Part shown: positions 1-64,000 of the stretch, piece by piece
How the letters are laid out: each line of letters starts with the position of its first letter
Numbering within the stretch: position 1 is the first letter of the stretch
Source: Martelella mediterranea
GTDB taxonomy: Bacteria > Pseudomonadota > Alphaproteobacteria > Rhizobiales > Rhizobiaceae
Reading direction: 5' to 3'
NCBI GenBank assembly: GCA_003001975.1
Contig: PVUG01000002.1
Coordinates: 124,001-188,000, forward strand
DNA: 64,000 nucleotides
The notes under the pieces: model-generated
What the model saw: only the letters and a program-made list of their open reading frames with translations
Told to the model about the DNA's origin: nothing
The model's database searches: none
Program-made: the position numbers and the translations under genes

Positions 1-340
1 ACGGTTTTCCGCTCGCATAGGCAATCGCCTTGCCGCTCATCGCGCCCACAATCAGCCCGCCGATAAGGCCGGGGCCGACAGTTGCGGCAATGCCGTCAAG
101 GTCTTCGAGCGCAACACCGGAGCGCGCAAGCGCCTCGGCAATCAGCCGGTCCATCGCTTCCACATGGGCGCGGGCGGCAATTTCCGGCACCACGCCGCCG
201 AAGGCTGCATGTTCTTCCAGCTGGCTCAGCACCACATCGGCCAGGATTTCACCGCGGCCATCGGCGTCGCGCGCAACAATGGCGGCGGCGGTTTCATCAC
301 AGCTCGATTCAATACCGAGAAAGACAGTCTTCTTGTTCAT
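1..340 (-). CDS. tsaD: tRNA N6-adenosine threonylcarbamoyltransferase TsaD, N-terminal part (cut by window edge)
   Basis: Makes the t6A37 modification of ANN-decoding tRNAs by transferring threonylcarbamoyl to adenosine in the cytoplasm. The first ~113 residues are visible; the rest lies beyond the left edge. They open with the family motif [11 protein letters not shown], and the region around ARAHVEAMD carries the first metal-site histidine. The start is the ATG read from 340. It is divergent from hemC with 71 bases between them, a common arrangement in Rhizobiales. Identification is firm; completeness cannot be judged. Confidence 0.95.
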
Positions 341-411
341 GGGCCCAGGCGACATTTGCGGCGGCGCGCAATCCGGTTTACGACATCCCCGGTAACAACG
401 GTGGACGCAGG

Positions 412-1341
412 ATGCAAACGAAACCTTACAGGATCGGCACGCGCGGCAGCCCGCTGGCGCTGGCCCAGGCCCATGAAGCACGCGACCGGCTGATGGCCGC
501 GCATGATCTTTCGCAAGACATGTTCGAGATCGTGGTGCTTTCCACCAAGGGAGACCGGATCACCGACAGGGCGCTGTCGGCTATTGGCGGCAAGGGACTT
601 TTCACCGAAGAGCTGGAAGAACAGCTCACCTCCGGTGAACTCGATTTTGCCGTGCATTCGTCAAAGGACATGCCGACGGCCCTGCCGGACGGGCTCGAAC
701 TCTCCACCTTCCTGCCGCGCGCCGACCCGCGCGATGCCTTTATCGGCCGGGACGTCAAAAAACTCGCCGATCTGCCCCAGGGCGCCGTCGTCGGCTCTTC
801 ATCGTTGAGGCGACAGGCGCTGATTCGCCGGTTGCGGCCGGATATCGAAGTGGTGATTTTCCGCGGTTCGGTGCAGACACGATTGCAGAAACTTGCAGAC
901 GGCGCGGTCGATGGCACGTTTCTCGCCAATGCCGGGCTTCAGCGCCTCGGCATGGAGGATGTGGCAACCGAGGTTTTAAGCGTGCGTGACTTTCTGCCCG
1001 CCCCCGCCCAGGGCGCCATCTGCATCGAGCAACGCAGCGGCGACGCCCGCATCGACGCATTGCTGGCGCCGGTCAATGACGAGGATACGGCCATTGCGGT
1101 TTCCTGCGAACGCGCGTTTCTGGCCGCGCTCGATGGCTCCTGCCGCACGCCGATTGCCGCTTACGCCCGCTGCTTCAACGAGCGTATTTCCTTTTCCGGG
1201 ATGATCCTGACGCCGGACGGCAAAACCGCACACGACATCGTCACCGACGGCATGCAGGCAGAGGCCGAAAAGCTCGGTCGCTGGGCCGGAGAAACGCTGA
1301 AGAAACGCGCCGGCCCCGGCTTTTTCGAAGACTGGACATGA
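412..1341 (+). CDS. hemC: Hydroxymethylbilane synthase (porphobilinogen deaminase)
   Basis: Polymerises four porphobilinogens into hydroxymethylbilane for heme and corrin synthesis. The 309-residue protein has the usual family length. It begins [17 protein letters not shown] and contains the active-site stretch [10 protein letters not shown]. Cys244, in the DGSCRTPI motif, is the expected attachment point of the dipyrromethane cofactor. The frame is open further upstream, but homology begins at this ATG, so I chose 412. hemD follows 4 bases after the stop, indicating co-transcription. Confidence 0.97.
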
Positions 1342-1345
1342 CACG

Positions 1346-2065
1346 ATGCGCGTTCTGGTGACCCGTCCCGAGGCAAAGGCAGCGCGCACCTGTGCGCGGC
1401 TTGAGGCCATGGGGCACCAGGCCTTTCAGCTTCCGCTGTTCCAGCCGGTCCATGCCGAGGGCGCGGCGCGCAGAAGCATCGGGCCGGGTTACTGGTCTGC
1501 ACTGGCGGTCACCAGCACCGAAGCCCTTCATGATGTCGTTGCCGACCGCGACGCAGCATCCATGAAGGACCGGCCGCTGTTCGCCGTCGGCAGAAAGACG
1601 GCAGAGGCCGCAAGGAAGGCGGGCTTTACCAATGTTATCGAAGGAAGCGGCACCGGAGAACGTCTCGCCGAAACCATCGCCGCCTCCGATTTCGATCGGG
1701 CCGCGCCGCTTCTCTATCTTGCCGGCTGTCCGCGGGCGCCGTTTTTCGAGCAGGCGCTTGAGCGGCTCAAGGTCGATTTCGAGACAGTGACAGTCTATGT
1801 TATGCAACCGGTCATCAATGTCCCGGCACAGGCCGAAACGCTGCTGAAAAAGGCTAAGCCGGATGCGGTTCTGTTTTACTCGACGGCAGGGGCATCCCGC
1901 TTTTTCGATCTTGTCCGCTGCGAATTGATGGCGGAATTCGGCCTTCATCCGCAATTTCTGTGCCTGAGCGCAGCGGTTGCCGCAGCCATTCCGGAGGCAA
2001 TGTCATCGGCCGTGCGGATTGCCGAAACGCCGGATGAAACCAGCCTGCTTGCCCTTTTGAACTGA
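1346..2065 (+). CDS. hemD: Uroporphyrinogen-III synthase
   Basis: Cyclises hydroxymethylbilane to uroporphyrinogen III with inversion of ring D. The 239-residue protein starts RVLVTRPEAKAARTCARL, the usual HemD opening, and has the VLFYSTAGASRFF segment of the second lobe. HemD sequences diverge strongly, so the call rests on these motifs plus position directly after hemC. A 109-base gap separates it from the mic60-like gene, so the next genes may have their own promoter. Confidence 0.92.
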   Translation: MRVLVTRPEAKAARTCARLEAMGHQAFQLPLFQPVHAEGAARRSIGPGYWSALAVTSTEALHDVVADRDAASMKDRPLFAVGRKTAEAARKAGFTNVIEGSGTGERLAETIAASDFDRAAPLLYLAGCPRAPFFEQALERLKVDFETVTVYVMQPVINVPAQAETLLKKAKPDAVLFYSTAGASRFFDLVRCELMAEFGLHPQFLCLSAAVAAAIPEAMSSAVRIAETPDETSLLALLN

Positions 2066-2174
2066 CGGTTTTGTCCCCGCTTTTGCATAGGCAGGGAACA
2101 ACAACGCCACAAATATCTTTTCTAAACAGCGCGCGCCCTCTAACCTAGCGGCAGCAAGCGCAAAAGAGGTACCC

Positions 2175-3497
2175 ATGGTTTCGGACACGCCGTCACAGCC
2201 CCCGAAGAACGAAAAACACGACGAAAACGCCGTGACGCCAGCAGATGAGGCCGGCCGCGAAGCCGGCACGCCGCCTGTTGCACCGGAGGAGAATGACGCC
2301 GCCGTCAAGACGGCGATGGCCGATGTCGCAGCCGCAATCAAGCGCCATGAAGAACATGGTGCCGAAGAAACGCCCGCCGGAACGGACGGAGAGACAGACG
2401 AAACCGCAGCGGATGATGACAAGCCCGAAACGGCATCCGGCGACGGCAATGCCGCCCCGCCCCCGCCCCCGCCGGCAGATGAAACGCCGCAGGACAAACG
2501 CGGCCCGGGCATTGGCGCTTTTCTGGCCGCAGGCGTTGCCGGCGGCATCATTGCGCTTGCCGGCGCCGCAGCGCTTTCATACGCTGGCCTGCTGGGCCCG
2601 CTTTCCTCATCCTCCGACGGGCTTGAGGACGAGCTTGCGTCCCTGCGCCAGGAGATCACGGCGCTGAAATCCGGCGATCAGTCGAACGCCGTCAGCAGCC
2701 TTCAGTCCGACCTTTCGGCGCTCAAGAGCCAGGTTGAAAGCCTGTCTTCCGGCAGCGACAGCAGTGACAGCGTTGCCGCCCTCCAGCAGCAGCTCGCAAA
2801 ACTTCAGTCTACCGTGCAGTCCGACGCAAGCCGCCTGCAATCGCTTGCTCAGGAGAACCAGACCCTGAAAAGCGATATCGGCTCCGCCCAGCAGACCATG
2901 CAGCAAAAACTCACAGCGCTCGAGCAGAAGGTGAACACGCCCGGCAAGGATCTGGCCGTGGCCCGCGCCATTGCGGCTGCCGGTCTGAAATCGGCCATCG
3001 ACCGGGGGCAGAATTTCGAGACGGCGCTTTCCACCTATGCGCAGGTGGCGCCGCAGGGCACCGACCTTTCCGCCCTCAAATCGCTTGCGGCAAGCGGCGT
3101 GCCGACGCGCGAGGCGCTCACCGAGCAGTTTTCGTCAATTGCCAACAGCATCATCGCAGCCGCCGACCAGCCGCCGCCCGATACCGGCATCTTCGACCGT
3201 CTGGTCGACAGCGCCAAGGGCCTCGTCAATGTCCGTCCTGTCGGCGATGTCGAGGGCGACAGCACGCCGGCGATTGTCGCGCGCATCGAAAATAACCTGA
3301 AACTGGGCAATCTCGAACAGGCCGAGCAGGAGTGGCAAACCCTGCCGGAGGACGCCAAAACGGTTTCGGCGGATTTCGAAAACGCATTGTCTGCCCGCAT
3401 CAAGGCCGATGCACTGGTGTCGGAAACGCTTTCGAGCGCGCTCGGCAGCACCGCCGGCGCACCGGCTGCCGCCCCCCAGTCCACACCGGCCAATTAA
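2175..3497 (+). CDS. Alphaproteobacterial Mic60/mitofilin-like inner membrane protein
   Basis: Probable bacterial relative of the mitochondrial cristae protein Mic60 (COG4223 type), which bends inner membrane and forms contact sites in alphaproteobacteria. The 440-residue protein has an acidic, Pro-rich N-terminus (1-110), a single Gly/Ala-rich membrane helix (~112-140), a long coiled coil (~150-260) and a C-terminal mitofilin-like region (~270-430). The start has an AGAGG ribosome site. hemY follows after 12 bases; the hemCD-mic60-hemY order is conserved in the class. The exact role here is inferred from family and context. Confidence 0.85.
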   Translation: MVSDTPSQPPKNEKHDENAVTPADEAGREAGTPPVAPEENDAAVKTAMADVAAAIKRHEEHGAEETPAGTDGETDETAADDDKPETASGDGNAAPPPPPPADETPQDKRGPGIGAFLAAGVAGGIIALAGAAALSYAGLLGPLSSSSDGLEDELASLRQEITALKSGDQSNAVSSLQSDLSALKSQVESLSSGSDSSDSVAALQQQLAKLQSTVQSDASRLQSLAQENQTLKSDIGSAQQTMQQKLTALEQKVNTPGKDLAVARAIAAAGLKSAIDRGQNFETALSTYAQVAPQGTDLSALKSLAASGVPTREALTEQFSSIANSIIAAADQPPPDTGIFDRLVDSAKGLVNVRPVGDVEGDSTPAIVARIENNLKLGNLEQAEQEWQTLPEDAKTVSADFENALSARIKADALVSETLSSALGSTAGAPAAAPQSTPAN

Positions 3498-3509
3498 GGA
3501 GGGTACGAT

Positions 3510-5384
3510 ATGATCAGACTGCTCATCGGACTGCTGTTTTTCCTGATCGCCGTTCTCGCCTTCGCACTCGGGTTCGCATGGCTTGCCGACCGCCCCGGGG
3601 AACTGACGCTGACATGGCAGGGCCAATTGTTCCAGACCCCGCTGACCACAGCCCTTGCATTGCTGATCGCGCTGATTTTTGTGGTCATGGTGGTCTGGTG
3701 GTTGATCAGTGCGCTGTGGACCTCGCCCAACAGCGTGCGCCGCTATTTCCGCGCCCGCAAGCGCGATCGCGGCTATCAGGCGATTTCCACCGGACTGATT
3801 GCGGCCGGTTCCGGCAATCTGGTGATGGCGCGCAAGATGAGCACCCGCGCGCATGCCCTGCTCAGTGTCGATCAGGAACCGCTGATCCATGTTCTCGACG
3901 CGCAAGTGGCCCTGATTGAGGGCAACCACGACAAGGCCCGGCAACTGTTTGAAGCCATGGCCGACGACCCCGAGACCCAGGAACTCGGCCTGCGCGGCCT
4001 TTATCTGGAAGCCAAACGGGTCGGCGCGGATGAAGCGGCACAGCAATATGCCGAACGCGCGGCCGACAAGGCGCCCTATCTCGCATGGGCGGCGAAGGCC
4101 ACGCTTGAAAGCCGCACCCGACAGGGCCGCTGGGACGATGCCATTCGCCTGCTCGACCAGCAGCGCTCCGCCAAGGTGACCGACAAGCAGGAATCCGCCC
4201 GCCTCAAGGCCGTGTTGCTGACGGCTCGCGCCGAGAGCAAGCTCGATACCGACCAGAAGGGCGCTGCCGCCGATGCGCTTCAGGCGCTCAAGCTGCGCGA
4301 CGACTTCCACCCCGCCGCGATCATCGCCGCCAAGGCCTATCTTGCACAGGGCAACCTCAGGAAATCCGCCGGTGTTCTGGAGATGGTGTGGAAGAAGGAG
4401 CCGCATCCGCAGACCGGCGCGCTTTACGTGCGGGCACGCGGCGGCGACACCGCCGTCGACCGTCTGAAGCGGGCTGAAAAGCTTGAAGGCATGAAGCCCA
4501 ACAACCCGATCTCTCTGATGGTGGTTGCCCGCGCGGCACTGGACGCCCGCGAATTTGAAAAGGCCCGGACCAAGGCGGAGGCCGCAGCGCGCATGCAATC
4601 GCGCGAAAGCGCCTTCCTGCTGCTGGCCGATATCGAGGAAGCCGAAACCGGCGATCAGGGACGCATACGCCACTGGATGGCTCAGGCGCTGCGCGCCGAA
4701 CGCGACCCGACCTGGGTCGCCGACGGTCTCGTTTCGGAATACTGGCGCCCCTATTCGCCGGCAACCGGCAAGCTCGATGCCTTCGAATGGAAGGTGCCTT
4801 ACGGCGCCATCGAAGGCCCGGTCGAGGAAGGATCGGCATCGCGTCTGGATGAAGCGCTGAAAAGCCTGCCGCCCGTCGGCGGTGTCAAGCCGGATGAGGA
4901 AAAGCCCGCCGACGACACCGCGCCGATCTTCGATGACGCCGCGGAGACCAAAGCAGAGGCCCGCGCAAGCGATGAACCGCAAGCGCCGACCGGTGACAGG
5001 CCGGCCGGGCCGACGGTGATCGACGCCGCAGCCGCAGCCCCTGCAGCCGTTGCCGAAGCAGCGCATATCGCCGACACGGAAGAAACGGACCGCGACGCAA
5101 AAGCCGCCGAGGATGACGAAGAAAAGCCGCAGCCGGCAGAACAGCAAGAGGCCGAGACCTCTCCGGTTGCTTCAGGAACGGAAGACGCATCCGATACCAC
5201 ACAGACGGCGGAAGACGACATTGCCCCGCCGCGCCCGACCGAAAGCGGAGCCGATGAAACGGATGATGACACCGATGAAAAGTCCGGCCTTTCGCCTTTT
5301 GGAGGCCGGACACCCGATGATCCCGGCATTTCCGACAGTGACGACGACGATGCACCGCCACCGAAAAAACGCAGGTTTTTCTGA
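3510..5384 (+). CDS. hemY: HemY-type TPR membrane protein with long acidic tail
   Basis: Member of the HemY_N/TPR family, found beside heme genes in Proteobacteria; no enzymatic activity is established. Two membrane helices (about 1-25 and 45-68) precede a HemY_N region and TPR-like helical repeats (~90-430). From about 450 the chain becomes a low-complexity Glu/Asp/Ala/Pro tail that ends in a basic KKRRFF. This makes 624 residues, longer than the roughly 400 of gammaproteobacterial HemY. A strong AAGGAGGG site precedes the ATG. Transcribed with the mic60-like gene. Confidence 0.88.
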   Translation: MIRLLIGLLFFLIAVLAFALGFAWLADRPGELTLTWQGQLFQTPLTTALALLIALIFVVMVVWWLISALWTSPNSVRRYFRARKRDRGYQAISTGLIAAGSGNLVMARKMSTRAHALLSVDQEPLIHVLDAQVALIEGNHDKARQLFEAMADDPETQELGLRGLYLEAKRVGADEAAQQYAERAADKAPYLAWAAKATLESRTRQGRWDDAIRLLDQQRSAKVTDKQESARLKAVLLTARAESKLDTDQKGAAADALQALKLRDDFHPAAIIAAKAYLAQGNLRKSAGVLEMVWKKEPHPQTGALYVRARGGDTAVDRLKRAEKLEGMKPNNPISLMVVARAALDAREFEKARTKAEAAARMQSRESAFLLLADIEEAETGDQGRIRHWMAQALRAERDPTWVADGLVSEYWRPYSPATGKLDAFEWKVPYGAIEGPVEEGSASRLDEALKSLPPVGGVKPDEEKPADDTAPIFDDAAETKAEARASDEPQAPTGDRPAGPTVIDAAAAAPAAVAEAAHIADTEETDRDAKAAEDDEEKPQPAEQQEAETSPVASGTEDASDTTQTAEDDIAPPRPTESGADETDDDTDEKSGLSPFGGRTPDDPGISDSDDDDAPPPKKRRFF

Positions 5385-5504
5385 AGACCTGCCATAACAA
5401 TTATCATAACTGTAATTTGACCGTGCGGGTGCAATTCGCCTATTGGCGAATGACCGGCCGCGCGCCATGATGTTTTCCGATCCAAGAGCAAGGCATTTTC
5501 CCGT

Positions 5505-5990
5505 ATGTTCGAAAAAATCAGCAGGTTCCTGCAGGACATCACCACCGACGCCGAGGACGGCAATGATCGCCCTAATGATGCCCGCGTTGCCGTGGTCGCG
5601 CTCTGCTATCAGGTCATGGAAGCCGATGGCGTGATCAGCGAAAGCGAACAGAAGCGCCTCAGGGAGCTGATGGAAAACCAGTACGGGCTGCGTGGTTCCG
5701 GTCTGGACGATCTGATTGCCGCCGGTGAGGAAGCCGGCAGCGAGGCCGTCGATTTCTACCGCTTTACCTCCGATGTGAAACGGCATCTCGATGAAGACCA
5801 GCGCATCAAGCTGATCGGCCTGCTCTGGGACATCGCCTATGCCGATGGCAGCCGCAGCGAGATGGAAGACAATGTCGTGTGGCGCATTGCCGAGCTGATC
5901 GGCGTTTCGGGCCGTGACCGCGTGCTGGAACGGCAGGATGCCTTGAAGCGTGCATCGATTTCGGACGAGAAAGACATCAACACCCAATGA
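5505..5990 (+). CDS. TerB-family protein
   Basis: Acidic 161-residue cytoplasmic protein of the TerB/DjlA-N fold. It contains the typical VAVVALCYQVMEADG stretch followed by a second DIAYADGSRSEMED repeat, both resembling the acidic metal-binding helices of TerB. TerB proteins are linked to tellurite or stress responses, but isolated copies like this have no proven role. The stop overlaps the start of the amidotransferase by 4 bases, so the two are probably translationally coupled. Confidence 0.85.
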   Translation: MFEKISRFLQDITTDAEDGNDRPNDARVAVVALCYQVMEADGVISESEQKRLRELMENQYGLRGSGLDDLIAAGEEAGSEAVDFYRFTSDVKRHLDEDQRIKLIGLLWDIAYADGSRSEMEDNVVWRIAELIGVSGRDRVLERQDALKRASISDEKDINTQ

Positions 5991-6691
5991 CCGACAGAAG
6001 AAAACCTGTTCTGATCATTCTCCATCAGGAGCGCTCGACGCCCGGCCGGGTCGGCCAGCTTCTGATGCAGAAGCATTTTGCCCTCGACATCCGCCGCCCT
6101 GCCCTCGGCGATCCGCTGCCGGAAACACTGGCAGATCATTCCGGCGCCGTGGTTTTCGGCGGTCCGATGAGCGCCAATGACAATGAGGACTATGTCCGGC
6201 GCGAAATCGACTGGCTCGATATTCCGCTGAAGGAAAACCGCCCGTTTCTCGGCATCTGTCTCGGCGCGCAGATGCTGGCGCGTCACCTCGGCGCCAAGGT
6301 CTATGCCAATCATGACGAGTCGGTGGAAATCGGCTGGTACCCGATCGAGGCCACCAATAATGGCCGCCTGTTGATGAAACAGTGGCCCTCCATGGTCTAC
6401 CAGTTTCACCGCGAAGGCTTCGAGCTGCCGCACGGGGCCGAACTGCTGGCGCGCGGCGATCTCTACCCCAACCAGGCCTACCGCTATGGCAACAAGGCGT
6501 ATGGTGTGCAATTCCACGCCGAACTGACCCGGATGATGATGCAGCGCTGGGTGGTGCATGGCGCAAGCCGTTTCACGCTGCCCAAGGCCCAGCCCGGCAA
6601 CCAGCATCTGGAAGGCCGCATGTTGCATGATCGCGCGCTGAAAGCCTGGCTCGACGGTTTCCTCGATATCGTCTTCGAGGAAGCCGGCTGA
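5987..6691 (+). CDS. Class I glutamine amidotransferase (GMP synthase-like)
   Basis: A 234-residue stand-alone glutaminase domain related to the N-terminal domain of GMP synthase. The nucleophile is Cys91 in GICLGAQM, and the VQFHAEL segment supplies the catalytic His/Glu. There is no synthase domain, so it is not GuaA; relatives act on gamma-glutamyl compounds or remain uncharacterised. It overlaps the TerB-like gene by 4 bases and ends 14 bases before the convergent MFS gene. Confidence 0.88.
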   Translation: MTDRRKPVLIILHQERSTPGRVGQLLMQKHFALDIRRPALGDPLPETLADHSGAVVFGGPMSANDNEDYVRREIDWLDIPLKENRPFLGICLGAQMLARHLGAKVYANHDESVEIGWYPIEATNNGRLLMKQWPSMVYQFHREGFELPHGAELLARGDLYPNQAYRYGNKAYGVQFHAELTRMMMQRWVVHGASRFTLPKAQPGNQHLEGRMLHDRALKAWLDGFLDIVFEEAG

Positions 6692-6705
6692 ACCTGACGG
6701 CAGCC

Positions 6706-7953
6706 CTACCGACCGACAAGATGATCGGGCGTTTCCAGACTGTCGATTTTCCTCAGCTTGGTGAACTTCATCGCCCAGATGCCGGCAACGGCCAGCGAAC
6801 CGACGCCGCCGAACAGCACGGCAGGCACCGCACCGATGACATGGGCCATGGAACCGGCACGGAATTCGCCGAGTTCATTCGAGGCGCCGACAAACACCAT
6901 GTTGACGGCATTGACGCGGCCACGCAGCTCATCCGGGGTCCACAGCGCGATCAGGGTTTCGCGTACATAGACCGAAATCATGTCCGCCCCGCCCATGACC
7001 GCAAGGGCCGCAATCGAAATCCACGGGCTAGCCGAAAGGCCGAAGACAATCGTCGACAGGCCGAACACGGCAACGCCGGCAAACATGTAATAACCGGCAT
7101 GGTGGCGGATCGGCACGCTGGCAAGCACAAGCGCCACCAGCACCCCGCCGACACCCGGTGCGGCACGCAGCAGGCCAAGCCCCCAGGGGCCGAGTTCCAG
7201 GATGTCGCGCGCAAAAACCGGCATCAGGGCCACTGCACCGCCAAGCAGGACCACGAAGAGATCGAGCGAAATGGCCCCGAGCACGACCTTTTCCGAGGTG
7301 ATGAAACGGAACCCGGCGAGGATGCTCTCCACAGATACGGCGGTATGCGGCCTGCGGCTTTCAGGTTTCGGCACCATGACCATCAGCACCGTGCCACCGG
7401 CGAAAAACACAAGGGCGGTCGAATAGGCAAGGGCTGCGCCGCCGCCATAGAGCAAACCGCCGGCCACCGGCCCGACAATCGAGGCGATCTGCCACGATGA
7501 CGAATTCCAGGCGATCGCATTTGCCAGGTCCTTTTCCGGCACGAGGTTCGGCGCAAGTGACTGCAGCGCGGGACCGGAAAAGGCGCGCTCGGTTCCGAAG
7601 ACCACCAGCAATGCGAAGACCGGCCAGGGCGAAAAGAGGCCAAAGACCGTGATCGTCAGCAATGTCGCGGCGCAGGCCGTCGCCACGCCGAAGCAGATCG
7701 CCGCAATCATGCGGCGGTTGTAGCGATCGGCAACCGTGCCGGTCACCAGTGTGAGAAACAGCGACGGCAGGAACTGAAACAGCCCGATCAGGCCAAGATA
7801 GAAGGCGTTTCCGGTCTCGTCATACATCTGCCATCCGACAGCGACCGAAACGATCTGGACGGCAAATGTGCCGAGGAAACGCGAAAGGAAATAGAGAGCA
7901 TAGGCTCGGTGGCGGAATGCATCGAAACGCGCGCCGGTCTCTGAGTTGAGCAT
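6706..7953 (-). CDS. MFS transporter, EntS-like exporter
   Basis: A 415-residue, 12-helix major facilitator protein. It opens with FDAFRHRAYALYFLSRFLGTFAVQ and has the loop 2-3 motif GTVADRYNRRM, as in the EntS/MFS_3 family of siderophore and drug exporters. The substrate cannot be read from sequence. Convergent with the amidotransferase and divergent from the yggT-like gene; the 141-base intergenic region carries a TTTAGA-N8-TCTAAA dyad. Confidence 0.85.
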   Translation of the reverse strand: MLNSETGARFDAFRHRAYALYFLSRFLGTFAVQIVSVAVGWQMYDETGNAFYLGLIGLFQFLPSLFLTLVTGTVADRYNRRMIAAICFGVATACAATLLTITVFGLFSPWPVFALLVVFGTERAFSGPALQSLAPNLVPEKDLANAIAWNSSSWQIASIVGPVAGGLLYGGGAALAYSTALVFFAGGTVLMVMVPKPESRRPHTAVSVESILAGFRFITSEKVVLGAISLDLFVVLLGGAVALMPVFARDILELGPWGLGLLRAAPGVGGVLVALVLASVPIRHHAGYYMFAGVAVFGLSTIVFGLSASPWISIAALAVMGGADMISVYVRETLIALWTPDELRGRVNAVNMVFVGASNELGEFRAGSMAHVIGAVPAVLFGGVGSLAVAGIWAMKFTKLRKIDSLETPDHLVGR

Positions 7954-8045
7954 CTGTATTCAGGCTTTCCGGAAAAGACGAGAAACAGGGCCGTCACCGG
8001 TCTTCGATCGATCAAAACCAATGAAAACCGTCCCCCCCTTGCCCG

Positions 8046-8065
8046 TTTAGATTTGAATGTCTAAA
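8046..8065. promoter_or_regulatory. Dyad TTTAGA-N8-TCTAAA between MFS and yggT genes
   Basis: Perfect 6-bp arms with an 8-base spacer, 30 bases before the yggT start and in the shared upstream region of the divergent exporter. It resembles an operator. The half-site recalls the rhizobial iron-control element, but the spacing differs, so no regulator is assigned. Confidence 0.35.
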
Positions 8066-8094
8066 TGATTGCAAGGAAAAAACAGGAGTTATTC

Positions 8095-8385
8095 ATGATC
8101 GCGCTATTCGAGACGATTTTCTACGCACTTGAGATATATAAGTGGGTAATCATCGCCAGCGCCATATTCTCCTGGCTCTACGCGTTCAACATCATCAACG
8201 CCCATAGCGAGTTCATCAACTCGATCGGCCGTGCGCTCTACGCCGTCACCGAACCGGTCTATCGCCCGATCCGCAACTTCCTGCCGAACCTCGGCGGTAT
8301 CGACATTTCGCCGGTGATCGTGCTGCTGATCGTGTTCTTCCTGCAGCGCCTGATCCTGACGGGCGTGATCCCGCGTCTTTACTGA
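8095..8385 (+). CDS. YggT family membrane protein
   Basis: A 96-residue protein with two hydrophobic segments (about 1-30 and 65-92) around a loop containing [13 protein letters not shown], diagnostic of the YggT family. The role is uncertain; relatives are tied to cell division, osmotic tolerance or membrane protein assembly. An in-frame ATG 30 bases upstream exists, but only the ATG at 8095 has a ribosome site (AGGAG, 7 bases before). A strong terminator follows. Confidence 0.88.
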
Positions 8386-8400
8386 GATCCCGACACAGAA

Positions 8401-8426
8401 ATGTCCGGGAGATCAAACCCGGACAT
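8401..8426. other. Hairpin after yggT (9-bp perfect stem)
   Basis: ATGTCCGGG and CCCGGACAT flank an 8-base loop, 15 bases after the yggT stop. No T-run follows, so on its own it is not a typical intrinsic terminator. It may protect the 3' end of the message or act with the hairpin at 8455. Confidence 0.5.
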
Positions 8427-8454
8427 GACAGTGCGGCACACAGACTGCGACGTC

Positions 8455-8491
8455 AATAACGGCCGAAAGACTGCCAATCGGCCGTTATTTT
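8455..8491. terminator. Rho-independent terminator between yggT and ppa
   Basis: A perfect 12-bp stem (8455-8466 with 8478-8489) closes an 11-base loop and runs into TTTT on the plus strand. It lies between convergent yggT and ppa and begins with A/T pairs, so it can serve both directions. Confidence 0.8.
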
Positions 8492-8501
8492 GTCAAAGGG
8501 C

Positions 8502-9035
8502 TCAGCCCTTTTGTTTGGCGCGTTCGATGGCTTCGACGATCAGCTTCTTGGATTCGTTGACATCGTGCCAGCCGAAGATCTTGACCCACTTGCCGGGCTC
8601 CAGATCCTTGTAGTGCTCGAAGAAGTGCTCGACCTGCTTCAGCTGAATTTCCGGAATGTCGGTGAAATTTTCCACCTTGTCGAAGCGGGCGCTGACTTCC
8701 TGGGAGGGAACGGCAATGATCTTCTCGTCCTTGCCGGAATTGTCTTCCATCATCATCACGCCGATCGGGCGGACATTGATCACGCAGCCGGGCATCAGCG
8801 GACGGAAGTTGCAGATCAGGACGTCGATCGGGTCGCCGTCGTCGGACAGCGTGTGCGGCACAAAGCCGTAATTGCCGGGATACATCATCGGCGTATAGAG
8901 AAAACGGTCAACGACCAGAACGCCAGCGTCCTTGTCCATTTCGTACTTGATGGGCTGGCCGCCCATCGGCACTTCGACAATAACGTTGATATCGTCCGGC
9001 GGGTTATTGCCGATGGAAATCGCTTCAATACGCAT
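8502..9035 (-). CDS. ppa: Inorganic pyrophosphatase (family I)
   Basis: Hydrolyses pyrophosphate to two phosphates, pulling biosynthetic reactions forward. The 177-residue protein has the length of bacterial family I enzymes. The DDGDPIDVL signature supplies metal-binding aspartates, and [11 protein letters not shown] and KDEKIIAVP are also present. The start is the ATG at 9035, preceded by GGAGG at 6 bases; a start 12 bases further up lacks that spacing. The stop codon lies within a short AAAGGGC/GCCCTTT hairpin. Confidence 0.97.
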
Positions 9036-9168
9036 TCGTGCCTCCAAACAGGGAAAATATCGCGCCTTGGATAATCAACTTGGCCCGACAAAGCAATAAC
9101 GCGAAATGACTTCTGCCAATTTCGAAGCGCGAAGATCTGTGCGGTGCACAAAAGCAGGTAACCCGCCG

Positions 9169-9675
9169 TCAATCCCAGACGTAGGCAATCTTGCCGATCT
9201 GCCGGTCGCCGTAACGTGTCTCGGCAAAGGCAAGCGGCGTGCCGCCAAGACCGGAAAAGAACAATGCCGCCTGATCGAGCGTATCGATACTCCAGCAGAT
9301 CGTGCCCTTGCAGCCCAGTGACTGCAACAGCCCGCGCGCCTCGGCAAACAGCTCCCGGCCGAAGCCCAGCCCCTGATATTCGGGCAGAAGATAGATTTCG
9401 TAAATTTCGCCTTCCTGGGGCAGGGTCTTCACCCGGTTGAGCCCGACGCTGGCGTAGCCGACCGGTTCTCCCTGAACCGCGAGCACCAGAAGCGTCTCCT
9501 CACTGGCGATGGCGTTGCGCCACCATGCCATATTGCGTTCCGAGATCATCTCCTGCAACACGCGGTGCGGAATGACGCCGGCATAGGTATGTTGCCATGC
9601 GCGCCAGTGAACAGTCGCAATCTTTTCCGCATCGTCCGCTTCCGCGGGGCGCACATCGCCAGACAGTATTCTCAT
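9169..9675 (-). CDS. GNAT family N-acetyltransferase
   Basis: A 168-residue acetyl-CoA-dependent acyltransferase. It starts with the VRPAEADDAEKIATVHWRAW helix pair, has the acetyl-CoA loop QGLGFGREL (about 114-122), and ends with a beta-bulge Trp/Asp tail common in RimI-like proteins. The acceptor substrate is unknown. It is a single gene between ppa and lpxK, transcribed leftward. Confidence 0.85.
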   Translation of the reverse strand: MRILSGDVRPAEADDAEKIATVHWRAWQHTYAGVIPHRVLQEMISERNMAWWRNAIASEETLLVLAVQGEPVGYASVGLNRVKTLPQEGEIYEIYLLPEYQGLGFGRELFAEARGLLQSLGCKGTICWSIDTLDQAALFFSGLGGTPLAFAETRYGDRQIGKIAYVWD

Positions 9676-9786
9676 CGCAGCCTACCGATAATATTCTGGT
9701 TTCGGCACATGGCGAGAATACGACAAACAAAGCCGAATGCCCACACAAAATCGAGCGGGCCGGGCTTGCATCACCCAAGCAAGGCG

Positions 9787-10821
9787 TTACGGCGCGGCGT
9801 CAGTTCGTTTCGCAAAGGCATCGATAGTGGCCCGGACCAGCCGCTCGGGCACCACCCCGTCCCTGAAAACGGCAGTGATTTCCAGGACGGCGCTGATGTC
9901 CCGCAGCGCCGCGATTTCGGTTTCCTGCACACCGGAAAGCCGTGCCATATCCTTTGCCGTGGTGACGGGCAGAAGGTCATCGCGCCCGCTGCGGTCAAGC
10001 AGTTTTCGCGCCAGCGCGGTCGTCATCGGGGCATGATCGGCAAGCGGAACGCCTTCCACGACGTCGGCGCCGAGCGCTTCCAGCGTGTCGAAAAACTTCT
10101 GCGGATCGCCGATCCCGGCATAGGCCAGCACCTTGCGGCCTGAAAATTGTGCTGCTTCGCCCACGGGTTGCTGGCGTACCTGCTTGACCGGCACGCCCGC
10201 GGCACCGGCAAGGTCAATGACCACACCGGCGTTGCCCCCCTCGCCGTTCAGCAGGATGGTATCGGCTTTCGGAAACTGCGCGGAAAGCGGCGCCCTGAGC
10301 GGCCCGGCAGGCAGGCAGTAACCATTGCCGAAGCCGCGCTTTGCATCCACGACCACCACCGAAAGATCGGGCCGGAGCTTTCCGCTCTGCAGACCGTCAT
10401 CCATGATGATGAAATCAACGCCCTCGTTTTCAAGAAGCCGCGCGGCATCGACCCTCGCCGGCGACACCGCCACGGGCGCGGTGCGTGCCAGCATTAGCGC
10501 CTCGTCGCCGACATCGGCATGGGTATGGCGCGTCGGATCCACCAGAAGCGCTTCGGTGACCCTGGCGCCGTAGCCACGCAGCACGAAACCGGGCTTTCGG
10601 CCTTGTGACGCCGCCGCTTTGGCCAGCCTCTCCGCAATCGGCGTCTTGCCGGTTCCGCCAACGGTGAAATTGCCGACACACAGCACCGGAACCGAAACGA
10701 CCGCGCCTTGCGCCTGCGCCATCCGCCGCCCCGCAATAGCACCGTAAACGCAGGAAAACGGCCATAAAAGTCGGCTCAGGACATGTCCGTCCCGCCACCA
10801 GAATGACCCCGCTTTCAGCAT
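9787..10821 (-). CDS. lpxK: Tetraacyldisaccharide 4'-kinase
   Basis: Phosphorylates the 4' position of the lipid A disaccharide at the inner membrane. The 344-residue form starts at the ATG at 10821 (MLKAGSFWWRDG). A membrane-associated N-terminal helix (LLWPFSCVYGAIAG) is followed by the P-loop VGNFTVGGTGKTP (about 49-61), and the DDGLQSGKL motif is present. A TTG start 42 bases further up, 6 bases after waaA, is also possible. The gene sits directly downstream of waaA. Confidence 0.94.
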   Translation of the reverse strand: MLKAGSFWWRDGHVLSRLLWPFSCVYGAIAGRRMAQAQGAVVSVPVLCVGNFTVGGTGKTPIAERLAKAAASQGRKPGFVLRGYGARVTEALLVDPTRHTHADVGDEALMLARTAPVAVSPARVDAARLLENEGVDFIIMDDGLQSGKLRPDLSVVVVDAKRGFGNGYCLPAGPLRAPLSAQFPKADTILLNGEGGNAGVVIDLAGAAGVPVKQVRQQPVGEAAQFSGRKVLAYAGIGDPQKFFDTLEALGADVVEGVPLADHAPMTTALARKLLDRSGRDDLLPVTTAKDMARLSGVQETEIAALRDISAVLEITAVFRDGVVPERLVRATIDAFAKRTDAAP

Positions 10822-10869
10822 GGATATGACCGTCTCCGTTTCGGCGACGCGACAGACGGGCAAGAGGCT

Positions 10870-12261
10870 TTAGCGAAGAGCCTTGCGCAGATCCCCGTTC
10901 GCGATCTTTTCCTGGATGTTGATGGCGTGTTTTTTCTCCGGAACCGGTCTCGGCCGCGCAAAGAAACGGGCCTCCAGCCTGAGCGGCGCCAGAAAACGCT
11001 CCAGCCCCTTCATGGTTCGGACCAGAGCCCCGCGCATGTCCCGCACACCCGCATAGCCGGCGGAAATCATGTGATTGCGCGCCTCTTCGTCACGCAGAAG
11101 AAGATCGACAGACTGCGTCAGCGCCTCCGCGCCGTCAACGGTGCGCACCGCGCCGTGCTGGCGAAGCTGCTTGTAGGTATCGCGGAAGTTTTCGATATAG
11201 GGCCCGGTGAGCACAGCCGTGCCCAGCATGGCCGGCTCAAGCGGATTTTGCCCGCCCCTGGCGGTCATCGAACGGCCAACGAAGGCGATTTCGCTCAGAC
11301 GCAGATAGAGGCCCATGTCCCCCATCGTATCGCCGAGGAGCACATCGACATCATCCGTCGGCACTTCGCCGAGAGAGCGGCGGCAGACCTTCAGGCCCTT
11401 GCCGGCGAGCTGGGCCGCCACGGCGTCGCCGCGATCGGGATGGCGCGGAACGATGACCGACAACAGTCCCTGATGCTGCTTTGCCAAGGCAACATGCACG
11501 TTGCCGGCAATATCTTCCTCACCATCAAATGTCGAAATCGCCGCCCATACCGGCCGGTTGCCGATGGCCTGCCGGAGCAGCTGAACAACCTGATCATCGG
11601 CCGGCGGCGCGCTGCGGTCGACCTTGAGATTGCCCGTCACCTGAACATGCAGTGCGCCGAGATCGGCAAACCGTTCGGCATCGAGGTCGGTCTGGGCCAT
11701 CACCAGCGAAAAACGAGAAAACAAGGTTCGAGCAAGCTCGCGCCGCTGCATCCAGCGCTCGAAGGAACGGTCGGAAATCCGGCCGTTGACGATAATCTGC
11801 GCAATCTTGCGGCGGGCAAGTTCGGAAATGGTGGTCGGCCAGACCTCCGTTTCCACGTTGATCGCCAGATCCGGACGCCAATGGTCGAGAAACCGTGAAA
11901 CGGCCGGCACCACATCAAGTGGCACATATTGATGGATGACGTTGTCGCCGAAACGTTCAACCGCAAGCCGTGCAGATGTGACCGTGCCTGTCGTCAGCAC
12001 GATGGAAATGCCGTAATCCCTGATACTTTCGATCACTTGAGAAACCGCCAGTGTCTCACCGACACTGGCGGCATGAATCCAGACCAGCGGGCCATCCGGC
12101 CGCGCAACCGCTGTCCGTCCGAAGCGCTCACCGATACGGGCGCGCTCTTCCTTGCCTTTTTTGACGCGATAATAAAGTACAGGCTTCAGCAGCGGATAGC
12201 CGAGAATTCCTCCCAGCCAATACCCGTTTTGGGCGAACCAAACTGATATGCCAGTTTTCAT
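10870..12261 (-). CDS. waaA: Kdo transferase (3-deoxy-D-manno-octulosonic acid transferase)
   Basis: A GT30 glycosyltransferase that adds Kdo to lipid IV-A at the cytoplasmic face of the inner membrane. The 463-residue protein has an N-terminal membrane anchor, then the acceptor-side motif IHAASVGETLAV (about 62-73) with the catalytic Glu. The CMP-Kdo side has GRSMTARGGQNPLEPAMLG. The C-terminus extends with a basic tail rich in Arg, Lys and Pro, beyond the usual ~425 residues. lpxK follows. Confidence 0.94.
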   Translation of the reverse strand: MKTGISVWFAQNGYWLGGILGYPLLKPVLYYRVKKGKEERARIGERFGRTAVARPDGPLVWIHAASVGETLAVSQVIESIRDYGISIVLTTGTVTSARLAVERFGDNVIHQYVPLDVVPAVSRFLDHWRPDLAINVETEVWPTTISELARRKIAQIIVNGRISDRSFERWMQRRELARTLFSRFSLVMAQTDLDAERFADLGALHVQVTGNLKVDRSAPPADDQVVQLLRQAIGNRPVWAAISTFDGEEDIAGNVHVALAKQHQGLLSVIVPRHPDRGDAVAAQLAGKGLKVCRRSLGEVPTDDVDVLLGDTMGDMGLYLRLSEIAFVGRSMTARGGQNPLEPAMLGTAVLTGPYIENFRDTYKQLRQHGAVRTVDGAEALTQSVDLLLRDEEARNHMISAGYAGVRDMRGALVRTMKGLERFLAPLRLEARFFARPRPVPEKKHAINIQEKIANGDLRKALR

Positions 12262-12430
12262 ATCTTATTCCGCATCCCCGTTCAAAACCTAAGGACAGGC
12301 AGCCGCACCGCTACCACTACGCGAATCATATATACACACAAGTATCATCAAGCGGGAATATGTGGCATGCATACAATTTCAAAAAAATCGTCCAGCCATA
12401 CAATTTCCACGAGAAATGTGAAGTAATTTA

Positions 12431-12450
12431 GTATTATTCTAAAATAATAC
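12431..12450. promoter_or_regulatory. 20-bp nearly all A/T palindrome upstream of waaA
   Basis: Perfect 8-bp arms GTATTATT and AATAATAC flank CTAA. It lies 170 bases before waaA, inside a 259-base stretch (12262-12520) of unusually low GC for this window. An operator or an AT-rich promoter element is likely; no factor is identified. Confidence 0.4.
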
Positions 12451-12520
12451 AGCTGAATTGCGCGTATATCAGCAAAACCACAGCCATGCGGCAAAAAGAT
12501 GGAGAACCGGCAGCCGGTGA

Positions 12521-12754
12521 TCAGTCTTCGGGATCGAGCAGGCGATGAAGGTGGACGATGAAGTAACGCATATGGGCGTTATCGACGGTCTGCTGGGCCT
12601 TGGATTTCCAGGCGACATGGGCGCTGGCGTAGTTGGGATAGATGCCCACGATATCGAGCGCGTCGAGGTCCGAGAACTTGACGCCCTTCAGGTTTTCCAG
12701 TTCTCCGCCGAAGACGAGATGCAGGAGCTGTTTGTTTTCGACTGTATCAGCCAT
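12521..12754 (-). CDS. DUF4170 family protein
   Basis: A 77-residue cytoplasmic protein of unknown function. Its core reads VFGGELENLKGVKFSDLDALDIVGIYPNY-like, with HLHRLLDPED at the end, matching the small DUF4170 family of alphaproteobacteria. Relatives recur between waaA and a cysQ-like gene, suggesting a link to envelope or LPS synthesis. The ATG at 12754 has a GTGAGG ribosome site; the frame upstream is open but lacks one. Confidence 0.85.
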   Translation of the reverse strand: MADTVENKQLLHLVFGGELENLKGVKFSDLDALDIVGIYPNYASAHVAWKSKAQQTVDNAHMRYFIVHLHRLLDPED

Positions 12755-12820
12755 TTTGAGCCTCACTTTTTCGTTGCCCAGATTTGAGCGATCATGGTGT
12801 CTCGGGTTTGCATGTTATTG

Positions 12821-13645
12821 TCAAGATTGCCGGGACTGGCCGAATTGACGCAACAGCGTCCCGACAAGTTGCCGGTTGCCGGCAAACAGCGTGCCGTGCT
12901 GCACCGAGGGTCGGTTATAGCAAAGCGCCTTGCCTTCATCATCCAGAAGCGCGGCACCGGCGCGCGCCAGAATGATATCGGCAGCGGCGAGATCCCAGTC
13001 ATGTGAATCTGGCCTCACCAGCGTGCCATCGAGCCGGCCTTCGGCCACCAGCGCAAGCCGGTAGGCCAGCGACGGTATATAGGCAGAGCGCCTCAACCGG
13101 GCGCTGAATGCCGCATCGAACCGGCCGGCAAGGCTGGCCGGAAGACAGAGCTCCAGCGGGTCGCTGCCGGTCTCGCCATCGGCAAGCGATGTCGTGATCG
13201 GCTTTCCGTTGCAAAGCGCCGGACCGCCTTCCATCGCGGTATAGACATCGCCAAGCGCCGGCGCCACCAGAACCCCTGCAACCGGGCGGTTGCCGCTGAC
13301 AATAGCGACGCTGACCACCCAGTTTGTCTTGCCACCGAGAAAGCCGCGCGTTCCGTCGATCGGGTCGACGACGAATGTGCACTCCGCTTCAAGGCGGCTC
13401 AGATCGTCGCGGCTTTCCTCCGAAAGCCAGCCATAGCCGGGACGCGCCTTCCTCAGAATGGTTTCAAGACATTCATTGGCGGCATAGTCCGCAGCACTCA
13501 CCGGCGACTGACCGCCATTCTTCCACCAGACTTGCGGGTCCTGTCCGAAATGGGAAAGCGCAAGCGCACCCGCCTCCCCCGCTGCCGCCTCGATGAGCGC
13601 CAGATCGGCAGACCAGTCCCTGCTGGCGGTTTCATCCTCGGTCAA
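12821..13645 (-). CDS. CysQ-like 3'(2'),5'-bisphosphate nucleotidase / inositol phosphatase family
   Basis: A lithium-sensitive-type Mg2+ phosphatase that likely removes the 3' phosphate from PAP or acts on inositol phosphates. Of its 274 residues, EES (~76-78) and DPIDGTRGF (~94-102) supply metal ligands; WDLAAADIIL near 220 completes the site. The probable start is TTG at 13645, with GGAAAGG upstream; no suitable ATG is nearby. It lies between the DUF4170 and pmbA-like genes, all leftward. Substrate choice between PAP and an inositol monophosphate is not settled. Confidence 0.87.
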   Translation of the reverse strand: MTEDETASRDWSADLALIEAAAGEAGALALSHFGQDPQVWWKNGGQSPVSAADYAANECLETILRKARPGYGWLSEESRDDLSRLEAECTFVVDPIDGTRGFLGGKTNWVVSVAIVSGNRPVAGVLVAPALGDVYTAMEGGPALCNGKPITTSLADGETGSDPLELCLPASLAGRFDAAFSARLRRSAYIPSLAYRLALVAEGRLDGTLVRPDSHDWDLAAADIILARAGAALLDDEGKALCYNRPSVQHGTLFAGNRQLVGTLLRQFGQSRQS

Positions 13646-13742
13646 TCGTATCTGCCTTTCCGGGTGGTTTCGTGATCCGGCCTGCCTGACCGGACGTGCA
13701 AAGAAGAAATAGCGTCGCCTTGAAATTCAGCGTGGCGAGCGA

Positions 13743-15089
13743 CTAGCGCCCGGCAAGTGTCAGCCCTTCGACCAGAATGCTGGGCGCGGCAATCGAGTAA
13801 AGCCGGTCGATATCGCTGGCCGGCGTCATCGCCATGAACATGTCCTTCAGGTTTCCGGCAATCGTCACCTGCGCCACCGGATAGGCGATTTCACCGTTTT
13901 CGATCCAGAAACCGCTGGCCCCGCGGGAATATTCTCCCGTGACCATGTTGACGCCCTGACCGATCAGTTCGGTGACGTAAAGACCGCTGCCGATTTCCTT
14001 CATCAGTTCTTCCGGCGTCCTGTCACCCGGCTCGAGGCTGAGATTGGTCGGCGAGGCCGAGAGCGAATTGCCCGAACGCGTGCCGCGTCCGTTGGTCTCG
14101 AAGCCCAGCTCGCGCCCGAGCGCCGTCGACAGGAACCATTGCTGCAGAATGCCGTCTTCGACCATCGCCAGCCGGTGGCTTTCGACACCTTCGCCATCGA
14201 AGGGCTGAGAGCCTGCACCGCGCGCAATCGCCGGATCGTCGATCAGGTCAATTCCCGATCTGAGCACCTGTTTGCCAAGGCTGTCACGCAGAAAGCTGGT
14301 CTTGCGGGCGACAGCCGAGCCGGAAATCGCACCGGCCAGATGCCCGACAAGGCTTCGCGCCTGTCTTGCCTCGAACAACACCGAAGCGCCACGGCGGGTT
14401 TCCATCTGGCGCGGTGAAAGCCGCGCAACCGCGCGTTCGCCGGCCTGCCGGCCGATCTCCTCCGGCGGCCGCAAATCGCCGTCATGTGCGCGCGCATCGT
14501 AATCATGGTCGCGCTGCATGCTGCTGCCTTCACCGGCAACGACGGAAACCGAGGTCGAGAAATAGGAACGGCGATAGCCGCCGGTAAACCCGTCCGACGT
14601 CACCAGCGCGAAACCGACTTCGCCATACCCGGCGCCAGCGCCTGAACTCTTGGTCACGCCGTCAACCGCCAGCGCGGCCTCTTCGGCGGCCAGCGCACGC
14701 TCTGCAAGAGCTTCGGTGGAAACCGCAGTCGAATCATAAAGTTCGAGATCGGCCGCGTCTCTGGCGAGCCGGTCCTTGTCGGCAAGGCTGGCATAGGGAT
14801 CTTCCGGCGATACCCGCGCCATGGCCAGCGCGCGGTCGACCAGACCGTCGACATCGTCATCGGTATTGGTCGAGACACTTGCCACCCTGGCGCCGGAAAA
14901 CACGCGCAGCGAAAAGCCGCGGTTTTCGGATGCCTGGGCGTTTTCGCGCGCGCCGTCGCGCACCGAAACACTGTTCGATACGCCCTCGGAGACAACCACA
15001 TCGGCTGCATCCGCACCTTTCCGCTTCGCGACCTCGACGATCCGCGCCGCACTTTCGATCAATTGACCGGAATGTTTATTCGATGACAT
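13743..15089 (-). CDS. pmbA: PmbA/TldE-type protease subunit
   Basis: Partner subunit of the TldD-TldE metalloprotease, which trims modified peptides and antitoxins. At 448 residues it matches PmbA length. It lacks the HExxxH zinc motif of TldD, as expected for the TldE half, and shows the family segments SPTNLSLEPGD and GVNMVTGEYSRGASGFWIE. The ATG at 15089 has AGGAAAGG upstream, so it is preferred over the ATG at 15116. The tldD partner is not in this window. Confidence 0.9.
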   Translation of the reverse strand: MSSNKHSGQLIESAARIVEVAKRKGADAADVVVSEGVSNSVSVRDGARENAQASENRGFSLRVFSGARVASVSTNTDDDVDGLVDRALAMARVSPEDPYASLADKDRLARDAADLELYDSTAVSTEALAERALAAEEAALAVDGVTKSSGAGAGYGEVGFALVTSDGFTGGYRRSYFSTSVSVVAGEGSSMQRDHDYDARAHDGDLRPPEEIGRQAGERAVARLSPRQMETRRGASVLFEARQARSLVGHLAGAISGSAVARKTSFLRDSLGKQVLRSGIDLIDDPAIARGAGSQPFDGEGVESHRLAMVEDGILQQWFLSTALGRELGFETNGRGTRSGNSLSASPTNLSLEPGDRTPEELMKEIGSGLYVTELIGQGVNMVTGEYSRGASGFWIENGEIAYPVAQVTIAGNLKDMFMAMTPASDIDRLYSIAAPSILVEGLTLAGR

Positions 15090-15191
15090 GGCATTGGCCT
15101 TTCCTTGCGCTTCCATTTATTGTTCACTTTCCATCGCATCAAGTACCGTTCACCCGGGCCATCCTTTTTCTTATCACGCTGGGACCATCAT

Positions 15192-17000
15192 ATGGCGACT
15201 TCGCAGAGCCTGTTTACCGAAACCGTGTGGATGCTGGGTGCAGCCACCATAGCCGCGCCGATCTTCAAGCGGCTCGGGCTCGGAACAGTGCTCGGCTATC
15301 TGGCGGGCGGCGTCATCATCGGCCCGGTCCTGCAGCGCATCACCAATGGCGAGGAAGTGCTCCACGTCGCCGAACTCGGCATCGTCTTTCTGCTGTTCAT
15401 CATCGGGCTGGAACTGAAGCCTGCGCGACTGTGGACCATGCGCAAGGATATTTTCGGCCTCGGTCTCGCCCAGGTGGTCATCACCGGCGCCATACTGGTG
15501 CCGCTGGCGTTTTTCGGCGGTGTCGGCAACTGGAGCGCGGCGGTGATCGCCGGGTTCGGCCTTGCGCTGTCCTCCACGGCTTTTGCCATGCAGATCCTTG
15601 ATGACAGCGGCGACGTCAACACCCGCTACGGCCAGCGATCCTTTTCAATGCTGCTGTTTCAGGACATCGCCATCGTCCCGCTTCTCGCCCTTGCCAGTAT
15701 TCTGGGCGGCGGCGTTGAGGAGGCGAGCACGGCCGACATGCTGACCAGCGCCGCACTGGCGCTTCTGGTCATCGCGCTGATGATCGCCGCCGGTCGCTAC
15801 ATCTTGACGCCGGTTTTCCAGATCATCGCCGCCACCGGCGCGCGCGAGGTCATGATCGTGGCCGCTCTGTTTCTTGTCATCGGCTCGGCCATGGCGATGC
15901 AGATGGTTGGCCTGTCGATGGCAATGGGCGCATTTCTGGCCGGTGTCATGCTTGCCGAATCCTCCTACCGACACGAGCTGGAAGCCGATATCGAACCGTT
16001 CAGAGGCGTGTTCCTCTCGATCTTCTTCATCGCCGTGGGCCTTTCTCTCGAACTTGACGTCGTTTACGAAAACCTTGTTCTGATCATCATTGCCGTGCCG
16101 GTGCTGATCGCCGTCAAGGCCACCGTCATCTACGGGCTTTGTCGGATTGCCGGATCGGCTCATGATGATGCCGTTCGCATTGCCGCCCTTTTGCCGCAGG
16201 GCGGCGAATTCGGTTTCGTGATGTTCTCGACGGCGGCGGCTGCCGGTATTCTCTCCAATGCGACAGCCTCGGTGCTGATCGCGGTGGTCACGCTTTCGAT
16301 GGTCGCGACCCCGCTATGCGTGCGCATGGCCGAACGGCTCACCACCCGTTATGAAGGCCACGAGGAGATGGAGGAGGATTTCGACGGCGCCGATGCCGAT
16401 GTGCTGATGGTCGGTTTTTCGCGCTTCGGCCAGATTGCCGCGCAAATCCTGCTCGCCAGCGGCCGCGATGTCACCATCATCGACTATTCGGCCGAACGCA
16501 TCCGTCAGGCGTCCGCCTTCGGCTTCCATATCTATTTCGGCGACGGCACCCGCAAGGAGGTGCTGGTTGCAGCCGGCATCGAAAAGGCCAAGATCGTGGC
16601 GGTGTGCACCCAGAAGCGTGAAATCACCGATCGTGTCATCGACGTGGTGCAGGAGAATTTCCCGCGCGCGCATATCTATGCCCGCTCCTACGACAGGGGC
16701 CACACGCTGGCGCTGCGCCAGCGCGGCGTGGAATTCGAAATGCGCGAGACGCTGGAATCCGGCCTTGTCTTCGGCAAGGAGACCCTGATCGCGCTCGGCA
16801 CCAGCGAGGACGAAGCAACGGCGATTACCGACGATATTCGCAAGCGCGATGCCAAGCGGCTGGAAATTCAGGCGGTCGAGGGCATCATGGCCGGTTCCGA
16901 CATGCTGCACACCCATCCCGTCAGCCCGGAACCGCTGATGCGCCCGAAGCGCAACCGCCTCGACCCAACGGTGAAGGTTACCGGCAAGGACATGGCCTGA
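15192..17000 (+). CDS. CPA2 monovalent cation:proton antiporter with RCK domain (KefB/C-like)
   Basis: A K+/H+ or Na+/H+ antiporter of the inner membrane. Of 602 residues, ~1-385 form about 12 helices, including GTVLGYLAGGVIIGP and the LGIVFLLFIIGLEL segment. A cytosolic TrkA-N/RCK domain (~400-525) has the nucleotide fold VLMVGFSRFGQIAAQ. The ATG at 15192 starts homology; the frame extends a further 87 bases upstream without it. Divergent from pmbA and convergent with the ABC exporter. Confidence 0.92.
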   Translation: MATSQSLFTETVWMLGAATIAAPIFKRLGLGTVLGYLAGGVIIGPVLQRITNGEEVLHVAELGIVFLLFIIGLELKPARLWTMRKDIFGLGLAQVVITGAILVPLAFFGGVGNWSAAVIAGFGLALSSTAFAMQILDDSGDVNTRYGQRSFSMLLFQDIAIVPLLALASILGGGVEEASTADMLTSAALALLVIALMIAAGRYILTPVFQIIAATGAREVMIVAALFLVIGSAMAMQMVGLSMAMGAFLAGVMLAESSYRHELEADIEPFRGVFLSIFFIAVGLSLELDVVYENLVLIIIAVPVLIAVKATVIYGLCRIAGSAHDDAVRIAALLPQGGEFGFVMFSTAAAAGILSNATASVLIAVVTLSMVATPLCVRMAERLTTRYEGHEEMEEDFDGADADVLMVGFSRFGQIAAQILLASGRDVTIIDYSAERIRQASAFGFHIYFGDGTRKEVLVAAGIEKAKIVAVCTQKREITDRVIDVVQENFPRAHIYARSYDRGHTLALRQRGVEFEMRETLESGLVFGKETLIALGTSEDEATAITDDIRKRDAKRLEIQAVEGIMAGSDMLHTHPVSPEPLMRPKRNRLDPTVKVTGKDMA

Positions 17001-17018
17001 GCGACAAACGCCCCGGGA

Positions 17019-18914
17019 TCATGTCGTGGAAGCCGGCCCCTCCTCCTTGTCGGCGTCGGCCAGATCGTCGAAGGACGAATAGTTCAGGTTATAAAGCCGG
17101 GAATACAGCCCGCCCTGTTCCATCAGTGCATCGTGATTGCCGGTCTCGGCGATCCGGCCATCCTGCAGCACCACGATCCTGTCGGCACCGCGAATGGTGG
17201 CGAGGCGATGGGCAATCACCAGACCCGTGCGCCCTTCCAGCAGTTTGACCAGCGCCTTCTGGATCAGCATTTCCGTATAGGAATCGATATTGGCGGTCGC
17301 CTCGTCGAGCACCAGTATCTTCGCATCGGCAATCAGCGCGCGGGCGAAACTCAGGAGCTGGCGCTGACCGAGCGAGAGGTTTTCGCCACGCTGGCCAAGT
17401 TCGGTGTCATAGCCACATTCAAGCCGCATGACGAAATCATGCGCGCCGACGGTCTTGCAGGCCGCGATCACGTCTTCGCGGGTCGCCTCGCTCTTGTTGT
17501 AGCGCACGTTTTCCAGAACCGAGCCGGTAAACAGGAACGGCTCCTGCAGCACCATGGCAATGTTGCGGCCAAGCGATTCCTGCGTGACGTCACGCACATC
17601 CCGGCCGCCAACGGTTACCGAACCCCGCTGGACATCGTAGAAACGATGCACCAGAGCCATGGCGCTCGATTTGCCGGAGCCGGTCGGCCCGACAAGGGCG
17701 ACGGTCTCACCCGGTTTGACTTCGAAGCTCACATTCTGGAGCACCGGATGGCGGGGATCGTAACCGAAAACGACATCGTCAAAGACCACCGATCCGTCAT
17801 TGTCGCGCGGCAGCGGCTCGGCATCGGCCCTGTCCCGGACGGCAACCTCGACATCGAGCACCTCGATAATGCGCTGGCCCGATGCCATGGCCCGTTGCAT
17901 CACGGAATACTGCATGGTCAGCGAGCGGATCGGGTCGAAGAAACGCTGGATGTAGAACAGGAAGGCGACCATGATGCCGACATCGAGGCTGCCGTTGAGC
18001 ACCAGCGAGCCACCGCCGACGATGACGACGGCCATGGCGAAACCGGTCAGCGAATCGACGATCGGCACCATGATCTGGGCAAAGCGCGCCGCCCTGAGAT
18101 GGGTCTGGAGATTGGCATGGGCCTTGTCGTCGAACAGGGTGAAATTGACCTTCTGGCGCGCCATGCTCTGAATGGCGCGAACGCCATTGATAGCCTCGGC
18201 CAGCGCGCCATTGGTGATCGAATTGGTTTCATGCGCATCCATGAACGCCCGGCGGGCCCGCGGCAGCCAGAATATCCGCACGATAAACAGGATCGGGATC
18301 ACGGCAAGCGTCAGAAGCCCGAGACGCGGATCGAGGTAGAGCATCACGAAGATGATGCCGATCAGAAGCGCCAGATCACCGACTGCCAGCACCGAGGTTT
18401 CCAGAAACTCCTGCATCGAATTGACGTCGCCTTGCAGGCGCGACATCAGGCGGCCGACCTCGGTCTTGTCCATGAAGGACAGCGAAACATGCTGCAGATG
18501 CGCAAACATCGCCCGGCGCAGATCGAACAGCACATTCTCCGCCGTCTTGCCGACCGTGCTCTCCTGCACATAGGACGCCACATAATTGATCAGGATGACG
18601 GCGACAAAGGCAATTCCGGCCAGAACCAGCGGCCGTCCCCCTTCCGCCTGCGGCGCCATGCCGTGGTCGATGGCATAACGGATGACCAGCGGCAGAATCA
18701 GCTGGGTGGCGGTGAACACCAGTACAGCGATCACGGACAGAATGATCTGACGGCGATAGGGGCTGACAAAAGCCCATATCCGTCCGACGACCTTGCCGTC
18801 GAACACCTTGCCGAACATGATTTCCTCGCTGTCGAGATGCGACCCGACAACAGCGCGCGGCGGCCGTGTATCAGGGCCGCCGGCGGCTCCATCAGCTTCA
18901 CGAAGCGTTGCCAT
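17019..18914 (-). CDS. Heterodimeric ABC exporter, subunit B (consensus Walker B)
   Basis: A 631-residue half-transporter: a six-helix exporter membrane domain (~45-330), then an ATPase domain. Walker A is GPTGSGKSSA and Walker B is ILVLDEATANID with the catalytic Glu. The signature is the variant LSLGQ instead of LSGGQ. It overlaps the preceding subunit gene by 17 bases, so the pair is probably one unit. The ATG at 18914 has GGAGG at 7 bases; an in-frame ATG at 18818 with its own AGGA is an alternative. Probably exports lipids or drugs; the substrate is unknown. Confidence 0.92.
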   Translation of the reverse strand: MATLREADGAAGGPDTRPPRAVVGSHLDSEEIMFGKVFDGKVVGRIWAFVSPYRRQIILSVIAVLVFTATQLILPLVIRYAIDHGMAPQAEGGRPLVLAGIAFVAVILINYVASYVQESTVGKTAENVLFDLRRAMFAHLQHVSLSFMDKTEVGRLMSRLQGDVNSMQEFLETSVLAVGDLALLIGIIFVMLYLDPRLGLLTLAVIPILFIVRIFWLPRARRAFMDAHETNSITNGALAEAINGVRAIQSMARQKVNFTLFDDKAHANLQTHLRAARFAQIMVPIVDSLTGFAMAVVIVGGGSLVLNGSLDVGIMVAFLFYIQRFFDPIRSLTMQYSVMQRAMASGQRIIEVLDVEVAVRDRADAEPLPRDNDGSVVFDDVVFGYDPRHPVLQNVSFEVKPGETVALVGPTGSGKSSAMALVHRFYDVQRGSVTVGGRDVRDVTQESLGRNIAMVLQEPFLFTGSVLENVRYNKSEATREDVIAACKTVGAHDFVMRLECGYDTELGQRGENLSLGQRQLLSFARALIADAKILVLDEATANIDSYTEMLIQKALVKLLEGRTGLVIAHRLATIRGADRIVVLQDGRIAETGNHDALMEQGGLYSRLYNLNYSSFDDLADADKEEGPASTT

Positions 18915-20796
18915 CTTTGCCCTCCTCGGTCTCGTTCAGCATTTCGTCACCGGGGCGAACCTGCAATTCGTAAAGCGCGTGATAGCGGCCACCCTTTGCC
19001 AGAAGCGCCTCATGGGTGCCGCGTTCAACGATCTCGCCATCTTCCAGAAACAGTATTTCGTCGGCATGCATCAGCGACGACAGGCGGTGGGCAATGACGA
19101 TCATGATGCTGTCACCCGCCATCCGGTGCATGGCCGAGCGGATGCGTTGTTCGGTCCCGGCATCGATGGCTGCCGTCGAATCGTCGAAAACCAGGATCGG
19201 CGGCCTGAGCATCAGCACGCGGGCAATCGAAAGCCGCTGGCGCTGGCCGCCGGAAAGCGACACGCCACGCTCGCCGACAACCGTGTTGTAGTCCTGCGGC
19301 AGGCCAAGCACATAATTGTGGAGCTGGGCCGATTCCGCCGCCCGCTCGATGCGCTGATCGGAAGCCCACGGATCGCCATAGGCGATGTTGTTTTCGATCG
19401 TGGTGGTAAACAGGAAGGAATCCTGCTGCACCACGCCGACAGCACTTCTGAGCGATTCCAGCGTCACATGGCGCACATCCTGGCCATCGATGGTGATCGC
19501 GCCGCCTGTCACGTCGTAAAAGCGCGGCAGAAGGCTTGCAATCGTCGATTTTCCGCTGCCCGGCGGGCCGACGATGCCGATTGTCTGGCCCCTGCGGGCG
19601 GTAAAGCTGACCTTCTTCAAAACAGGCCGGTCGGGCGCATTCGGATAGGCAAAGTCGACATTGTCGAAGCGCAGCACGCCCTCTTTGACATCCAGAGACT
19701 TGGCATCGTCGGCATCGCGAATATCCGGTTCGATATCGAGAAGCTGGAACAGGCGATAACCGCAGGTGGAGGCGCGGGCAAACGAGTTCACCATCATGCC
19801 GATTTGTCGCACGGGCATCTGCAATATGGTCATGAAGGTGAGAAAGGATGTGAGCGTACCGACACTCGTCTGTCCCGTCTTCACCTGATAGCCGCCAACG
19901 ACCAGCACCAGCCCCATGGCAATGAAAAAGGAAAACGTCATGACACTGGTATTGCGCACGCGGATATCCACGCGCTCGTGCTGCAAGCCGAGCGTCACCT
20001 TCGAGGCGCGGTCAAACTTCGCCAGTTCGAAAGCCTGCGCGGCGAAGGCCCGGACCACGCGGATACCGCTCAGGTTTTCGTCCATCACCTGGGTCAGCAC
20101 CGCAAGCCATTCCTGCAGCCGCAGCCATGCGGCCCGCAGCTGTAGCCGCGAGACCGCCGAGCGCCAGCCTACAAACGGCACAAAGCTCAGCGCCAGCAAT
20201 CCAAGCACAAGATCGGTCGACAGCAGCATGAATGCGCCGATGCCAATCAGCAGCGTGAGGAGAACAACGCGAATGAGCCCGGTGGAAAAGAACATCCGCA
20301 CACCCTCGACATCCAGAAGGCCGACAGTGATCAGATCCCCGGAATGAACCCGGCCGTGAAAGCTGAAACTCAGATGCTGGATCTTTTCATAACACATCAG
20401 CCTGATCTTGTAGGCGACGTGATGGCCGACCGACTCGGCGTAATAGTTCTGCACCATGGTGAAGATGCCGCGCGCAACGCTGACGAAAAGCAGCATCCCG
20501 GCTGTTGCCCACAGCGCCTGTTCGGCCGCCTGCCCCTGGGTTCCGCCGGTAATCACCTGCTGGGCCTGATCGACGGCGCGGCCGAGTAGCAGGGGGATCG
20601 ACAGCTGCATCAAGACGGCAGCGACAGTTCCCGCAACGGCAAGTCCGACCTGCCAGGGATAGGCCAGGGTCATCCTGGTGATGCGGGTGAGCACGCCAAG
20701 CCCTTCGGAGACGTCCGACGGTTTGGATGAAAAGCTGGAGGCACGGGGTTTCAATGAGGCAGTTGCGGCTTCGCTCGACACGGCAGTTGCGTCCAA
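18898..20796 (-). CDS. Heterodimeric ABC exporter, subunit A (degenerate Walker B)
   Basis: A 632-residue half-transporter with an exporter membrane domain (~50-345) and an ATPase domain. Walker A is GPPGSGKSTI and the signature is canonical LSGGQRQRLSIAR. Walker B reads LVFDDSTAAID, so the catalytic Glu is Asp. Together with LSLGQ in the partner this predicts one degenerate and one competent ATP site, as in TM287/288- or BmrCD-type exporters. The start is uncertain: the frame opens with TTG at 20796 and the first ATG falls at residue 42, next to the first helix. Confidence 0.92.
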   Translation of the reverse strand: MDATAVSSEAATASLKPRASSFSSKPSDVSEGLGVLTRITRMTLAYPWQVGLAVAGTVAAVLMQLSIPLLLGRAVDQAQQVITGGTQGQAAEQALWATAGMLLFVSVARGIFTMVQNYYAESVGHHVAYKIRLMCYEKIQHLSFSFHGRVHSGDLITVGLLDVEGVRMFFSTGLIRVVLLTLLIGIGAFMLLSTDLVLGLLALSFVPFVGWRSAVSRLQLRAAWLRLQEWLAVLTQVMDENLSGIRVVRAFAAQAFELAKFDRASKVTLGLQHERVDIRVRNTSVMTFSFFIAMGLVLVVGGYQVKTGQTSVGTLTSFLTFMTILQMPVRQIGMMVNSFARASTCGYRLFQLLDIEPDIRDADDAKSLDVKEGVLRFDNVDFAYPNAPDRPVLKKVSFTARRGQTIGIVGPPGSGKSTIASLLPRFYDVTGGAITIDGQDVRHVTLESLRSAVGVVQQDSFLFTTTIENNIAYGDPWASDQRIERAAESAQLHNYVLGLPQDYNTVVGERGVSLSGGQRQRLSIARVLMLRPPILVFDDSTAAIDAGTEQRIRSAMHRMAGDSIMIVIAHRLSSLMHADEILFLEDGEIVERGTHEALLAKGGRYHALYELQVRPGDEMLNETEEGKDGNAS

Positions 20797-21071
20797 TGGC
20801 TTGGTTCAAAAATGCGGAGAATGGTATTCGGGGGAGAAACGCAAAACAGAACGGAAAACGCGGATACGCGAAAACTGTTTTCCTCCAAGACCTTCGGGAA
20901 CGCGTGGTCTCCTCTCCCGCACGTCCGATGTCTCGATGTGAGTCCTTGCGAACCTATCATAAATCGCAGGCGTCGTCGCCCGGGCGCAGCGCATTTTATG
21001 CGCAATGCTGCTTTCAAAGGGCCACCGCCCGCATTGGAGACCGCGCCTGCTGGCGCGGCCTTCCCGCCATC

Positions 21072-21710
21072 TCAGGCGGCCTTGCGAAGTGCGCCAACCA
21101 GCGGCACGCCAGAGCGTTCGGCCATGCGCGTTCGGTAGTCCTCGACCGGCTCCGGCACGGCAAAGTCCGGTACGGTCGAAAGCGCGCGCAGAACCGGAAA
21201 CAGCATGATATCGTTGATCGACGCGCCCTCGGGATCGGGCAGGAACCCAGCCAGCGCCGCAAGTCCCTTCAGCATCTCGGCCTTGTGCGTCTCCGTTTCG
21301 GCCAGCAGCGCATCGAAGGAGCCGAAATTCGCTTCCTTTTTCGCGGTAAAATAAGCACGGGCGGCTTCGGTCCTGAATTCGGGAAACACCGGATCCGGCG
21401 TGCGCGGGATCACAAGCGCATCGATGGTGCTACCCCAGGCTTTGAGCCAGTCGGTAATTTCCTTGCGCGGCGTGCCGTCAAACAGGCGCTCGCCGGAAAC
21501 GCCATCAACCCTGGCAACGATATCGAGGCTTTCAGCCATGTAGCCGTTTTCATCCTCAAGGATCGGCGCCATTTTCTTGCCGATCATCCGGATCGGCGTT
21601 TCCTCATCGTCATTGAGCAGAAAGGCGAGTTCAAAAGGGATGTTCTTGAGGCCGAAGGGCATCCGGGCGCGGACGCAAAACGGGCAATGATCATAAACAT
21701 AAAGCTTCAT
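21072..21710 (-). CDS. grxB: Glutaredoxin 2 (GST-like)
   Basis: A 212-residue glutathione-dependent oxidoreductase of the large GrxB type, close to the 215 residues of E. coli Grx2. It starts MKLYVYDHCPFCVRARMPFG with the CPFC active site (Cys9, Cys12), followed by KNIPFEL and a GST-like helical domain. The ATG at 21710 has AAGGAAA upstream. It is separated from the ABC exporter by 275 bases in which I see no gene. Confidence 0.94.
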   Translation of the reverse strand: MKLYVYDHCPFCVRARMPFGLKNIPFELAFLLNDDEETPIRMIGKKMAPILEDENGYMAESLDIVARVDGVSGERLFDGTPRKEITDWLKAWGSTIDALVIPRTPDPVFPEFRTEAARAYFTAKKEANFGSFDALLAETETHKAEMLKGLAALAGFLPDPEGASINDIMLFPVLRALSTVPDFAVPEPVEDYRTRMAERSGVPLVGALRKAA

Positions 21711-22014
21711 TGGTATTTCCTTACCGCTTGACGGTGACCGGAACGCCTTGCGGCGAACCACCGTCGCATTTCAGGTCAGTCACGTGCGAGCCGGCTTCGG
21801 GAGGAAAGCGCCGACCGACAGCAACGCCTGACAGCGTAAGCATGTCTGCACCTTCGCACCAGCCCCCTGCCTGCCTTGCGCAAACGGCGAGCGCCGTTGC
21901 ACCGGTCAAAGCGCCCGTGCCGCCCGGAGCAGGCCACGGGTTGAAGGCAGGCCACGGGTTAATATGGCGCGCACTTCGGAAATGTCGAGTTCGTCAGCGG
22001 TATGGCCGGCCGAA
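21711..22014 (-). other. 304-base gap with open frame and two-copy 18-bp repeat
   Basis: Between the MFS transporter and grxB a leftward frame stays open for about 90 codons up to a stop at 21721, 11 bases before grxB. It has only a TTG (21909) or an internal ATG as possible starts. Before the TTG the frame reads NPWPAFNPWPAPGG, coded by the repeat GCAGGCCACGGGTT at 21929-21942 and 21947-21960. The peptide has three cysteines and no match I recognise. It could be a gene remnant, a leader peptide or chance. Confidence 0.3.
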
Positions 22015-23454
22015 TTATCCGCTTGCTGCAGCGCGGTGGCCGAACCGGAACATCAGCACCATGCCGGCAAGTGTGAAAAGCGAGGTGGCCAGGATGGCGG
22101 CATACCAGCCGAAAAACAGGCCTTCGCTGCCGGCTGCGGAAATCAGCACGGAGCTGATGGCAATACCGATGGATGAACCGAGATAGCGTGCGGTGTTGTT
22201 GGCCGCCGAGCCCATTGCCGCACGTTCGGGCGGAACACTTTCGACGGCGGCCTGACCCAGCGCGCCATTGAGAATGCCGTTGGCAATGCCTGCGACAACA
22301 AGGCCGGGAAGAACCAGCCCCCAGAAAGCGCCATCTGTCAGCAGAAGCAGCAGGAGCTGCCCGGCGAGGCACCCGGCCATCGACAGAAGAACCCGGTTGC
22401 GGGAGGAAAGCGAAGCCGGCAGGAAACGGGCGGTGAAAGGCGAAATCGCCGTGATCCCCGACCAGCCCAGCAGAACGACCGCAGCCACGATTGGGCTCAT
22501 GCCATAGGCGCGCTCCAGCACTGTCGGCACCATGGTCATCAGCGCCAGAACGCCCGCGCCCGACGCAAAGGCGGCAACCGTTGCACCGACAAAATCGGGG
22601 CGACGGAACAGCGCAAGCTGGATGATCGGATTTTCGACCCGTTTCTCAAGCCGCACGAACACGTAAAGCAAGACGACGCTTGCAACGAGAAGCGCAACCA
22701 CAGAAAACGTCAGACCCAGCCGGATCTCTGTCAGCGCAGACAGCAATGCCCCCAGCCCGGCCATCAGCAGGACCGAGCCCAGGATATCGATCCGGGCCCG
22801 GTCGCCGAAGCTTTTGGGCAAAGGTTTCATCGCAGCGATCCCAAGTGCTGTGGAAACAAGCGCGATCAGCCAGTGATCGGCGCGCCAGCCGCCGATAACC
22901 AGCGTCAGCGAGGCAATGATGGGGCCGACGGCAACCCCGGCACCGAGGGCCGCAGCCCAGACAGCGGCAGCGGATTTCAGACGCGAACCGGTAAAAACCT
23001 GCCCGATCAGCCCGAGACCACAAGCCATAATGCCGGCGCTGCCAAGCCCCTGCAGGACACGGCCGATGATGAGAACAGTGGCATTCGGGGCCAGAGCGGA
23101 TACGAGGGACGATGCAGCCGTCAGCCACAGACCGGCCAGAAACGTTTCCCGCCGTCCGCGGCTGTCACCTAGCGCACCGGCCGTCAACAGCCCGACGGCC
23201 GCGCCCAGCGGCATGCCGCTCATGACCCAGGCCTGCGCACCGGCCGAAAGGCTTAAGCCCTGCGTCATCGCGTTCAGTGTCGTCAGCGGCGCGGTGAAAA
23301 CCACCAGTGCCAGACAGGTCGCAAGCGCGACAATGATCAGCGTTGCACCGGCGCTGTCCCTTGCAGTCGTATTTTCCAAGTCAGTATCCGATTTTTCCGG
23401 GAGGTCATCACGCACAGACAAACCGGTGATCGCCAGACTATTGGCCGCGACCAC
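22015..23454 (-). CDS. MFS transporter, DHA2-like (about 14 helices)
   Basis: A 479-residue exporter-type permease with about 14 hydrophobic segments. It has GALGDSRGRRETFLAG after helix 2, the motif A of drug:H+ antiporters, and GVAVGPIIASLTLVIGGWRADHW resembling motif C. The frame opens with GTG at 23454 without a clear ribosome site; the membrane region starts only at residue ~36, so a start nearer 23380 is possible. Substrate unknown. It lies beside, but points away from, the cupin operon. Confidence 0.87.
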   Translation of the reverse strand: MVAANSLAITGLSVRDDLPEKSDTDLENTTARDSAGATLIIVALATCLALVVFTAPLTTLNAMTQGLSLSAGAQAWVMSGMPLGAAVGLLTAGALGDSRGRRETFLAGLWLTAASSLVSALAPNATVLIIGRVLQGLGSAGIMACGLGLIGQVFTGSRLKSAAAVWAAALGAGVAVGPIIASLTLVIGGWRADHWLIALVSTALGIAAMKPLPKSFGDRARIDILGSVLLMAGLGALLSALTEIRLGLTFSVVALLVASVVLLYVFVRLEKRVENPIIQLALFRRPDFVGATVAAFASGAGVLALMTMVPTVLERAYGMSPIVAAVVLLGWSGITAISPFTARFLPASLSSRNRVLLSMAGCLAGQLLLLLLTDGAFWGLVLPGLVVAGIANGILNGALGQAAVESVPPERAAMGSAANNTARYLGSSIGIAISSVLISAAGSEGLFFGWYAAILATSLFTLAGMVLMFRFGHRAAASG

Positions 23455-23537
23455 CGGTTTGGTTGATTTTTCGCAGTGCGCGCATGCTGTCTCAAGACAG
23501 CGGGGCCCGGGCGAAGTCCTCGCCCGGACGGGTTCCG

Positions 23538-23933
23538 TCAGCCGTTATAGTCGGCGTCGGAAACCTTCTCCATCCAGGTCACGGGCGAACCGTCAATGCT
23601 TTCCTGAATGGCAATATGGCTCATGGCCGTTTCGGGGGCTGCGCCATGCCAGTGCTTTTCTTCGGCGGGGAACCAGACGACATCGCCCTGCGAAATTTCC
23701 TCGATCGGTCCACCCTCGCGCTGAACGCGGCCCTTGCCGAAGGTGACGATCAGTGTCTGGCCTGCGGGGTGGGTATGCCAGGCTGTGCGCGCGCCGGGCT
23801 CGAAGGTGACATGCGCACCGCCGGTGCGGCCGGGCTCTTCGGCGGCAAACAGCGGATCAACACGCACCGTGCCGGTAAACCAGTCTTCCGGGCCTTTCAT
23901 GGAAGGGGCGGATCCAGAACGAATAATTTTCAT
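23538..23933 (-). CDS. Cupin domain protein
   Basis: A 131-residue single cupin. Metal-site motif 1 is WHTHPAGQT, with Gln where many cupins have Glu; motif 2 is [15 protein letters not shown]. Similar small cupins, often beside CMD proteins and aldo/keto reductases, are annotated as quercetinase- or hydroxynitrile lyase-like, but no substrate is established here. AAAGGAG precedes the ATG, 23 bases after the F420-type gene, so the two form an operon behind the LysR-type site at 24664. Confidence 0.87.
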
Positions 23934-23956
23934 GACAAGTCTCCTTTAAAACACGT

Positions 23957-24595
23957 TCAATCTTGCAGTTTTTCAAATCGATAGACCAATGCGGCACCGC
24001 CGGGTTGCCCATAGGCGAGTTCGGCGGTGACCATGACGAAGGGTTCGACAAACCGGCCGGTCCTGAGCCCGCCGGCTTCCAGCGGTTCAAAACCGATGTC
24101 GCGGATCAAACCGCCGGCCAGTTCCTTTGCGCCGCTGTCGTCACCATAAACCAGAAGGTTCGGACGCGGGGTCTGGGTGCGGCGGGCAAAAACCCTGACA
24201 AAACTCTCCGACGGCGCGGTATTGAAGCACGAGACCCAGCGCGCCTTCGGGCGCTTGCGGGCCAGTTCTTCCGCACCGGATGTGGTCATGCCGACCACAA
24301 GTTCGCTGTCGCTGTCGTTGAGCGGCACGCAGCAGTTCAGGACAACGGTTCCGGCCAGATCACCCGCCTGGCCGAGCACATCGTCAACGCGCGACCAGTG
24401 GACGGCAAGAAGAACGACATCCGCGCCGCTGACGGCGTCTGCGACCGTGGCCGTCGCCGCATTCGCCTGTCCTGCCAGTCGTTCCAGCTTTTGCGGACTT
24501 CTGGAATAGGCGAATGTGACCGAATGACCGCACTGCGCCCAAAGCGAACCGAGCTTTGCCCCGATCAGGCCGGATCCGAGAATCGCGATGTTCAT
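23957..24595 (-). CDS. F420-dependent NADP oxidoreductase-like protein
   Basis: A 212-residue Rossmann protein of the NADPH:F420 oxidoreductase family, which in non-F420 bacteria probably uses NAD(P)H only. The dinucleotide motif is AILGSGLIGAKLG at the very N-terminus; a VLLAVHWSRVDDVL strand-helix follows, then VLNCCVPLND. The ATG has AGGAG at 7 bases. First gene of a two-gene unit with the cupin; the dyad at 24664-24680 lies about 70-85 bases upstream. Confidence 0.85.
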   Translation of the reverse strand: MNIAILGSGLIGAKLGSLWAQCGHSVTFAYSRSPQKLERLAGQANAATATVADAVSGADVVLLAVHWSRVDDVLGQAGDLAGTVVLNCCVPLNDSDSELVVGMTTSGAEELARKRPKARWVSCFNTAPSESFVRVFARRTQTPRPNLLVYGDDSGAKELAGGLIRDIGFEPLEAGGLRTGRFVEPFVMVTAELAYGQPGGAALVYRFEKLQD

Positions 24596-24663
24596 GTCGA
24601 TCTCCTTGCGCCCGATATAGCCCCCGACCCGGTATGGAAAAAGGCCCGCTCATTCCTTGCAGC

Positions 24664-24680
24664 CATGAAAATCATTCATG
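24664..24680. promoter_or_regulatory. LysR-type dyad CATGAA-N5-TTCATG (site A)
   Basis: A perfect 6-bp dyad with a 5-base spacer that contains T-N11-A, the LysR box. It lies 69-85 bases before the F420-type/cupin operon. It is the best of four related sites in this region (also 25592, 26647 and 29646) and the probable target of the LysR regulator at 25616-26512. Confidence 0.6.
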
Positions 24681-24726
24681 GTTGTAAAAGGCGATGCGCA
24701 CCTTTCCACCCGACTTTCAATGGCGT

Positions 24727-25488
24727 TCAGCCTTCGCGCGATTCAAACACGTCCTTGGCCACCGGCATTGCGGAAAACACCTTCGGCCAGCCGGTGTAGA
24801 ACGCAAGGTGGGCCAGAACGGCGCCGGCTTCTTCCTGCGTCAGGCCGTTGTCCATGGCCTTGTTGAGGTGGAAGCTCATCTGATCGGGCTGACCGGATGC
24901 GATCAACGCGGCAACGGTCACAAGGCTGCGGTCGCGCGGCTCAAGGTCCGGACGCAGCCACAGATCGAGAAACAGAAGCTGCTGGGTGTTGTCGACAACG
25001 CCCTGGCTGACATTGCCGTAATTGGTCGACACAAGTTCCTGGCGCGCCGCCTCGGCCTCCTCGTCCAGCGGCAGCAATTCCGGGTCCGGCGATGGCAGGT
25101 TTTCCGCAGTGACGCCGCGTTCGGCAAAAACAGGCTCCATGGCGGTCGCCGCAACTGTGGCGTTGCCCCAGCCGGTGTAAAACGCCAGATGGGTGATGGT
25201 TTCAGCCAGTTCGGCCGGCTCGACGCCGGCATCAAGCGCAACGGCTGTAAACGCCGCCAGCTCTTCGGTCTGGTGCATGGTCATCATGGCGGCAAAGGTG
25301 ACGAGCGCGCGATCGCGGGTGGAAAGCTCTTCACCTTTCCAGACCGTGCCGATCAGGTCCTTGCTCGAATAGGCCTGCAATGCCGGAGCGACCTTGCCGA
25401 CGGCATCGGGAATCGTGGTCGAGACATCCTGTGCAGCAGCGCCGGTTGTCATGAAGGCAAGGGCAGAGGCTGTGATATATTTCTTCAT
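24727..25488 (-). CDS. Exported carboxymuconolactone decarboxylase-family protein, two CMD repeats
   Basis: A 253-residue protein with an N-terminal signal peptide ending near AAAQD. Two CMD domains follow (about 45-115 and 165-240), each with the THLAFYTGW or AHLAFYTGW helix. There is no cysteine anywhere, so an AhpD-like peroxidase mechanism is excluded; the true decarboxylase is cytoplasmic and single-domain, so function is open. The ATG at 25488 with AGGAG upstream fits the signal peptide start. Preceded by LysR-type site B. Confidence 0.87.
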   Translation of the reverse strand: MKKYITASALAFMTTGAAAQDVSTTIPDAVGKVAPALQAYSSKDLIGTVWKGEELSTRDRALVTFAAMMTMHQTEELAAFTAVALDAGVEPAELAETITHLAFYTGWGNATVAATAMEPVFAERGVTAENLPSPDPELLPLDEEAEAARQELVSTNYGNVSQGVVDNTQQLLFLDLWLRPDLEPRDRSLVTVAALIASGQPDQMSFHLNKAMDNGLTQEEAGAVLAHLAFYTGWPKVFSAMPVAKDVFESREG

Positions 25489-25591
25489 TTGCGGTCTCCT
25501 CAAGATCCAGTGTCGGTCGCTATAATGATTGTGACACTCATGATCTGGGGCGGGAACGGCCGCAGATAATACCCGGCTGCGCGATTGCACT

Positions 25592-25608
25592 CATGCCTGA
25601 GGCTCATG
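25592..25608. promoter_or_regulatory. LysR-type dyad CATGCC-N5-CTCATG (site B)
   Basis: CATG-N9-CATG with the same spacing and T-N11-A core as site A, but weaker inner bases. It lies 104-120 bases before the exported CMD gene, between it and the LysR gene stop. Confidence 0.45.
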
Positions 25609-25615
25609 AATGGGC

Positions 25616-26512
25616 TCAGGCCCGTTCGCGCAGGGCATCCAGCACGACCTGAAAAGCCGAAGACGGCCGTTCGCGGCTGGGATAATAAAAGTGAAAGCCC
25701 GGAAAATAGGGGCAATACTGCTCAAGGCAAAGCTCCAACCGGCCGGATGCGATTTCGGCATCGACAAGCCCTTCGGGCACAAGCGCAAGGCCATAACCGT
25801 CGCATGCAGCCCGCGCGACCGGGTTGATCGTGTTGAAACATATCTGCCCGTCGACCTTGACCCGGATGTCCTTGCCGTCCTCATCCTCGAATTCCCAGGC
25901 ATAAAGTGCACCATGGGTGGACAGGCGCAGGTTGATGCAGCGATGTTCGCTGAGCTGTTGCGGCGTTTCAGGCCTGCCGCGCGCGGCGAAATAGGCAGGC
26001 GAACCGACGCAAACCATGCGTTCGTCGGGGCCAATGCGAATGGCAATCATCCCCTCGCTTACCTGCTCGCCGTAGCGCACGCCGGCATCGCACTGGGCAG
26101 AGGCCAGATCGGTAAAGCCATAATCCACCACGAATTCGACATTGACCCTGGGATGGTTTTCGAGCACCGGCGCAAGCTTCGGCCACATCAGCTTGTCGAT
26201 GGCATAATCCGTCGACACGATCCGCACCGTGCCGGAGGGCTCGCCCCGACTGTCGGTCAGCGCCTGCAAACGCGCTTCGATGGTCTCGAAACACGGGCCC
26301 AGCGTCAAAAGCAGGTCTTCGCCCTCGATGGTCGGCGCCACGGAGCGCGTCGTTCGGGTCAGAAGCCGCAGGCCCAGCCGGGTTTCGAGGGCCTTGATGG
26401 TGTGGCTGAGCGCCGACTGGGAGACATTGAGCCGGGCCGCCGCACGGGTGAAACTGCGTTCCTCTGCGACAACCGACAATGCAATCAGATCATTGATATT
26501 CTCACGCAGCAT
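25616..26512 (-). CDS. LysR family transcriptional regulator
   Basis: A 298-residue regulator. The N-terminal winged helix has RSFTRAAARLNVSQSALSHTIKALE (about 18-42), and a periplasmic-binding-type effector domain covers ~90-295. It is divergent from the aldo/keto reductase and surrounded by redox genes, each preceded by a CATGAA-type dyad; the effector is unknown. The 272-base divergent region holds a N5 dyad (26647) and a second dyad with N8 spacing at 26567-26586, consistent with autoregulation. Confidence 0.93.
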   Translation of the reverse strand: MLRENINDLIALSVVAEERSFTRAAARLNVSQSALSHTIKALETRLGLRLLTRTTRSVAPTIEGEDLLLTLGPCFETIEARLQALTDSRGEPSGTVRIVSTDYAIDKLMWPKLAPVLENHPRVNVEFVVDYGFTDLASAQCDAGVRYGEQVSEGMIAIRIGPDERMVCVGSPAYFAARGRPETPQQLSEHRCINLRLSTHGALYAWEFEDEDGKDIRVKVDGQICFNTINPVARAACDGYGLALVPEGLVDAEIASGRLELCLEQYCPYFPGFHFYYPSRERPSSAFQVVLDALRERA

Positions 26513-26566
26513 GACTGTCTCCGAACGTTAAGGCGGGATGGCCGGATCGTATATATGTGCTCCGTT

Positions 26567-26586
26567 CATGAAAACCCACATTCATG
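26567..26586. promoter_or_regulatory. CATGAA-N8-TTCATG dyad in LysR/AKR divergent region
   Basis: Perfect half-sites as in site A but with an 8-base spacer, 55 bases upstream of the LysR start. Possibly a second regulator contact or an activation site. Confidence 0.4.
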
Positions 26587-26646
26587 TACAAGACAACACA
26601 GTGCCCCGGCCTGTTTGCGGTGTTTCTGCAAGACCGGCGTCCGGAA

Positions 26647-26663
26647 CATGAACCGGTTTCATT
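26647..26663. promoter_or_regulatory. LysR-type dyad CATGAA-N5-TTCATT (site C)
   Basis: Eleven of twelve arm bases match site A and the T-N11-A core is kept. It lies 122-138 bases before the aldo/keto reductase and is followed by a further CATGAA half-site at 26669-26674. Confidence 0.55.
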
Positions 26664-26769
26664 GTTGTCATGAACGTGATCCGCTGGTTTCAGCAGTGCA
26701 CCGCCCCCAAATTCAAACAGAGGCGTCGGTATGCCTGAACGGCATCGACCGATTATGCCGTCTGAATAA

Positions 26770-27768
<999 letters not shown>

Positions 27769-27822
27769 ATGTAGGCGCTCAGCACGGCCAGCCGCCCGAA
27801 AAGACGGCTGGCGTGTGTTGTT

Positions 27823-28911
27823 TCAGCCCTTGGCTGCGGCCGACTTTTCAATCGCGTCCAGCACTTCGTGCAGGGCCACGCCATCTGCAAATGTCGGCGC
27901 GGTGCGGGTGCCGTTTTGAATGTCGTCGGCAAGACGGGCATAGATACCGGCGACATTGCGGGCGCCGGGAAATTCGGGCTTTCCTTCATAAACGGACGGG
28001 TCGGGCATCTGGTCGCTCAGCACCTTCTCCTCGCCATGCGCGCCCTTGATGGTGAGCTGCACCATCTGGGCGTGGCCAAGACCGGCCGTCACCTGGATAT
28101 CACCCTCGGTTCCGTTGATTTCCCAGAGGAAATTGGTGCCGCGATTGACGCCGCCCTTGTAGTGCAGCGAGAAAGCAGCACCGCTTTCCATCTTTCCCTG
28201 CACCATAACCTGGTCGGCCGCCGTCTTCGGCTTGTCCTCATGCGTATCGGTGACGGTGACCGTCTTGAAATTGAAGCCGAGTGTAGCGTCCAGCGGACCG
28301 AATTCGCCCAGAACATCCTTCACGGCCGCCAGCGTATGGGCCATCGGGATATCTTCCATCCTGGCGCCGTTTGCGGCGTCGAAGAGGTAGTAGAGCGCCG
28401 AGCTTGTCTCATTTGCCCAGTTGCCGCCGGTTCCGATCAGCGAGGTGGACAGCACCCTGCCGACATAACCATCGGCAACCAGTTTTTTCAGATGCAGGAT
28501 TTCAGGCGCGGCGCGGGCCTGTGTGCCGACAACCGCAACGACGCCTTTTTCGTCTGCCAGCGCGGCAAGCGCCTTCGCCTCTTCCAGCCCGTTGCCGAGC
28601 GGCCATTCGCAATAGACGTGTTTTCCCGCATTCAGCGCCAGCGAAACCAGCTCGAAATGATAGGGCACCTTGACCGTGACCACGACCAGATCGATCTCAG
28701 GCGAGGCGGCAAGATCGGCAGGGGTGTCGAAAGCATGCTTCAGGCCCAGCGCTTCAGCGGTGCGTCGGCCACTTTCCGGCGATGAATTGGCAACACCGAC
28801 GACCTCGAAACGATCGCCGAGCGATTTCAGCGCGGGAATATGCGCCGTCGATGCCCAGTTGCTGTCGGGATTGAGGCCGATAAAGCCGACGCGAATTGGA
28901 GTATTGGCCAT
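27823..28911 (-). CDS. Gal80-like Gfo/Idh/MocA family protein
   Basis: A 362-residue protein with an N-terminal Rossmann domain (RVGFIGLNPDSNWASTAHIPAL) and the C-terminal Gfo/Idh/MocA sheet domain. The usual catalytic EKP motif is replaced by Glu102-Trp103-Pro104 (CEWPLGNG), so the lysine is lost. That and the GFIGLN opening resemble yeast Gal80, a non-enzymatic sensor, though bacterial EWP proteins may still be enzymes. It is convergent with the aldo/keto reductase and has no CATGAA dyad upstream. Confidence 0.87.
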   Translation of the reverse strand: MANTPIRVGFIGLNPDSNWASTAHIPALKSLGDRFEVVGVANSSPESGRRTAEALGLKHAFDTPADLAASPEIDLVVVTVKVPYHFELVSLALNAGKHVYCEWPLGNGLEEAKALAALADEKGVVAVVGTQARAAPEILHLKKLVADGYVGRVLSTSLIGTGGNWANETSSALYYLFDAANGARMEDIPMAHTLAAVKDVLGEFGPLDATLGFNFKTVTVTDTHEDKPKTAADQVMVQGKMESGAAFSLHYKGGVNRGTNFLWEINGTEGDIQVTAGLGHAQMVQLTIKGAHGEEKVLSDQMPDPSVYEGKPEFPGARNVAGIYARLADDIQNGTRTAPTFADGVALHEVLDAIEKSAAAKG

Positions 28912-29112
28912 GTTTTTCCTCTTTGGTTGCCTGGAAGGTCAGTGCCTGCGGGGCGGCGGCCGCAATGACCGCCTCCGTTCTGATCGGGAAACGGAGCGCG
29001 GAACAGAATTGCGCTCACACACAGGCGCTTTGCTCCGCTGCACGAAGCCATGCGCAACCGACGCCAAAACCGGTCATCAACACGCCCGCCCCGCGTGGTT
29101 TCGATCGTTAGT

Positions 29113-29571
29113 TCAGTCCGCCAGCCTTATCTGCACGGTGACCTCGCCGGCCTGCGTCAGGGCATCGATCGGGCCGTCGAATTCGCCGAGGCGAAGCAGG
29201 CCGCGTGAATCGGAAAATGGCTTGGTAAAGATCGCGATATTGCTCCAAGGCACATATTGCGTGATATCGCCCTTTTTCGGCTTGTAGCTGGCCGGCGCAT
29301 CGGTCGTATCGAGCTTGCGCGGCAGATCGGCGGTCTTTTCCACGCCGTTATAGTCGCTCAGTGTCAGCTCGAGCGGCAGCAGCGAGGCGAAATCCCGTCC
29401 CGCTGGCGTATCATCAAGCGTGGCAGGCAACACCGTGTCGCCGGCGATAACTTCTATTCTGATCATTTCGGCTCCTTTTGTGGTCCTGATCCCGGCATTC
29501 GGAAAACCGGCAGCAAGGAAGACGAATGCCAGCATGGCAACGGTTGCGTAAACACGATATCGAATCATCAT
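29113..29571 (-). CDS. Exported cyclophilin-like fold protein
   Basis: A 152-residue protein. Residues 1-35 form a signal or anchor segment (VYATVAMLAFVFLAAGF); a cyclophilin-like beta-barrel domain follows, with the DTPAGRDFASLLPLELTLSDY and LGEFDG motifs. Catalysis by this family is unproven. Two adjacent ATGs follow AAAGGGAG; I used the first. A LysR-type dyad (29646) lies upstream, which ties it to the neighbouring CMD/cupin/AKR genes. Confidence 0.83.
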   Translation of the reverse strand: MMIRYRVYATVAMLAFVFLAAGFPNAGIRTTKGAEMIRIEVIAGDTVLPATLDDTPAGRDFASLLPLELTLSDYNGVEKTADLPRKLDTTDAPASYKPKKGDITQYVPWSNIAIFTKPFSDSRGLLRLGEFDGPIDALTQAGEVTVQIRLAD

Positions 29572-29645
29572 CTCTCCCTTTGCCTCTTTGAGGGTTAGAT
29601 GGAGCATTTGAACCCCGGGATAATACCCCGCAAGGCACAACCACT

Positions 29646-29662
29646 CATGAACAAGTCTCATC
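29646..29662. promoter_or_regulatory. LysR-type dyad CATGAA-N5-CTCATC (site D)
   Basis: One perfect half-site and one 4/6 half-site at the same spacing, T-N11-A kept, 75-91 bases before the cyclophilin-like gene. The weakest of the four sites on its own. Confidence 0.4.
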
Positions 29663-29773
29663 AATTATAGAGAAATCGCTGCAGGATGCGCTAGCCGGTG
29701 CGTCCTTTATTGTCGTCGCCACCCCTCAAGGGCAGGGTTATCGCAGATGGCCCTGGACCTCGCTCCATATACT

Positions 29774-29921
29774 CTCTCCCGCTTGCGGGAGAGATGCCCC
29801 GACAGGGGCAGTGAGGGTGAAGCAGCGTGTCAATCTCGTGAGGGCGTCCGCGTGGATAAGCTCCCCCCTCACTGTCGCTTTTGCGACATCTCTCCCCTCC
29901 GGGGCGAGAAGACTTGGGGCT
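29774..29921. repeat. RIME-like composite palindromic intergenic element
   Basis: The arms GGGAGAGATG (29787-29796) and CAGTGAGGG (29809-29817) are exactly complemented by CCCTCACTG (29866-29874) and CATCTCTCCC (29887-29896). Local hairpins sit inside and beside them, such as CTCTCCCGC-TT-GCGGGAGAG at 29774-29793 and TGCCCC-GACA-GGGGCA at 29795-29810. The architecture and text resemble rhizobial intergenic mosaic elements. Copy number elsewhere in the genome cannot be seen. Confidence 0.6.
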
Positions 29922-29951
29922 GTGCGGCAAAGCCATATGCATATGCGATAG

Positions 29952-29979
29952 CCCTCCCGGCCAATGTCTGCCGGGAGGG
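29952..29979. terminator. GC-rich hairpin after bacterioferritin gene
   Basis: A perfect 10-bp stem CCCTCCCGGC/GCCGGGAGGG with an 8-base loop, 32 bases after the bfr-like stop. No T-run follows on the minus strand, so it may stabilise the transcript end rather than terminate by itself. Confidence 0.45.
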
Positions 29980-30010
29980 AGGTTGCGCGTTTCGCAAGTT
30001 CAGAGGGTTT

Positions 30011-30502
30011 TCAGTCCTCTGCGTCGTCATCATCGCCGAAGGCGACGAGTTTGGAACTATAGGTCTTTTCGCCCAGACGCTCGATCAGGTCGAGCTGCAG
30101 TTCGAGCCAGGCCTTGTGGCCTTCCTCGTCCAGCACGATCTTTTCAAACAGGGTGCGCGTGCCGATATCGCCAAGGTCTGCGGCAAGCCGGGCGCCCTCC
30201 GTATAGACCTTGATCGCCTCTTCTTCGTCGGCCATATCCGATTTGAACATTTCCGGCAGGGAATTGGCCTTCTTCGGCGCCTTGTCAAAGCCGAGTTCCG
30301 GCGCTTCCTTGAGGAAAAACAGTCTTTCCATGAACAGATCGGAGTGGCCGAGTTCCTCGGTCATTTCCTCGCGCATCTGTGCAGCAAGCTTTGTCAGCCC
30401 CCAGTCGTCAAGCGTATGCGCGTGCAGCTGATACTGATGTGCAGCAGTCATCTCCATGTTGACGGCCCGCTGCAGATATTCAATCAACTTGTTGTTCGTC
30501 AT
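30011..30502 (-). CDS. bfr: Bacterioferritin-like protein lacking the heme-ligand Met
   Basis: A 163-residue ferritin-fold protein that probably stores iron as ferric mineral. Diiron ligands are in place: Glu17, Glu50, His53, a Glu at 93-95, Glu126 and His129. The residue that binds heme in bacterioferritin (Met52 in E. coli) is Leu51 here (EELGHSD instead of DEMKHAD). A heme-free cage is therefore predicted. The C-terminus is a GDDDDAED acidic tail. The ATG follows AAGGAG. Confidence 0.88.
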   Translation of the reverse strand: MTNNKLIEYLQRAVNMEMTAAHQYQLHAHTLDDWGLTKLAAQMREEMTEELGHSDLFMERLFFLKEAPELGFDKAPKKANSLPEMFKSDMADEEEAIKVYTEGARLAADLGDIGTRTLFEKIVLDEEGHKAWLELQLDLIERLGEKTYSSKLVAFGDDDDAED

Positions 30503-30820
30503 CGCTTTACTCCTTTTGGTTCAGATATTCGGGCCAACCCGTTTGCGCCGCTGCATCTCAGTCAGCACCGCATGCCCCATCCCGCCGACGTGAATGCCGC
30601 ACCGAACGCATCGGCGTTCGTCCCGGCAAACGCTTCGTCACGTCAGGCTTCGGGCCGGCGGCAGGCTATCACCACGGACGTGGCGCCGAAATGATCGCGG
30701 ACAAGCAGCCGAAAATTCTTCGGTTCCTACCTCGCCGGCACGGACACTTGCATCGGCCGTGTTCAGTTCGTCAAACGCATACTTCCTTGTATTTGTTGCA
30801 CAGTTTCTCAGTTATTTCGC
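30503..30820. other. 318-base intergenic stretch without recognisable gene
   Basis: It separates the bacterioferritin-like gene from the flavoprotein gene, both leftward. The only sizeable open frame (about 30594-30845, plus strand) has Arg/His-rich, non-protein-like composition and ends inside the neighbouring gene. I see no terminator with a T-run and no repeat. Confidence 0.5.
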
Positions 30821-31951
30821 TTATCCGCGAAACGCCCTGAGATAGTGTTTTTCAAAATACCGTTTCAGCCAGTGGAAGATTCTGCTTCTCGGCAGAAGGA
30901 TGTTGCGCCGGAGATTGCGGAAAACCAGCACGCCGGTGTCCAGCATATCGACGATACAGATCAGTTCAGGCTTGAAGTCGCGGCGCGGTTGCTTGCCTTC
31001 AAGGGCAAGAGCGATATTTTCCGCAGCCGCAATCCCCTGCAAATCGGCCTGATGGGCCTGTTTCGGCATCCAGTCAGGTCCGGGATAGGATCCGGCATCG
31101 CCAACCACCCACAGACCGGGCCGGTCCCTGACGCGGCATTTTTCATCCGCCGCAATCATGCCGCCGGGCGATAGCGGCAAATCTGCGTTCTCCAGCCAGG
31201 ACGGTCCCGTAAGGCCCGGCATGAACAGGATCAGATCCGCGTCAAATGCTCCGCCTTCGGTGATGACCTTGTGTTCTTCGAAACCGACCATCTTGTGCCC
31301 AAGGCGGGTTTCGATATCGCGCCGTTCCATTTCCTTCAGCAAGGCATCGACAGCCTTGTCGCCGAGGCGCTGACCGGGCCGGTTGGATGGGTTGAAGAAC
31401 ACCAGCCGGAATTTTTCGCGCCGCTTCTGCTTTCGCAACATCGTGTCGATGATGAACAGAAATTCGAACATCGGCCCGCCGCGCACGGCCCCCTGCTCCT
31501 TTGGATTGGAGGCAAAGCCGATGGCGATGGTGCCGCCCTCCATATCGGCAAGGCGGCGGGCGATCTCTTCACCGACCGCGATCCCTTCACACGGCACCAG
31601 AGCATGCTCGATGCCGGGCAGTTTCCGGATGAACCGGCCACCGGAGGCAATCACCACCTGATCGGCCTGATACGTGCCGTTATCGGTCAGCACCGTGCGG
31701 CCATCCCCTTCAAGACCCGTGACGCGCGCCCGAACGTAGTCGAGGCGATGCCTGGCGAAGAAGCCCGCCAGCGGCACTTTCAGCTCGCCCCCTGAGCGCA
31801 CCCCGGCTGGCAGCCAGATCGCGCTTGGAAGATAGTGCAGCGTATCGCGCGGCGAGATCATCGTGATTGTCACCGCACTGTCCCGCTTGCGCAATTCACG
31901 CGCCGTGGTGAGCGCCGCAAACCCTGTTCCGATAATGATTACACTGGCCAT
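30821..31951 (-). CDS. FAD/NAD(P)-dependent oxidoreductase, sulfide:quinone reductase-like
   Basis: A 376-residue flavoprotein with an FAD motif at the start (IIIGTGFAALTTARELRK), GLWVVGDAGSYP near 285, and an amphipathic basic C-terminal helix (HWLKRYFEKHYLRAF) that could attach to the inner membrane. Its cysteines are only 121, 272 and 332. The conserved Cys of the SQR CxGPxYE segment is missing (RGGPMFEF), so sulfide oxidation is doubtful. Alternatives are a quinone-linked NADH or persulfide-related enzyme. An AT-rich region with an ATACGTAT palindrome lies upstream. Confidence 0.8.
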   Translation of the reverse strand: MASVIIIGTGFAALTTARELRKRDSAVTITMISPRDTLHYLPSAIWLPAGVRSGGELKVPLAGFFARHRLDYVRARVTGLEGDGRTVLTDNGTYQADQVVIASGGRFIRKLPGIEHALVPCEGIAVGEEIARRLADMEGGTIAIGFASNPKEQGAVRGGPMFEFLFIIDTMLRKQKRREKFRLVFFNPSNRPGQRLGDKAVDALLKEMERRDIETRLGHKMVGFEEHKVITEGGAFDADLILFMPGLTGPSWLENADLPLSPGGMIAADEKCRVRDRPGLWVVGDAGSYPGPDWMPKQAHQADLQGIAAAENIALALEGKQPRRDFKPELICIVDMLDTGVLVFRNLRRNILLPRSRIFHWLKRYFEKHYLRAFRG

Positions 31952-32073
31952 CGCGTCGATCTTCCATAAATATACTATTATTCATACATACGTATTAATA
32001 TCGTAAAAAACAAGGAAAGAGTGACCTTTGTGGGGTCGCTGCAGACTGCTGACAAAGCGCGTCCCGCGTTCTT

Positions 32074-32145
32074 TCGTCATACCGGCCTTGAGCCGGTATC
32101 CAGGGCTGCTTGTTGTGCGCTTCCAGCTCAAGGCCGGAATGACGA
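32074..32145. repeat. Inverted intergenic repeat with 19-bp arms
   Basis: TCGTCATACCGGCCTTGAG (32074-32092) and CTCAAGGCCGGAATGACGA (32127-32145) pair at 18 of 19 positions, with GAGCCGGTATCCAGG between. This wording is typical of dispersed palindromic repeats in Rhizobiales intergenic DNA. It sits in the 295-base gap between the flavoprotein and marR genes, which holds no gene. Confidence 0.65.
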
Positions 32146-32206
32146 CGGGGCATAGCTGTAATTGCTTACAGGGCTTGCCAAGCGCGTTTCGCACTATTAT
32201 GTAGCA

Positions 32207-32221
32207 GGCTATCTAATAGCC
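32207..32221. promoter_or_regulatory. Putative MarR operator GGCTAT-CTA-ATAGCC
   Basis: A perfect 6-bp dyad 26 bases before the marR start, flanked by near-symmetrical TATGT and ACATA. Its position over the likely promoter and the size of the dyad suit autorepression by the MarR protein. Confidence 0.5.
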
Positions 32222-32246
32222 CAACATAGAATAGGCAGCTATAATT

Positions 32247-32708
32247 ATGTCCGCACAGATCGACAACCGGCATGTGGCCTTCATGGAAAACCTGACGGTG
32301 GCGAGCCGGAAAATGCGGACCTATTACAATGCCCGGGTCGCCCGCTATGGCCTGACCTTTGCCAGGGCGCGGGTCATTCTTCTGCTTTCGAAAAATGAAA
32401 CCATGAACCAGAGCGAGCTTGCATGCGAACTCGAACTGGAAAAGCCGACCGTGGTGCGGCTGCTGGACCGCATGGAGGCACATGGCCTCATCGAGCGCCG
32501 GGCCGACCCGAACGACCGGCGCGCCAAGCTCATCGGGCTTTCGGCACACGGCACCGACATGGCGCGGGAGCTCGATATCATGCGCGCCGAGTTCTACGAG
32601 GCGGTGCTGGGGCCTGTCGGGCCGGATGAGCTTTTGACCGCGACCACCGTTTTCGAAACGATCATCGCCAAGGTCGACCAGATTATTCAGGACCGCCCCG
32701 ATGACTGA
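32247..32708 (+). CDS. MarR family transcriptional regulator
   Basis: A 153-residue winged-helix repressor. The recognition region is MNQSELACELELEKPTVVRLLDRMEAHGLIERR (about 53-85), followed by the DPNDRRAKLIGL wing. It overlaps the efflux gene emrB by 8 bases and is the first gene of a three-gene unit, so it probably senses a toxic ligand and derepresses its own operon. Confidence 0.93.
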   Translation: MSAQIDNRHVAFMENLTVASRKMRTYYNARVARYGLTFARARVILLLSKNETMNQSELACELELEKPTVVRLLDRMEAHGLIERRADPNDRRAKLIGLSAHGTDMARELDIMRAEFYEAVLGPVGPDELLTATTVFETIIAKVDQIIQDRPDD

Positions 32709-34359
32709 TCAAACCAGCGAAACCGCACCACAGGCCGCACCGCCGCCGGGGCCGCTTTATCCCGGCGCGCCGCCGCCCCAGCCACCCAAGCCGCTGCCGC
32801 AGCTTTTGGCCTACATGTTCGCCGCAACCGTGGTCGGACTGACGCAGGGGCTGGGCATGTCGTTCATCACGGTCACGATCCAGCAGATCGCGGGACCGTT
32901 GAAGGCGACGACAGCGGAGGCAAGTTGGCTGATGGCGGCCTATCTGGCGCCCAATGCCTGCCTGACGCTGCTGTTGTTCAAGGTGCGCCAGCAATTCGGC
33001 ATCAGGCATTTTGCGGAAGTGTCGATCATTGTCTACGTGCTGATCAATCTCGGTCATTTGTGGGTCGACAGCTTTCAGACGGCACTGATCGTGCGCTTCT
33101 TCGCGGGCATTGCGGCGGCGCCGATGACATCGATTTCGATCCTGTACATGCTCGAAGGCCTGCCACGCGAAAAGAAAATGAGCATCGGCCTTTCCGGCGG
33201 CATGACCGTGATGCTGGCGTCGACCCCGCTTGCCGGCGTCATTGCCCCCTATCTTTTCGATCACGGCGGCTTCCGGTCGCTCTATATCTGCGAAATCGGG
33301 ATGGCTCTGCTGTCGCTGGCCCTGATCTTCCGCCTGCCTCTGGTTTCGGGTGAACGCGTCAAGGTGATCAGCCGGGCCGACCTCATTTCGTTTTCCTTTC
33401 TCGCGCTCGGCATGGGCGCGATCACCGTTGCCCTGTCACTGGGGCGCATCTACTGGTGGACGGAGGTGCGCTGGACGGGAGCACTGCTGATCCTGGGCGT
33501 CGTCGCGCTGATGATCATGGCCATCATCGAGCTCAACCGCGAAGAACCGCTGCTTGATATCCGCTGGCTGACCTCGGCGGAGATTATCCATTTCACCGGC
33601 GCCCTGATGGTTTTCCGGCTCATCCTGTCGGAGCAGTCGACCGGGGTGCGCTCCTTCTTCATCATGCTCGGTCTTTCCAACGAGCAGTTTGTCGGTCTTT
33701 ACACGGTCATTCTCATCGCCACCGTGGCAGCCGGCGTTACCTGTGCCGTCATACTGAAACCGGGCCGTGTTGCGCTGATGCATGGCATAGCGCTGGTGCT
33801 TCTCATCATCGGGAGCTGGCTCGACAGCCATGCCACCAGCATGTCACGCCCGCAGGACATGTTTCTCAGCCAGATCCTGATCGCCTTTGCCTCGGGACTG
33901 TTCATGCCGGCAGCCATGATGGTCGGTTTTATCGCTGCGCTGAAACGCGGACCGAATTACATCCTCAGCTTCATCATCGTGTTCGTGACCACCCAGCGGC
34001 TGGGCGCGATTATCGGTTCGGCCCTTTTCGGAAGTTTCGTCACCTGGCGTGAACAGGTGCACTCGGCAGCCCTCGTGCAATCGCTGACACCGGATAATCC
34101 GCTGGTCGCAGAACGCATGCGGCAGCTTTCGGGCGCCTATGCCTCGACCATTTCCGATGGCGTCGTTCGCACGGCAGAAGGCGCTGCCGCGCTGGCCAGA
34201 CAGACCACCCAGCAAGCCTATGTGCTGGCCTATAACGATGCTTTCCGTTTCACCACTCTGCTGGCCCTTCTGGCGCTGGTCGTTCTCATTCTCGACGTTG
34301 CCTTCGAGAAATGGGAAAGCGCGCGCATGCGCGCCCAGGCCGAAGGTCTTCCAGCCTGA
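32701..34359 (+). CDS. DHA2-family MFS efflux pump, EmrB-like
   Basis: A 552-residue transporter with about 14 helices, after a Pro-rich cytoplasmic start (PPPGPLYPGAPPPQPPKP). It carries the MTSISILYMLEGLPREKKM loop and ASTPLAGVIAPYLFDHGGFRSLY, matching the EmrB motif C region. With the membrane-fusion protein that follows 18 bases later it should form a tripartite pump for hydrophobic drugs; an outer membrane TolC is not encoded here. Confidence 0.9.
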   Translation: MTDQTSETAPQAAPPPGPLYPGAPPPQPPKPLPQLLAYMFAATVVGLTQGLGMSFITVTIQQIAGPLKATTAEASWLMAAYLAPNACLTLLLFKVRQQFGIRHFAEVSIIVYVLINLGHLWVDSFQTALIVRFFAGIAAAPMTSISILYMLEGLPREKKMSIGLSGGMTVMLASTPLAGVIAPYLFDHGGFRSLYICEIGMALLSLALIFRLPLVSGERVKVISRADLISFSFLALGMGAITVALSLGRIYWWTEVRWTGALLILGVVALMIMAIIELNREEPLLDIRWLTSAEIIHFTGALMVFRLILSEQSTGVRSFFIMLGLSNEQFVGLYTVILIATVAAGVTCAVILKPGRVALMHGIALVLLIIGSWLDSHATSMSRPQDMFLSQILIAFASGLFMPAAMMVGFIAALKRGPNYILSFIIVFVTTQRLGAIIGSALFGSFVTWREQVHSAALVQSLTPDNPLVAERMRQLSGAYASTISDGVVRTAEGAAALARQTTQQAYVLAYNDAFRFTTLLALLALVVLILDVAFEKWESARMRAQAEGLPA

Positions 34360-34377
34360 TTTTCAGGGATAACAAAA

Positions 34378-35418
34378 ATGACACGAGCCCTACGTTCACT
34401 TGCGACCTATGCCGTTTTCGGCATTGGACTTCTCGGCATTCTGGCGCTGCTGTTCGCCTGGCGGTTCCCGCCCTTCAACTTTGCCGATCCGCGAACCGAT
34501 GACGCCTATGTGCAGGGACAGGTGACGCTGCTTTCCCCGCAGCTTTCCGGTGTCGTGGCCGACGTTCCGGTGCACGATTTCCAGCACGTCAGCAAGGGCG
34601 ATCTGCTGGTACGCATCGATGACAATATCTTTGCCCAGCAACTGGCTGAAACCGAAGCAGCGCTCGAAGCCGCCCGCACCGCGCTTCGCGGCAATGCCCA
34701 GGCGCAGGAAACCGCCCGGGCGCAGATCACCTCATCGCAGGCCGGGGTGGCGAGCGCCGAAGCCGCACTCGACAACGCCACCTCCCAGTGGCAGCGCAAG
34801 CAAAGGCTGAGCAAGCAGCAGGTCGTCTCCGAAAGCAGCCTTGAAACGGCGCGCGCAACGCTCGACCAGGCAAAGGCGGCCCTTGATCGGGCCAAGGCCG
34901 AACTCGACGTCGCCAGACAGTCCCTCAAATCCGCCGTCATCGACAGGGACACGCTGAAATCGAAGGTCAGCTCTGCGGAAGCCGCCCGCGCACTTGCGCA
35001 GATCAACCTTGAAAACACGCAGATCACGGCACCGCGGGACGGGACGCTCGGTCAGGTGAAGGTTCATGTGGGGCAATATGTTTCGGCCGGTTCCCAGCTC
35101 GTCGCGCTCGTTCCCGAGGATGTATGGGTGATTGCCAACTACAAGGAAACACAGCTTTCCGGCATGGAAATCGGACAACAGGTCACCTTCAGCGTCGATG
35201 CACTCGACGGCGAACGGTTCACCGGCCGGGTGGAGCGCTTTTCGCCTGCCGCAGGCTCCGAGTTCGCCGTTATCAAACCGGACAACGCCACCGGCAATTT
35301 CACCAAGGTGGCCCAGCGGGTGCCCGTTCGCATTGCCATCGATCCCGGTCAGAAAGATGCCGACAAGCTGGTCCCCGGCCTTTCCGTCGTCACCACGGTC
35401 AACGTGGGAAAGGGATGA
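34378..35418 (+). CDS. HlyD/EmrA-type membrane fusion protein
   Basis: A 346-residue periplasmic adaptor with one N-terminal membrane helix (~10-30). It has a lipoyl half-motif (DDAYVQGQVTLLSPQLSGVV), a long Ala/Glu-rich coiled-coil hairpin (~90-210), the second lipoyl half (ITAPRDGTLGQVKVHVGQYV) and a beta-barrel with FSPAAGSEFAVIKPDNATGNF, typical of EmrA. It partners the EmrB-like pump. Confidence 0.92.
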   Translation: MTRALRSLATYAVFGIGLLGILALLFAWRFPPFNFADPRTDDAYVQGQVTLLSPQLSGVVADVPVHDFQHVSKGDLLVRIDDNIFAQQLAETEAALEAARTALRGNAQAQETARAQITSSQAGVASAEAALDNATSQWQRKQRLSKQQVVSESSLETARATLDQAKAALDRAKAELDVARQSLKSAVIDRDTLKSKVSSAEAARALAQINLENTQITAPRDGTLGQVKVHVGQYVSAGSQLVALVPEDVWVIANYKETQLSGMEIGQQVTFSVDALDGERFTGRVERFSPAAGSEFAVIKPDNATGNFTKVAQRVPVRIAIDPGQKDADKLVPGLSVVTTVNVGKG

Positions 35419-35560
35419 AAACAGGCGGCAGGAAAGCCCCCTGAAAGCATTGCAGAAAACAGATCGGTCCGCGGCTGAATGCCGTGGACAGTGCCCGCTT
35501 GCGCGATGCAACAAGATAGAAACATCAACAACGCAGTATAAAGATTTTAAGACATAGCAT

Positions 35561-35589
35561 TTGACATTTTCATATATCCGTTAAAACAT
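35561..35589 (+). promoter_or_regulatory. Candidate promoter of the GntR-ABC-GGT operon
   Basis: TTGACA (35561-35566) is a consensus -35 box; 17 bases later AAACAT is a weak -10. The surrounding 100 bases are AT-rich, and the GntR start lies 24 bases downstream. The dyad AACATGTT at 35585-35592 could be an operator. Confidence 0.45.
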
Positions 35590-35612
35590 GTTCAAAAAAA
35601 GGGAACAGATGG

Positions 35613-36446
35613 ATGTATGACGACAATTCGCCGTTTTCGCCGAAGGACCGCCAGAAGACGCCGGAACCGCTGAAGCCGGTTCAGAAGGCGGCGTTTGCGG
35701 AGGAACGGCTGACGCAGGCGATATTGTGGTGCGAGTTGGAACCGGGCCTGACGATTACCGAGGCCGCGCTTGCCACCCGTTTCGGCCTTGGCCGGGCAGC
35801 AACGCGGGTGGCGCTGGCGAGGCTTTCGACGCTGGGTTTCATGCTGTCGATCCCGCGCGAGGGCTGGCGGGTTCTGCCGATGAGCGGCGCCCTTGTCGGC
35901 CAGGTCGTCGATGCACGCCGAATGGCCGAACCGGCGCTTGCCTCACTCATCATCGACGCGCAGAAAAGCGCGCGGCTTTTTGAACTGGCCGACATGATCG
36001 AAGCCGTCGGCGGCGCGCACGAAGAGGCCGCGCGGACCACCCGCACCGGCTATGAGCGCACATTCCGGGCCGAACTTTCATCCGAACTCAATCCGTTCGT
36101 CGCGACATTCGTGGAGCGGCTCTGGGACCATTCGGACCGGATCGTCCATTTCTTCGAAAAACAGGGCGCGGCACCGATGCCTGCACTCAAGGCATCGGCC
36201 ATTGCCGCCGCCCTTCGTGACGGCCGCGCGGATGACGCCCGTGCTTTTCTTGACGAGGCCATCGAACAGTTCAGAAGCTTTGCCAGCGACGCTCTCCTGA
36301 ACAATCAAAGCGAGCTGGCACTGACCGGAGGCACAAAACCTCAGGAGAAAGCGCCGACACAAAAACAATACGGCGTATCTCCTCAAACAGGTCCTGACCG
36401 TGCGGCCTCCCGCGGCTGGACCTCCAGCAAGGGGAATAGTTCATGA
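35613..36446 (+). CDS. GntR family regulator, first gene of peptide-type ABC operon
   Basis: A 277-residue regulator. The winged helix (~25-95) includes LTITEAALATRFGLGRAATRVALARLSTLGF; an all-helical FCD-like domain follows (~100-235), with RTGYERTFRAELSS and its His/Asp-poor metal site. The last 35 residues are a Gln/Ser/Lys-rich tail. The stop overlaps the binding-protein ATG (ATGA), so regulator and transporter are translationally coupled, which is unusual for a GntR gene. Confidence 0.85.
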   Translation: MYDDNSPFSPKDRQKTPEPLKPVQKAAFAEERLTQAILWCELEPGLTITEAALATRFGLGRAATRVALARLSTLGFMLSIPREGWRVLPMSGALVGQVVDARRMAEPALASLIIDAQKSARLFELADMIEAVGGAHEEAARTTRTGYERTFRAELSSELNPFVATFVERLWDHSDRIVHFFEKQGAAPMPALKASAIAAALRDGRADDARAFLDEAIEQFRSFASDALLNNQSELALTGGTKPQEKAPTQKQYGVSPQTGPDRAASRGWTSSKGNSS

Positions 36447-37957
36447 CATACGTATTCGGCGTCGGGCGGCGCATTGCGCCCGTCCTGTTATCGCTCGCTG
36501 TCGCGCTGACGGGCGCAATTGCAGCGCAGGCGAAAGACACCCTCACCATAGATCTGGTCAACGAGCCGGCCACACTCGACCCGCAGAAACAGTGGAACCC
36601 GGACAGCTACTACGTCTACCGCAACATCTTCGACAACATGCTGACCCGCGACAATGACGGCGAAATCGTGCCGCAGGTCGCGACCGAATGGGAACAGGTC
36701 AGCGACACCGAAGTGGTGTTCACACTGCGCGACGACATCGTCTTTCACGATGGCGAGAAGCTGACGGCAGACGATGTGGTCTACACGATCGAACGCATCA
36801 CCGATCCGGATTTTGCCAGCCCCCAGCTCAGCCAGTTCAACAAGATCATCAAGGCCGAGGCGATCGACGATCACACGGTCAAGCTGACGACGGACGGGCC
36901 CTATCCGGCCCTTCTGGCGCAACTGGTCAAGCTCTCGATCATTCCCGAACACGTCGCTTCCGAAATGACGCCGGAAGAGTTCAACGCTCATCCGGTCGGC
37001 AGCGGTCCTTATGCGCTTGAAGCCTGGAACCGCGGCGTCGATGTCGTGCTGAAACGCAATGACGATTACTGGGGCGACAAGGGCCCGTTCGAAACCGTGA
37101 TCTTCAAGGGCGTTCCGGAAGCGGCCACCCGGCTTGCCAATCTTCAGGCGGGTGCGGCCGACCTGGTGGTGACGCTTGATTCCGATCTTGCCGCCCAGCT
37201 TGAAGCCAGCGGCAAGGGCAAGCCGCTTGCCGTCAACACCGAACGCGTTGCCTATTTCGCGCTCAACAGCCAGCAGGCCCCGCTCGACAATCCCGAACTG
37301 CGCAAGGCGATCGGCTATGCCATCGATCGTGAAGGTATCGTCGAAGGCGTGCTTGCCGGTTATCCGAAGGTGGTCGATGAAATGCTCTCACCGGCCCATT
37401 TCGGCTACAGCGGCGAGATTGACGGCTATGCCTATGATCCCGACAAGGCCGCGGAGATGATTGCCGCAATCGGCCCGGATGCGGAGGTCGCGATGCAGCT
37501 TGCAACGGCGCCCGTCTATGACCAGCGCGTGGTGCAGGCCGTCCAGCAGATGCTCAACGATGCGGGCATGAATGTCTCGCTGAAGATGACGGATATGGCG
37601 ACATGGCTGAAAGACCAGCAGTCCTCCAACGATGTCGCGCCGATGCTGACATTCTCGCGCTGGTCGTGCGCCTGCCAGGATCCGGACGGCATCATGTATC
37701 CGCTGCTGCATTCCTCTTCCAACTGGTCGCGCGTTTCCGATCCCGAGATCGACGCGCTGCTGGATGAGGCCCGCAGCGAACTGGACGAGAAAAAGCGCGC
37801 CGATCTTTACAGACAGGTGAACGAAATCGCCGTCGGCAACGCCTATATCCTACCGCTCTATCAGGCCGCCATCATCTATGGCGCGGCCGATGCGCTCGAA
37901 TGGCAGCCGACCTCGAACGAGAGCATGTTCCTCAACCGGATGAGCTGGACGGAATAG
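36443..37957 (+). CDS. Peptide/nickel-type ABC substrate-binding protein 1
   Basis: A 504-residue periplasmic cluster C binding protein of the SBP family 5. A signal peptide ending near IAAQAKD leads into TIDLVNEPATLDPQKQWNPDS, then LTADDVVYTIERITDP. Near the C-terminus it has a paired-cysteine segment SRWSCACQD, also in its neighbour and not usual in the family. AAGGGG precedes the ATG. A paralogue follows directly. Confidence 0.93.
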   Translation: MTYVFGVGRRIAPVLLSLAVALTGAIAAQAKDTLTIDLVNEPATLDPQKQWNPDSYYVYRNIFDNMLTRDNDGEIVPQVATEWEQVSDTEVVFTLRDDIVFHDGEKLTADDVVYTIERITDPDFASPQLSQFNKIIKAEAIDDHTVKLTTDGPYPALLAQLVKLSIIPEHVASEMTPEEFNAHPVGSGPYALEAWNRGVDVVLKRNDDYWGDKGPFETVIFKGVPEAATRLANLQAGAADLVVTLDSDLAAQLEASGKGKPLAVNTERVAYFALNSQQAPLDNPELRKAIGYAIDREGIVEGVLAGYPKVVDEMLSPAHFGYSGEIDGYAYDPDKAAEMIAAIGPDAEVAMQLATAPVYDQRVVQAVQQMLNDAGMNVSLKMTDMATWLKDQQSSNDVAPMLTFSRWSCACQDPDGIMYPLLHSSSNWSRVSDPEIDALLDEARSELDEKKRADLYRQVNEIAVGNAYILPLYQAAIIYGAADALEWQPTSNESMFLNRMSWTE

Positions 37958-38067
37958 TTTTTCCCGCACCCGCTCATTCGCTCATGTTGATGGCTGGCGT
38001 TCGCCGCCGGCCATCGCCATCCTCCATCCCGAACCATAAGACCCCTTTCAGAACACGGAGTCAGATC

Positions 38068-39564
38068 TTGTCTATCAGAACGACTGTTGCCATCGCCGCC
38101 ATTGCTGCCGCGCTGAGTGCCGGTGTCGCGCAGGCGAAAGACCAGCTCGTGGTCGATCTCGTCAACGAGCCGTCGACGCTCGATCCGCACATGCAGTGGA
38201 ACCCGGACAGCTATTACGTCTACCGCAATATCTTCGACAACATCGTCACCCGCGACAATGACGGCGAGATCGTTCCGCAGGTGGCCTCCGCCTGGGAATG
38301 GCTGTCGGACACCGAGCTGGAACTGACGATCCGCGACGACATCACCTTCCATGACGGTGAGAAGCTGACGGCCGACGACGTGGTCTATTCGGTCAAGCGT
38401 ATCACCGATCCGGACCTCGCCAGCCCGCAGCTCGGCCAGTTCGCCGCCATCATCGATGCGGAAAAGACGGCCGACAACAAGGTCGTGCTGACGACCGACG
38501 GCCCCTATCCGGTGCTGCTGGCGCAGCTCGTCAAGCTTTCCGTTGTGCCGGAACATGTCGTTGCCAATGAGAGCGAACAGGACTTCAATGCCAACCCGAT
38601 TGGTTCCGGCCCCTACACGTTCGAAACCTGGGATCGGGGCGTCTCCGTCACGCTCGACAAGAACGATGATTACTGGGGCGATCAGGGCGCATTCGAAACC
38701 GTCAACTTCAAGGCTGTTCCGGATGCCTCCACCCGCGTTGCCAATCTGCGCGCCGGCACCGCCGACCTGATCGTTTCCATCGACAGCGACCAGGCCATGC
38801 AGCTTGAAACCGCAGGCGATGTGAAAGTGCTGACGGCACCGACCGAGCGTGTCGCCTTCATGGGCATGAACACGCTGGTGCCGCCGCTCGACGATCCGGA
38901 ACTGCGCCGTGCCGCCGCCATGGCAATTGACCGCGAAGGCATTGCGCTTGGTCTTCTCGGCGGCGGCGAACAGGTCGTCGGCCAGATGGCGACGTCCGCG
39001 CATTTCGGCTATGTCGACGGCATTGACCCGATCCCCTACGATCCGGAACAGGCCGCCGAAATCATCGCCGCCAAGGGTGATGCGGCCAAGGTGCCGATGA
39101 CATTCGCCACCTCGCCGGTCTTCGACCAGCGCATTGTCCAGGCGATCCAGCAGATGCTGAACGAGGCCGGCTTCAACGTCGAAATCGGGCTTACCGACAT
39201 GGCGACCTATCTGAAGAAGGCACAGAACGCCAATCCCGAGCAGCGCCCGCAACTCAATTTCGGCCGCTGGTCCTGCGCCTGCCAGGATGTCGACGGCGTC
39301 GAGTTTCCGCTGCTGCACTCCTCGTCCAACTGGTCGCGCGTCAACGATCCCGAACTCGACGCGCTTCTGGAAGACGCCCGCACCACGGTCGACAGCGAAA
39401 AGCGGCTGGATGACTATGCCAAGGTCGCCGAGATCGTGAAGGACAACACCTATATCCTGCCGCTCTATCAGGCGACCGCCCTTTATGGCGCGGCCGGTGC
39501 GCTGGAATGGCAGCCGACGGCCAATGAAAGCATGTTCATCAATCGCATGAGCTGGTCCGAATAG
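38068..39564 (+). CDS. Peptide/nickel-type ABC substrate-binding protein 2
   Basis: A 498-residue periplasmic binding protein, by eye about two-thirds identical to the preceding gene over its whole length, including NPDSYYVYRNIFDN and GRWSCACQD. The frame is open far upstream, but the signal peptide begins at the TTG at 38068, with GGAG 8 bases before. The 110-base gap after gene 1 has no obvious terminator. The pair is a tandem duplication, perhaps giving two specificities to one transporter. Confidence 0.92.
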   Translation: MSIRTTVAIAAIAAALSAGVAQAKDQLVVDLVNEPSTLDPHMQWNPDSYYVYRNIFDNIVTRDNDGEIVPQVASAWEWLSDTELELTIRDDITFHDGEKLTADDVVYSVKRITDPDLASPQLGQFAAIIDAEKTADNKVVLTTDGPYPVLLAQLVKLSVVPEHVVANESEQDFNANPIGSGPYTFETWDRGVSVTLDKNDDYWGDQGAFETVNFKAVPDASTRVANLRAGTADLIVSIDSDQAMQLETAGDVKVLTAPTERVAFMGMNTLVPPLDDPELRRAAAMAIDREGIALGLLGGGEQVVGQMATSAHFGYVDGIDPIPYDPEQAAEIIAAKGDAAKVPMTFATSPVFDQRIVQAIQQMLNEAGFNVEIGLTDMATYLKKAQNANPEQRPQLNFGRWSCACQDVDGVEFPLLHSSSNWSRVNDPELDALLEDARTTVDSEKRLDDYAKVAEIVKDNTYILPLYQATALYGAAGALEWQPTANESMFINRMSWSE

Positions 39565-39573
39565 GCTTTACCC

Positions 39574-40503
39574 ATGGGCTATTTCCTTCTGCGTCGCCTC
39601 TGGCAATCTCTCATCACGCTGTTCGGCGTGATGACGCTGATCTTCTTCATTCAGCGGCTGACGGGCGACCCGACCTATCTTCTGGTCCCGGAAACGGCGA
39701 CGCAGCAGGATATCGAGGCGCTTCGCCATGCGCTGGGCCTCGACCGCCCGCTTGTCGTGCAATATCTCGACTTTCTCTGGCAGATGGCGCGTTTCGATCT
39801 CGGCACCTCCTATGTCCAGAATGTGCCGGTCTCGACCATCATCCTCTCCCGCCTGCCCTATACGCTGGAACTGGCCGGCGGCGCGCTGCTGGTCGCGCTC
39901 GCCATCGGCCTGCCGCTGGGCCTGATCCTGGCCATCGGCAGCAAATCGCGGCTGACCAGCCCGCTGATGGGCATGGTTTTGGCCGCGCAAAGCCTGCCGA
40001 CCTTCTGGAGCGGCATTCTGATGATCATGTTTTTCGGCGTGTTTCTCGGCTGGCTGCCACCATCGGGCACCGGCTCGTGGCTGAACCTGATCATGCCGTC
40101 GATTGCGCTCGGGCTTTTGTCGATGGCAACCTTTGCGCGGATCATGCGCAGTGCGGTCATCGATGAAATGTCCAAGGACTATATCCGTTCGGCCCGCGCG
40201 CGCGGCGTTGGCACGCGGCGGCTGGTGATCCGCCATCTTCTCAGGAATTCCGCCATTCCGGTGATTTCGATTACCGCGATTGAAATCTCGCAGCTGCTGG
40301 CCGGCGCGGTGATTGTCGAAACAGTGTTCGCATGGCCGGGCCTTGGCCTTCTGACCGTGCAATCGGTCGTCGCCCGCGATTTTGTCATCGTTCAGGGCGT
40401 CGTGATGCTCGGTGCGGTGGTGACGATTGCCATGAACTTCCTCGCCGACCTGCTCTACAGCCTCGTCGACCCCAGAATCCGGCTTGATGGAGCGACCCGT
40501 TGA
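39574..40503 (+). CDS. Peptide-type ABC permease (DppB-like)
   Basis: A 309-residue inner membrane permease with six helices. It starts GYFLLRRLWQSLITLFGVMTLIFF, has the DppB family LGLDRPLVVQYLDFL segment, and the EAA loop with RSARARGVGTRRLVIRHLLRNSAIPV that contacts the ATPase. It lies 9 bases after binding protein 2 and overlaps the second permease gene by 4 bases. Confidence 0.94.
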   Translation: MGYFLLRRLWQSLITLFGVMTLIFFIQRLTGDPTYLLVPETATQQDIEALRHALGLDRPLVVQYLDFLWQMARFDLGTSYVQNVPVSTIILSRLPYTLELAGGALLVALAIGLPLGLILAIGSKSRLTSPLMGMVLAAQSLPTFWSGILMIMFFGVFLGWLPPSGTGSWLNLIMPSIALGLLSMATFARIMRSAVIDEMSKDYIRSARARGVGTRRLVIRHLLRNSAIPVISITAIEISQLLAGAVIVETVFAWPGLGLLTVQSVVARDFVIVQGVVMLGAVVTIAMNFLADLLYSLVDPRIRLDGATR

Positions 40504-41366
40504 AATCCTCTGCCCGTTTCATCAAGACCCTTTTCGTCCCCGCCTCCGGCCGGTCGATCCCGGTCGGCGTCTTCGTCATCATCGTGCTCTGTCTGGTGGC
40601 CATGGCCGCCTTTGCGCCGTGGCTTGCCCCGGTCGACCCCAACAAGCAGAACCTGCTTGGACGGCTGAAGCCGCCGGGCACGGAAATCCGCGGCACATAT
40701 TTCCTGCTCGGCTCCGACGAACTTGGCCGCGACCTCCTAAGCCGGGTCATCTACGGCGCACGGATTTCGCTGTCCGTCGCCGTGCTCTCGGTGCTGCTTT
40801 CCGGCATCACCGGCACGCTTCTCGGCATGGCCGCAGGCTATATGCGCGGCACGGTCGAAACCGTCATCATGCGCCTTGTCGACATCTTCCTGTCGATCCC
40901 GGCCATTCTTCTGGCGATCATCACCGTTGCCGTTCTCGGGCCCGGCTTCATCAATGTGGTTCTGGTTCTGGGGCTGACCCGCTGGCCGCGTTACGCCCGC
41001 GTGGCCTACGGCCAGACGCTGTCGGTCGCCAACATGCCCTATGTGCGGCTTTCGCGCGCCATGGGCGCAAGCTGGATACGGGTGCTCGGCCTGCATGTCC
41101 TGCCCAATATCGTGGCCGCCCTTTCCGTTGTCGCCACGCTGGAATTCGGGCTGATGGTGCTGTTCGAAGCAGGGCTTTCCTTCCTCGGTCTCGGCGTGCA
41201 GCCGCCGACGGCAAGCTGGGGCGCGATGCTCTCGGTCGGGCGCAACTATGTCTCAAATGCCTGGTGGATCGCCACCTTCCCCGGCATCTGTCTCTTTCTT
41301 CTGGTGCTGTCGATCAACCTGATCGGCGATGCGCTGAGCGATTATCTCAATCCAAAATCACGGTAG
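40500..41366 (+). CDS. Peptide-type ABC permease (DppC-like)
   Basis: A 288-residue permease. The N-terminal OppC region has one helix (VFVIIVLCLVAMAAFAPWLAP), then LLGSDELGRDLLSRVIYGARISL, the standard DppC motif; the EAA loop is VRLSRAMGASWIRVLGLHVLPN. Translation probably starts at the TTG overlapping the dppB-like stop (TTGA). It partners the preceding permease. Confidence 0.94.
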   Translation: MKSSARFIKTLFVPASGRSIPVGVFVIIVLCLVAMAAFAPWLAPVDPNKQNLLGRLKPPGTEIRGTYFLLGSDELGRDLLSRVIYGARISLSVAVLSVLLSGITGTLLGMAAGYMRGTVETVIMRLVDIFLSIPAILLAIITVAVLGPGFINVVLVLGLTRWPRYARVAYGQTLSVANMPYVRLSRAMGASWIRVLGLHVLPNIVAALSVVATLEFGLMVLFEAGLSFLGLGVQPPTASWGAMLSVGRNYVSNAWWIATFPGICLFLLVLSINLIGDALSDYLNPKSR

Positions 41367-41372
41367 AAAATC

Positions 41373-42161
41373 ATGGAAACAGCAAAACAGTTTGATGGAA
41401 AAGGCGTGGTCGTCACCGGCGCGCTCGGCGTTTTCGGCCGCGGCATCGCCAAGGCCTTTGCCGAGGCCGGCGCAAGGGTCTGCGTCACCGACCGCGACCA
41501 GTCCGCACTCGATGCGCTGGCGGGAGAACTCGGCACGCAAGGCTCGTTCGGCTACGCCGCGGAGCTGACCTCGAAAGAAGAACTGGAGGCCCTGATCGCC
41601 GCCGTCGGAGAAAAATGGGGCCATGCCGATGTGCTGGTCAACAATGCCGGCGTCTACCCGAGCGGCTTCCTGCTGGATATCGACGCCGATGAATGGGACC
41701 GCATCTTCGACGTCAACCTGCGCGCGCCCTTCATCCTGACGCGCGGTTTTGCGCTGCAGATGATCGACAAGGGCGCGAAAGGCTCGATCATCAACATCTC
41801 CTCGGGCGCTGCCCGCAAGATGCGCCGCACGGTCGTGCCCTACTGCACCTCCAAGACCGCGCTCGACCGGATGACCAAGGGGTTTTCGCTGGAACTTGCC
41901 GAATTCGGCATCCGCGTCAACGCGCTGGAACCCGGCTTTGCCGCCGGCAGCACCGCAAGCCCGCTCACCGACGCGCATGTTCAAAACACCGTCTCCAACA
42001 TTCCGCTGGGCCGGGCCAGCACCATCGAGGATATCGCGCCGGGCCTGTTCTATCTGGCCTCCGACGCCTCGTCCTATGTCACCGGCGCGACGCTGACGAT
42101 TGACGGCGGCAATTCCGCCGGCACCATGACTGTCACCCAGGACAAGAAGACACCGCTATGA
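41373..42161 (+). CDS. Short-chain dehydrogenase/reductase
   Basis: A 262-residue NAD(P)-dependent oxidoreductase of the classical SDR type. It has the cofactor motif TGALGVFGRG (~15-24), NNAG (90-93), Ser143/144, Tyr157 and Lys161 (PYCTSK), and a C-terminal SYVTGATLTIDGGNS. Asp40 after the second strand (VCVTDRD) favours NAD+. The substrate is presumably something released from the imported compound. It overlaps the deacetylase gene by 4 bases. Confidence 0.93.
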   Translation: METAKQFDGKGVVVTGALGVFGRGIAKAFAEAGARVCVTDRDQSALDALAGELGTQGSFGYAAELTSKEELEALIAAVGEKWGHADVLVNNAGVYPSGFLLDIDADEWDRIFDVNLRAPFILTRGFALQMIDKGAKGSIINISSGAARKMRRTVVPYCTSKTALDRMTKGFSLELAEFGIRVNALEPGFAAGSTASPLTDAHVQNTVSNIPLGRASTIEDIAPGLFYLASDASSYVTGATLTIDGGNSAGTMTVTQDKKTPL

Positions 42162-43045
42162 GCATGCTTGACCTTCCCGCTCCCTATCCGTGGCCGGACG
42201 GCAAAAAATCGGCCTTCTGCTTTTCCATCGATGTCGATGCCCATTCGCCGTGGATGTGGAACAACCGCAATGATGTGCCCGAACTGCTCTCGCATCTGGA
42301 ACAGCGCCGTTACGGCCCGCGCATCGGCATCAAACGGATCGCCGATCTGCTGGCCCGCCATGATATCAAGGCGAGCTTCTTCGTGCCCGCCGCCGTGGCG
42401 GAAGAAAACCCGTGGATGCTGCCCGCGCTGGTGGAGGCAGGCCACGAAGTCGGCCTGCACGGCTATTTCCACGAACTGGTCAGCCAGACGCGCGATGACG
42501 AATTCACTCGCGTTCTCGAGGCGTCGATTGCGCTTTTCGAACGCCAGACCGGGCAAAAACCGGCAGGTTTCCGCTCGCCCGCATGGGAAATGACACCGCA
42601 TATGCTGGCCGAGGTCAAACGGCACGGCTTTTACGACAGCTCGCTGATGGGCTCCGACACGCCTTATGCGGTGCATGACGTCACCGAAGTTCCGGTCAAC
42701 TGGGCGACCGACGACGCCATCTTCTTCAAGTTCCTCGATGGCAGCGACACCCGCGCGCCGCTCGGCACCAACCAGATGCTCGATGCGTGGAAAGAAGAAC
42801 TTGCCGCCAGTCGCCGGTTTTCGACGCTGTTCATGCTGACCGTGCACGACTGGATCTCCGGTCGTGGTTCGCGCATCGCCATGCTCGACCGGCTTGTCGA
42901 AGACGTGCTTTCCGATGACAGCATCTGGGTTGCCACGGCGAGCGAGATTGCCGCCCATTACCGCGACCATGCCGCCGGCCGCGATGCCGTTTCACCGGAA
43001 ATCCCGGCCTCGCTTTATGACCACCCGGCCTGGAAAGGCGAATAA
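42158..43045 (+). CDS. CE4 polysaccharide deacetylase-fold protein, HpPgdA/PuuE-like
   Basis: A 295-residue NodB-fold hydrolase without a signal peptide, so it acts in the cytoplasm. Metal and catalytic positions: Asp25 and Asp27 (FSIDVDAHSP), His101 and His105 (HGYFH), and RSPAWE at ~139-144. The layout follows Helicobacter PgdA-like proteins, whose relatives include cyclic imide and allantoin hydrolases. Amide or imide bond cleavage of an imported compound fits better than polysaccharide deacetylation. Coupled to the GGT gene by a TAATG overlap. Confidence 0.85.
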   Translation: MSMLDLPAPYPWPDGKKSAFCFSIDVDAHSPWMWNNRNDVPELLSHLEQRRYGPRIGIKRIADLLARHDIKASFFVPAAVAEENPWMLPALVEAGHEVGLHGYFHELVSQTRDDEFTRVLEASIALFERQTGQKPAGFRSPAWEMTPHMLAEVKRHGFYDSSLMGSDTPYAVHDVTEVPVNWATDDAIFFKFLDGSDTRAPLGTNQMLDAWKEELAASRRFSTLFMLTVHDWISGRGSRIAMLDRLVEDVLSDDSIWVATASEIAAHYRDHAAGRDAVSPEIPASLYDHPAWKGE

Positions 43046-44595
43046 TGCAGACCTGGAATATCAAGAAACCCGCCGTGACGACGGATAAGGGCATTGTCGC
43101 CGCCCAGCATTTCGAGGCCGCCGAAGCCGGGGCAAAGGTGCTTGCCGCAGGCGGCAACGCCATGGATGCGGCGATCACCGCCGCCTTCGTGCTTTCGGTG
43201 GTCGAGCCGTGGCTGAGCGGTGTCGGCGGCGGCGGATTTCTGCTGTGGAGCGATGCCGATGGCAGCCCGGTCGAGGCGCTCGATTTCAACGTGCGCTCCA
43301 GCCGCAACATGGCCGCCGAGCAATATCCGCTGATCGGCGGCAATGACGGCGACTGGTTCGACTGGCCGGCCGTCGAGGACGACCGCAACATTACCGGCTA
43401 TTCCTCGATCTGCGTGCCGGGCTCGGTCGCAGGGCTTGCCGAGGCGCTTGAAAAACACGGCACGCTGTCGCTTGCGGACGCGCTGCAACCGGCCATCGAG
43501 ATTGCCGAACGCGGCATGCTGGTCGACTGGTTCACCTCGCTCTGCCTTGCCATCGACCAGCGCGGCCTTTCGATGTTTCCCGAGACCGCGCGGCTGTTTC
43601 TCGATGAGGACGGCCATGCGCTGAAGGCGAAGAACGGCGAGGAAACCTACCGCCCCATGCCCGCCAAGGCGAAGCTTCTGAGAAGACTGGCCGAAGCCGG
43701 CGCGCGTGATTTCTACGAGGGCGAGATCGCCGCCGGTCTGGTGCGCGATCTCAATGACGGCGGCTCGGTCATCGACGCTGCCGATCTCGCCAGTTACCGA
43801 CCCGAATGGATTGCCGCTGCGGCGCAGGATTACCGTGGTCACGAAATCAACGTCGCCTCCGGTCTCGGCGGCGGCCCGAGCCTGCTCGCCACGCTGAAAA
43901 AGCTCGAGACCACTCTGCCCGTTGCCGCCATTCCGGGTGCGGCGGCGGCGAAAGCCTATGCCCGCGCCATCCGCGCCACCTATGCCGACCGGCTGACGCA
44001 TATGGGCCATGCCGGTCAGGGGCAGGATTGCACCAGCCACCTCTCCGTGGTTGATGCGGCAGGCAACATGGTTTCGCTCACCAACACGCTACTGTCGCGC
44101 TTCGGCTCCAAGGTCGTGCTGCCGCAAAGCGGTATTCTGATGAACAACGGCATGATGTGGTTCGACCCGCGCCCCGGCGTTCCCAACCGCATAGCGCCGG
44201 ATGTGAAGCCGCTTGCCAACATGGCGCCGGTGATCATCCGCAAGGACGGGCGTCCGTGGATGGCAATCGGGGCTGCGGGCGGGCGGCAGATCTTCCCGGC
44301 GCTGACGCAGATCATCTCCTATGTCATCGACGGCGGCATGGCCCTTTCGGACGCCTTCCACACGCCGCGCATCGATGCCAGCGCGCCGACCATTGCCGTC
44401 GACCGCGCGGCCGATGCCGATGTCGCAGCGGCGATTGCTGAAGATTTTTCGGTGAAACTGGTGACCAACACGCTGCATCCGGTCAACTTCTCCATCCCGT
44501 CTGCGGTGATGACCGAAAGCGATCGCCATATCGGCATGGTCCATCCGGTCAATCCCTGGGCAAAGGCGGTCGCGGAGGATGGTTGCGATGGCTGA
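43045..44595 (+). CDS. Gamma-glutamyltransferase without signal peptide
   Basis: A 516-residue Ntn-hydrolase precursor that hydrolyses or transfers gamma-glutamyl groups. The N-terminal AAEAGAKVLAAGGNAMDAAITAAF is typical. The self-cleavage and catalytic Thr is Thr330 (CTSHLSVVD), and GAAGGRQI provides the oxyanion region. It is shorter than the periplasmic E. coli enzyme (580 residues) and lacks any export signal, so it is predicted to be cytoplasmic, downstream of the importer. It overlaps the ATPase gene by 8 bases. Confidence 0.92.
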   Translation: MQTWNIKKPAVTTDKGIVAAQHFEAAEAGAKVLAAGGNAMDAAITAAFVLSVVEPWLSGVGGGGFLLWSDADGSPVEALDFNVRSSRNMAAEQYPLIGGNDGDWFDWPAVEDDRNITGYSSICVPGSVAGLAEALEKHGTLSLADALQPAIEIAERGMLVDWFTSLCLAIDQRGLSMFPETARLFLDEDGHALKAKNGEETYRPMPAKAKLLRRLAEAGARDFYEGEIAAGLVRDLNDGGSVIDAADLASYRPEWIAAAAQDYRGHEINVASGLGGGPSLLATLKKLETTLPVAAIPGAAAAKAYARAIRATYADRLTHMGHAGQGQDCTSHLSVVDAAGNMVSLTNTLLSRFGSKVVLPQSGILMNNGMMWFDPRPGVPNRIAPDVKPLANMAPVIIRKDGRPWMAIGAAGGRQIFPALTQIISYVIDGGMALSDAFHTPRIDASAPTIAVDRAADADVAAAIAEDFSVKLVTNTLHPVNFSIPSAVMTESDRHIGMVHPVNPWAKAVAEDGCDG

Positions 44596-45580
44596 AACAC
44601 AGGCAGCCCCGACCCTTGCGGTCTCCGATCTGGAAATCTCCGTCGGCCCCTACAGGGTTGTCGACGGCGTCGATCTAGATATCGGGCGCGGCGAGATTGT
44701 CGCGTTGGTCGGCGAATCCGGTTCCGGCAAGAGCCTGACGGCGCTGGCGCTGATGGGGCTGCTTGGCGGGCGGGTGAACCAAACGGGCGGCGAGGTCCGC
44801 CTCAACGGATCCGCCCTCGACACCACCGACGACAGGGCGATGCGCAAACTGCGCGGCACGGCGATGTCGATGATCTTTCAGGAGCCGGTCGCCTCCCTCA
44901 ACCCGCTGATGAGCGTCGGTTCTCAGGTGGCCGAAAGCCTGATCGTTCACGGCCGGGCCAGCGAACGCGACGCCTATGACAAGGCCGTTGCCATGCTCGC
45001 CGATGTCGGCATTCCCGAGCCGGCCAAGCGCGCGAAACAGTTCGCCTCCTCGCTTTCGGGCGGCATGTGCCAGCGGGTGATGATCGCCTCGGCGCTGATT
45101 GCCCGCCCGGACCTCTTGATTGCCGACGAGCCGACAACCGCGCTCGACGTCACGGTACAGGCGCAGATCCTGCAACTGATGCGCCGGCTGCGCGATGAAA
45201 CCGGCACTTCGATCCTGATCATCACCCACGATATGGGCGTTGTCGCCTCCGTCGCCGACCGCGTCTGCGTCATGTATGGCGGCCGCATCGTCGAACAGGC
45301 CGATGTCGAAACGCTTTTTGCTGCACCGCGCCACCCCTATACAAAGCTGCTTCTGACAACGATCCCGAAAATCACCGACGAACCGAAGCGCGAGCTTTAT
45401 TCCATCAGCGGCACCGTGCCCGATATCAGCGCCTTCCCGGAAGGCTGTCGCTTCCGCACCCGCTGTCCGCTGGCAGATGACCAATGCGCTGAAACGCCGC
45501 CGCTTGTTCCGCCTTCGGCAACGGAAACCGGCCGCAAGGTCGCCTGCTGGCACCATGACAAAACCGAGGCCCTGCAATGA
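44588..45580 (+). CDS. Peptide-type ABC ATPase (DppD-like)
   Basis: A 330-residue ATPase: Walker A GESGSGKSLT, signature LSGGMCQRV, Walker B LLIADEPTTALD, and the Opp C-terminal domain with CRFRTRCPLADDQC, a cysteine cluster of this family. The ATG at 44588 has GGAG at the right distance; the in-frame ATG 9 bases earlier overlaps that ribosome site. It powers the permease pair 4 kb upstream in the same operon. Confidence 0.94.
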   Translation: MAETQAAPTLAVSDLEISVGPYRVVDGVDLDIGRGEIVALVGESGSGKSLTALALMGLLGGRVNQTGGEVRLNGSALDTTDDRAMRKLRGTAMSMIFQEPVASLNPLMSVGSQVAESLIVHGRASERDAYDKAVAMLADVGIPEPAKRAKQFASSLSGGMCQRVMIASALIARPDLLIADEPTTALDVTVQAQILQLMRRLRDETGTSILIITHDMGVVASVADRVCVMYGGRIVEQADVETLFAAPRHPYTKLLLTTIPKITDEPKRELYSISGTVPDISAFPEGCRFRTRCPLADDQCAETPPLVPPSATETGRKVACWHHDKTEALQ

Positions 45581-46572
45581 GCGCGACACGAAACGGCAAC
45601 GGCCCGCTGCTGCGGGTCGAGGAACTGAAGGTCCATTTTCCGGCCGGCCAGAAGAGGCTTTTCGCGCGTGAGCCGCAGCAGGTGGTGAAGGCCGTCGACG
45701 GCGTGTCGTTTCACGTCCACGAAGGCGAGACGCTGGCCATCGTCGGGGAATCGGGCTGCGGCAAGTCGACCACCGGCAACGCCATTCTGGGACTGGAACC
45801 GGCAACCGAGGGGCGAATTTTCTTTCGCGGCCGTGATCTCACCGAGATGAACGCGAAGGAACGCGCGGCGATGTGGCGCAATCTTCAGGTCGTGTTTCAG
45901 GACCCGGTTTCCGCCCTCGACCCGAAGCGCACCATTGCCCAGTCGATCGCCGAACCGCTGGCCATTCACAATGTCCCCGCGCGTGAACGCAAGGCCCGCG
46001 TCGACGAGCTTTTGGAACAGGTCGGCCTTAATCCCGGCCAGCGCGACCGCTACCCGAACGAGCTTTCCGGCGGCCAGCGCCAACGCGTGGTCATTGCCCG
46101 GGCGCTGGCGCTGAAACCCGACGTGATCATCTGCGACGAGGCGGTTTCCGCGCTCGACGTGTCGATCCAGTCTCAGATCCTCAACCTGCTAATGCGGCTT
46201 CAACGCGAACTCGGCCTTGCCTATATCTTCATCTCCCACGACCTCTCCGTCGTCCGCCACATCGCAGACCGGGTGGTGGTGATGTATCTGGGAACGGTCG
46301 TCGAGGAAGGCCCGGCAACAACGCTTTTCGCCGATCCGCGCCACCCCTATACCGAAGCGCTTCTGGCCGCCATTCCGCTGGCCGACCCGGTGGCCGAGCG
46401 CGCCAAGACCGTGCAGCTTCTGGAAGGCGACCTGCCAAGCCCGCTCAATCCACCCAAGGGCTGTCCCTTCGTCACCCGCTGCCCGATTGCCGAAAGCCGC
46501 TGTGCCGAGGAACGGCCGCTCGCCCGGCGCACGGACAACGGCACGCGCCGGCTGGCCTGTTTTTTGAGGTAA
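45577..46572 (+). CDS. Peptide-type ABC ATPase (DppF-like)
   Basis: A 331-residue ATPase: Walker A GESGCGKSTTGNAI, signature LSGGQRQRVVIARAL, Walker B IICDEAVSALD, and an Opp C-terminal region with CPFVTRCPIAESRC. It overlaps the DppD-like gene by 4 bases and is the last gene of the operon; a weak hairpin follows. Confidence 0.94.
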   Translation: MSATRNGNGPLLRVEELKVHFPAGQKRLFAREPQQVVKAVDGVSFHVHEGETLAIVGESGCGKSTTGNAILGLEPATEGRIFFRGRDLTEMNAKERAAMWRNLQVVFQDPVSALDPKRTIAQSIAEPLAIHNVPARERKARVDELLEQVGLNPGQRDRYPNELSGGQRQRVVIARALALKPDVIICDEAVSALDVSIQSQILNLLMRLQRELGLAYIFISHDLSVVRHIADRVVVMYLGTVVEEGPATTLFADPRHPYTEALLAAIPLADPVAERAKTVQLLEGDLPSPLNPPKGCPFVTRCPIAESRCAEERPLARRTDNGTRRLACFLR

Positions 46573-46587
46573 CGGAAGAACCAACGA

Positions 46588-46606
46588 GAGGGGCTGAACG
46601 CCCCTC
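46588..46606. terminator. Possible bidirectional terminator between ABC operon and DapA-like gene
   Basis: A 7-bp stem GAGGGGC/GCCCCTC with a 5-base loop, 15 bases after the ATPase stop, between convergent genes. The nearest T-run is 14 bases further on (CTTTTTC), so termination strength is uncertain. Confidence 0.4.
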
Positions 46607-46676
46607 CCCGCCTGGCTGCTTTTTCAAACCGTCCGGCTCCTCGGCACGCCGCTTTGCGCCGGGCGGCCGGGCATCA

Positions 46677-47609
46677 TCACGCGGTCCAGTTGGCGTACCA
46701 GGTCTTGAACTGGCTATACTGCGCTTCGACAAAAGCTTTCTGCGGGGCTGAAAGAGCGTCGGTTTCGTTGAAGTGCAGCGTATATTCGGCGTCGCCGTTC
46801 AGAACCATCAGATATTTGTAGAACAGTACAAGATCGACGCCCTCGTCGAATTTCGACAGCACCATCAGCGCTTCTTCCAGTTCACGCGCCTTGACCCGCG
46901 CCTCACTGTCGCCTTCGGCCGCCGCCTTGCAAAGTGCGACCAGGTGCAGGACTTCCTTCGGAAGCGCGTTGCCGATACCGGTGATCGCGCCTGTGGCGCC
47001 GCATTTGACAAAACCGTGGAAGACCTGCGTGTCGACGCCGACCATCAGCGTCAGATCGTCATCGCCGGACGTGATATTCTCGGCGGCATAGGACAGGTCG
47101 GCAGCGCCGCCAAATTCCTTGAAACCGATCAGGTTGGGATAGTCGGCGCGCAGGCTGAAGAACAGGTCGGCACGCGTGGCAAAGCCGTAATAGGGGCTGT
47201 TGTAGATCACCGCCGGCAAGCCGTTTGCAGCCTCAAGAATGGCGGAAAAATGCGCCCTTTGCGCCGATACCGACGTGCCCCGTGACAGAACCCGCGGAAT
47301 GACCATCAGACCCGCCGCGCCGACACGGGCGGCGTGCGCGGTAATCGCCACTGCGGATTTCGTGTTGATGGCGCCAGTTCCGACAATCACCGGAACGCCC
47401 GCCTCGACCAGAGCTTCAACACCCTGTATGCGCTGCTCGTCGGTCAGAAGCGGCCAGTCGCCCATCGAACCGCAATAAACGACAGCCGACATACCGGCAT
47501 CGACAAGCGCGCGGCCCTTGCGCGCAAGGGCTGCAAAATCCGGCGTACGATCCGCCTTGCACGGTGTCATCAAAGCCGGAATACAGCCGGTGAAAATCGT
47601 ATCGCTCAT
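46677..47609 (-). CDS. DapA-family lyase/deaminase, HypD-like
   Basis: A 310-residue TIM-barrel aldolase-family enzyme. The Schiff-base lysine is Lys164 (IGFKEFGG) and the catalytic Tyr is Tyr136 (VIYNSP). The opening FTGCIPALMTPCKADRTPDF and the GSMGDWPLL segment look like pyrroline-4-hydroxy-2-carboxylate deaminase (HypD) of rhizobial hydroxyproline catabolism, rather than DapA or NanA. No epimerase, oxidase or dehydrogenase of that pathway is nearby. It is probably controlled by the GntR gene upstream. Confidence 0.82.
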   Translation of the reverse strand: MSDTIFTGCIPALMTPCKADRTPDFAALARKGRALVDAGMSAVVYCGSMGDWPLLTDEQRIQGVEALVEAGVPVIVGTGAINTKSAVAITAHAARVGAAGLMVIPRVLSRGTSVSAQRAHFSAILEAANGLPAVIYNSPYYGFATRADLFFSLRADYPNLIGFKEFGGAADLSYAAENITSGDDDLTLMVGVDTQVFHGFVKCGATGAITGIGNALPKEVLHLVALCKAAAEGDSEARVKARELEEALMVLSKFDEGVDLVLFYKYLMVLNGDAEYTLHFNETDALSAPQKAFVEAQYSQFKTWYANWTA

Positions 47610-47721
47610 CTCTGGGCCCTTTCAAATTCTGAAGCAAACCGGGTCGGCAGGCCGCGGGAGAACACCCGATCGCGGGCATATTCCGAAGGTCAGCCATTAT
47701 TCAAGAATTTCACTAGCACCA

Positions 47722-47741
47722 ACAATGATCATTGTCGACAA
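47722..47741. promoter_or_regulatory. Overlapping palindromes, FCD-GntR operator candidate upstream of DapA-like gene
   Basis: ACAATGATCATTGT (47722-47735) is a perfect 14-bp palindrome and runs into TTGTCGACAA (47732-47741), a perfect 10-bp palindrome of the kind bound by FCD GntR regulators. ATTGTCGACA recurs before the GntR gene itself (48595-48604). Confidence 0.5.
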
Positions 47742-47795
47742 AGAAAATACAATATGACGAAACGGCTTCGCCCGATGGCCGCACCGCCAGCCAGC

Positions 47796-48518
47796 CTATA
47801 GCGAAATCGAGGAAACGCTGCGCGAATCCGCCGAAATATACGAACGGATCTGGCGCACAATCTGATCGGCATGGGCCGTTGCCAGCCGGTCGGATTCAAC
47901 CTCGTCGCGCGCAATCATCGCGCTGACAATGTGCTCATGCTCGGCCACATACTGGCGCGGCAGATCGTCGTCATAGGAGCGGTAGTAGAGGCGCAAAATC
48001 CGCCGCCCGTCATCCAGCAGGCGCCGGAACAGATCGGTGTAGTACTTGTTTCGTCCTGCCTCGGCGATGGCGATGTGAAAATCGCGATTGGTCGCGATCA
48101 TGCCCAGCACATCCCGAGTTTCCACGGCCCGCGCAAAATCGTCCTGATGACGGCGGATACCGGCGAGATCGGCTTCTGTATAATGGATCGCCGCAAGTCT
48201 TGCGGTCACGCGATACATCAATGTCAGGGCGTCGAAGAACGCTCCCAGCTGCACGAAATCGATGTTGGACACGATCGTCGTGCGGTTGGTCAGCGCCGTG
48301 ATCAGCCCTTCGGCGGACAGCCGCACAAGCGCCTCCCGGATCGGTGTACGCGACATCGAAAACCGCTCCGACAACTCCGTCTCGTCGACGGGACTGCCCG
48401 GTTCAAGCTTGAGTTCGATGATCTCGTTGCGGAGGGTTTCATAGACATATGCAACGCCACCGCCGCGCCTGACATGCAGGTTCTGCAGCGCGCCGTGCTC
48501 TGAAGAGGTCTTGACCAT
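47796..48518 (-). CDS. GntR family regulator with FCD domain
   Basis: A 240-residue regulator: winged helix (~15-85) with ELSERFSMSRTPIREALVRLSAEGLI, and an FCD helical domain (~95-225) with an Asp/His metal-site pattern (RDFHIAIAEAGRN, then EHEHIVSAM). The ATG at 48518 has AGGA upstream, so it is preferred to the GTG at 48548. It precedes the DapA-like gene with 186 bases between; shared ATTGTCGACA motifs suggest control of itself and that gene. Confidence 0.92.
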   Translation of the reverse strand: MVKTSSEHGALQNLHVRRGGGVAYVYETLRNEIIELKLEPGSPVDETELSERFSMSRTPIREALVRLSAEGLITALTNRTTIVSNIDFVQLGAFFDALTLMYRVTARLAAIHYTEADLAGIRRHQDDFARAVETRDVLGMIATNRDFHIAIAEAGRNKYYTDLFRRLLDDGRRILRLYYRSYDDDLPRQYVAEHEHIVSAMIARDEVESDRLATAHADQIVRQIRSYISADSRSVSSISL

Positions 48519-48594
48519 TGTGTCCTGTTTTTCCCGACTTTTGATCACTATGCCCGACTCCGTGCGTACAATCCATGACGTGATTCAAATTTTT

Positions 48595-48604
48595 ATTGTC
48601 GACA
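48595..48604. promoter_or_regulatory. Second ATTGTCGACA motif upstream of the FCD GntR gene
   Basis: Ten bases identical to the motif at 47731-47740, 77 bases before the regulator's ATG and in an AT-rich patch. It suggests autoregulation. Confidence 0.5.
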
Positions 48605-48741
48605 CAACTGCGTCCTGATTGATCCCGACGCCCCCGCGCACGATACCGTTTGTAACGCAGACGCGCAGAAACGCGCTGTGACGGCACGGTTGGCCGGACG
48701 TTACAAAAGCCTTGAGGGCGCATTGATTTGCCTCCACAGAA

Positions 48742-48752
48742 TAATACCAGTA
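48742..48752. promoter_or_regulatory. HutC-type operator candidate before its regulator gene
   Basis: TAATACCAGTA, identical to 49538-49548, lies 39 bases before the regulator start. The repeat around the regulator gene on both sides suggests autoregulation and control of the nanE fusion gene. Confidence 0.5.
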
Positions 48753-48790
48753 TAGATCCAGAATGTTGTTCAAACCATCTGGAACCCCAT

Positions 48791-49540
48791 ATGTCCGCGC
48801 CGGAAATCATTGAGCGAATTCGCATCGAACTGGCCGAAAGCACGACCGACATTCCGCTGTACAAGCGACTGAGAGTGGCGCTCGAGAGCGTCATTCTGGC
48901 CAATGATCTCCATGCCGGCGAGCGGCTGCCGGGCGAGCGCAGACTGGCGGATGCGCTCGGACTGTCGCGGGTCACCGTACGCAAGAGCCTGACGCTGCTT
49001 GAGGATGACGGCCTGCTCAGCCGGCGTCACGGCGCAAGAACGGAGGTTGCTTCGAAGGTCGAAAAAACGCTTTCGACCCTGACAAGCTTTTCCGAAGATA
49101 TCCGCTCGCGCGGCATGAAGCCCGGATGTATATGGCTTTCCAAGTTTGTCAGCCGCCCGTCTCCCACCGAAATGATGGCCCTTGGCATCGGCTATAGCGA
49201 GAATATTCTGCGCATGCAGCGCATCCGGACAGCCGACGAAAAGCCGATTGCGATCGAGACTGCCAGCGTTCCCGAGCGTTACCTCCCCGCGCCCGAACTG
49301 GTCGGAAACTCGCTTTACGAGGCACTTGAAGCCCGCGGCTTCCTGCCCCAGCGCGCCATCCAGCGCATGCGAACACGCACGGCCTCGCGCGAAGACAGCA
49401 AGCATCTTTCCTGCCCGTCCGCCGCACCGCTTCTGGTCACCGAACGCCGGTGTTTTCTCTCGCATGGTGAAGTCGTTGAATATTGCGAGACGCGCTATCG
49501 GGGCGATGTCTACGATTTTGTTTTTGAACTGAAGCGATAA
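48791..49540 (+). CDS. GntR/HutC family regulator with UTRA domain
   Basis: A 249-residue regulator: winged helix (~20-90) with ERLPGERRLADALGLSRVTVRKSLTLLEDDGLL, then a UTRA effector domain (~105-249) ending YRGDVYDFVFELKR. UTRA proteins often bind phosphorylated amino sugars (NagR, DasR). The next genes are a NanE fusion and a sugar importer, so an amino-sugar phosphate effector is likely. The ATG at 48791 is where homology begins; the ribosome site is weak. Confidence 0.9.
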   Translation: MSAPEIIERIRIELAESTTDIPLYKRLRVALESVILANDLHAGERLPGERRLADALGLSRVTVRKSLTLLEDDGLLSRRHGARTEVASKVEKTLSTLTSFSEDIRSRGMKPGCIWLSKFVSRPSPTEMMALGIGYSENILRMQRIRTADEKPIAIETASVPERYLPAPELVGNSLYEALEARGFLPQRAIQRMRTRTASREDSKHLSCPSAAPLLVTERRCFLSHGEVVEYCETRYRGDVYDFVFELKR

Positions 49541-49558
49541 TACCAGTAATAAACTGGT
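49538..49558. promoter_or_regulatory. HutC-type operator upstream of nanE fusion gene
   Basis: TAATACCAGTA overlaps the regulator stop and begins the perfect dyad ACCAGT-AATAA-ACTGGT (49542-49558). It sits 26 bases before a good -10 box (TATACT, 49584-49589), so binding would block the promoter of the nanE fusion gene. Confidence 0.6.
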
Positions 49559-49601
49559 TGCATTCTGGTCTCTTTTAAGCTGCTATACTTCCAAAAAAGC
49601 A

Positions 49602-51158
49602 GTGAGAGACCCGGTGCAACGAGAAATTCTGAAAAACAGCCTGATTGTATCCTGCCAGCCGGTTCCAGACGGGCCGATGGACGCGCCGTTTTTTGTCGCG
49701 GGGTTTGCCATGGCAGCCGTTGCAGCCGGCGCCACGGCTCTCAGGATTGAATCCGCCGGCTATGTGCGCGCGGTCCGTCCGAAGGTCTCCGTGCCGATCA
49801 TTGGCATCGTCAAGCGCGATCTCGACGACAGCCCGGTTCGCATCACCCCGTTTCTTTCGGACGTCGAGGACCTGGTAGCGGCCGGCGCCGATATCATCGC
49901 GATTGACGCGACCAGCCGCCCGCGCCCCGCACCTCTGTCTGATCTGGTTGCCGCGGCCCGCGCCCATGGCAAGCTCACCATGGCCGACTGCTCCTCGCTT
50001 GACGATGCCCGTCAGGCACTCGGCTGCGGCATCGATTTCGTCGGCACCACGCTTTCCGGCTATGTCGGCGGGCCGGAGCCCGAAGACCCGGATATCGGGC
50101 TGATCACCGCGATGACCGCCCTCACCCCCTATGTGATCGCCGAAGGCCGCATCCGCACGCCGGAACAGGCCGCAGAGGCAGCGCGGGCAGGAGCCTATGC
50201 CGTCACGGTCGGTTCCGCCATCACCCGCACGGAACATACGACCGCCTGGTTTCGCGATGCACTGGCTGATGCCTGTCGGGACACGACCGACCGCACGGTT
50301 CTGGCCATCGACATCGGCGGCACGAAAACCATGGCCGCGTTGATGTGCGGCGGCGAGATCCTCAACCGGACTCAGGTTCCGACTGCGGCCGACGGCAATC
50401 CCGATGACTGGCTCGCCAACATTCACACCGCCACCGAAGTCTGGGGCACCGGCTATGACGTCGTCGGCATTGCCGCAACGGGGCTCGTTGAAAACGGGTT
50501 CTGGCAGGCGCTGAACCGCGCAACCCTCAACATTCCCGGCCGCTATCCGCTCAGGGAACGGGCCGAAGCCTTGTTCGGAAAACCGGTTTTCACCGTCAAT
50601 GGTGCCCAGGCCGCGGCCTGGGGCGAACACCTGGCTACCGGCAAGGCAGCCGGATCGATTGTTTTTCTGACCATATCAACCGGCATCGGCGGCGGCGTTG
50701 TCAGCAAGGGCGCGCTGAAGACAGGCCTTGCCGGGCATTTCGGGCTGACGCGCGGCGCTTTAGGCGGGGCCACTCCGCTGGAAGACCGGGTCTCCGGCAA
50801 GTTCATTGCCGCCGAAGCCTGCCGTCTCGGACATCATGTCGACACGCCTGCGGTGTTCGAGGCCGCAAGCGCCGGCGCGTCCTGGGCCAGCGATATCGTT
50901 GAGAGCTCTGCTGCCAGGGTCGCCGCACTCTGCGCCGATATCCAGCTGATGTTCGATCCCGACGCCATCATCATCGGCGGCGGCATTGGCCTGGCCGACG
51001 GCTTTCTCAGCCGCGTTTCGGCCAATCTTGCCGCACTGCCGGCGCGCCTGAAACCCGATGTCACCGCAGCAGCATGCGGCGCCGATGCCGGCCTCGTCGG
51101 GGTCGCGGACCTAGCGCTCACCGCTTTGACGGGGACAAAGGCATTACCTGACGAATGA
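49602..51158 (+). CDS. NanE (ManNAc-6-P epimerase) fused to a degenerate ROK kinase domain
   Basis: Residues 1-225 are an N-acetylmannosamine-6-phosphate 2-epimerase barrel with the catalytic Lys71 (GIVKRD) and Glu181 (IAEGR) present. Residues ~230-518 are a NanK-like ROK domain that keeps DIGGTKT and STGIGGGVV for ATP. The base Asp of NDAQAAAW is Gly334 (NGAQAAAW), and the zinc site keeps only His379; the three or four cysteines are gone. The frame is intact. The start is GTG at 49602, or GTG at 49614. Kinase activity is doubtful. Confidence 0.88.
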   Translation: MRDPVQREILKNSLIVSCQPVPDGPMDAPFFVAGFAMAAVAAGATALRIESAGYVRAVRPKVSVPIIGIVKRDLDDSPVRITPFLSDVEDLVAAGADIIAIDATSRPRPAPLSDLVAAARAHGKLTMADCSSLDDARQALGCGIDFVGTTLSGYVGGPEPEDPDIGLITAMTALTPYVIAEGRIRTPEQAAEAARAGAYAVTVGSAITRTEHTTAWFRDALADACRDTTDRTVLAIDIGGTKTMAALMCGGEILNRTQVPTAADGNPDDWLANIHTATEVWGTGYDVVGIAATGLVENGFWQALNRATLNIPGRYPLRERAEALFGKPVFTVNGAQAAAWGEHLATGKAAGSIVFLTISTGIGGGVVSKGALKTGLAGHFGLTRGALGGATPLEDRVSGKFIAAEACRLGHHVDTPAVFEAASAGASWASDIVESSAARVAALCADIQLMFDPDAIIIGGGIGLADGFLSRVSANLAALPARLKPDVTAAACGADAGLVGVADLALTALTGTKALPDE

Positions 51159-51194
51159 AAATGAAACAAACCAAACACAAGAAGGGAACTCGAC

Positions 51195-52517
51195 ATGATC
51201 AGGAAAACAGCATTCGCGGCCCTTGCCGCGCTTCTGGCGGGCACCGCTATGCCGGGCCTTGCCAACGCCGCCGTCACGGTGCTCGGTTGGCCGGGCGGCT
51301 CCGAAGAAGCCGCCTTGCGGGCCGCCACGGAGATCTACAACGAGACCGCCAGCGCGGACGACAAGGTCGAGCTGATCTTCTTCAGTCGCGACGGCTTTTA
51401 TGACAAGCTTCAGGCAGATCTGGCCGCCGGTTCCGATGCCTTCGACATCAATCTGATCGCGACCTACTCGATCGGCCGCTATGCGCCCTATATGGAGCCC
51501 ATCGATCTTGGCGAAGCCGCCGAAAGCGTTTTCGGCAAGGCGGTGCTGGAAACCATGCAGTACGAGGGCAAGCAGTATGGCGTGCCGACAGACCTCTCCC
51601 TGCATTTCATGTATTACCGCACGGACCTGATGGACGATCTGCTCGGCGACGCGGATGCCAGGGCTGAATACGCGAAGATCGCGGAGGAATATCTCGGCAA
51701 GCCGATGGAGCCGAAGCCGGCCGATGAGTGGACCTGGGACGACTGGGCGGCAACCGCGCTTCACTTTACCAAGTCCGTCAACCGGGCAAGCCCGGTGCGT
51801 TACGGCACGGTTCTGCAGATGAAGAACCTGCTGTTCAACATGATGGTCTTCCAGTCGCTGCCGCGCGCCTATGGCGCCGATTGGCGTGACGGAAACGGCA
51901 ATATCACCATCGATTCCGAAGGCTACCGGAAAGGACTGGAACTCTACAAGACGCTCTACGATGCCGGGGCAACGCCGAAGGATTCGCTCTCATATGAATA
52001 TGCGGAAACCAATGCCGCCTTTGCCTCGGGCCAGGTTGCGACAGCCCTTCAGTGGAACGCTGCCGCAAGCGAACTGACCGATCCCGAAAAGCCCCCCGCA
52101 GTTGCCGATGTAACCGGCGTTGTGGCGCCGCCGGCCGGGCCCGATGGCCGCGCCGATCATATTCACGGCCTTGGCCTCGGCCTCAACAAGAACGCGCCCA
52201 ACAAGGACGGTGCGGTCAAGTTCCTGCAATGGCTGGCAACGGAAGACGCCGCCCTGCTTTACGCCGAAAATGGCGGATCGCCGGCGCTTATGCCCGATGT
52301 CGTGGCAAAAATCGCGGAGGACCGTCCGGATCTGGTGGACCTTGGCAATTTTGCCAGCCAGTATGGCTATGTCATGGATGGCGGCACCTCGGCCAATGCA
52401 TTGACGATTTACGAGGTGCAGGCCCGCGAATTCACCGGTTACTGGTCCGGACAGAAAAGCCTTGACGAGACGCTGGCCAACACCGGGGCCGAAATGCAGG
52501 AACTGCTGAAGCAATAG
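51195..52517 (+). CDS. Carbohydrate ABC substrate-binding protein (family 1), amino-sugar locus
   Basis: A 440-residue periplasmic binding protein with a signal peptide (FAALAALLAGTAMPGLANAAV). The body is of MalE/UgpB type, with VLGWPGGSEEAALRAATEIYNE and GSDAFDINLIATYSIG. AAGGGAA precedes the ATG, 36 bases after the nanE fusion. Judging by the neighbours it binds an amino sugar or sialic acid-type ligand; sequence alone does not show the ligand. Confidence 0.92.
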   Translation: MIRKTAFAALAALLAGTAMPGLANAAVTVLGWPGGSEEAALRAATEIYNETASADDKVELIFFSRDGFYDKLQADLAAGSDAFDINLIATYSIGRYAPYMEPIDLGEAAESVFGKAVLETMQYEGKQYGVPTDLSLHFMYYRTDLMDDLLGDADARAEYAKIAEEYLGKPMEPKPADEWTWDDWAATALHFTKSVNRASPVRYGTVLQMKNLLFNMMVFQSLPRAYGADWRDGNGNITIDSEGYRKGLELYKTLYDAGATPKDSLSYEYAETNAAFASGQVATALQWNAAASELTDPEKPPAVADVTGVVAPPAGPDGRADHIHGLGLGLNKNAPNKDGAVKFLQWLATEDAALLYAENGGSPALMPDVVAKIAEDRPDLVDLGNFASQYGYVMDGGTSANALTIYEVQAREFTGYWSGQKSLDETLANTGAEMQELLKQ

Positions 52518-52640
52518 GCGGAAAGACCGTGGCGACAACACGCCACAACAGCGCCCGGCGGCAGGCTGCATCCGGGTGCTGCCCAAACACGGAGGTTTCC
52601 GGCAAGACCGGTCACATCATGAACATCGGCGGCTGACAGT

Positions 52641-53513
52641 ATGCAACTTGTAAAACCGGGCGAAGGGCGGCTGTTCCTGTCGCCGCTCGTTCTCTTCCTG
52701 CTGCTCTTTCTGGGTTTTCCGGCGATCGTCAACCTGATCTACTCGGTTTCGACAGTCTCCTTCGAAACCCTGCGCGCACCGGAAATCAGCGGTTTCGGCA
52801 ATTATCTCGATGTGCTGAACGACCGCTACTTCTGGCAGGCGTCTTGGTTTTCATTGCGTTTCGGCATCGTCACCGCTGTCGCGGAATGCCTGATCGGCTT
52901 GTTTCTGGCGATTTTCCTCAATCCGTTGCTTGGCAAACGGCCGTATCTGATGGCGCCGCTGATGCTGCCGTTGATGGTCGCCCCGGCCATGGTCGGTCTC
53001 ATGTACCGCCTGGTGCTGCATGAATTCGCGGGCCCGATCCCCTATTATCTGTGGATGTGGTTCGGCGACAGCCCTGCCTTTCTCGATGCCGACAACGCCT
53101 TCAGGACATTGGTCGTGATCGAAACGCTGCAGTGGACGCCGTTCGCGTTTCTGCTGTGTCATACCGCCTATTCCGCCATTCCGGCGGATGTGCGCGAAGC
53201 CGCAGCACTTGACGGTGCACGCGGATGGACAATGCTGACCAAAATCGAGCTTCCACTGATCAGGCCGACGCTGGTGATCGCGTTTTTCATCCGCTTCATC
53301 GACGGGTTCCGCGTTTTCGACAATATCTACGCCCTGACGGGTGCTGGCGCCGGCGGCTCCACGACATCGCTGTCGATCTACATCTATCAGGCCTTTTTCA
53401 AGCAGGGCGCCATCGGCAAGGCGGTTGCCGCATCGGTCGTTCTGTTCCTCGCATCGCTTATCGTGCTTTATGCGCTGACAGCGCTTGGCAGCCGCAGAAA
53501 GGACCGGTCATGA
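52641..53513 (+). CDS. Sugar ABC permease (MalF-type), amino-sugar locus
   Basis: A 290-residue permease with six helices (FLSPLVLFLLLFLGFPAIVNLIYS at the start) and the EAA loop REAAALDGARGWTMLTKIELPLIRP. It follows the binding-protein gene after 123 bases with no terminator seen and overlaps the next permease gene by 4 bases. Confidence 0.93.
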   Translation: MQLVKPGEGRLFLSPLVLFLLLFLGFPAIVNLIYSVSTVSFETLRAPEISGFGNYLDVLNDRYFWQASWFSLRFGIVTAVAECLIGLFLAIFLNPLLGKRPYLMAPLMLPLMVAPAMVGLMYRLVLHEFAGPIPYYLWMWFGDSPAFLDADNAFRTLVVIETLQWTPFAFLLCHTAYSAIPADVREAAALDGARGWTMLTKIELPLIRPTLVIAFFIRFIDGFRVFDNIYALTGAGAGGSTTSLSIYIYQAFFKQGAIGKAVAASVVLFLASLIVLYALTALGSRRKDRS

Positions 53514-54331
53514 TGAAGACATTGCGCTGGGTCGTGTTTGCCATCGCCGCGATTGCGATGAATTTTCCGGTGATCGTGACGTTGATCACCTCGTTCAAGA
53601 GCGCCCGTGAGATCAGCTCGAACGCCGGTCTGTGGATCAACAGCCCAACCCTGTCGAACTATCTGTCGGTTCTGACCGACACGACCCGGTTCAACATCTG
53701 GCTCTATCTCTTCAACAGCACGGTTGCCGCACTGATCGGAACGCTGCTGGCGATGGCCCTGACCTTCCCGGCCGCCTACGCCATCGCTCGATCAAGGACC
53801 GGGCGGAAAGTCCTGTTTCCGGTGGTCGTCAACCTGCGCGCCGTGCCGCTCATCATCTTCGCGATCCCGCTTTATATGATGTATCAGTGGCTGGGCTTGC
53901 TCGACACGCGGGTCGGCCTCGGTCTCATCTTCACCATCGTCAACATTCCCCTGGCGCTGGTCATTCTCGTCAATGCAATATCCGATGTTCCGATCGAGCT
54001 GGATGAAGCCGCCAAGGTCGACGGGGCCGCAACGTCGCAGATATTGCGACAGGTGATCTGGCCGGTTGTCCGGCCCGCCATGCTGACGACCTTCATCTTC
54101 GGCTTCATTACTGCCTGGAACGAATTCCTGTTCGGATTGATGCTGACCACCAGCAAGGCAGTACCGATGACGGTCGGGGCTTCGTTTTTCTTCGCCGCCA
54201 GCGGCGGTGGCGTCAACTGGGGAACGGCGTCTGCGGTGATGATCATCGGCGCCCTGCCGCCCGCCGTCATCGGCCTGTTGATGTACAAACAGATTTTCGG
54301 CTCCATGACCGCCGGCGCCGTCAAGGGTTAG
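53510..54331 (+). CDS. Sugar ABC permease (MalG-type), amino-sugar locus
   Basis: A 273-residue permease with six helices, EAA loop DEAAKVDGAATSQILRQVIWPVVRP and the MalG-type end FGSMTAGAVKG. Translation starts at one of two adjacent ATGs after AAAGGA, overlapping the previous stop. No ATPase gene follows: the operon ends here and the next ATPase gene is on the opposite strand. Confidence 0.93.
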   Translation: MMKTLRWVVFAIAAIAMNFPVIVTLITSFKSAREISSNAGLWINSPTLSNYLSVLTDTTRFNIWLYLFNSTVAALIGTLLAMALTFPAAYAIARSRTGRKVLFPVVVNLRAVPLIIFAIPLYMMYQWLGLLDTRVGLGLIFTIVNIPLALVILVNAISDVPIELDEAAKVDGAATSQILRQVIWPVVRPAMLTTFIFGFITAWNEFLFGLMLTTSKAVPMTVGASFFFAASGGGVNWGTASAVMIIGALPPAVIGLLMYKQIFGSMTAGAVKG

Positions 54332-54387
54332 GGCGGTTGCCTGCCGTCAACACAACTTGAGCCACAGTGGTCACCGGTTGCTTAAAT

Positions 54388-54415
54388 ATCAGGCGAATGA
54401 TCACATTCGCCTGAT
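54388..54415. terminator. Bidirectional terminator between the two sugar ABC operons
   Basis: A perfect 12-bp stem ATCAGGCGAATG/CATTCGCCTGAT with a 4-base loop, centred between the convergent permease (stop 54331) and ATPase (stop 54429) genes. On the minus strand it runs into ATTTAAG; on the plus strand into GCTTT. Confidence 0.75.
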
Positions 54416-54428
54416 GCTTTACGCCACG

Positions 54429-55508
54429 CTAAAGCCGCGCGCCCGTTTTCTCTTCAAAGAAGGATGCCTTGGTGACATCGACGGTGACCGAGACGGGCTG
54501 ACCCGTTTCACAATGCTGCTCCTGATGCAGCCGATGCGAAATATTGATTCCGTCGAAATCCGACCACGCCAGAATGTCGCTTCCCATGGGTTCCACAAGC
54601 GAGATCGTGCCGTTCCACGCTGCCTTGTCCTGTTCGGCAAGATGAATGTGTTCCGGGCGCAGGCCGAGCGTTGCCTTCTGGCCGTCAACGACCTTGCCGG
54701 CAAAGGGATATGCGCTGACATCGAGGCTGAAAGAGCCGGATTTGAACACCAGCCCGTCATTTTCCGCGGCAAACGCACCGGCAATCTTGTTCATCGCCGG
54801 CGAGCCGAGGAAGGTGCCGACAAATTCATTGGCCGGTTTGTTGTAGACATTCAGCGGCGTGTCGAGCTGCTGGATGATGCCGTCCTTCATCACCGCGATC
54901 CGGTCTGCAAGCGTCAGCGCCTCGATCTGGTCATGGGTCACATAGATCATGGTCGAGCCGAGCGCCTTGTGCAGCTTCTTGATTTCAAGCCGCAGTTCGG
55001 CACGCAGCTTGGCATCGAGGTTGGAAAGCGGCTCGTCGAACAGGAAGATGTCGGCATCGCGCACAAGTGCGCGGCCAATGGCGACGCGCTGACGCTGACC
55101 GCCGGAGAGCGCAGACGGCTTGCGGTCGAGCAGCTGCGTGATCTGGAGAAGTTCGGCTGCCCATTTCACCTTCTTGTCGATTTCCGCGCGGGGAACACCG
55201 GCAATCTTCAGCCCGAACGACATGTTCCGTTCGACGCTCATGGTCGGATAAAGCGCATAGGACTGGAACACCATGCCGATGCCGCGGTCCTTCGGATCGA
55301 TCCAGGTCACATCCTTGTCGTTGAAGTGGATCGACCCGCCGCTGACGTCGGTCAGCCCGCCGATTGCATTCAGCAGGGTCGACTTGCCACAGCCGGACGG
55401 GCCGAGCAGGACCAGAAATTCGCCGTCCCTGATCTGAAGGTCGAGGCTTTTGACGACATGCACATTCCCGTAGCGAATGTCGAGATTTTCAATGGCTACA
55501 GAACTCAT
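54429..55508 (-). CDS. Carbohydrate ABC ATPase (UgpC/MalK-type)
   Basis: A 359-residue ATPase: Walker A LLGPSGCGKSTLLNAI, signature LSGGQRQRVAIGRAL, Walker B IFLFDEPLSNLD, switch His in YVTHDQIEAL, then a TOBE-type regulatory domain from ~240. It is the last gene of the leftward importer operon, 4 bases after its permease. As the only sugar-type ATPase here, it may also serve the amino-sugar permeases, as MsmK-type shared ATPases do. Confidence 0.95.
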   Translation of the reverse strand: MSSVAIENLDIRYGNVHVVKSLDLQIRDGEFLVLLGPSGCGKSTLLNAIGGLTDVSGGSIHFNDKDVTWIDPKDRGIGMVFQSYALYPTMSVERNMSFGLKIAGVPRAEIDKKVKWAAELLQITQLLDRKPSALSGGQRQRVAIGRALVRDADIFLFDEPLSNLDAKLRAELRLEIKKLHKALGSTMIYVTHDQIEALTLADRIAVMKDGIIQQLDTPLNVYNKPANEFVGTFLGSPAMNKIAGAFAAENDGLVFKSGSFSLDVSAYPFAGKVVDGQKATLGLRPEHIHLAEQDKAAWNGTISLVEPMGSDILAWSDFDGINISHRLHQEQHCETGQPVSVTVDVTKASFFEEKTGARL

Positions 55509-55512
55509 GGTG

Positions 55513-56400
55513 TTATCCTTTCACGGCGCCGGAAGCGATGCCGCGCACGAACCAGCGGCCGGAAACCAGATAGACGACAAGCGGGACCAGTGAGGTCAGA
55601 ATGGTTGCCGCCATATTGACGTTGTAGGCGCGCTCGCCCGTGGTCGTGTTGACGATATTGTTGAGCTGGACGGTCATCGGCAGGTTGTCGCGCCCGGCAA
55701 AGACCAGACCGAGCAGGAAGTCGTTCCAGATCGCGGTGACCTGCATGATGACGGCAACGATGGTGATCGGAACCGACATCGGCAGGATGATCGAAAAGAA
55801 GATCTTCCAGAAACCGGCGCCATCGATGCGGGCGGCTTTGAACAGCTCGACCGGCAGGCCCATGTAATAATTGCGAAACAGCAGCGTCATCACCGGCATG
55901 CCGAAGATGATGTGGGTCAGCACGATGCCGGGCAGCGAGCCGTAGATGCCGGCCTGCGCATAAAAACGCACCAGCGGATAGATGAACACCTGATAGGGAA
56001 TGAACGAGCCCATCAGCAGGCAGGCAAACAGCACATTCGCCCCCTTCACCCGCCAGAACGACAGGGCATAGCCGTTGACTGCGCCAAACAGGATCGACAG
56101 TACCACGCTCGGGATCAAAATCTTGACCGAGTTGAAAAAGCCGACCTGAAGACCGGTGCAATCGAGACCGGTACAGGCGCTGGTCCATGCCTTGATCCAG
56201 GCGTCGAGCGAAAAGTTCTGCGGCAGCGCGAAGATCAGGCCGAGGCGGATTTCGTCCATGCTTTTGAACGAGGTGACCAGCATCACGTAAAGCGGCAGGA
56301 GAAAGAACAGCGCCACGAAAAACAGGAAGCCGTAGACGCCGAAACGGCCCCAGACGTCCTGCCAGCTGCGCGGACGCTTGACAGCGGATGACTGCGTCAT
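55513..56400 (-). CDS. Carbohydrate ABC permease (MalG/AglG-type)
   Basis: A 295-residue permease with helices from residue ~18 and a periplasmic loop that holds TSACTGLDCTGLQ, as in the AglG/GtsC group. The EAA loop is ELFKAARIDGAGFWKIFFSIILPMSVP, and it ends FVRGIASGAVKG. It overlaps the partner permease gene by 4 bases. Confidence 0.93.
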   Translation of the reverse strand: MTQSSAVKRPRSWQDVWGRFGVYGFLFFVALFFLLPLYVMLVTSFKSMDEIRLGLIFALPQNFSLDAWIKAWTSACTGLDCTGLQVGFFNSVKILIPSVVLSILFGAVNGYALSFWRVKGANVLFACLLMGSFIPYQVFIYPLVRFYAQAGIYGSLPGIVLTHIIFGMPVMTLLFRNYYMGLPVELFKAARIDGAGFWKIFFSIILPMSVPITIVAVIMQVTAIWNDFLLGLVFAGRDNLPMTVQLNNIVNTTTGERAYNVNMAATILTSLVPLVVYLVSGRWFVRGIASGAVKG

Positions 56401-57296
56401 GACGCCCTCCCGTTCTTGCGGAAATACTGGGAATATAAAACCGGCACCATGATCAAGAGAACGGTGATCAGCAGCACGGTCGAGGCGGCGGTGGCAAGGC
56501 CGATATTGGCGCGCTCGAACAGGTTATCCATGATGAACTTGGCCGGCACTTCACTTGCCGTTCCGGGCCCGCCATTGGTCATCGCCACGACCACGTCGTA
56601 CATCTTGACGATCGAGATCGACAGCAGCACCAGCGAGGTGATGATCATCGGACGCAGCATCGGCAGAATGATCGAAAGATACACGCGCCACGGCGGAATG
56701 CCGTCAATGCGGGTCGCCGACCAGATCTGGGTATCGATACCGCGCAGCCCCGCCAGAATCAGCGCCATGACCAGCCCGGAACCGTGCCAGACGGTTGCCA
56801 GAATGATGGCATAGAGCACGGTATCCGGATTGACCGTCCAGTCGAGCACGAAATTCGGGAACCCGAGATCGCGCATGGTCGCCTGAATGCCGAGATCGGG
56901 ATTGAGGATCCACTGCCAGATCAGGCCCGCCACCACGAAGGACATGGCATAGGGGTAGAGAAAAACCGTTCTGAACAGGCTTTCGGCGCGCACATTCTGG
57001 TCGATGAAGATCGCCAGCAGCGTGCCGAGCACGAAACAGATCAGCAGGAAGAAGAAAGCGATGATCGCCAGATTTTCCAGCGACGTGATCCAGCGCGAGG
57101 TTTCGAAAAGCCTCGTATATTGGGCAAAGCCGACAAAGTCGTCTTTCGGTAGAAGCCTCGAGCTGGAAAACGACAGCCGGACGGACCAGAGCATCGTACC
57201 CAGATAGGCAAAGATGACCACGATGGCCATCGGCAGCAAGGCGATATAGGCAAGCAGATTTCGCCTGATGTGCCGGGTGAAGGCGGCGGCGTGCAA
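56397..57296 (-). CDS. Carbohydrate ABC permease (MalF/AglF-type)
   Basis: A 299-residue permease with six helices and the EAA loop SATRIDGIPPWRVYLSIILPMLRP. The start is a TTG at 57296 with an excellent GGGAGG 5 bases before. It lies 69 bases after the binding-protein gene; no hairpin is evident between. Confidence 0.93.
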   Translation of the reverse strand: MHAAAFTRHIRRNLLAYIALLPMAIVVIFAYLGTMLWSVRLSFSSSRLLPKDDFVGFAQYTRLFETSRWITSLENLAIIAFFFLLICFVLGTLLAIFIDQNVRAESLFRTVFLYPYAMSFVVAGLIWQWILNPDLGIQATMRDLGFPNFVLDWTVNPDTVLYAIILATVWHGSGLVMALILAGLRGIDTQIWSATRIDGIPPWRVYLSIILPMLRPMIITSLVLLSISIVKMYDVVVAMTNGGPGTASEVPAKFIMDNLFERANIGLATAASTVLLITVLLIMVPVLYSQYFRKNGRAS

Positions 57297-57365
57297 CGGG
57301 ACCTCCCTTGAAACGGGAAGGGAACACGACGCCCCCTTCCCGCCTTCTTGTTTTTGATCGGTGAA

Positions 57366-58610
57366 TTAGCCGTTGAGAGCCTGGTCGAAACGATCAACCG
57401 CTTCATCGACCGACATGTCGGTGTTCCACAGTTCGGTCACGACATCCTGGACGGAGCCATAGATGTACTCGGCCATCATCTGCGAAGCATCGGGCGCCTG
57501 GCGGCTCGGGTCCGACATGATTTCGAGACCGAGCTGGGCGCAGGCATCGAGCTTGGTTTCATCAACGTCGGAGCGAATCGGGATCGAGCCCTTGAGGTTG
57601 TTGAACGCGACCTGGGTTTCCGGATCGGTCATGACCTCGACCAGCTTGTGCTGGGCTTCGACCTGTTCGGCATCATCGGTTTTCGGGAAGACGAAGACAT
57701 CGCCGCCGAGAACATAGGGGCTGTCGGGACGAAGACCCGGCAGGCAACCGTAATCGGTTCCGATTTCCTTGCCGGCCTGCTTGAACTCGCCCTTGGCCCA
57801 GTCACCCATGACCTGGAAACCGGCCTCGTCATTGATCAGCATGGCGGTGGTGTCGTTCCAGTTGCGGCCCGGAGAGGCAGCATCGACATAGGGTTTCAGC
57901 GCGATGAAGGTTTCGATGACTTCGCGGAATTCCGGCGAATGGATCGCGTCTTCATCCTTGTCGGCATAAACCGCTTCCCAGAGTTCGCCGCCGCCGACAT
58001 TGGTCAGCACGGCCGAGAACAGCGAGTTTTCCTGCCAGCGCTGACCACCGAGCGCCAGCGGCGTGATGCCGGCTTCCTGAAGCTTGTCAAGATCGGCGAA
58101 GAATTCATCGACGCTTTCCGGCGGGTTTTCAATACCGGCCTGTTCCAGCGCGTCGATCGAGTACCAGAACCACAGCGGCATATGGATATTGACCGGAGCG
58201 GCATAGTATTTGCCATCGATCTTGACGGCGTTGATGATCGGCTCGGGCAGGATTTCATCCCAGTTGTGTTCCTGCGCCACGGCATCGATATCGTTCAGCA
58301 GGCCTTCTTCAACGATCTCGTGATACTGCTGCGAGGTGTTGAACAGCGCGGCCGTCGACGGATCGCCGCCGATGATACGGTTGATCGCGGCACTGCGTGC
58401 GGCCGAACCGCCGGCCACGGCGCTGTCCTGCCAGTTGCCGCCCTGAGCGTTATAGGCATCGGCGAAAACGCCGATTGCAGCGGATTCGCCGCCGGATGTC
58501 CACCAGTGAATAACCTCGGCGTCAAGCGGCTCCTGCGCGCTGGCAGCACCAGCCATTGCCACGGTCAGCGCGAGGGCTGATGCGGTCACCGCATTCTTCA
58601 GAATAAACAT
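57366..58610 (-). CDS. Carbohydrate ABC substrate-binding protein (family 1), next to GH94 enzyme
   Basis: A 414-residue periplasmic binding protein: signal peptide to ~25 (AMAGAASAQE), then AEVIHWWTSGGESAAIGVFADAYNAQGG and NIHMPLWFWYS, close to GtsA/AglE-type glucose or glucoside binders. GGGGAGG precedes the ATG. It is divergent from lacI and the GH94 gene across a 230-base region with a LacI-type operator, so its ligand is probably the GH94 substrate, a beta-glucosyl aldonate. Confidence 0.93.
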   Translation of the reverse strand: MFILKNAVTASALALTVAMAGAASAQEPLDAEVIHWWTSGGESAAIGVFADAYNAQGGNWQDSAVAGGSAARSAAINRIIGGDPSTAALFNTSQQYHEIVEEGLLNDIDAVAQEHNWDEILPEPIINAVKIDGKYYAAPVNIHMPLWFWYSIDALEQAGIENPPESVDEFFADLDKLQEAGITPLALGGQRWQENSLFSAVLTNVGGGELWEAVYADKDEDAIHSPEFREVIETFIALKPYVDAASPGRNWNDTTAMLINDEAGFQVMGDWAKGEFKQAGKEIGTDYGCLPGLRPDSPYVLGGDVFVFPKTDDAEQVEAQHKLVEVMTDPETQVAFNNLKGSIPIRSDVDETKLDACAQLGLEIMSDPSRQAPDASQMMAEYIYGSVQDVVTELWNTDMSVDEAVDRFDQALNG

Positions 58611-58637
58611 GTGTCCTCCCCGAAAGGGTCGTCTGAG

Positions 58638-58651
58638 GGACCGAACGGTCC
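58638..58651. promoter_or_regulatory. Dyad GGACCG-AA-CGGTCC upstream of the importer operon
   Basis: Perfect 6-bp arms, 28 bases before the binding-protein ATG. Either an operator or a leader hairpin close to the ribosome site. Confidence 0.35.
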
Positions 58652-58678
58652 GGTCAAAAGTGATATGGACCCCAAAAG

Positions 58679-58692
58679 TGGGATCGGTTCCA
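58679..58692. promoter_or_regulatory. LacI-type operator candidate in divergent region
   Basis: TGGGATCGGTTCCA is an imperfect palindrome (10 of 14 positions symmetrical) around a central CG, the LacI-family form. It is preceded by two direct copies of CAAAAGTG (58655 and 58673), 18 bases apart. A second site of the same form (TGGAAACGGTTCCG, 58909-58922) lies inside the regulator gene. Confidence 0.5.
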
Positions 58693-58840
58693 ATTACAAC
58701 GACAGGGACTTGATTTTGTCAATGGCAACTGCAAAAAAATATCAAACCAATCGCAAGTGACGTTGCTTTTGCGTGAAAGCCATTGAATAATAATGCGATA
58801 TGGCGTTCATGCCGAAAACAACATGGCGGGGAGTTGAAAC

Positions 58841-59845
58841 ATGGCTACGGTAAAGGACGTCGCAAAACTGGCGGGAGTCGGGTCCGGGACTGTGTCCCGG
58901 TACATTTCTGGAAACGGTTCCGTTTCCGCAAAAGCCGCCGAAAAGATCGAACGCGCCATCCAGCAGCTCAACTACCGGCCCAACAGCATGGCGCGGTCTC
59001 TGTCCTCGCGGCGCTCGGACCTGATCGGCGTATGGGTGCCCTCGCTCGAAGGGCCGTATTATCACATGATCATCCGCGCCGTTGAGCAGGAGCTGCGCCT
59101 TTATAACAAGCACATGATCCTCGCCAATGCCGAGGATGCCCAGTCGGACGCCGATCGCCGTGCCCATTTCGACTATCTGGTCAACCGCGACTGCGACGGC
59201 ATCCTGATGTCCTGTTCGCTGCAGGGCACGTTCGAACTGGCACGCACGTCCGAACATTTTGCAAACCTCGTCCTGCTCAACCATCAGGCCGACGCGCTGG
59301 CCGGCCGGTGCTTCTTCATCGATCACGAACTGGGCGGGCGGCTGGCCGCGCGCCATCTTGCCGAACTTGGCCACGAGAAGATTGCGGTGATCACCGGACG
59401 TCTTTCCGCGCAGGACGCCCGCCAGCGCCATGGCGGCTTTCTGGACGAAATGGGCAAGCTCGGACACTCCATTCCCGAAAATTATGTTGTCGAGGGCGCT
59501 TTCAGCTATGCCGCCGCCGAACGGCTGGTCAGCGCGTTCCTCGACATGAAACTCGATTTTTCGGCCGTGTTCTGCGGAAACGACAAGGTGGCCATGCTGC
59601 TGCTGTCGGAACTTTACAATCGCGGCATTTCGGTTCCGCGCGACGTCTCGGTTCTCGGCTATGACGATGTCGATTTCGCCGCCTATACGGCCCCGCCGCT
59701 CAGCACCATCCACGCCCCGATCGAGGAGATGGCCCGCTCTGCCTGCCGGCAACTTCTCAACCTCACCTATGACATGGACCTTCCGTTCCAGGAGCGGTTC
59801 GAACCGTCGCTTTGTGTGCGACGTTCGACCGCCGCGCTGGGCTAA
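58841..59845 (+). CDS. LacI family transcriptional regulator
   Basis: A 334-residue repressor: helix-turn-helix ATVKDVAKLAGVGSGTVSRYISGNGSVSAKAAEKIERA-like at the start, hinge NYRPNSMARSL (~48-58), and a periplasmic-binding-type effector domain with GNDKVAMLLLSELYNRGISVPRDVSVLGYDD. It lies between the divergent importer and the GH94 gene, 35 bases before the latter, and so likely controls both. The effector is probably the imported glycosyl aldonate or a product. Confidence 0.94.
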   Translation: MATVKDVAKLAGVGSGTVSRYISGNGSVSAKAAEKIERAIQQLNYRPNSMARSLSSRRSDLIGVWVPSLEGPYYHMIIRAVEQELRLYNKHMILANAEDAQSDADRRAHFDYLVNRDCDGILMSCSLQGTFELARTSEHFANLVLLNHQADALAGRCFFIDHELGGRLAARHLAELGHEKIAVITGRLSAQDARQRHGGFLDEMGKLGHSIPENYVVEGAFSYAAAERLVSAFLDMKLDFSAVFCGNDKVAMLLLSELYNRGISVPRDVSVLGYDDVDFAAYTAPPLSTIHAPIEEMARSACRQLLNLTYDMDLPFQERFEPSLCVRRSTAALG

Positions 59846-59880
59846 GGGCCAAACGCAAACACCAACGCAATGAGAGCAGG

Positions 59881-62241
59881 ATGACTTCCTTCATCGACAG
59901 CGGACAGCGCTTCCGCCTGACCGACCCGACACTGGCGCCCAATGCGGCAAGCTATCTCTGGAACCGCAAGATGATGATCCAGATGAGCGCCCGCGGCTAT
60001 GCGGTCAGCCAGTATATGGATCCTGAACCGCGCAAATATGCCCATGTTCCGACCATTGCCGCGCAGACCTTCATGCAGCCGGAACAGGATTATTTTCCGC
60101 ACCACCCCGGCCGCTTCTTCTATATCCGCGACAATGAGACCGGCGATCTGTTTTCCGCACCCTATGAGCCGGTGCGCGCGAAACTCGACCGCTTCAGCTT
60201 CGAGCCCGGCGTCTCCGATATTCGCTGGGTGATCGAAAAGGACGGCGTGCGCGTTGAACTCCGCCTCGACCTGCCGGTCGAGGATGTCGCCGAGATCTGG
60301 TCGGTGCGGATCACCAATCTGACGGACACGAAAAAGTCCCTCTCCTTCGTTCCGTTCTTCCCGGTCGGCTATTCCTCATGGATGAACCGCGGCGGCCATT
60401 TCGATGCGGCGCTGAACACCATCGTCTGCACCAGCGTGACGCCCTATCAGAAGGTCGAGCAGTATTTCAAAAACAAGGGCCTGAAGGATATCACCTTCTT
60501 CGCCGCCGACCGGAAACCCGATTATTTCGAGGTCGCGCAGGTGGCCTTCGAGGGGGAAGGCGGATTGCATAACCCGTCCGCCCTGCAGGATGGCGGACAC
60601 CTTGGCGGCGGCGACGCCAGCTATGAAAATCCGGCCGGCATCATGCAGTGGGACCTTTCTCTAGGCGCCGCCGCATCGGAGGATTTCCGCTTCCTGTTCG
60701 GCCCGGCCTTCGACAAGGCCGAAATCGCGGCCCTGACGGAAAAATACATCAAGGGCGCCCTCGAGCCGGTGCGGCAGGATTACGACAACTATATCCGCTC
60801 CGGTCTCGGCAGTCTGGAACTGCATTCGCCTGACGAAGACCTCGATCATTTCGTCAATTACTGGCTGCCCCGTCAGGTGTTTTATCACGGCGACACCCAT
60901 CGGCTGACCACCGACCCGCAGACCCGCAACTATCTGCAGGACGGGCTTGGCATGATCTTCATCGCGCCGGAGAAGACGCGCACCGCGATCCTGAAGACCG
61001 CCAGCCAGCAATTCTTCTCCGGCAAGGTGCCGGACGGTATTCTGCTGCGGCCGGACACCGAACTGAAATACATCAACCAGATCCCGCATACCGACCATGC
61101 CGTCTGGCTGGTGATCGCCACCAAGGCCTATATCGACGAGACCGGCGACCGCGCGATCCTCGAAGAAAAGGTCGACTGGTCCGACAGCGAAGAGGAAGCC
61201 ACGCTCTACGAGCATGTGACGCGGGCGCTGCGTTTTCTCGCCGGTGAAGTCGACGACCGCAACCTACCCTATATCGCCCAGGGCGACTGGTGCGATCCGA
61301 TGAACATGGTCGGTTACAAGGGCAAGGGCGTTTCCGGCTGGCTGGCCGAAGCCTCAAGCTATGCGATGACCACGTGGGCGGAGATCTGCCGCACGGAAAA
61401 CGACAGCGAAACCGCCGACTGGCTGGCGCAGGAGGCCGGCAAGCTCAACGACAGCATCAATCGCTATCTCTGGGACGGCGCGTGGTATGCCCGCGGCATT
61501 ACCGATGACGGTGTGGCCTTCGGCGTTCAGGCCGACAAGGAAGGCCGGATTTACCTGAACACCCAGAGCTGGGCGTTTCTCGCCGGCGCTGCCGATGATG
61601 CTCAAAAGGCCAGCATGCTGCAGGCCATCGACGACCAGCTCGACACGCCCTATGGCGCGACCATGTTTGCGCCGGCCTATACGGCGATGCGCGACGATGT
61701 CGGCCGGGTCACGCAGAAATGGCCCGGCAACGGCGAAAACGGCGCGGTTTACAACCACGCCGCCGCCTTTTATGCGGCATCGCTCTATCATATCGGCGAA
61801 AAGGAACGCGGCTTCGCCGTTCTCTCCAAGATGCTGACGCGGCCGGACGAACAGGACATCAAGACCCGCGGGCAGTTGCCGCTTTACGTCCCGAATTATT
61901 ATCGCGGCGCCTATTATCAGTACCCGCGCACAGCCGGCCGCTCCAGCAACCTGTTCAACACCGGAACCGCCTCCTGGTACTACCGGCTGGTGATAGAACA
62001 GCTTTGCGGTCTGCGCGGCGATCGCGAGGGCGTGATCATCGCGCCGCAACCGCCGGCCGACTGGGAGACCTTCCGCTTCACCCGCATCTTCCGGGGCGCG
62101 ACCTTCGAGGTCCGTGTCGACAGGGATGCAGAAGCAGAAACCCCGACCGTGACGGTCGATAGCAAGCAGTTGGAGAACAACAGGATCGATCGGATCGAAG
62201 CCGGCAAGCGCTACGACGTTCTGGTCCGTCTTCCGAAATAG
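59881..62241 (+). CDS. GH94 phosphorylase, probable cellobionic acid phosphorylase
   Basis: A 786-residue cytoplasmic GH94 enzyme: N-terminal beta-sandwich (~1-290), helical barrel (~320-700). The general acid position is Asp472 in GDWCDPMNMVG, where cellobiose phosphorylases have DWND. Arg609 and Lys613 (GRVTQKWPG) are, from memory of the Saccharophagus cellobionic acid phosphorylase structure, the residues holding the aldonate carboxylate; the numbers coincide. Predicted reaction: cellobionate plus phosphate gives glucose 1-phosphate plus gluconate. The ATG at 59881 is preceded by AGAGCAGG. Often misannotated NdvB, which is far larger. Confidence 0.88.
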   Translation: MTSFIDSGQRFRLTDPTLAPNAASYLWNRKMMIQMSARGYAVSQYMDPEPRKYAHVPTIAAQTFMQPEQDYFPHHPGRFFYIRDNETGDLFSAPYEPVRAKLDRFSFEPGVSDIRWVIEKDGVRVELRLDLPVEDVAEIWSVRITNLTDTKKSLSFVPFFPVGYSSWMNRGGHFDAALNTIVCTSVTPYQKVEQYFKNKGLKDITFFAADRKPDYFEVAQVAFEGEGGLHNPSALQDGGHLGGGDASYENPAGIMQWDLSLGAAASEDFRFLFGPAFDKAEIAALTEKYIKGALEPVRQDYDNYIRSGLGSLELHSPDEDLDHFVNYWLPRQVFYHGDTHRLTTDPQTRNYLQDGLGMIFIAPEKTRTAILKTASQQFFSGKVPDGILLRPDTELKYINQIPHTDHAVWLVIATKAYIDETGDRAILEEKVDWSDSEEEATLYEHVTRALRFLAGEVDDRNLPYIAQGDWCDPMNMVGYKGKGVSGWLAEASSYAMTTWAEICRTENDSETADWLAQEAGKLNDSINRYLWDGAWYARGITDDGVAFGVQADKEGRIYLNTQSWAFLAGAADDAQKASMLQAIDDQLDTPYGATMFAPAYTAMRDDVGRVTQKWPGNGENGAVYNHAAAFYAASLYHIGEKERGFAVLSKMLTRPDEQDIKTRGQLPLYVPNYYRGAYYQYPRTAGRSSNLFNTGTASWYYRLVIEQLCGLRGDREGVIIAPQPPADWETFRFTRIFRGATFEVRVDRDAEAETPTVTVDSKQLENNRIDRIEAGKRYDVLVRLPK

Positions 62242-62391
62242 GAAAACAATCCTTGCGGTCGGTCATACGCCAGCCGCAAGCTCCGTCTTGCGCATGTCTG
62301 TCCCGTGCAACGCGCCCTATGGCAAAGGGGCGGCGGATGTTTTTTTTGCCGAACCGGGGCCGCTGACGGACAGTCATTTTCCGTCAGCGCA
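62242..62391. terminator. Convergent intergenic region with 9-bp hairpin
   Basis: CGCTGACGG (62361-62369) and CCGTCAGCG (62381-62389) form a perfect stem just after the stop of the leftward GGDEF-EAL gene. A run of eight T at 62340-62347 follows the GH94 gene on the plus strand, preceded by GGCAAA, which could pair with TTTGCC around it. Termination of both genes here is plausible. Confidence 0.45.
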
Positions 62392-64000
62392 TCACGCCCC
62401 GACAGGCAGGAAACCATCGGCGAACGCTGGGGCGGGTTTCGGGCGCCCAAAGAAATATCCCTGCAATGTATCGGCATTGTAGGATTGGCAGAGCGCGCCC
62501 TGTTCCTCGGTTTCGATGCCTTCGGCCGTGACATTGAGGTCGAGGCTGTGAGCCAGCATGATCAGCGTTCTCAAAAGCCGGCAGTCATCTTCGTTTCCCG
62601 GCGTGTTCGCGATGAAGGTCCGGTCGAGTTTGACCGTATCTGCCGGCAGCTGCCGGAGGTAGGAGAGCGATGAATAACCGGTTCCGAAATCGTCGATGGC
62701 GATGCCGACACCGTGATTGCGCAGCTCCAGCAACTGCCGTGCGGCATGGTCGAAATCGGCAATGAGGTCGCTTTCGGTAACCTCGAGCTCCATCGATGTC
62801 GGCGGCACCCCGGTTTCGGTGATATCCTTGAGAAGGTGCGCGGCAAAGTCCTTCTGCCGCAAGGTGGCCGCGCAGATGTTGAACGACATCCGGAACTCCG
62901 CCCCCACGCGCCCGTCCCTGAACCATGCAGCCGTCTGCAAGCACGCGGCCCGGCGCCCCCAAAGGTCGATTGTCGTCATCATGCCGGTCTCCCGCGCAAC
63001 CGGCAGAAATGCCCCCGGCTCCAGAAGACCGTGATCGGGATGGTGCCAGCGCACCAACGCTTCGGCGCCCTGAAGTGTCAGCAGGGCGGCACTCATCAGC
63101 GGCTGGAAAAACAGTTCGAGCTGTTCGAGAAAACCGGGGCTTTGCATGTCGCGCGCCAGTTCCGCGCGCAGTTGCGCCTGTTTCTGCATATCGGCAGAAA
63201 AGCACCGGAAGGTGTTCTTGCCGCTCTTCTTGGCAATCTCCAGAGCCACTCCAGCAGCCTTCAGCAGGTCTTCGGCAGAGGAGTCGACCGTCGACAGCAG
63301 CGCTATGCCGCTTGAAATGTTGACCATGATGGAATTGGGGCCAAGTGTGAGCGGCACACTGAAAGCCTGCCGGAGCTTTCCGGTGAAATCCGTCAGCCTA
63401 TCGGCCGACCAGTTGCCGGGCGCGATGATGGCGAATTCATCGCCGCCGAGACGGCACAGAACATGCGAAGGCGCGATCTGGGTTGAAAGCCGCGCCGCCG
63501 TCTGCACCAGCAGTTCGTCGCCCGCGTGGTGGCCCATGCTGTCATTGACGAGTTTGAAATTGTCGATATCGATCAGAAACAGTGCGATATCTTCAAAATC
63601 GCCTTCGCGGCACCGCTCCGCCTCACTGGCCAGAACCTGTTCAAAACGATACCGGTTGCTGATGCCGGTCAGCGCGTCTGTTTCCGCCATGCGCTGCAGC
63701 CGGGCGCGGCTTTCCCGCAGGTTTTCCTCCAGCGTGTGGCGAACGCGGCTGTGCATCAGCGCCCGGCGCAGGCGCTTGTCGCTGATATCGCTTTTGAGGA
63801 CGAAATCCTGCGCGCCGGCCTCGATGCAACGGCGTTCCTCTTCCTCGCTGGCCATTCCCGTCAGTATGATGACGGCAACGCTTTGCTCCGGATCGGCGTT
63901 GATTGTCTTCAAAACATCAATGCCATCCATGTCGGGAAGGCGATAGTCGAGCAGGACCACATCGAAACTGTCCTGCCGGAGGCATTCAAACGCCTCTGCC
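62392..64000 (-). CDS. Response regulator with GGDEF and EAL domains (5' end cut by window edge)
   Basis: At least 536 residues; the frame continues past the right edge without a start. The visible order is a REC domain with the phospho-acceptor Asp in VVLLDYRLPDMDG, a GGDEF domain with RLGGDEFAII, and an EAL domain with GAEALVRWHHP, ELEVTES and DDFGTGYSSLSYL. Both output motifs look intact, so cyclic-di-GMP synthesis and hydrolysis are both possible, switched by phosphorylation. The partner kinase is probably outside the window. Confidence 0.93.
   Translation of the reverse strand, partial: AEAFECLRQDSFDVVLLDYRLPDMDGIDVLKTINADPEQSVAVIILTGMASEEEERRCIEAGAQDFVLKSDISDKRLRRALMHSRVRHTLEENLRESRARLQRMAETDALTGISNRYRFEQVLASEAERCREGDFEDIALFLIDIDNFKLVNDSMGHHAGDELLVQTAARLSTQIAPSHVLCRLGGDEFAIIAPGNWSADRLTDFTGKLRQAFSVPLTLGPNSIMVNISSGIALLSTVDSSAEDLLKAAGVALEIAKKSGKNTFRCFSADMQKQAQLRAELARDMQSPGFLEQLELFFQPLMSAALLTLQGAEALVRWHHPDHGLLEPGAFLPVARETGMMTTIDLWGRRAACLQTAAWFRDGRVGAEFRMSFNICAATLRQKDFAAHLLKDITETGVPPTSMELEVTESDLIADFDHAARQLLELRNHGVGIAIDDFGTGYSSLSYLRQLPADTVKLDRTFIANTPGNEDDCRLLRTLIMLAHSLDLNVTAEGIETEEQGALCQSYNADTLQGYFFGRPKPAPAFADGFLPVGA

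Follow-up and report, generated by a model that had tools for sequence, protein, structure and literature searches.

The locus described here raises the question of which substrate is taken up and degraded when a GH94 phosphorylase and a LacI-family regulator are encoded back to back with an ABC importer. The window, which is the whole 64,000-nucleotide stretch of DNA that was analysed from Martelella mediterranea, a bacterium of soil and sea, has six open genes at positions 54429-62241: four on the minus strand that encode an ABC importer, and the divergent LacI and GH94 genes (Table 1). A sequence-only reading of this DNA had placed LacI and GH94 divergent from a full binding-protein-dependent importer, and all six genes were recovered in that arrangement. 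In our best explanation, to which we give a probability of about 0.78, the cassette is a LacI-regulated system for cellobionate catabolism that combines ABC import, GH94 phosphorolysis and the use of gluconate.

Table 1. Features of the cassette, with positions counted from the first letter of the window.
Feature	Position	Strand	Basis or remark
ABC importer ATPase, MalK/UgpC type, 359 aa	54429..55508	-	ABC_tran, OB_MalK, TOBE_2
ABC permease B, MalG type, 295 aa	55513..56400	-	BPD_transp_1; 4-base overlap with the permease A gene
ABC permease A, MalF type, 299 aa	56397..57296	-	BPD_transp_1
Periplasmic solute-binding protein, 414 aa, predicted cellobionate receptor	57366..58610	-	SBP_bac_8, SBP_bac_1
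Predicted LacI-type operator TGGGATCGGTTCCA, in the divergent gap	58679..58692		conserved palindrome
LacI-family regulator, 334 aa	58841..59845	+	LacI HTH, Peripla_BP_3
GH94 enzyme, predicted cellobionic acid phosphorylase, 786 aa	59881..62241	+	4ZLE match, residues, tree; 35 bases after LacI

The importer is a complete CUT1-type system, with a MalK-type ATPase, two permeases and a binding protein clustered together. The ATPase scored 436.9 bits against NF008653 (UgpC subfamily), for which the cut-off is 432. The regulator is a member of the LacI family, in which both the HTH and the sugar-binding domain were found. For the GH94 gene, the ATG start at 59881 was preferred over the mechanical TTG start at 59812. 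A promoter scan of positions 58500-58900 returned one weak site.

The type of the GH94 enzyme was assigned from structure matches, residues and a tree. The cellobionic acid phosphorylase (CBAP) of Saccharophagus, SdCBAP (4ZLE), was matched over its full length with 1019 bits and 55% identity, versus at most 200 bits for every other GH94 structure listed. In PMC8950772, 4ZLE is listed as the cellobionic acid phosphorylase Sde_0906. The catalytic and supersandwich domains were detected with PF17167 (249.9 bits) and PF06165 (84.8 bits). Moreover, alignment with 4ZLE showed that Gln190, Asp472 (in the WCDP motif), Arg609 and Lys613 share their numbering between the two enzymes, which bore out the sequence-only reading for Asp472, Arg609 and Lys613 and added Gln190. 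These four residues were invariant in all 87 rows of a larger alignment, which held the best 80 CBAP loci, six same-genus relatives and the window, some of them sharing a species. The 80 loci, here and below, are the best 80 of 461 relatives, a choice that favours close kin. In the structural study of 2015, Arg609, Lys613 and Gln190 are reported to bind the carboxylate, and these three residues are assigned to subsite +1.

Furthermore, a GH94 tree was run as a refuting test for this assignment, with 42 rows, 32 of them from the 87 and the Xanthomonas and Neurospora CBAPs left out. The window enzyme did not group with cellobiose or chitobiose phosphorylases and shared one branch (100/100) with SdCBAP; cellobiose phosphorylase 3QDE, chitobiose phosphorylase 1V7V (a long row pieced together from two parts) and the NdvB domains lay outside the CBAP branch. 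An identity as cellobiose phosphorylase was rejected from this separate position and from the 24% identity to 3QDE. Within the CBAP clade, the half that contains the window enzyme, weakly supported at 83/75, included all cassette-bearing loci of the tree except Massilia L064, and SdCBAP, the sole characterised CBAP in the tree, belonged to the other half (86/71). The window GH94 is best viewed as a member of the CBAP clade, for which phosphorolysis of cellobionate is predicted. Enzymes of 88-90% identity are encoded in three named Martelella species, with 90% for both the same-genus genome G010 and M. radicis. A search of plasmid records gave 256 matches, all below 60% identity (24-28% for the 40 listed), and no CBAP-clade protein was present among the matches listed.

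The importer and the enzyme were connected by a shared DNA element. A CG-centred palindrome, TGGRAYCGRTYCCA, is located in the divergent gap of the window and of all 19 loci that keep the cassette. Among the 80 CBAP loci it was found in 20, which are these 19 and L024 of Alginatibacterium, a locus with the palindrome, LacI, CBAP and gluconokinase and no ABC importer of this kind; none of the other 60 carried it. Counted by transporter, 19 of the 20 ABC-type loci had the palindrome, and it was absent from L064, L018 and L020. There was a single match within the window and a single place in the window genome. In the 13 Martelella genomes, the palindrome was restricted to the six cassette carriers, once in five of them and twice in G003, with no match in the seven cassette-free genomes; a reversed-pattern control gave no match across the Martelella genomes. 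It is predicted, from its conservation and position, to be the LacI operator for both divergent operons.

Of the 80 loci, 19 keep the gene order and orientation of the window; contig ends cut into two of these (L008 and L009), and the other 17 are complete. The carriers belong to Martelella (three), Pleomorphomonas (eight, including two MAGs), Vibrio (five), Palleronia, Marinomonas and one proteobacterial MAG. An ABC importer was encoded nearby at 20 of the 80 best loci, and the twentieth, Massilia L064, is differently arranged, with a more distant importer (52% for the binding protein) and a GPH symporter in addition. A GPH symporter adjoins CBAP at 47 loci, 46 of which have no ABC importer, and thus CBAP does not need this importer. 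Neither transporter was seen at 14 loci, some of which are cut by contig ends. At L018 of Aliagarivorans, a TAXI-type TRAP transporter is followed by LacI, CBAP, gluconokinase and Edd, and a TRAP permease was also seen at L020.

Within Martelella, the binding protein (at least 93% identity) is present in six of the 13 genomes and CBAP in the same six and in G012, where the CBAP has 69% identity and other neighbours and no such cassette exists. Among 397 genomes of the order, 12 carried the binding protein (E<=1e-150), and exactly these 12 also had CBAP, the two lying close together by coordinates in each (with a partial CBAP in G428), although these genomes represent two genera only and not 12 independent events. 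The operator and the genome co-occurrence tie the importer to CBAP.

In G003, the second operator precedes a GH94 gene fragment of residues 1-69 (70% identity) and a gluconokinase frame that is intact, and from such a broken copy the cassette might be read as decayed or silent. However, the six genes of the window are all open over their full length and share 86-99% identity with copies in five other Martelella (six genes compared in L005, L006, L025 and L136, and three in G011), and decay of the present cassette is therefore considered extremely improbable.

The substrate of the importer was approached through the binding protein, the model of which (mean pLDDT 85) has glucose-binding proteins as its nearest structures. 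The three nearest solved proteins, the P. putida GBP (ppGBP), SAR11_0769 and Oant_3817, are all described as glucose-binding. Counting Gly68, which falls in an uncertain column, the window protein keeps eight of the twelve glucose contacts of ppGBP that are listed in PMC7927077; the complete twelve-contact set of a ppGBP-type glucose-binding protein is therefore not present, and Gln90, Lys92, Asn301 and His379 are the residues not kept. Across the phylum, ten further genomes among 398 carry binding proteins at 44-55% identity. In the six of these ten that were examined, neither the operator nor a match to the window CBAP was found in the stretch around the binding protein, and in at least two of the six, L196 and L197 (54-55% identity), a GH1 gene is situated directly before it, as seen from ten chosen frames of these regions. 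The family may thus consist of beta-glucoside importers, one branch of which is tied to CBAP.

The glucose-binding nearest structures, the eight retained contacts and the GH1-linked relatives would all suit an importer that takes cellobiose, glucose or beta-glucosides, with CBAP merely co-regulated and cellobionate at most one of its ligands. An ordinary glucose importer was rejected only in part, from the contact losses. Asn301 and His379 occur in all three solved glucose binders and are absent from the 19 CBAP-linked proteins aligned (19 of the 21 available rows, with L014 and L025 left out), which speaks against a broad importer; Oant_3817, as read from the alignment, is itself without Lys92. 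The changes at K92, N301 and H379 were dropped as a signature of specificity because the Martelella paralogues share them: all 12 complete paralogues compared (L131, which is partial, and L134 were left out) have lost K92 and H379, and position 301 is Gly in 11 of them and Ser in one. Arg370 is invariant in all 19 CBAP-linked rows, the corresponding residue is Asn in all 12 paralogues, and it is the sole invariant basic residue of the 27 positions that set the CBAP-linked proteins apart. In the model, Arg370 closes a block with a mean pLDDT of 83 and borders the block 371-380, with a mean of 59. It is thus only a candidate for a carboxylate contact.

The window genome also argues against a broad importer. 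On contig C12, a second single-domain GH94 scored 1158 bits to cellobiose phosphorylase 3QDE, grouped with cellobiose phosphorylase in the tree and is encoded near an oligopeptide-type importer and a GH1 gene. This separate cellobiose phosphorylase locus suggests that the cassette studied here is not the cellobiose route, and the genome seems to keep the cellobiose and cellobionate routes apart. Considered together with the operator and co-occurrence that link the importer to CBAP, these data make a general sugar importer unlikely, and the importer is predicted to be specific for cellobionate.

The neighbours of CBAP in related bacteria gave an indication of the product. Gluconokinase (at least 40% identity, within 6 kb) was found at 39 of the 80 loci, 13 of which belong to the 20 of the ABC type; the corresponding numbers for Edd (phosphogluconate dehydratase; at least 40% identity, within 3 kb) are 11 and nine. 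The reference gluconokinase and Edd came from L024 and L018 and score above the TIGR01313 and TIGR01196 cut-offs. The Pleomorphomonas clusters run from LacI through CBAP and gluconokinase to Edd. Among the ABC-type loci, a nearby gluconokinase was not found at the three Martelella loci, Palleronia L015, Vibrio L019 and L028 or Massilia L064. The Martelella cassette is without gluconokinase and Edd; elsewhere in the window genome, two gluconokinases and a single Edd score above the cut-off, and one of the gluconokinases is encoded next to a GntP permease. CBAPs accept glucuronate as well as gluconate, and several of the genera that carry the cassette are marine or plant-associated, which would fit another beta-1,4-glucosyl acid as the true substrate, for example glucosyl-glucuronate from an acidic polysaccharide. 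However, the gluconokinase and Edd genes in the clusters of relatives point to gluconate as the product, and hence to cellobionate over the glucuronate compound, so that such a substrate is regarded as very unlikely.

Cellobionate import and phosphorolysis, which the sequence-only reading had proposed for this set of genes, is thus supported by linkage, a shared operator, co-occurrence and gluconate-pathway neighbours, with the specificity of the importer predicted from these. In the pathway that we envisage, the binding protein would catch periplasmic cellobionate, which would then enter the cell through the ABC transporter that the four genes encode. In the cytoplasm, the GH94 enzyme would phosphorolyse it to glucose 1-phosphate and gluconate. 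A gluconokinase, the gene for which lies outside the cassette in this genome and beside CBAP in relatives, would then phosphorylate the gluconate, and phosphorylated gluconate would enter the Entner-Doudoroff route via Edd. By binding one palindromic operator, LacI may repress both divergent operons, from which it would be released by cellobionate or one of its products. The ligand of the importer, the inducer, repression and flux are presumed here from the gene content and its conservation.

Cellobionate is a product released by oxidative cellulose breakdown. The possibility that Martelella makes it with its own AA10 LPMO was rejected, as no such enzyme was found in any of the 13 Martelella genomes; the substrate would accordingly be scavenged or made in some other way. 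A dedicated importer, if confirmed, in bacteria without AA10 enzymes would make them likely scavengers of cellulose oxidized by others. Moreover, genomes with the trait could be recognised by the sequence of the conserved operator, and the binding protein might serve as a cellobionate sensor.

In comparison with known systems, the enzyme appears to be of a known type, and the matching importer and its operator appear to be undescribed. SdCBAP resembles the window GH94 in its full-length match, identity and the residues Gln190, Asp472, Arg609 and Lys613; it differs in belonging to the other half of the CBAP clade, where the loci (Sde_0906's own neighbourhood aside) mostly carry a GPH symporter and not an ABC importer. 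The sequence-only reading knew of no described ABC importer for cellobionate, and none from bacteria was found in the literature searched, which consisted mostly of titles and the openings of abstracts, with few subscription papers. According to PMC4537572, Neurospora crassa imports cellobionate by CBT-1, an MFS transporter, and splits it inside the cell by phosphorolysis with CAP, which yields glucose 1-phosphate and gluconate; the importer of the window, by contrast, is predicted to be an ATP-driven, binding-protein-dependent ABC system. For the binding protein, ppGBP of P. putida CSV86 (5DVF) is among the nearest solved folds (36% identity, TM 0.81 and 0.86), yet its contacts Gln90, Lys92, Asn301 and His379 are not retained. 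It is reasonably likely that this is the first recognised ABC importer of bacteria dedicated to cellobionate, with its own LacI and operator, in a six-gene cassette spread across alpha- and gammaproteobacteria, and that bacteria have equipped one enzyme family with three or more unrelated means of uptake, among them the ABC importer, the GPH symporter and the TRAP transporter of Aliagarivorans. The pairing of an ABC importer with a GH94 phosphorylase is shared with cuaABC-cbpA of Ruminiclostridium cellulolyticum, in which, according to PMC6720390, the substrates are cellobiose and cellodextrins and the enzyme is a cellobiose phosphorylase; the cassette of M. mediterranea is predicted to represent a new specificity within this known architecture.

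Immediately adjoining the predicted cellobionate cassette lies another sugar cluster, whose genes, including one classed as lyase-like on visual inspection of its translation, are listed in the table; it looks like a system for the use of an amino sugar or sialic acid. The GGDEF-EAL response regulator, the frame of which continues to the window end, is predicted to act in c-di-GMP turnover.

Features near the cassette and elsewhere in the same genome
Feature	Location	Remark
Epimerase-kinase fusion (NanE + ROK), N-acetylmannosamine type	within window 46677-54331	
ABC importer genes of the NanE-ROK cluster itself	within window 46677-54331	
Regulator-like genes of the NanE-ROK cluster	within window 46677-54331	
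Lyase-like (NanA-type) gene of the NanE-ROK cluster	within window 46677-54331	lyase type assigned by eye from translation
Cellobiose phosphorylase	L163 6287-8728 (G000 contig C12)	distinct from cassette
Response regulator with GGDEF + EAL domains	window 62392-63960	convergent with GH94 gene

In the same genome, a GH1 gene lies near the cellobiose phosphorylase gene, as do the genes of an ABC importer of the oligopeptide type. A second Martelella genome (G003, contig C1, L160 7164-8400) carries a GH94 remnant and a gluconokinase gene with a second operator copy upstream of both, which is likely the relict of a unit of cellobionic acid phosphorylase (CBAP) and gluconokinase. A third (G012, L135 8077-10443) harbors a CBAP of 69% identity without the cassette, next to genes for a regulator of the RpiR type and a flavoprotein, with further ABC genes alongside.

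At two Aliagarivorans loci (L018 4400-14834 and L020), LacI, CBAP, gluconokinase and phosphogluconate dehydratase (Edd) genes are preceded by a TRAP transporter of the TAXI type, possibly a third uptake solution, and by a GFO/IDH oxidoreductase. The oxidoreductase of this locus type shares 56% identity with the importer-adjoining oxidoreductase in two Vibrio loci (L022, L023). In Massilia (L064 358-12349), CBAP has a related ABC importer in its vicinity as well as a GPH symporter.
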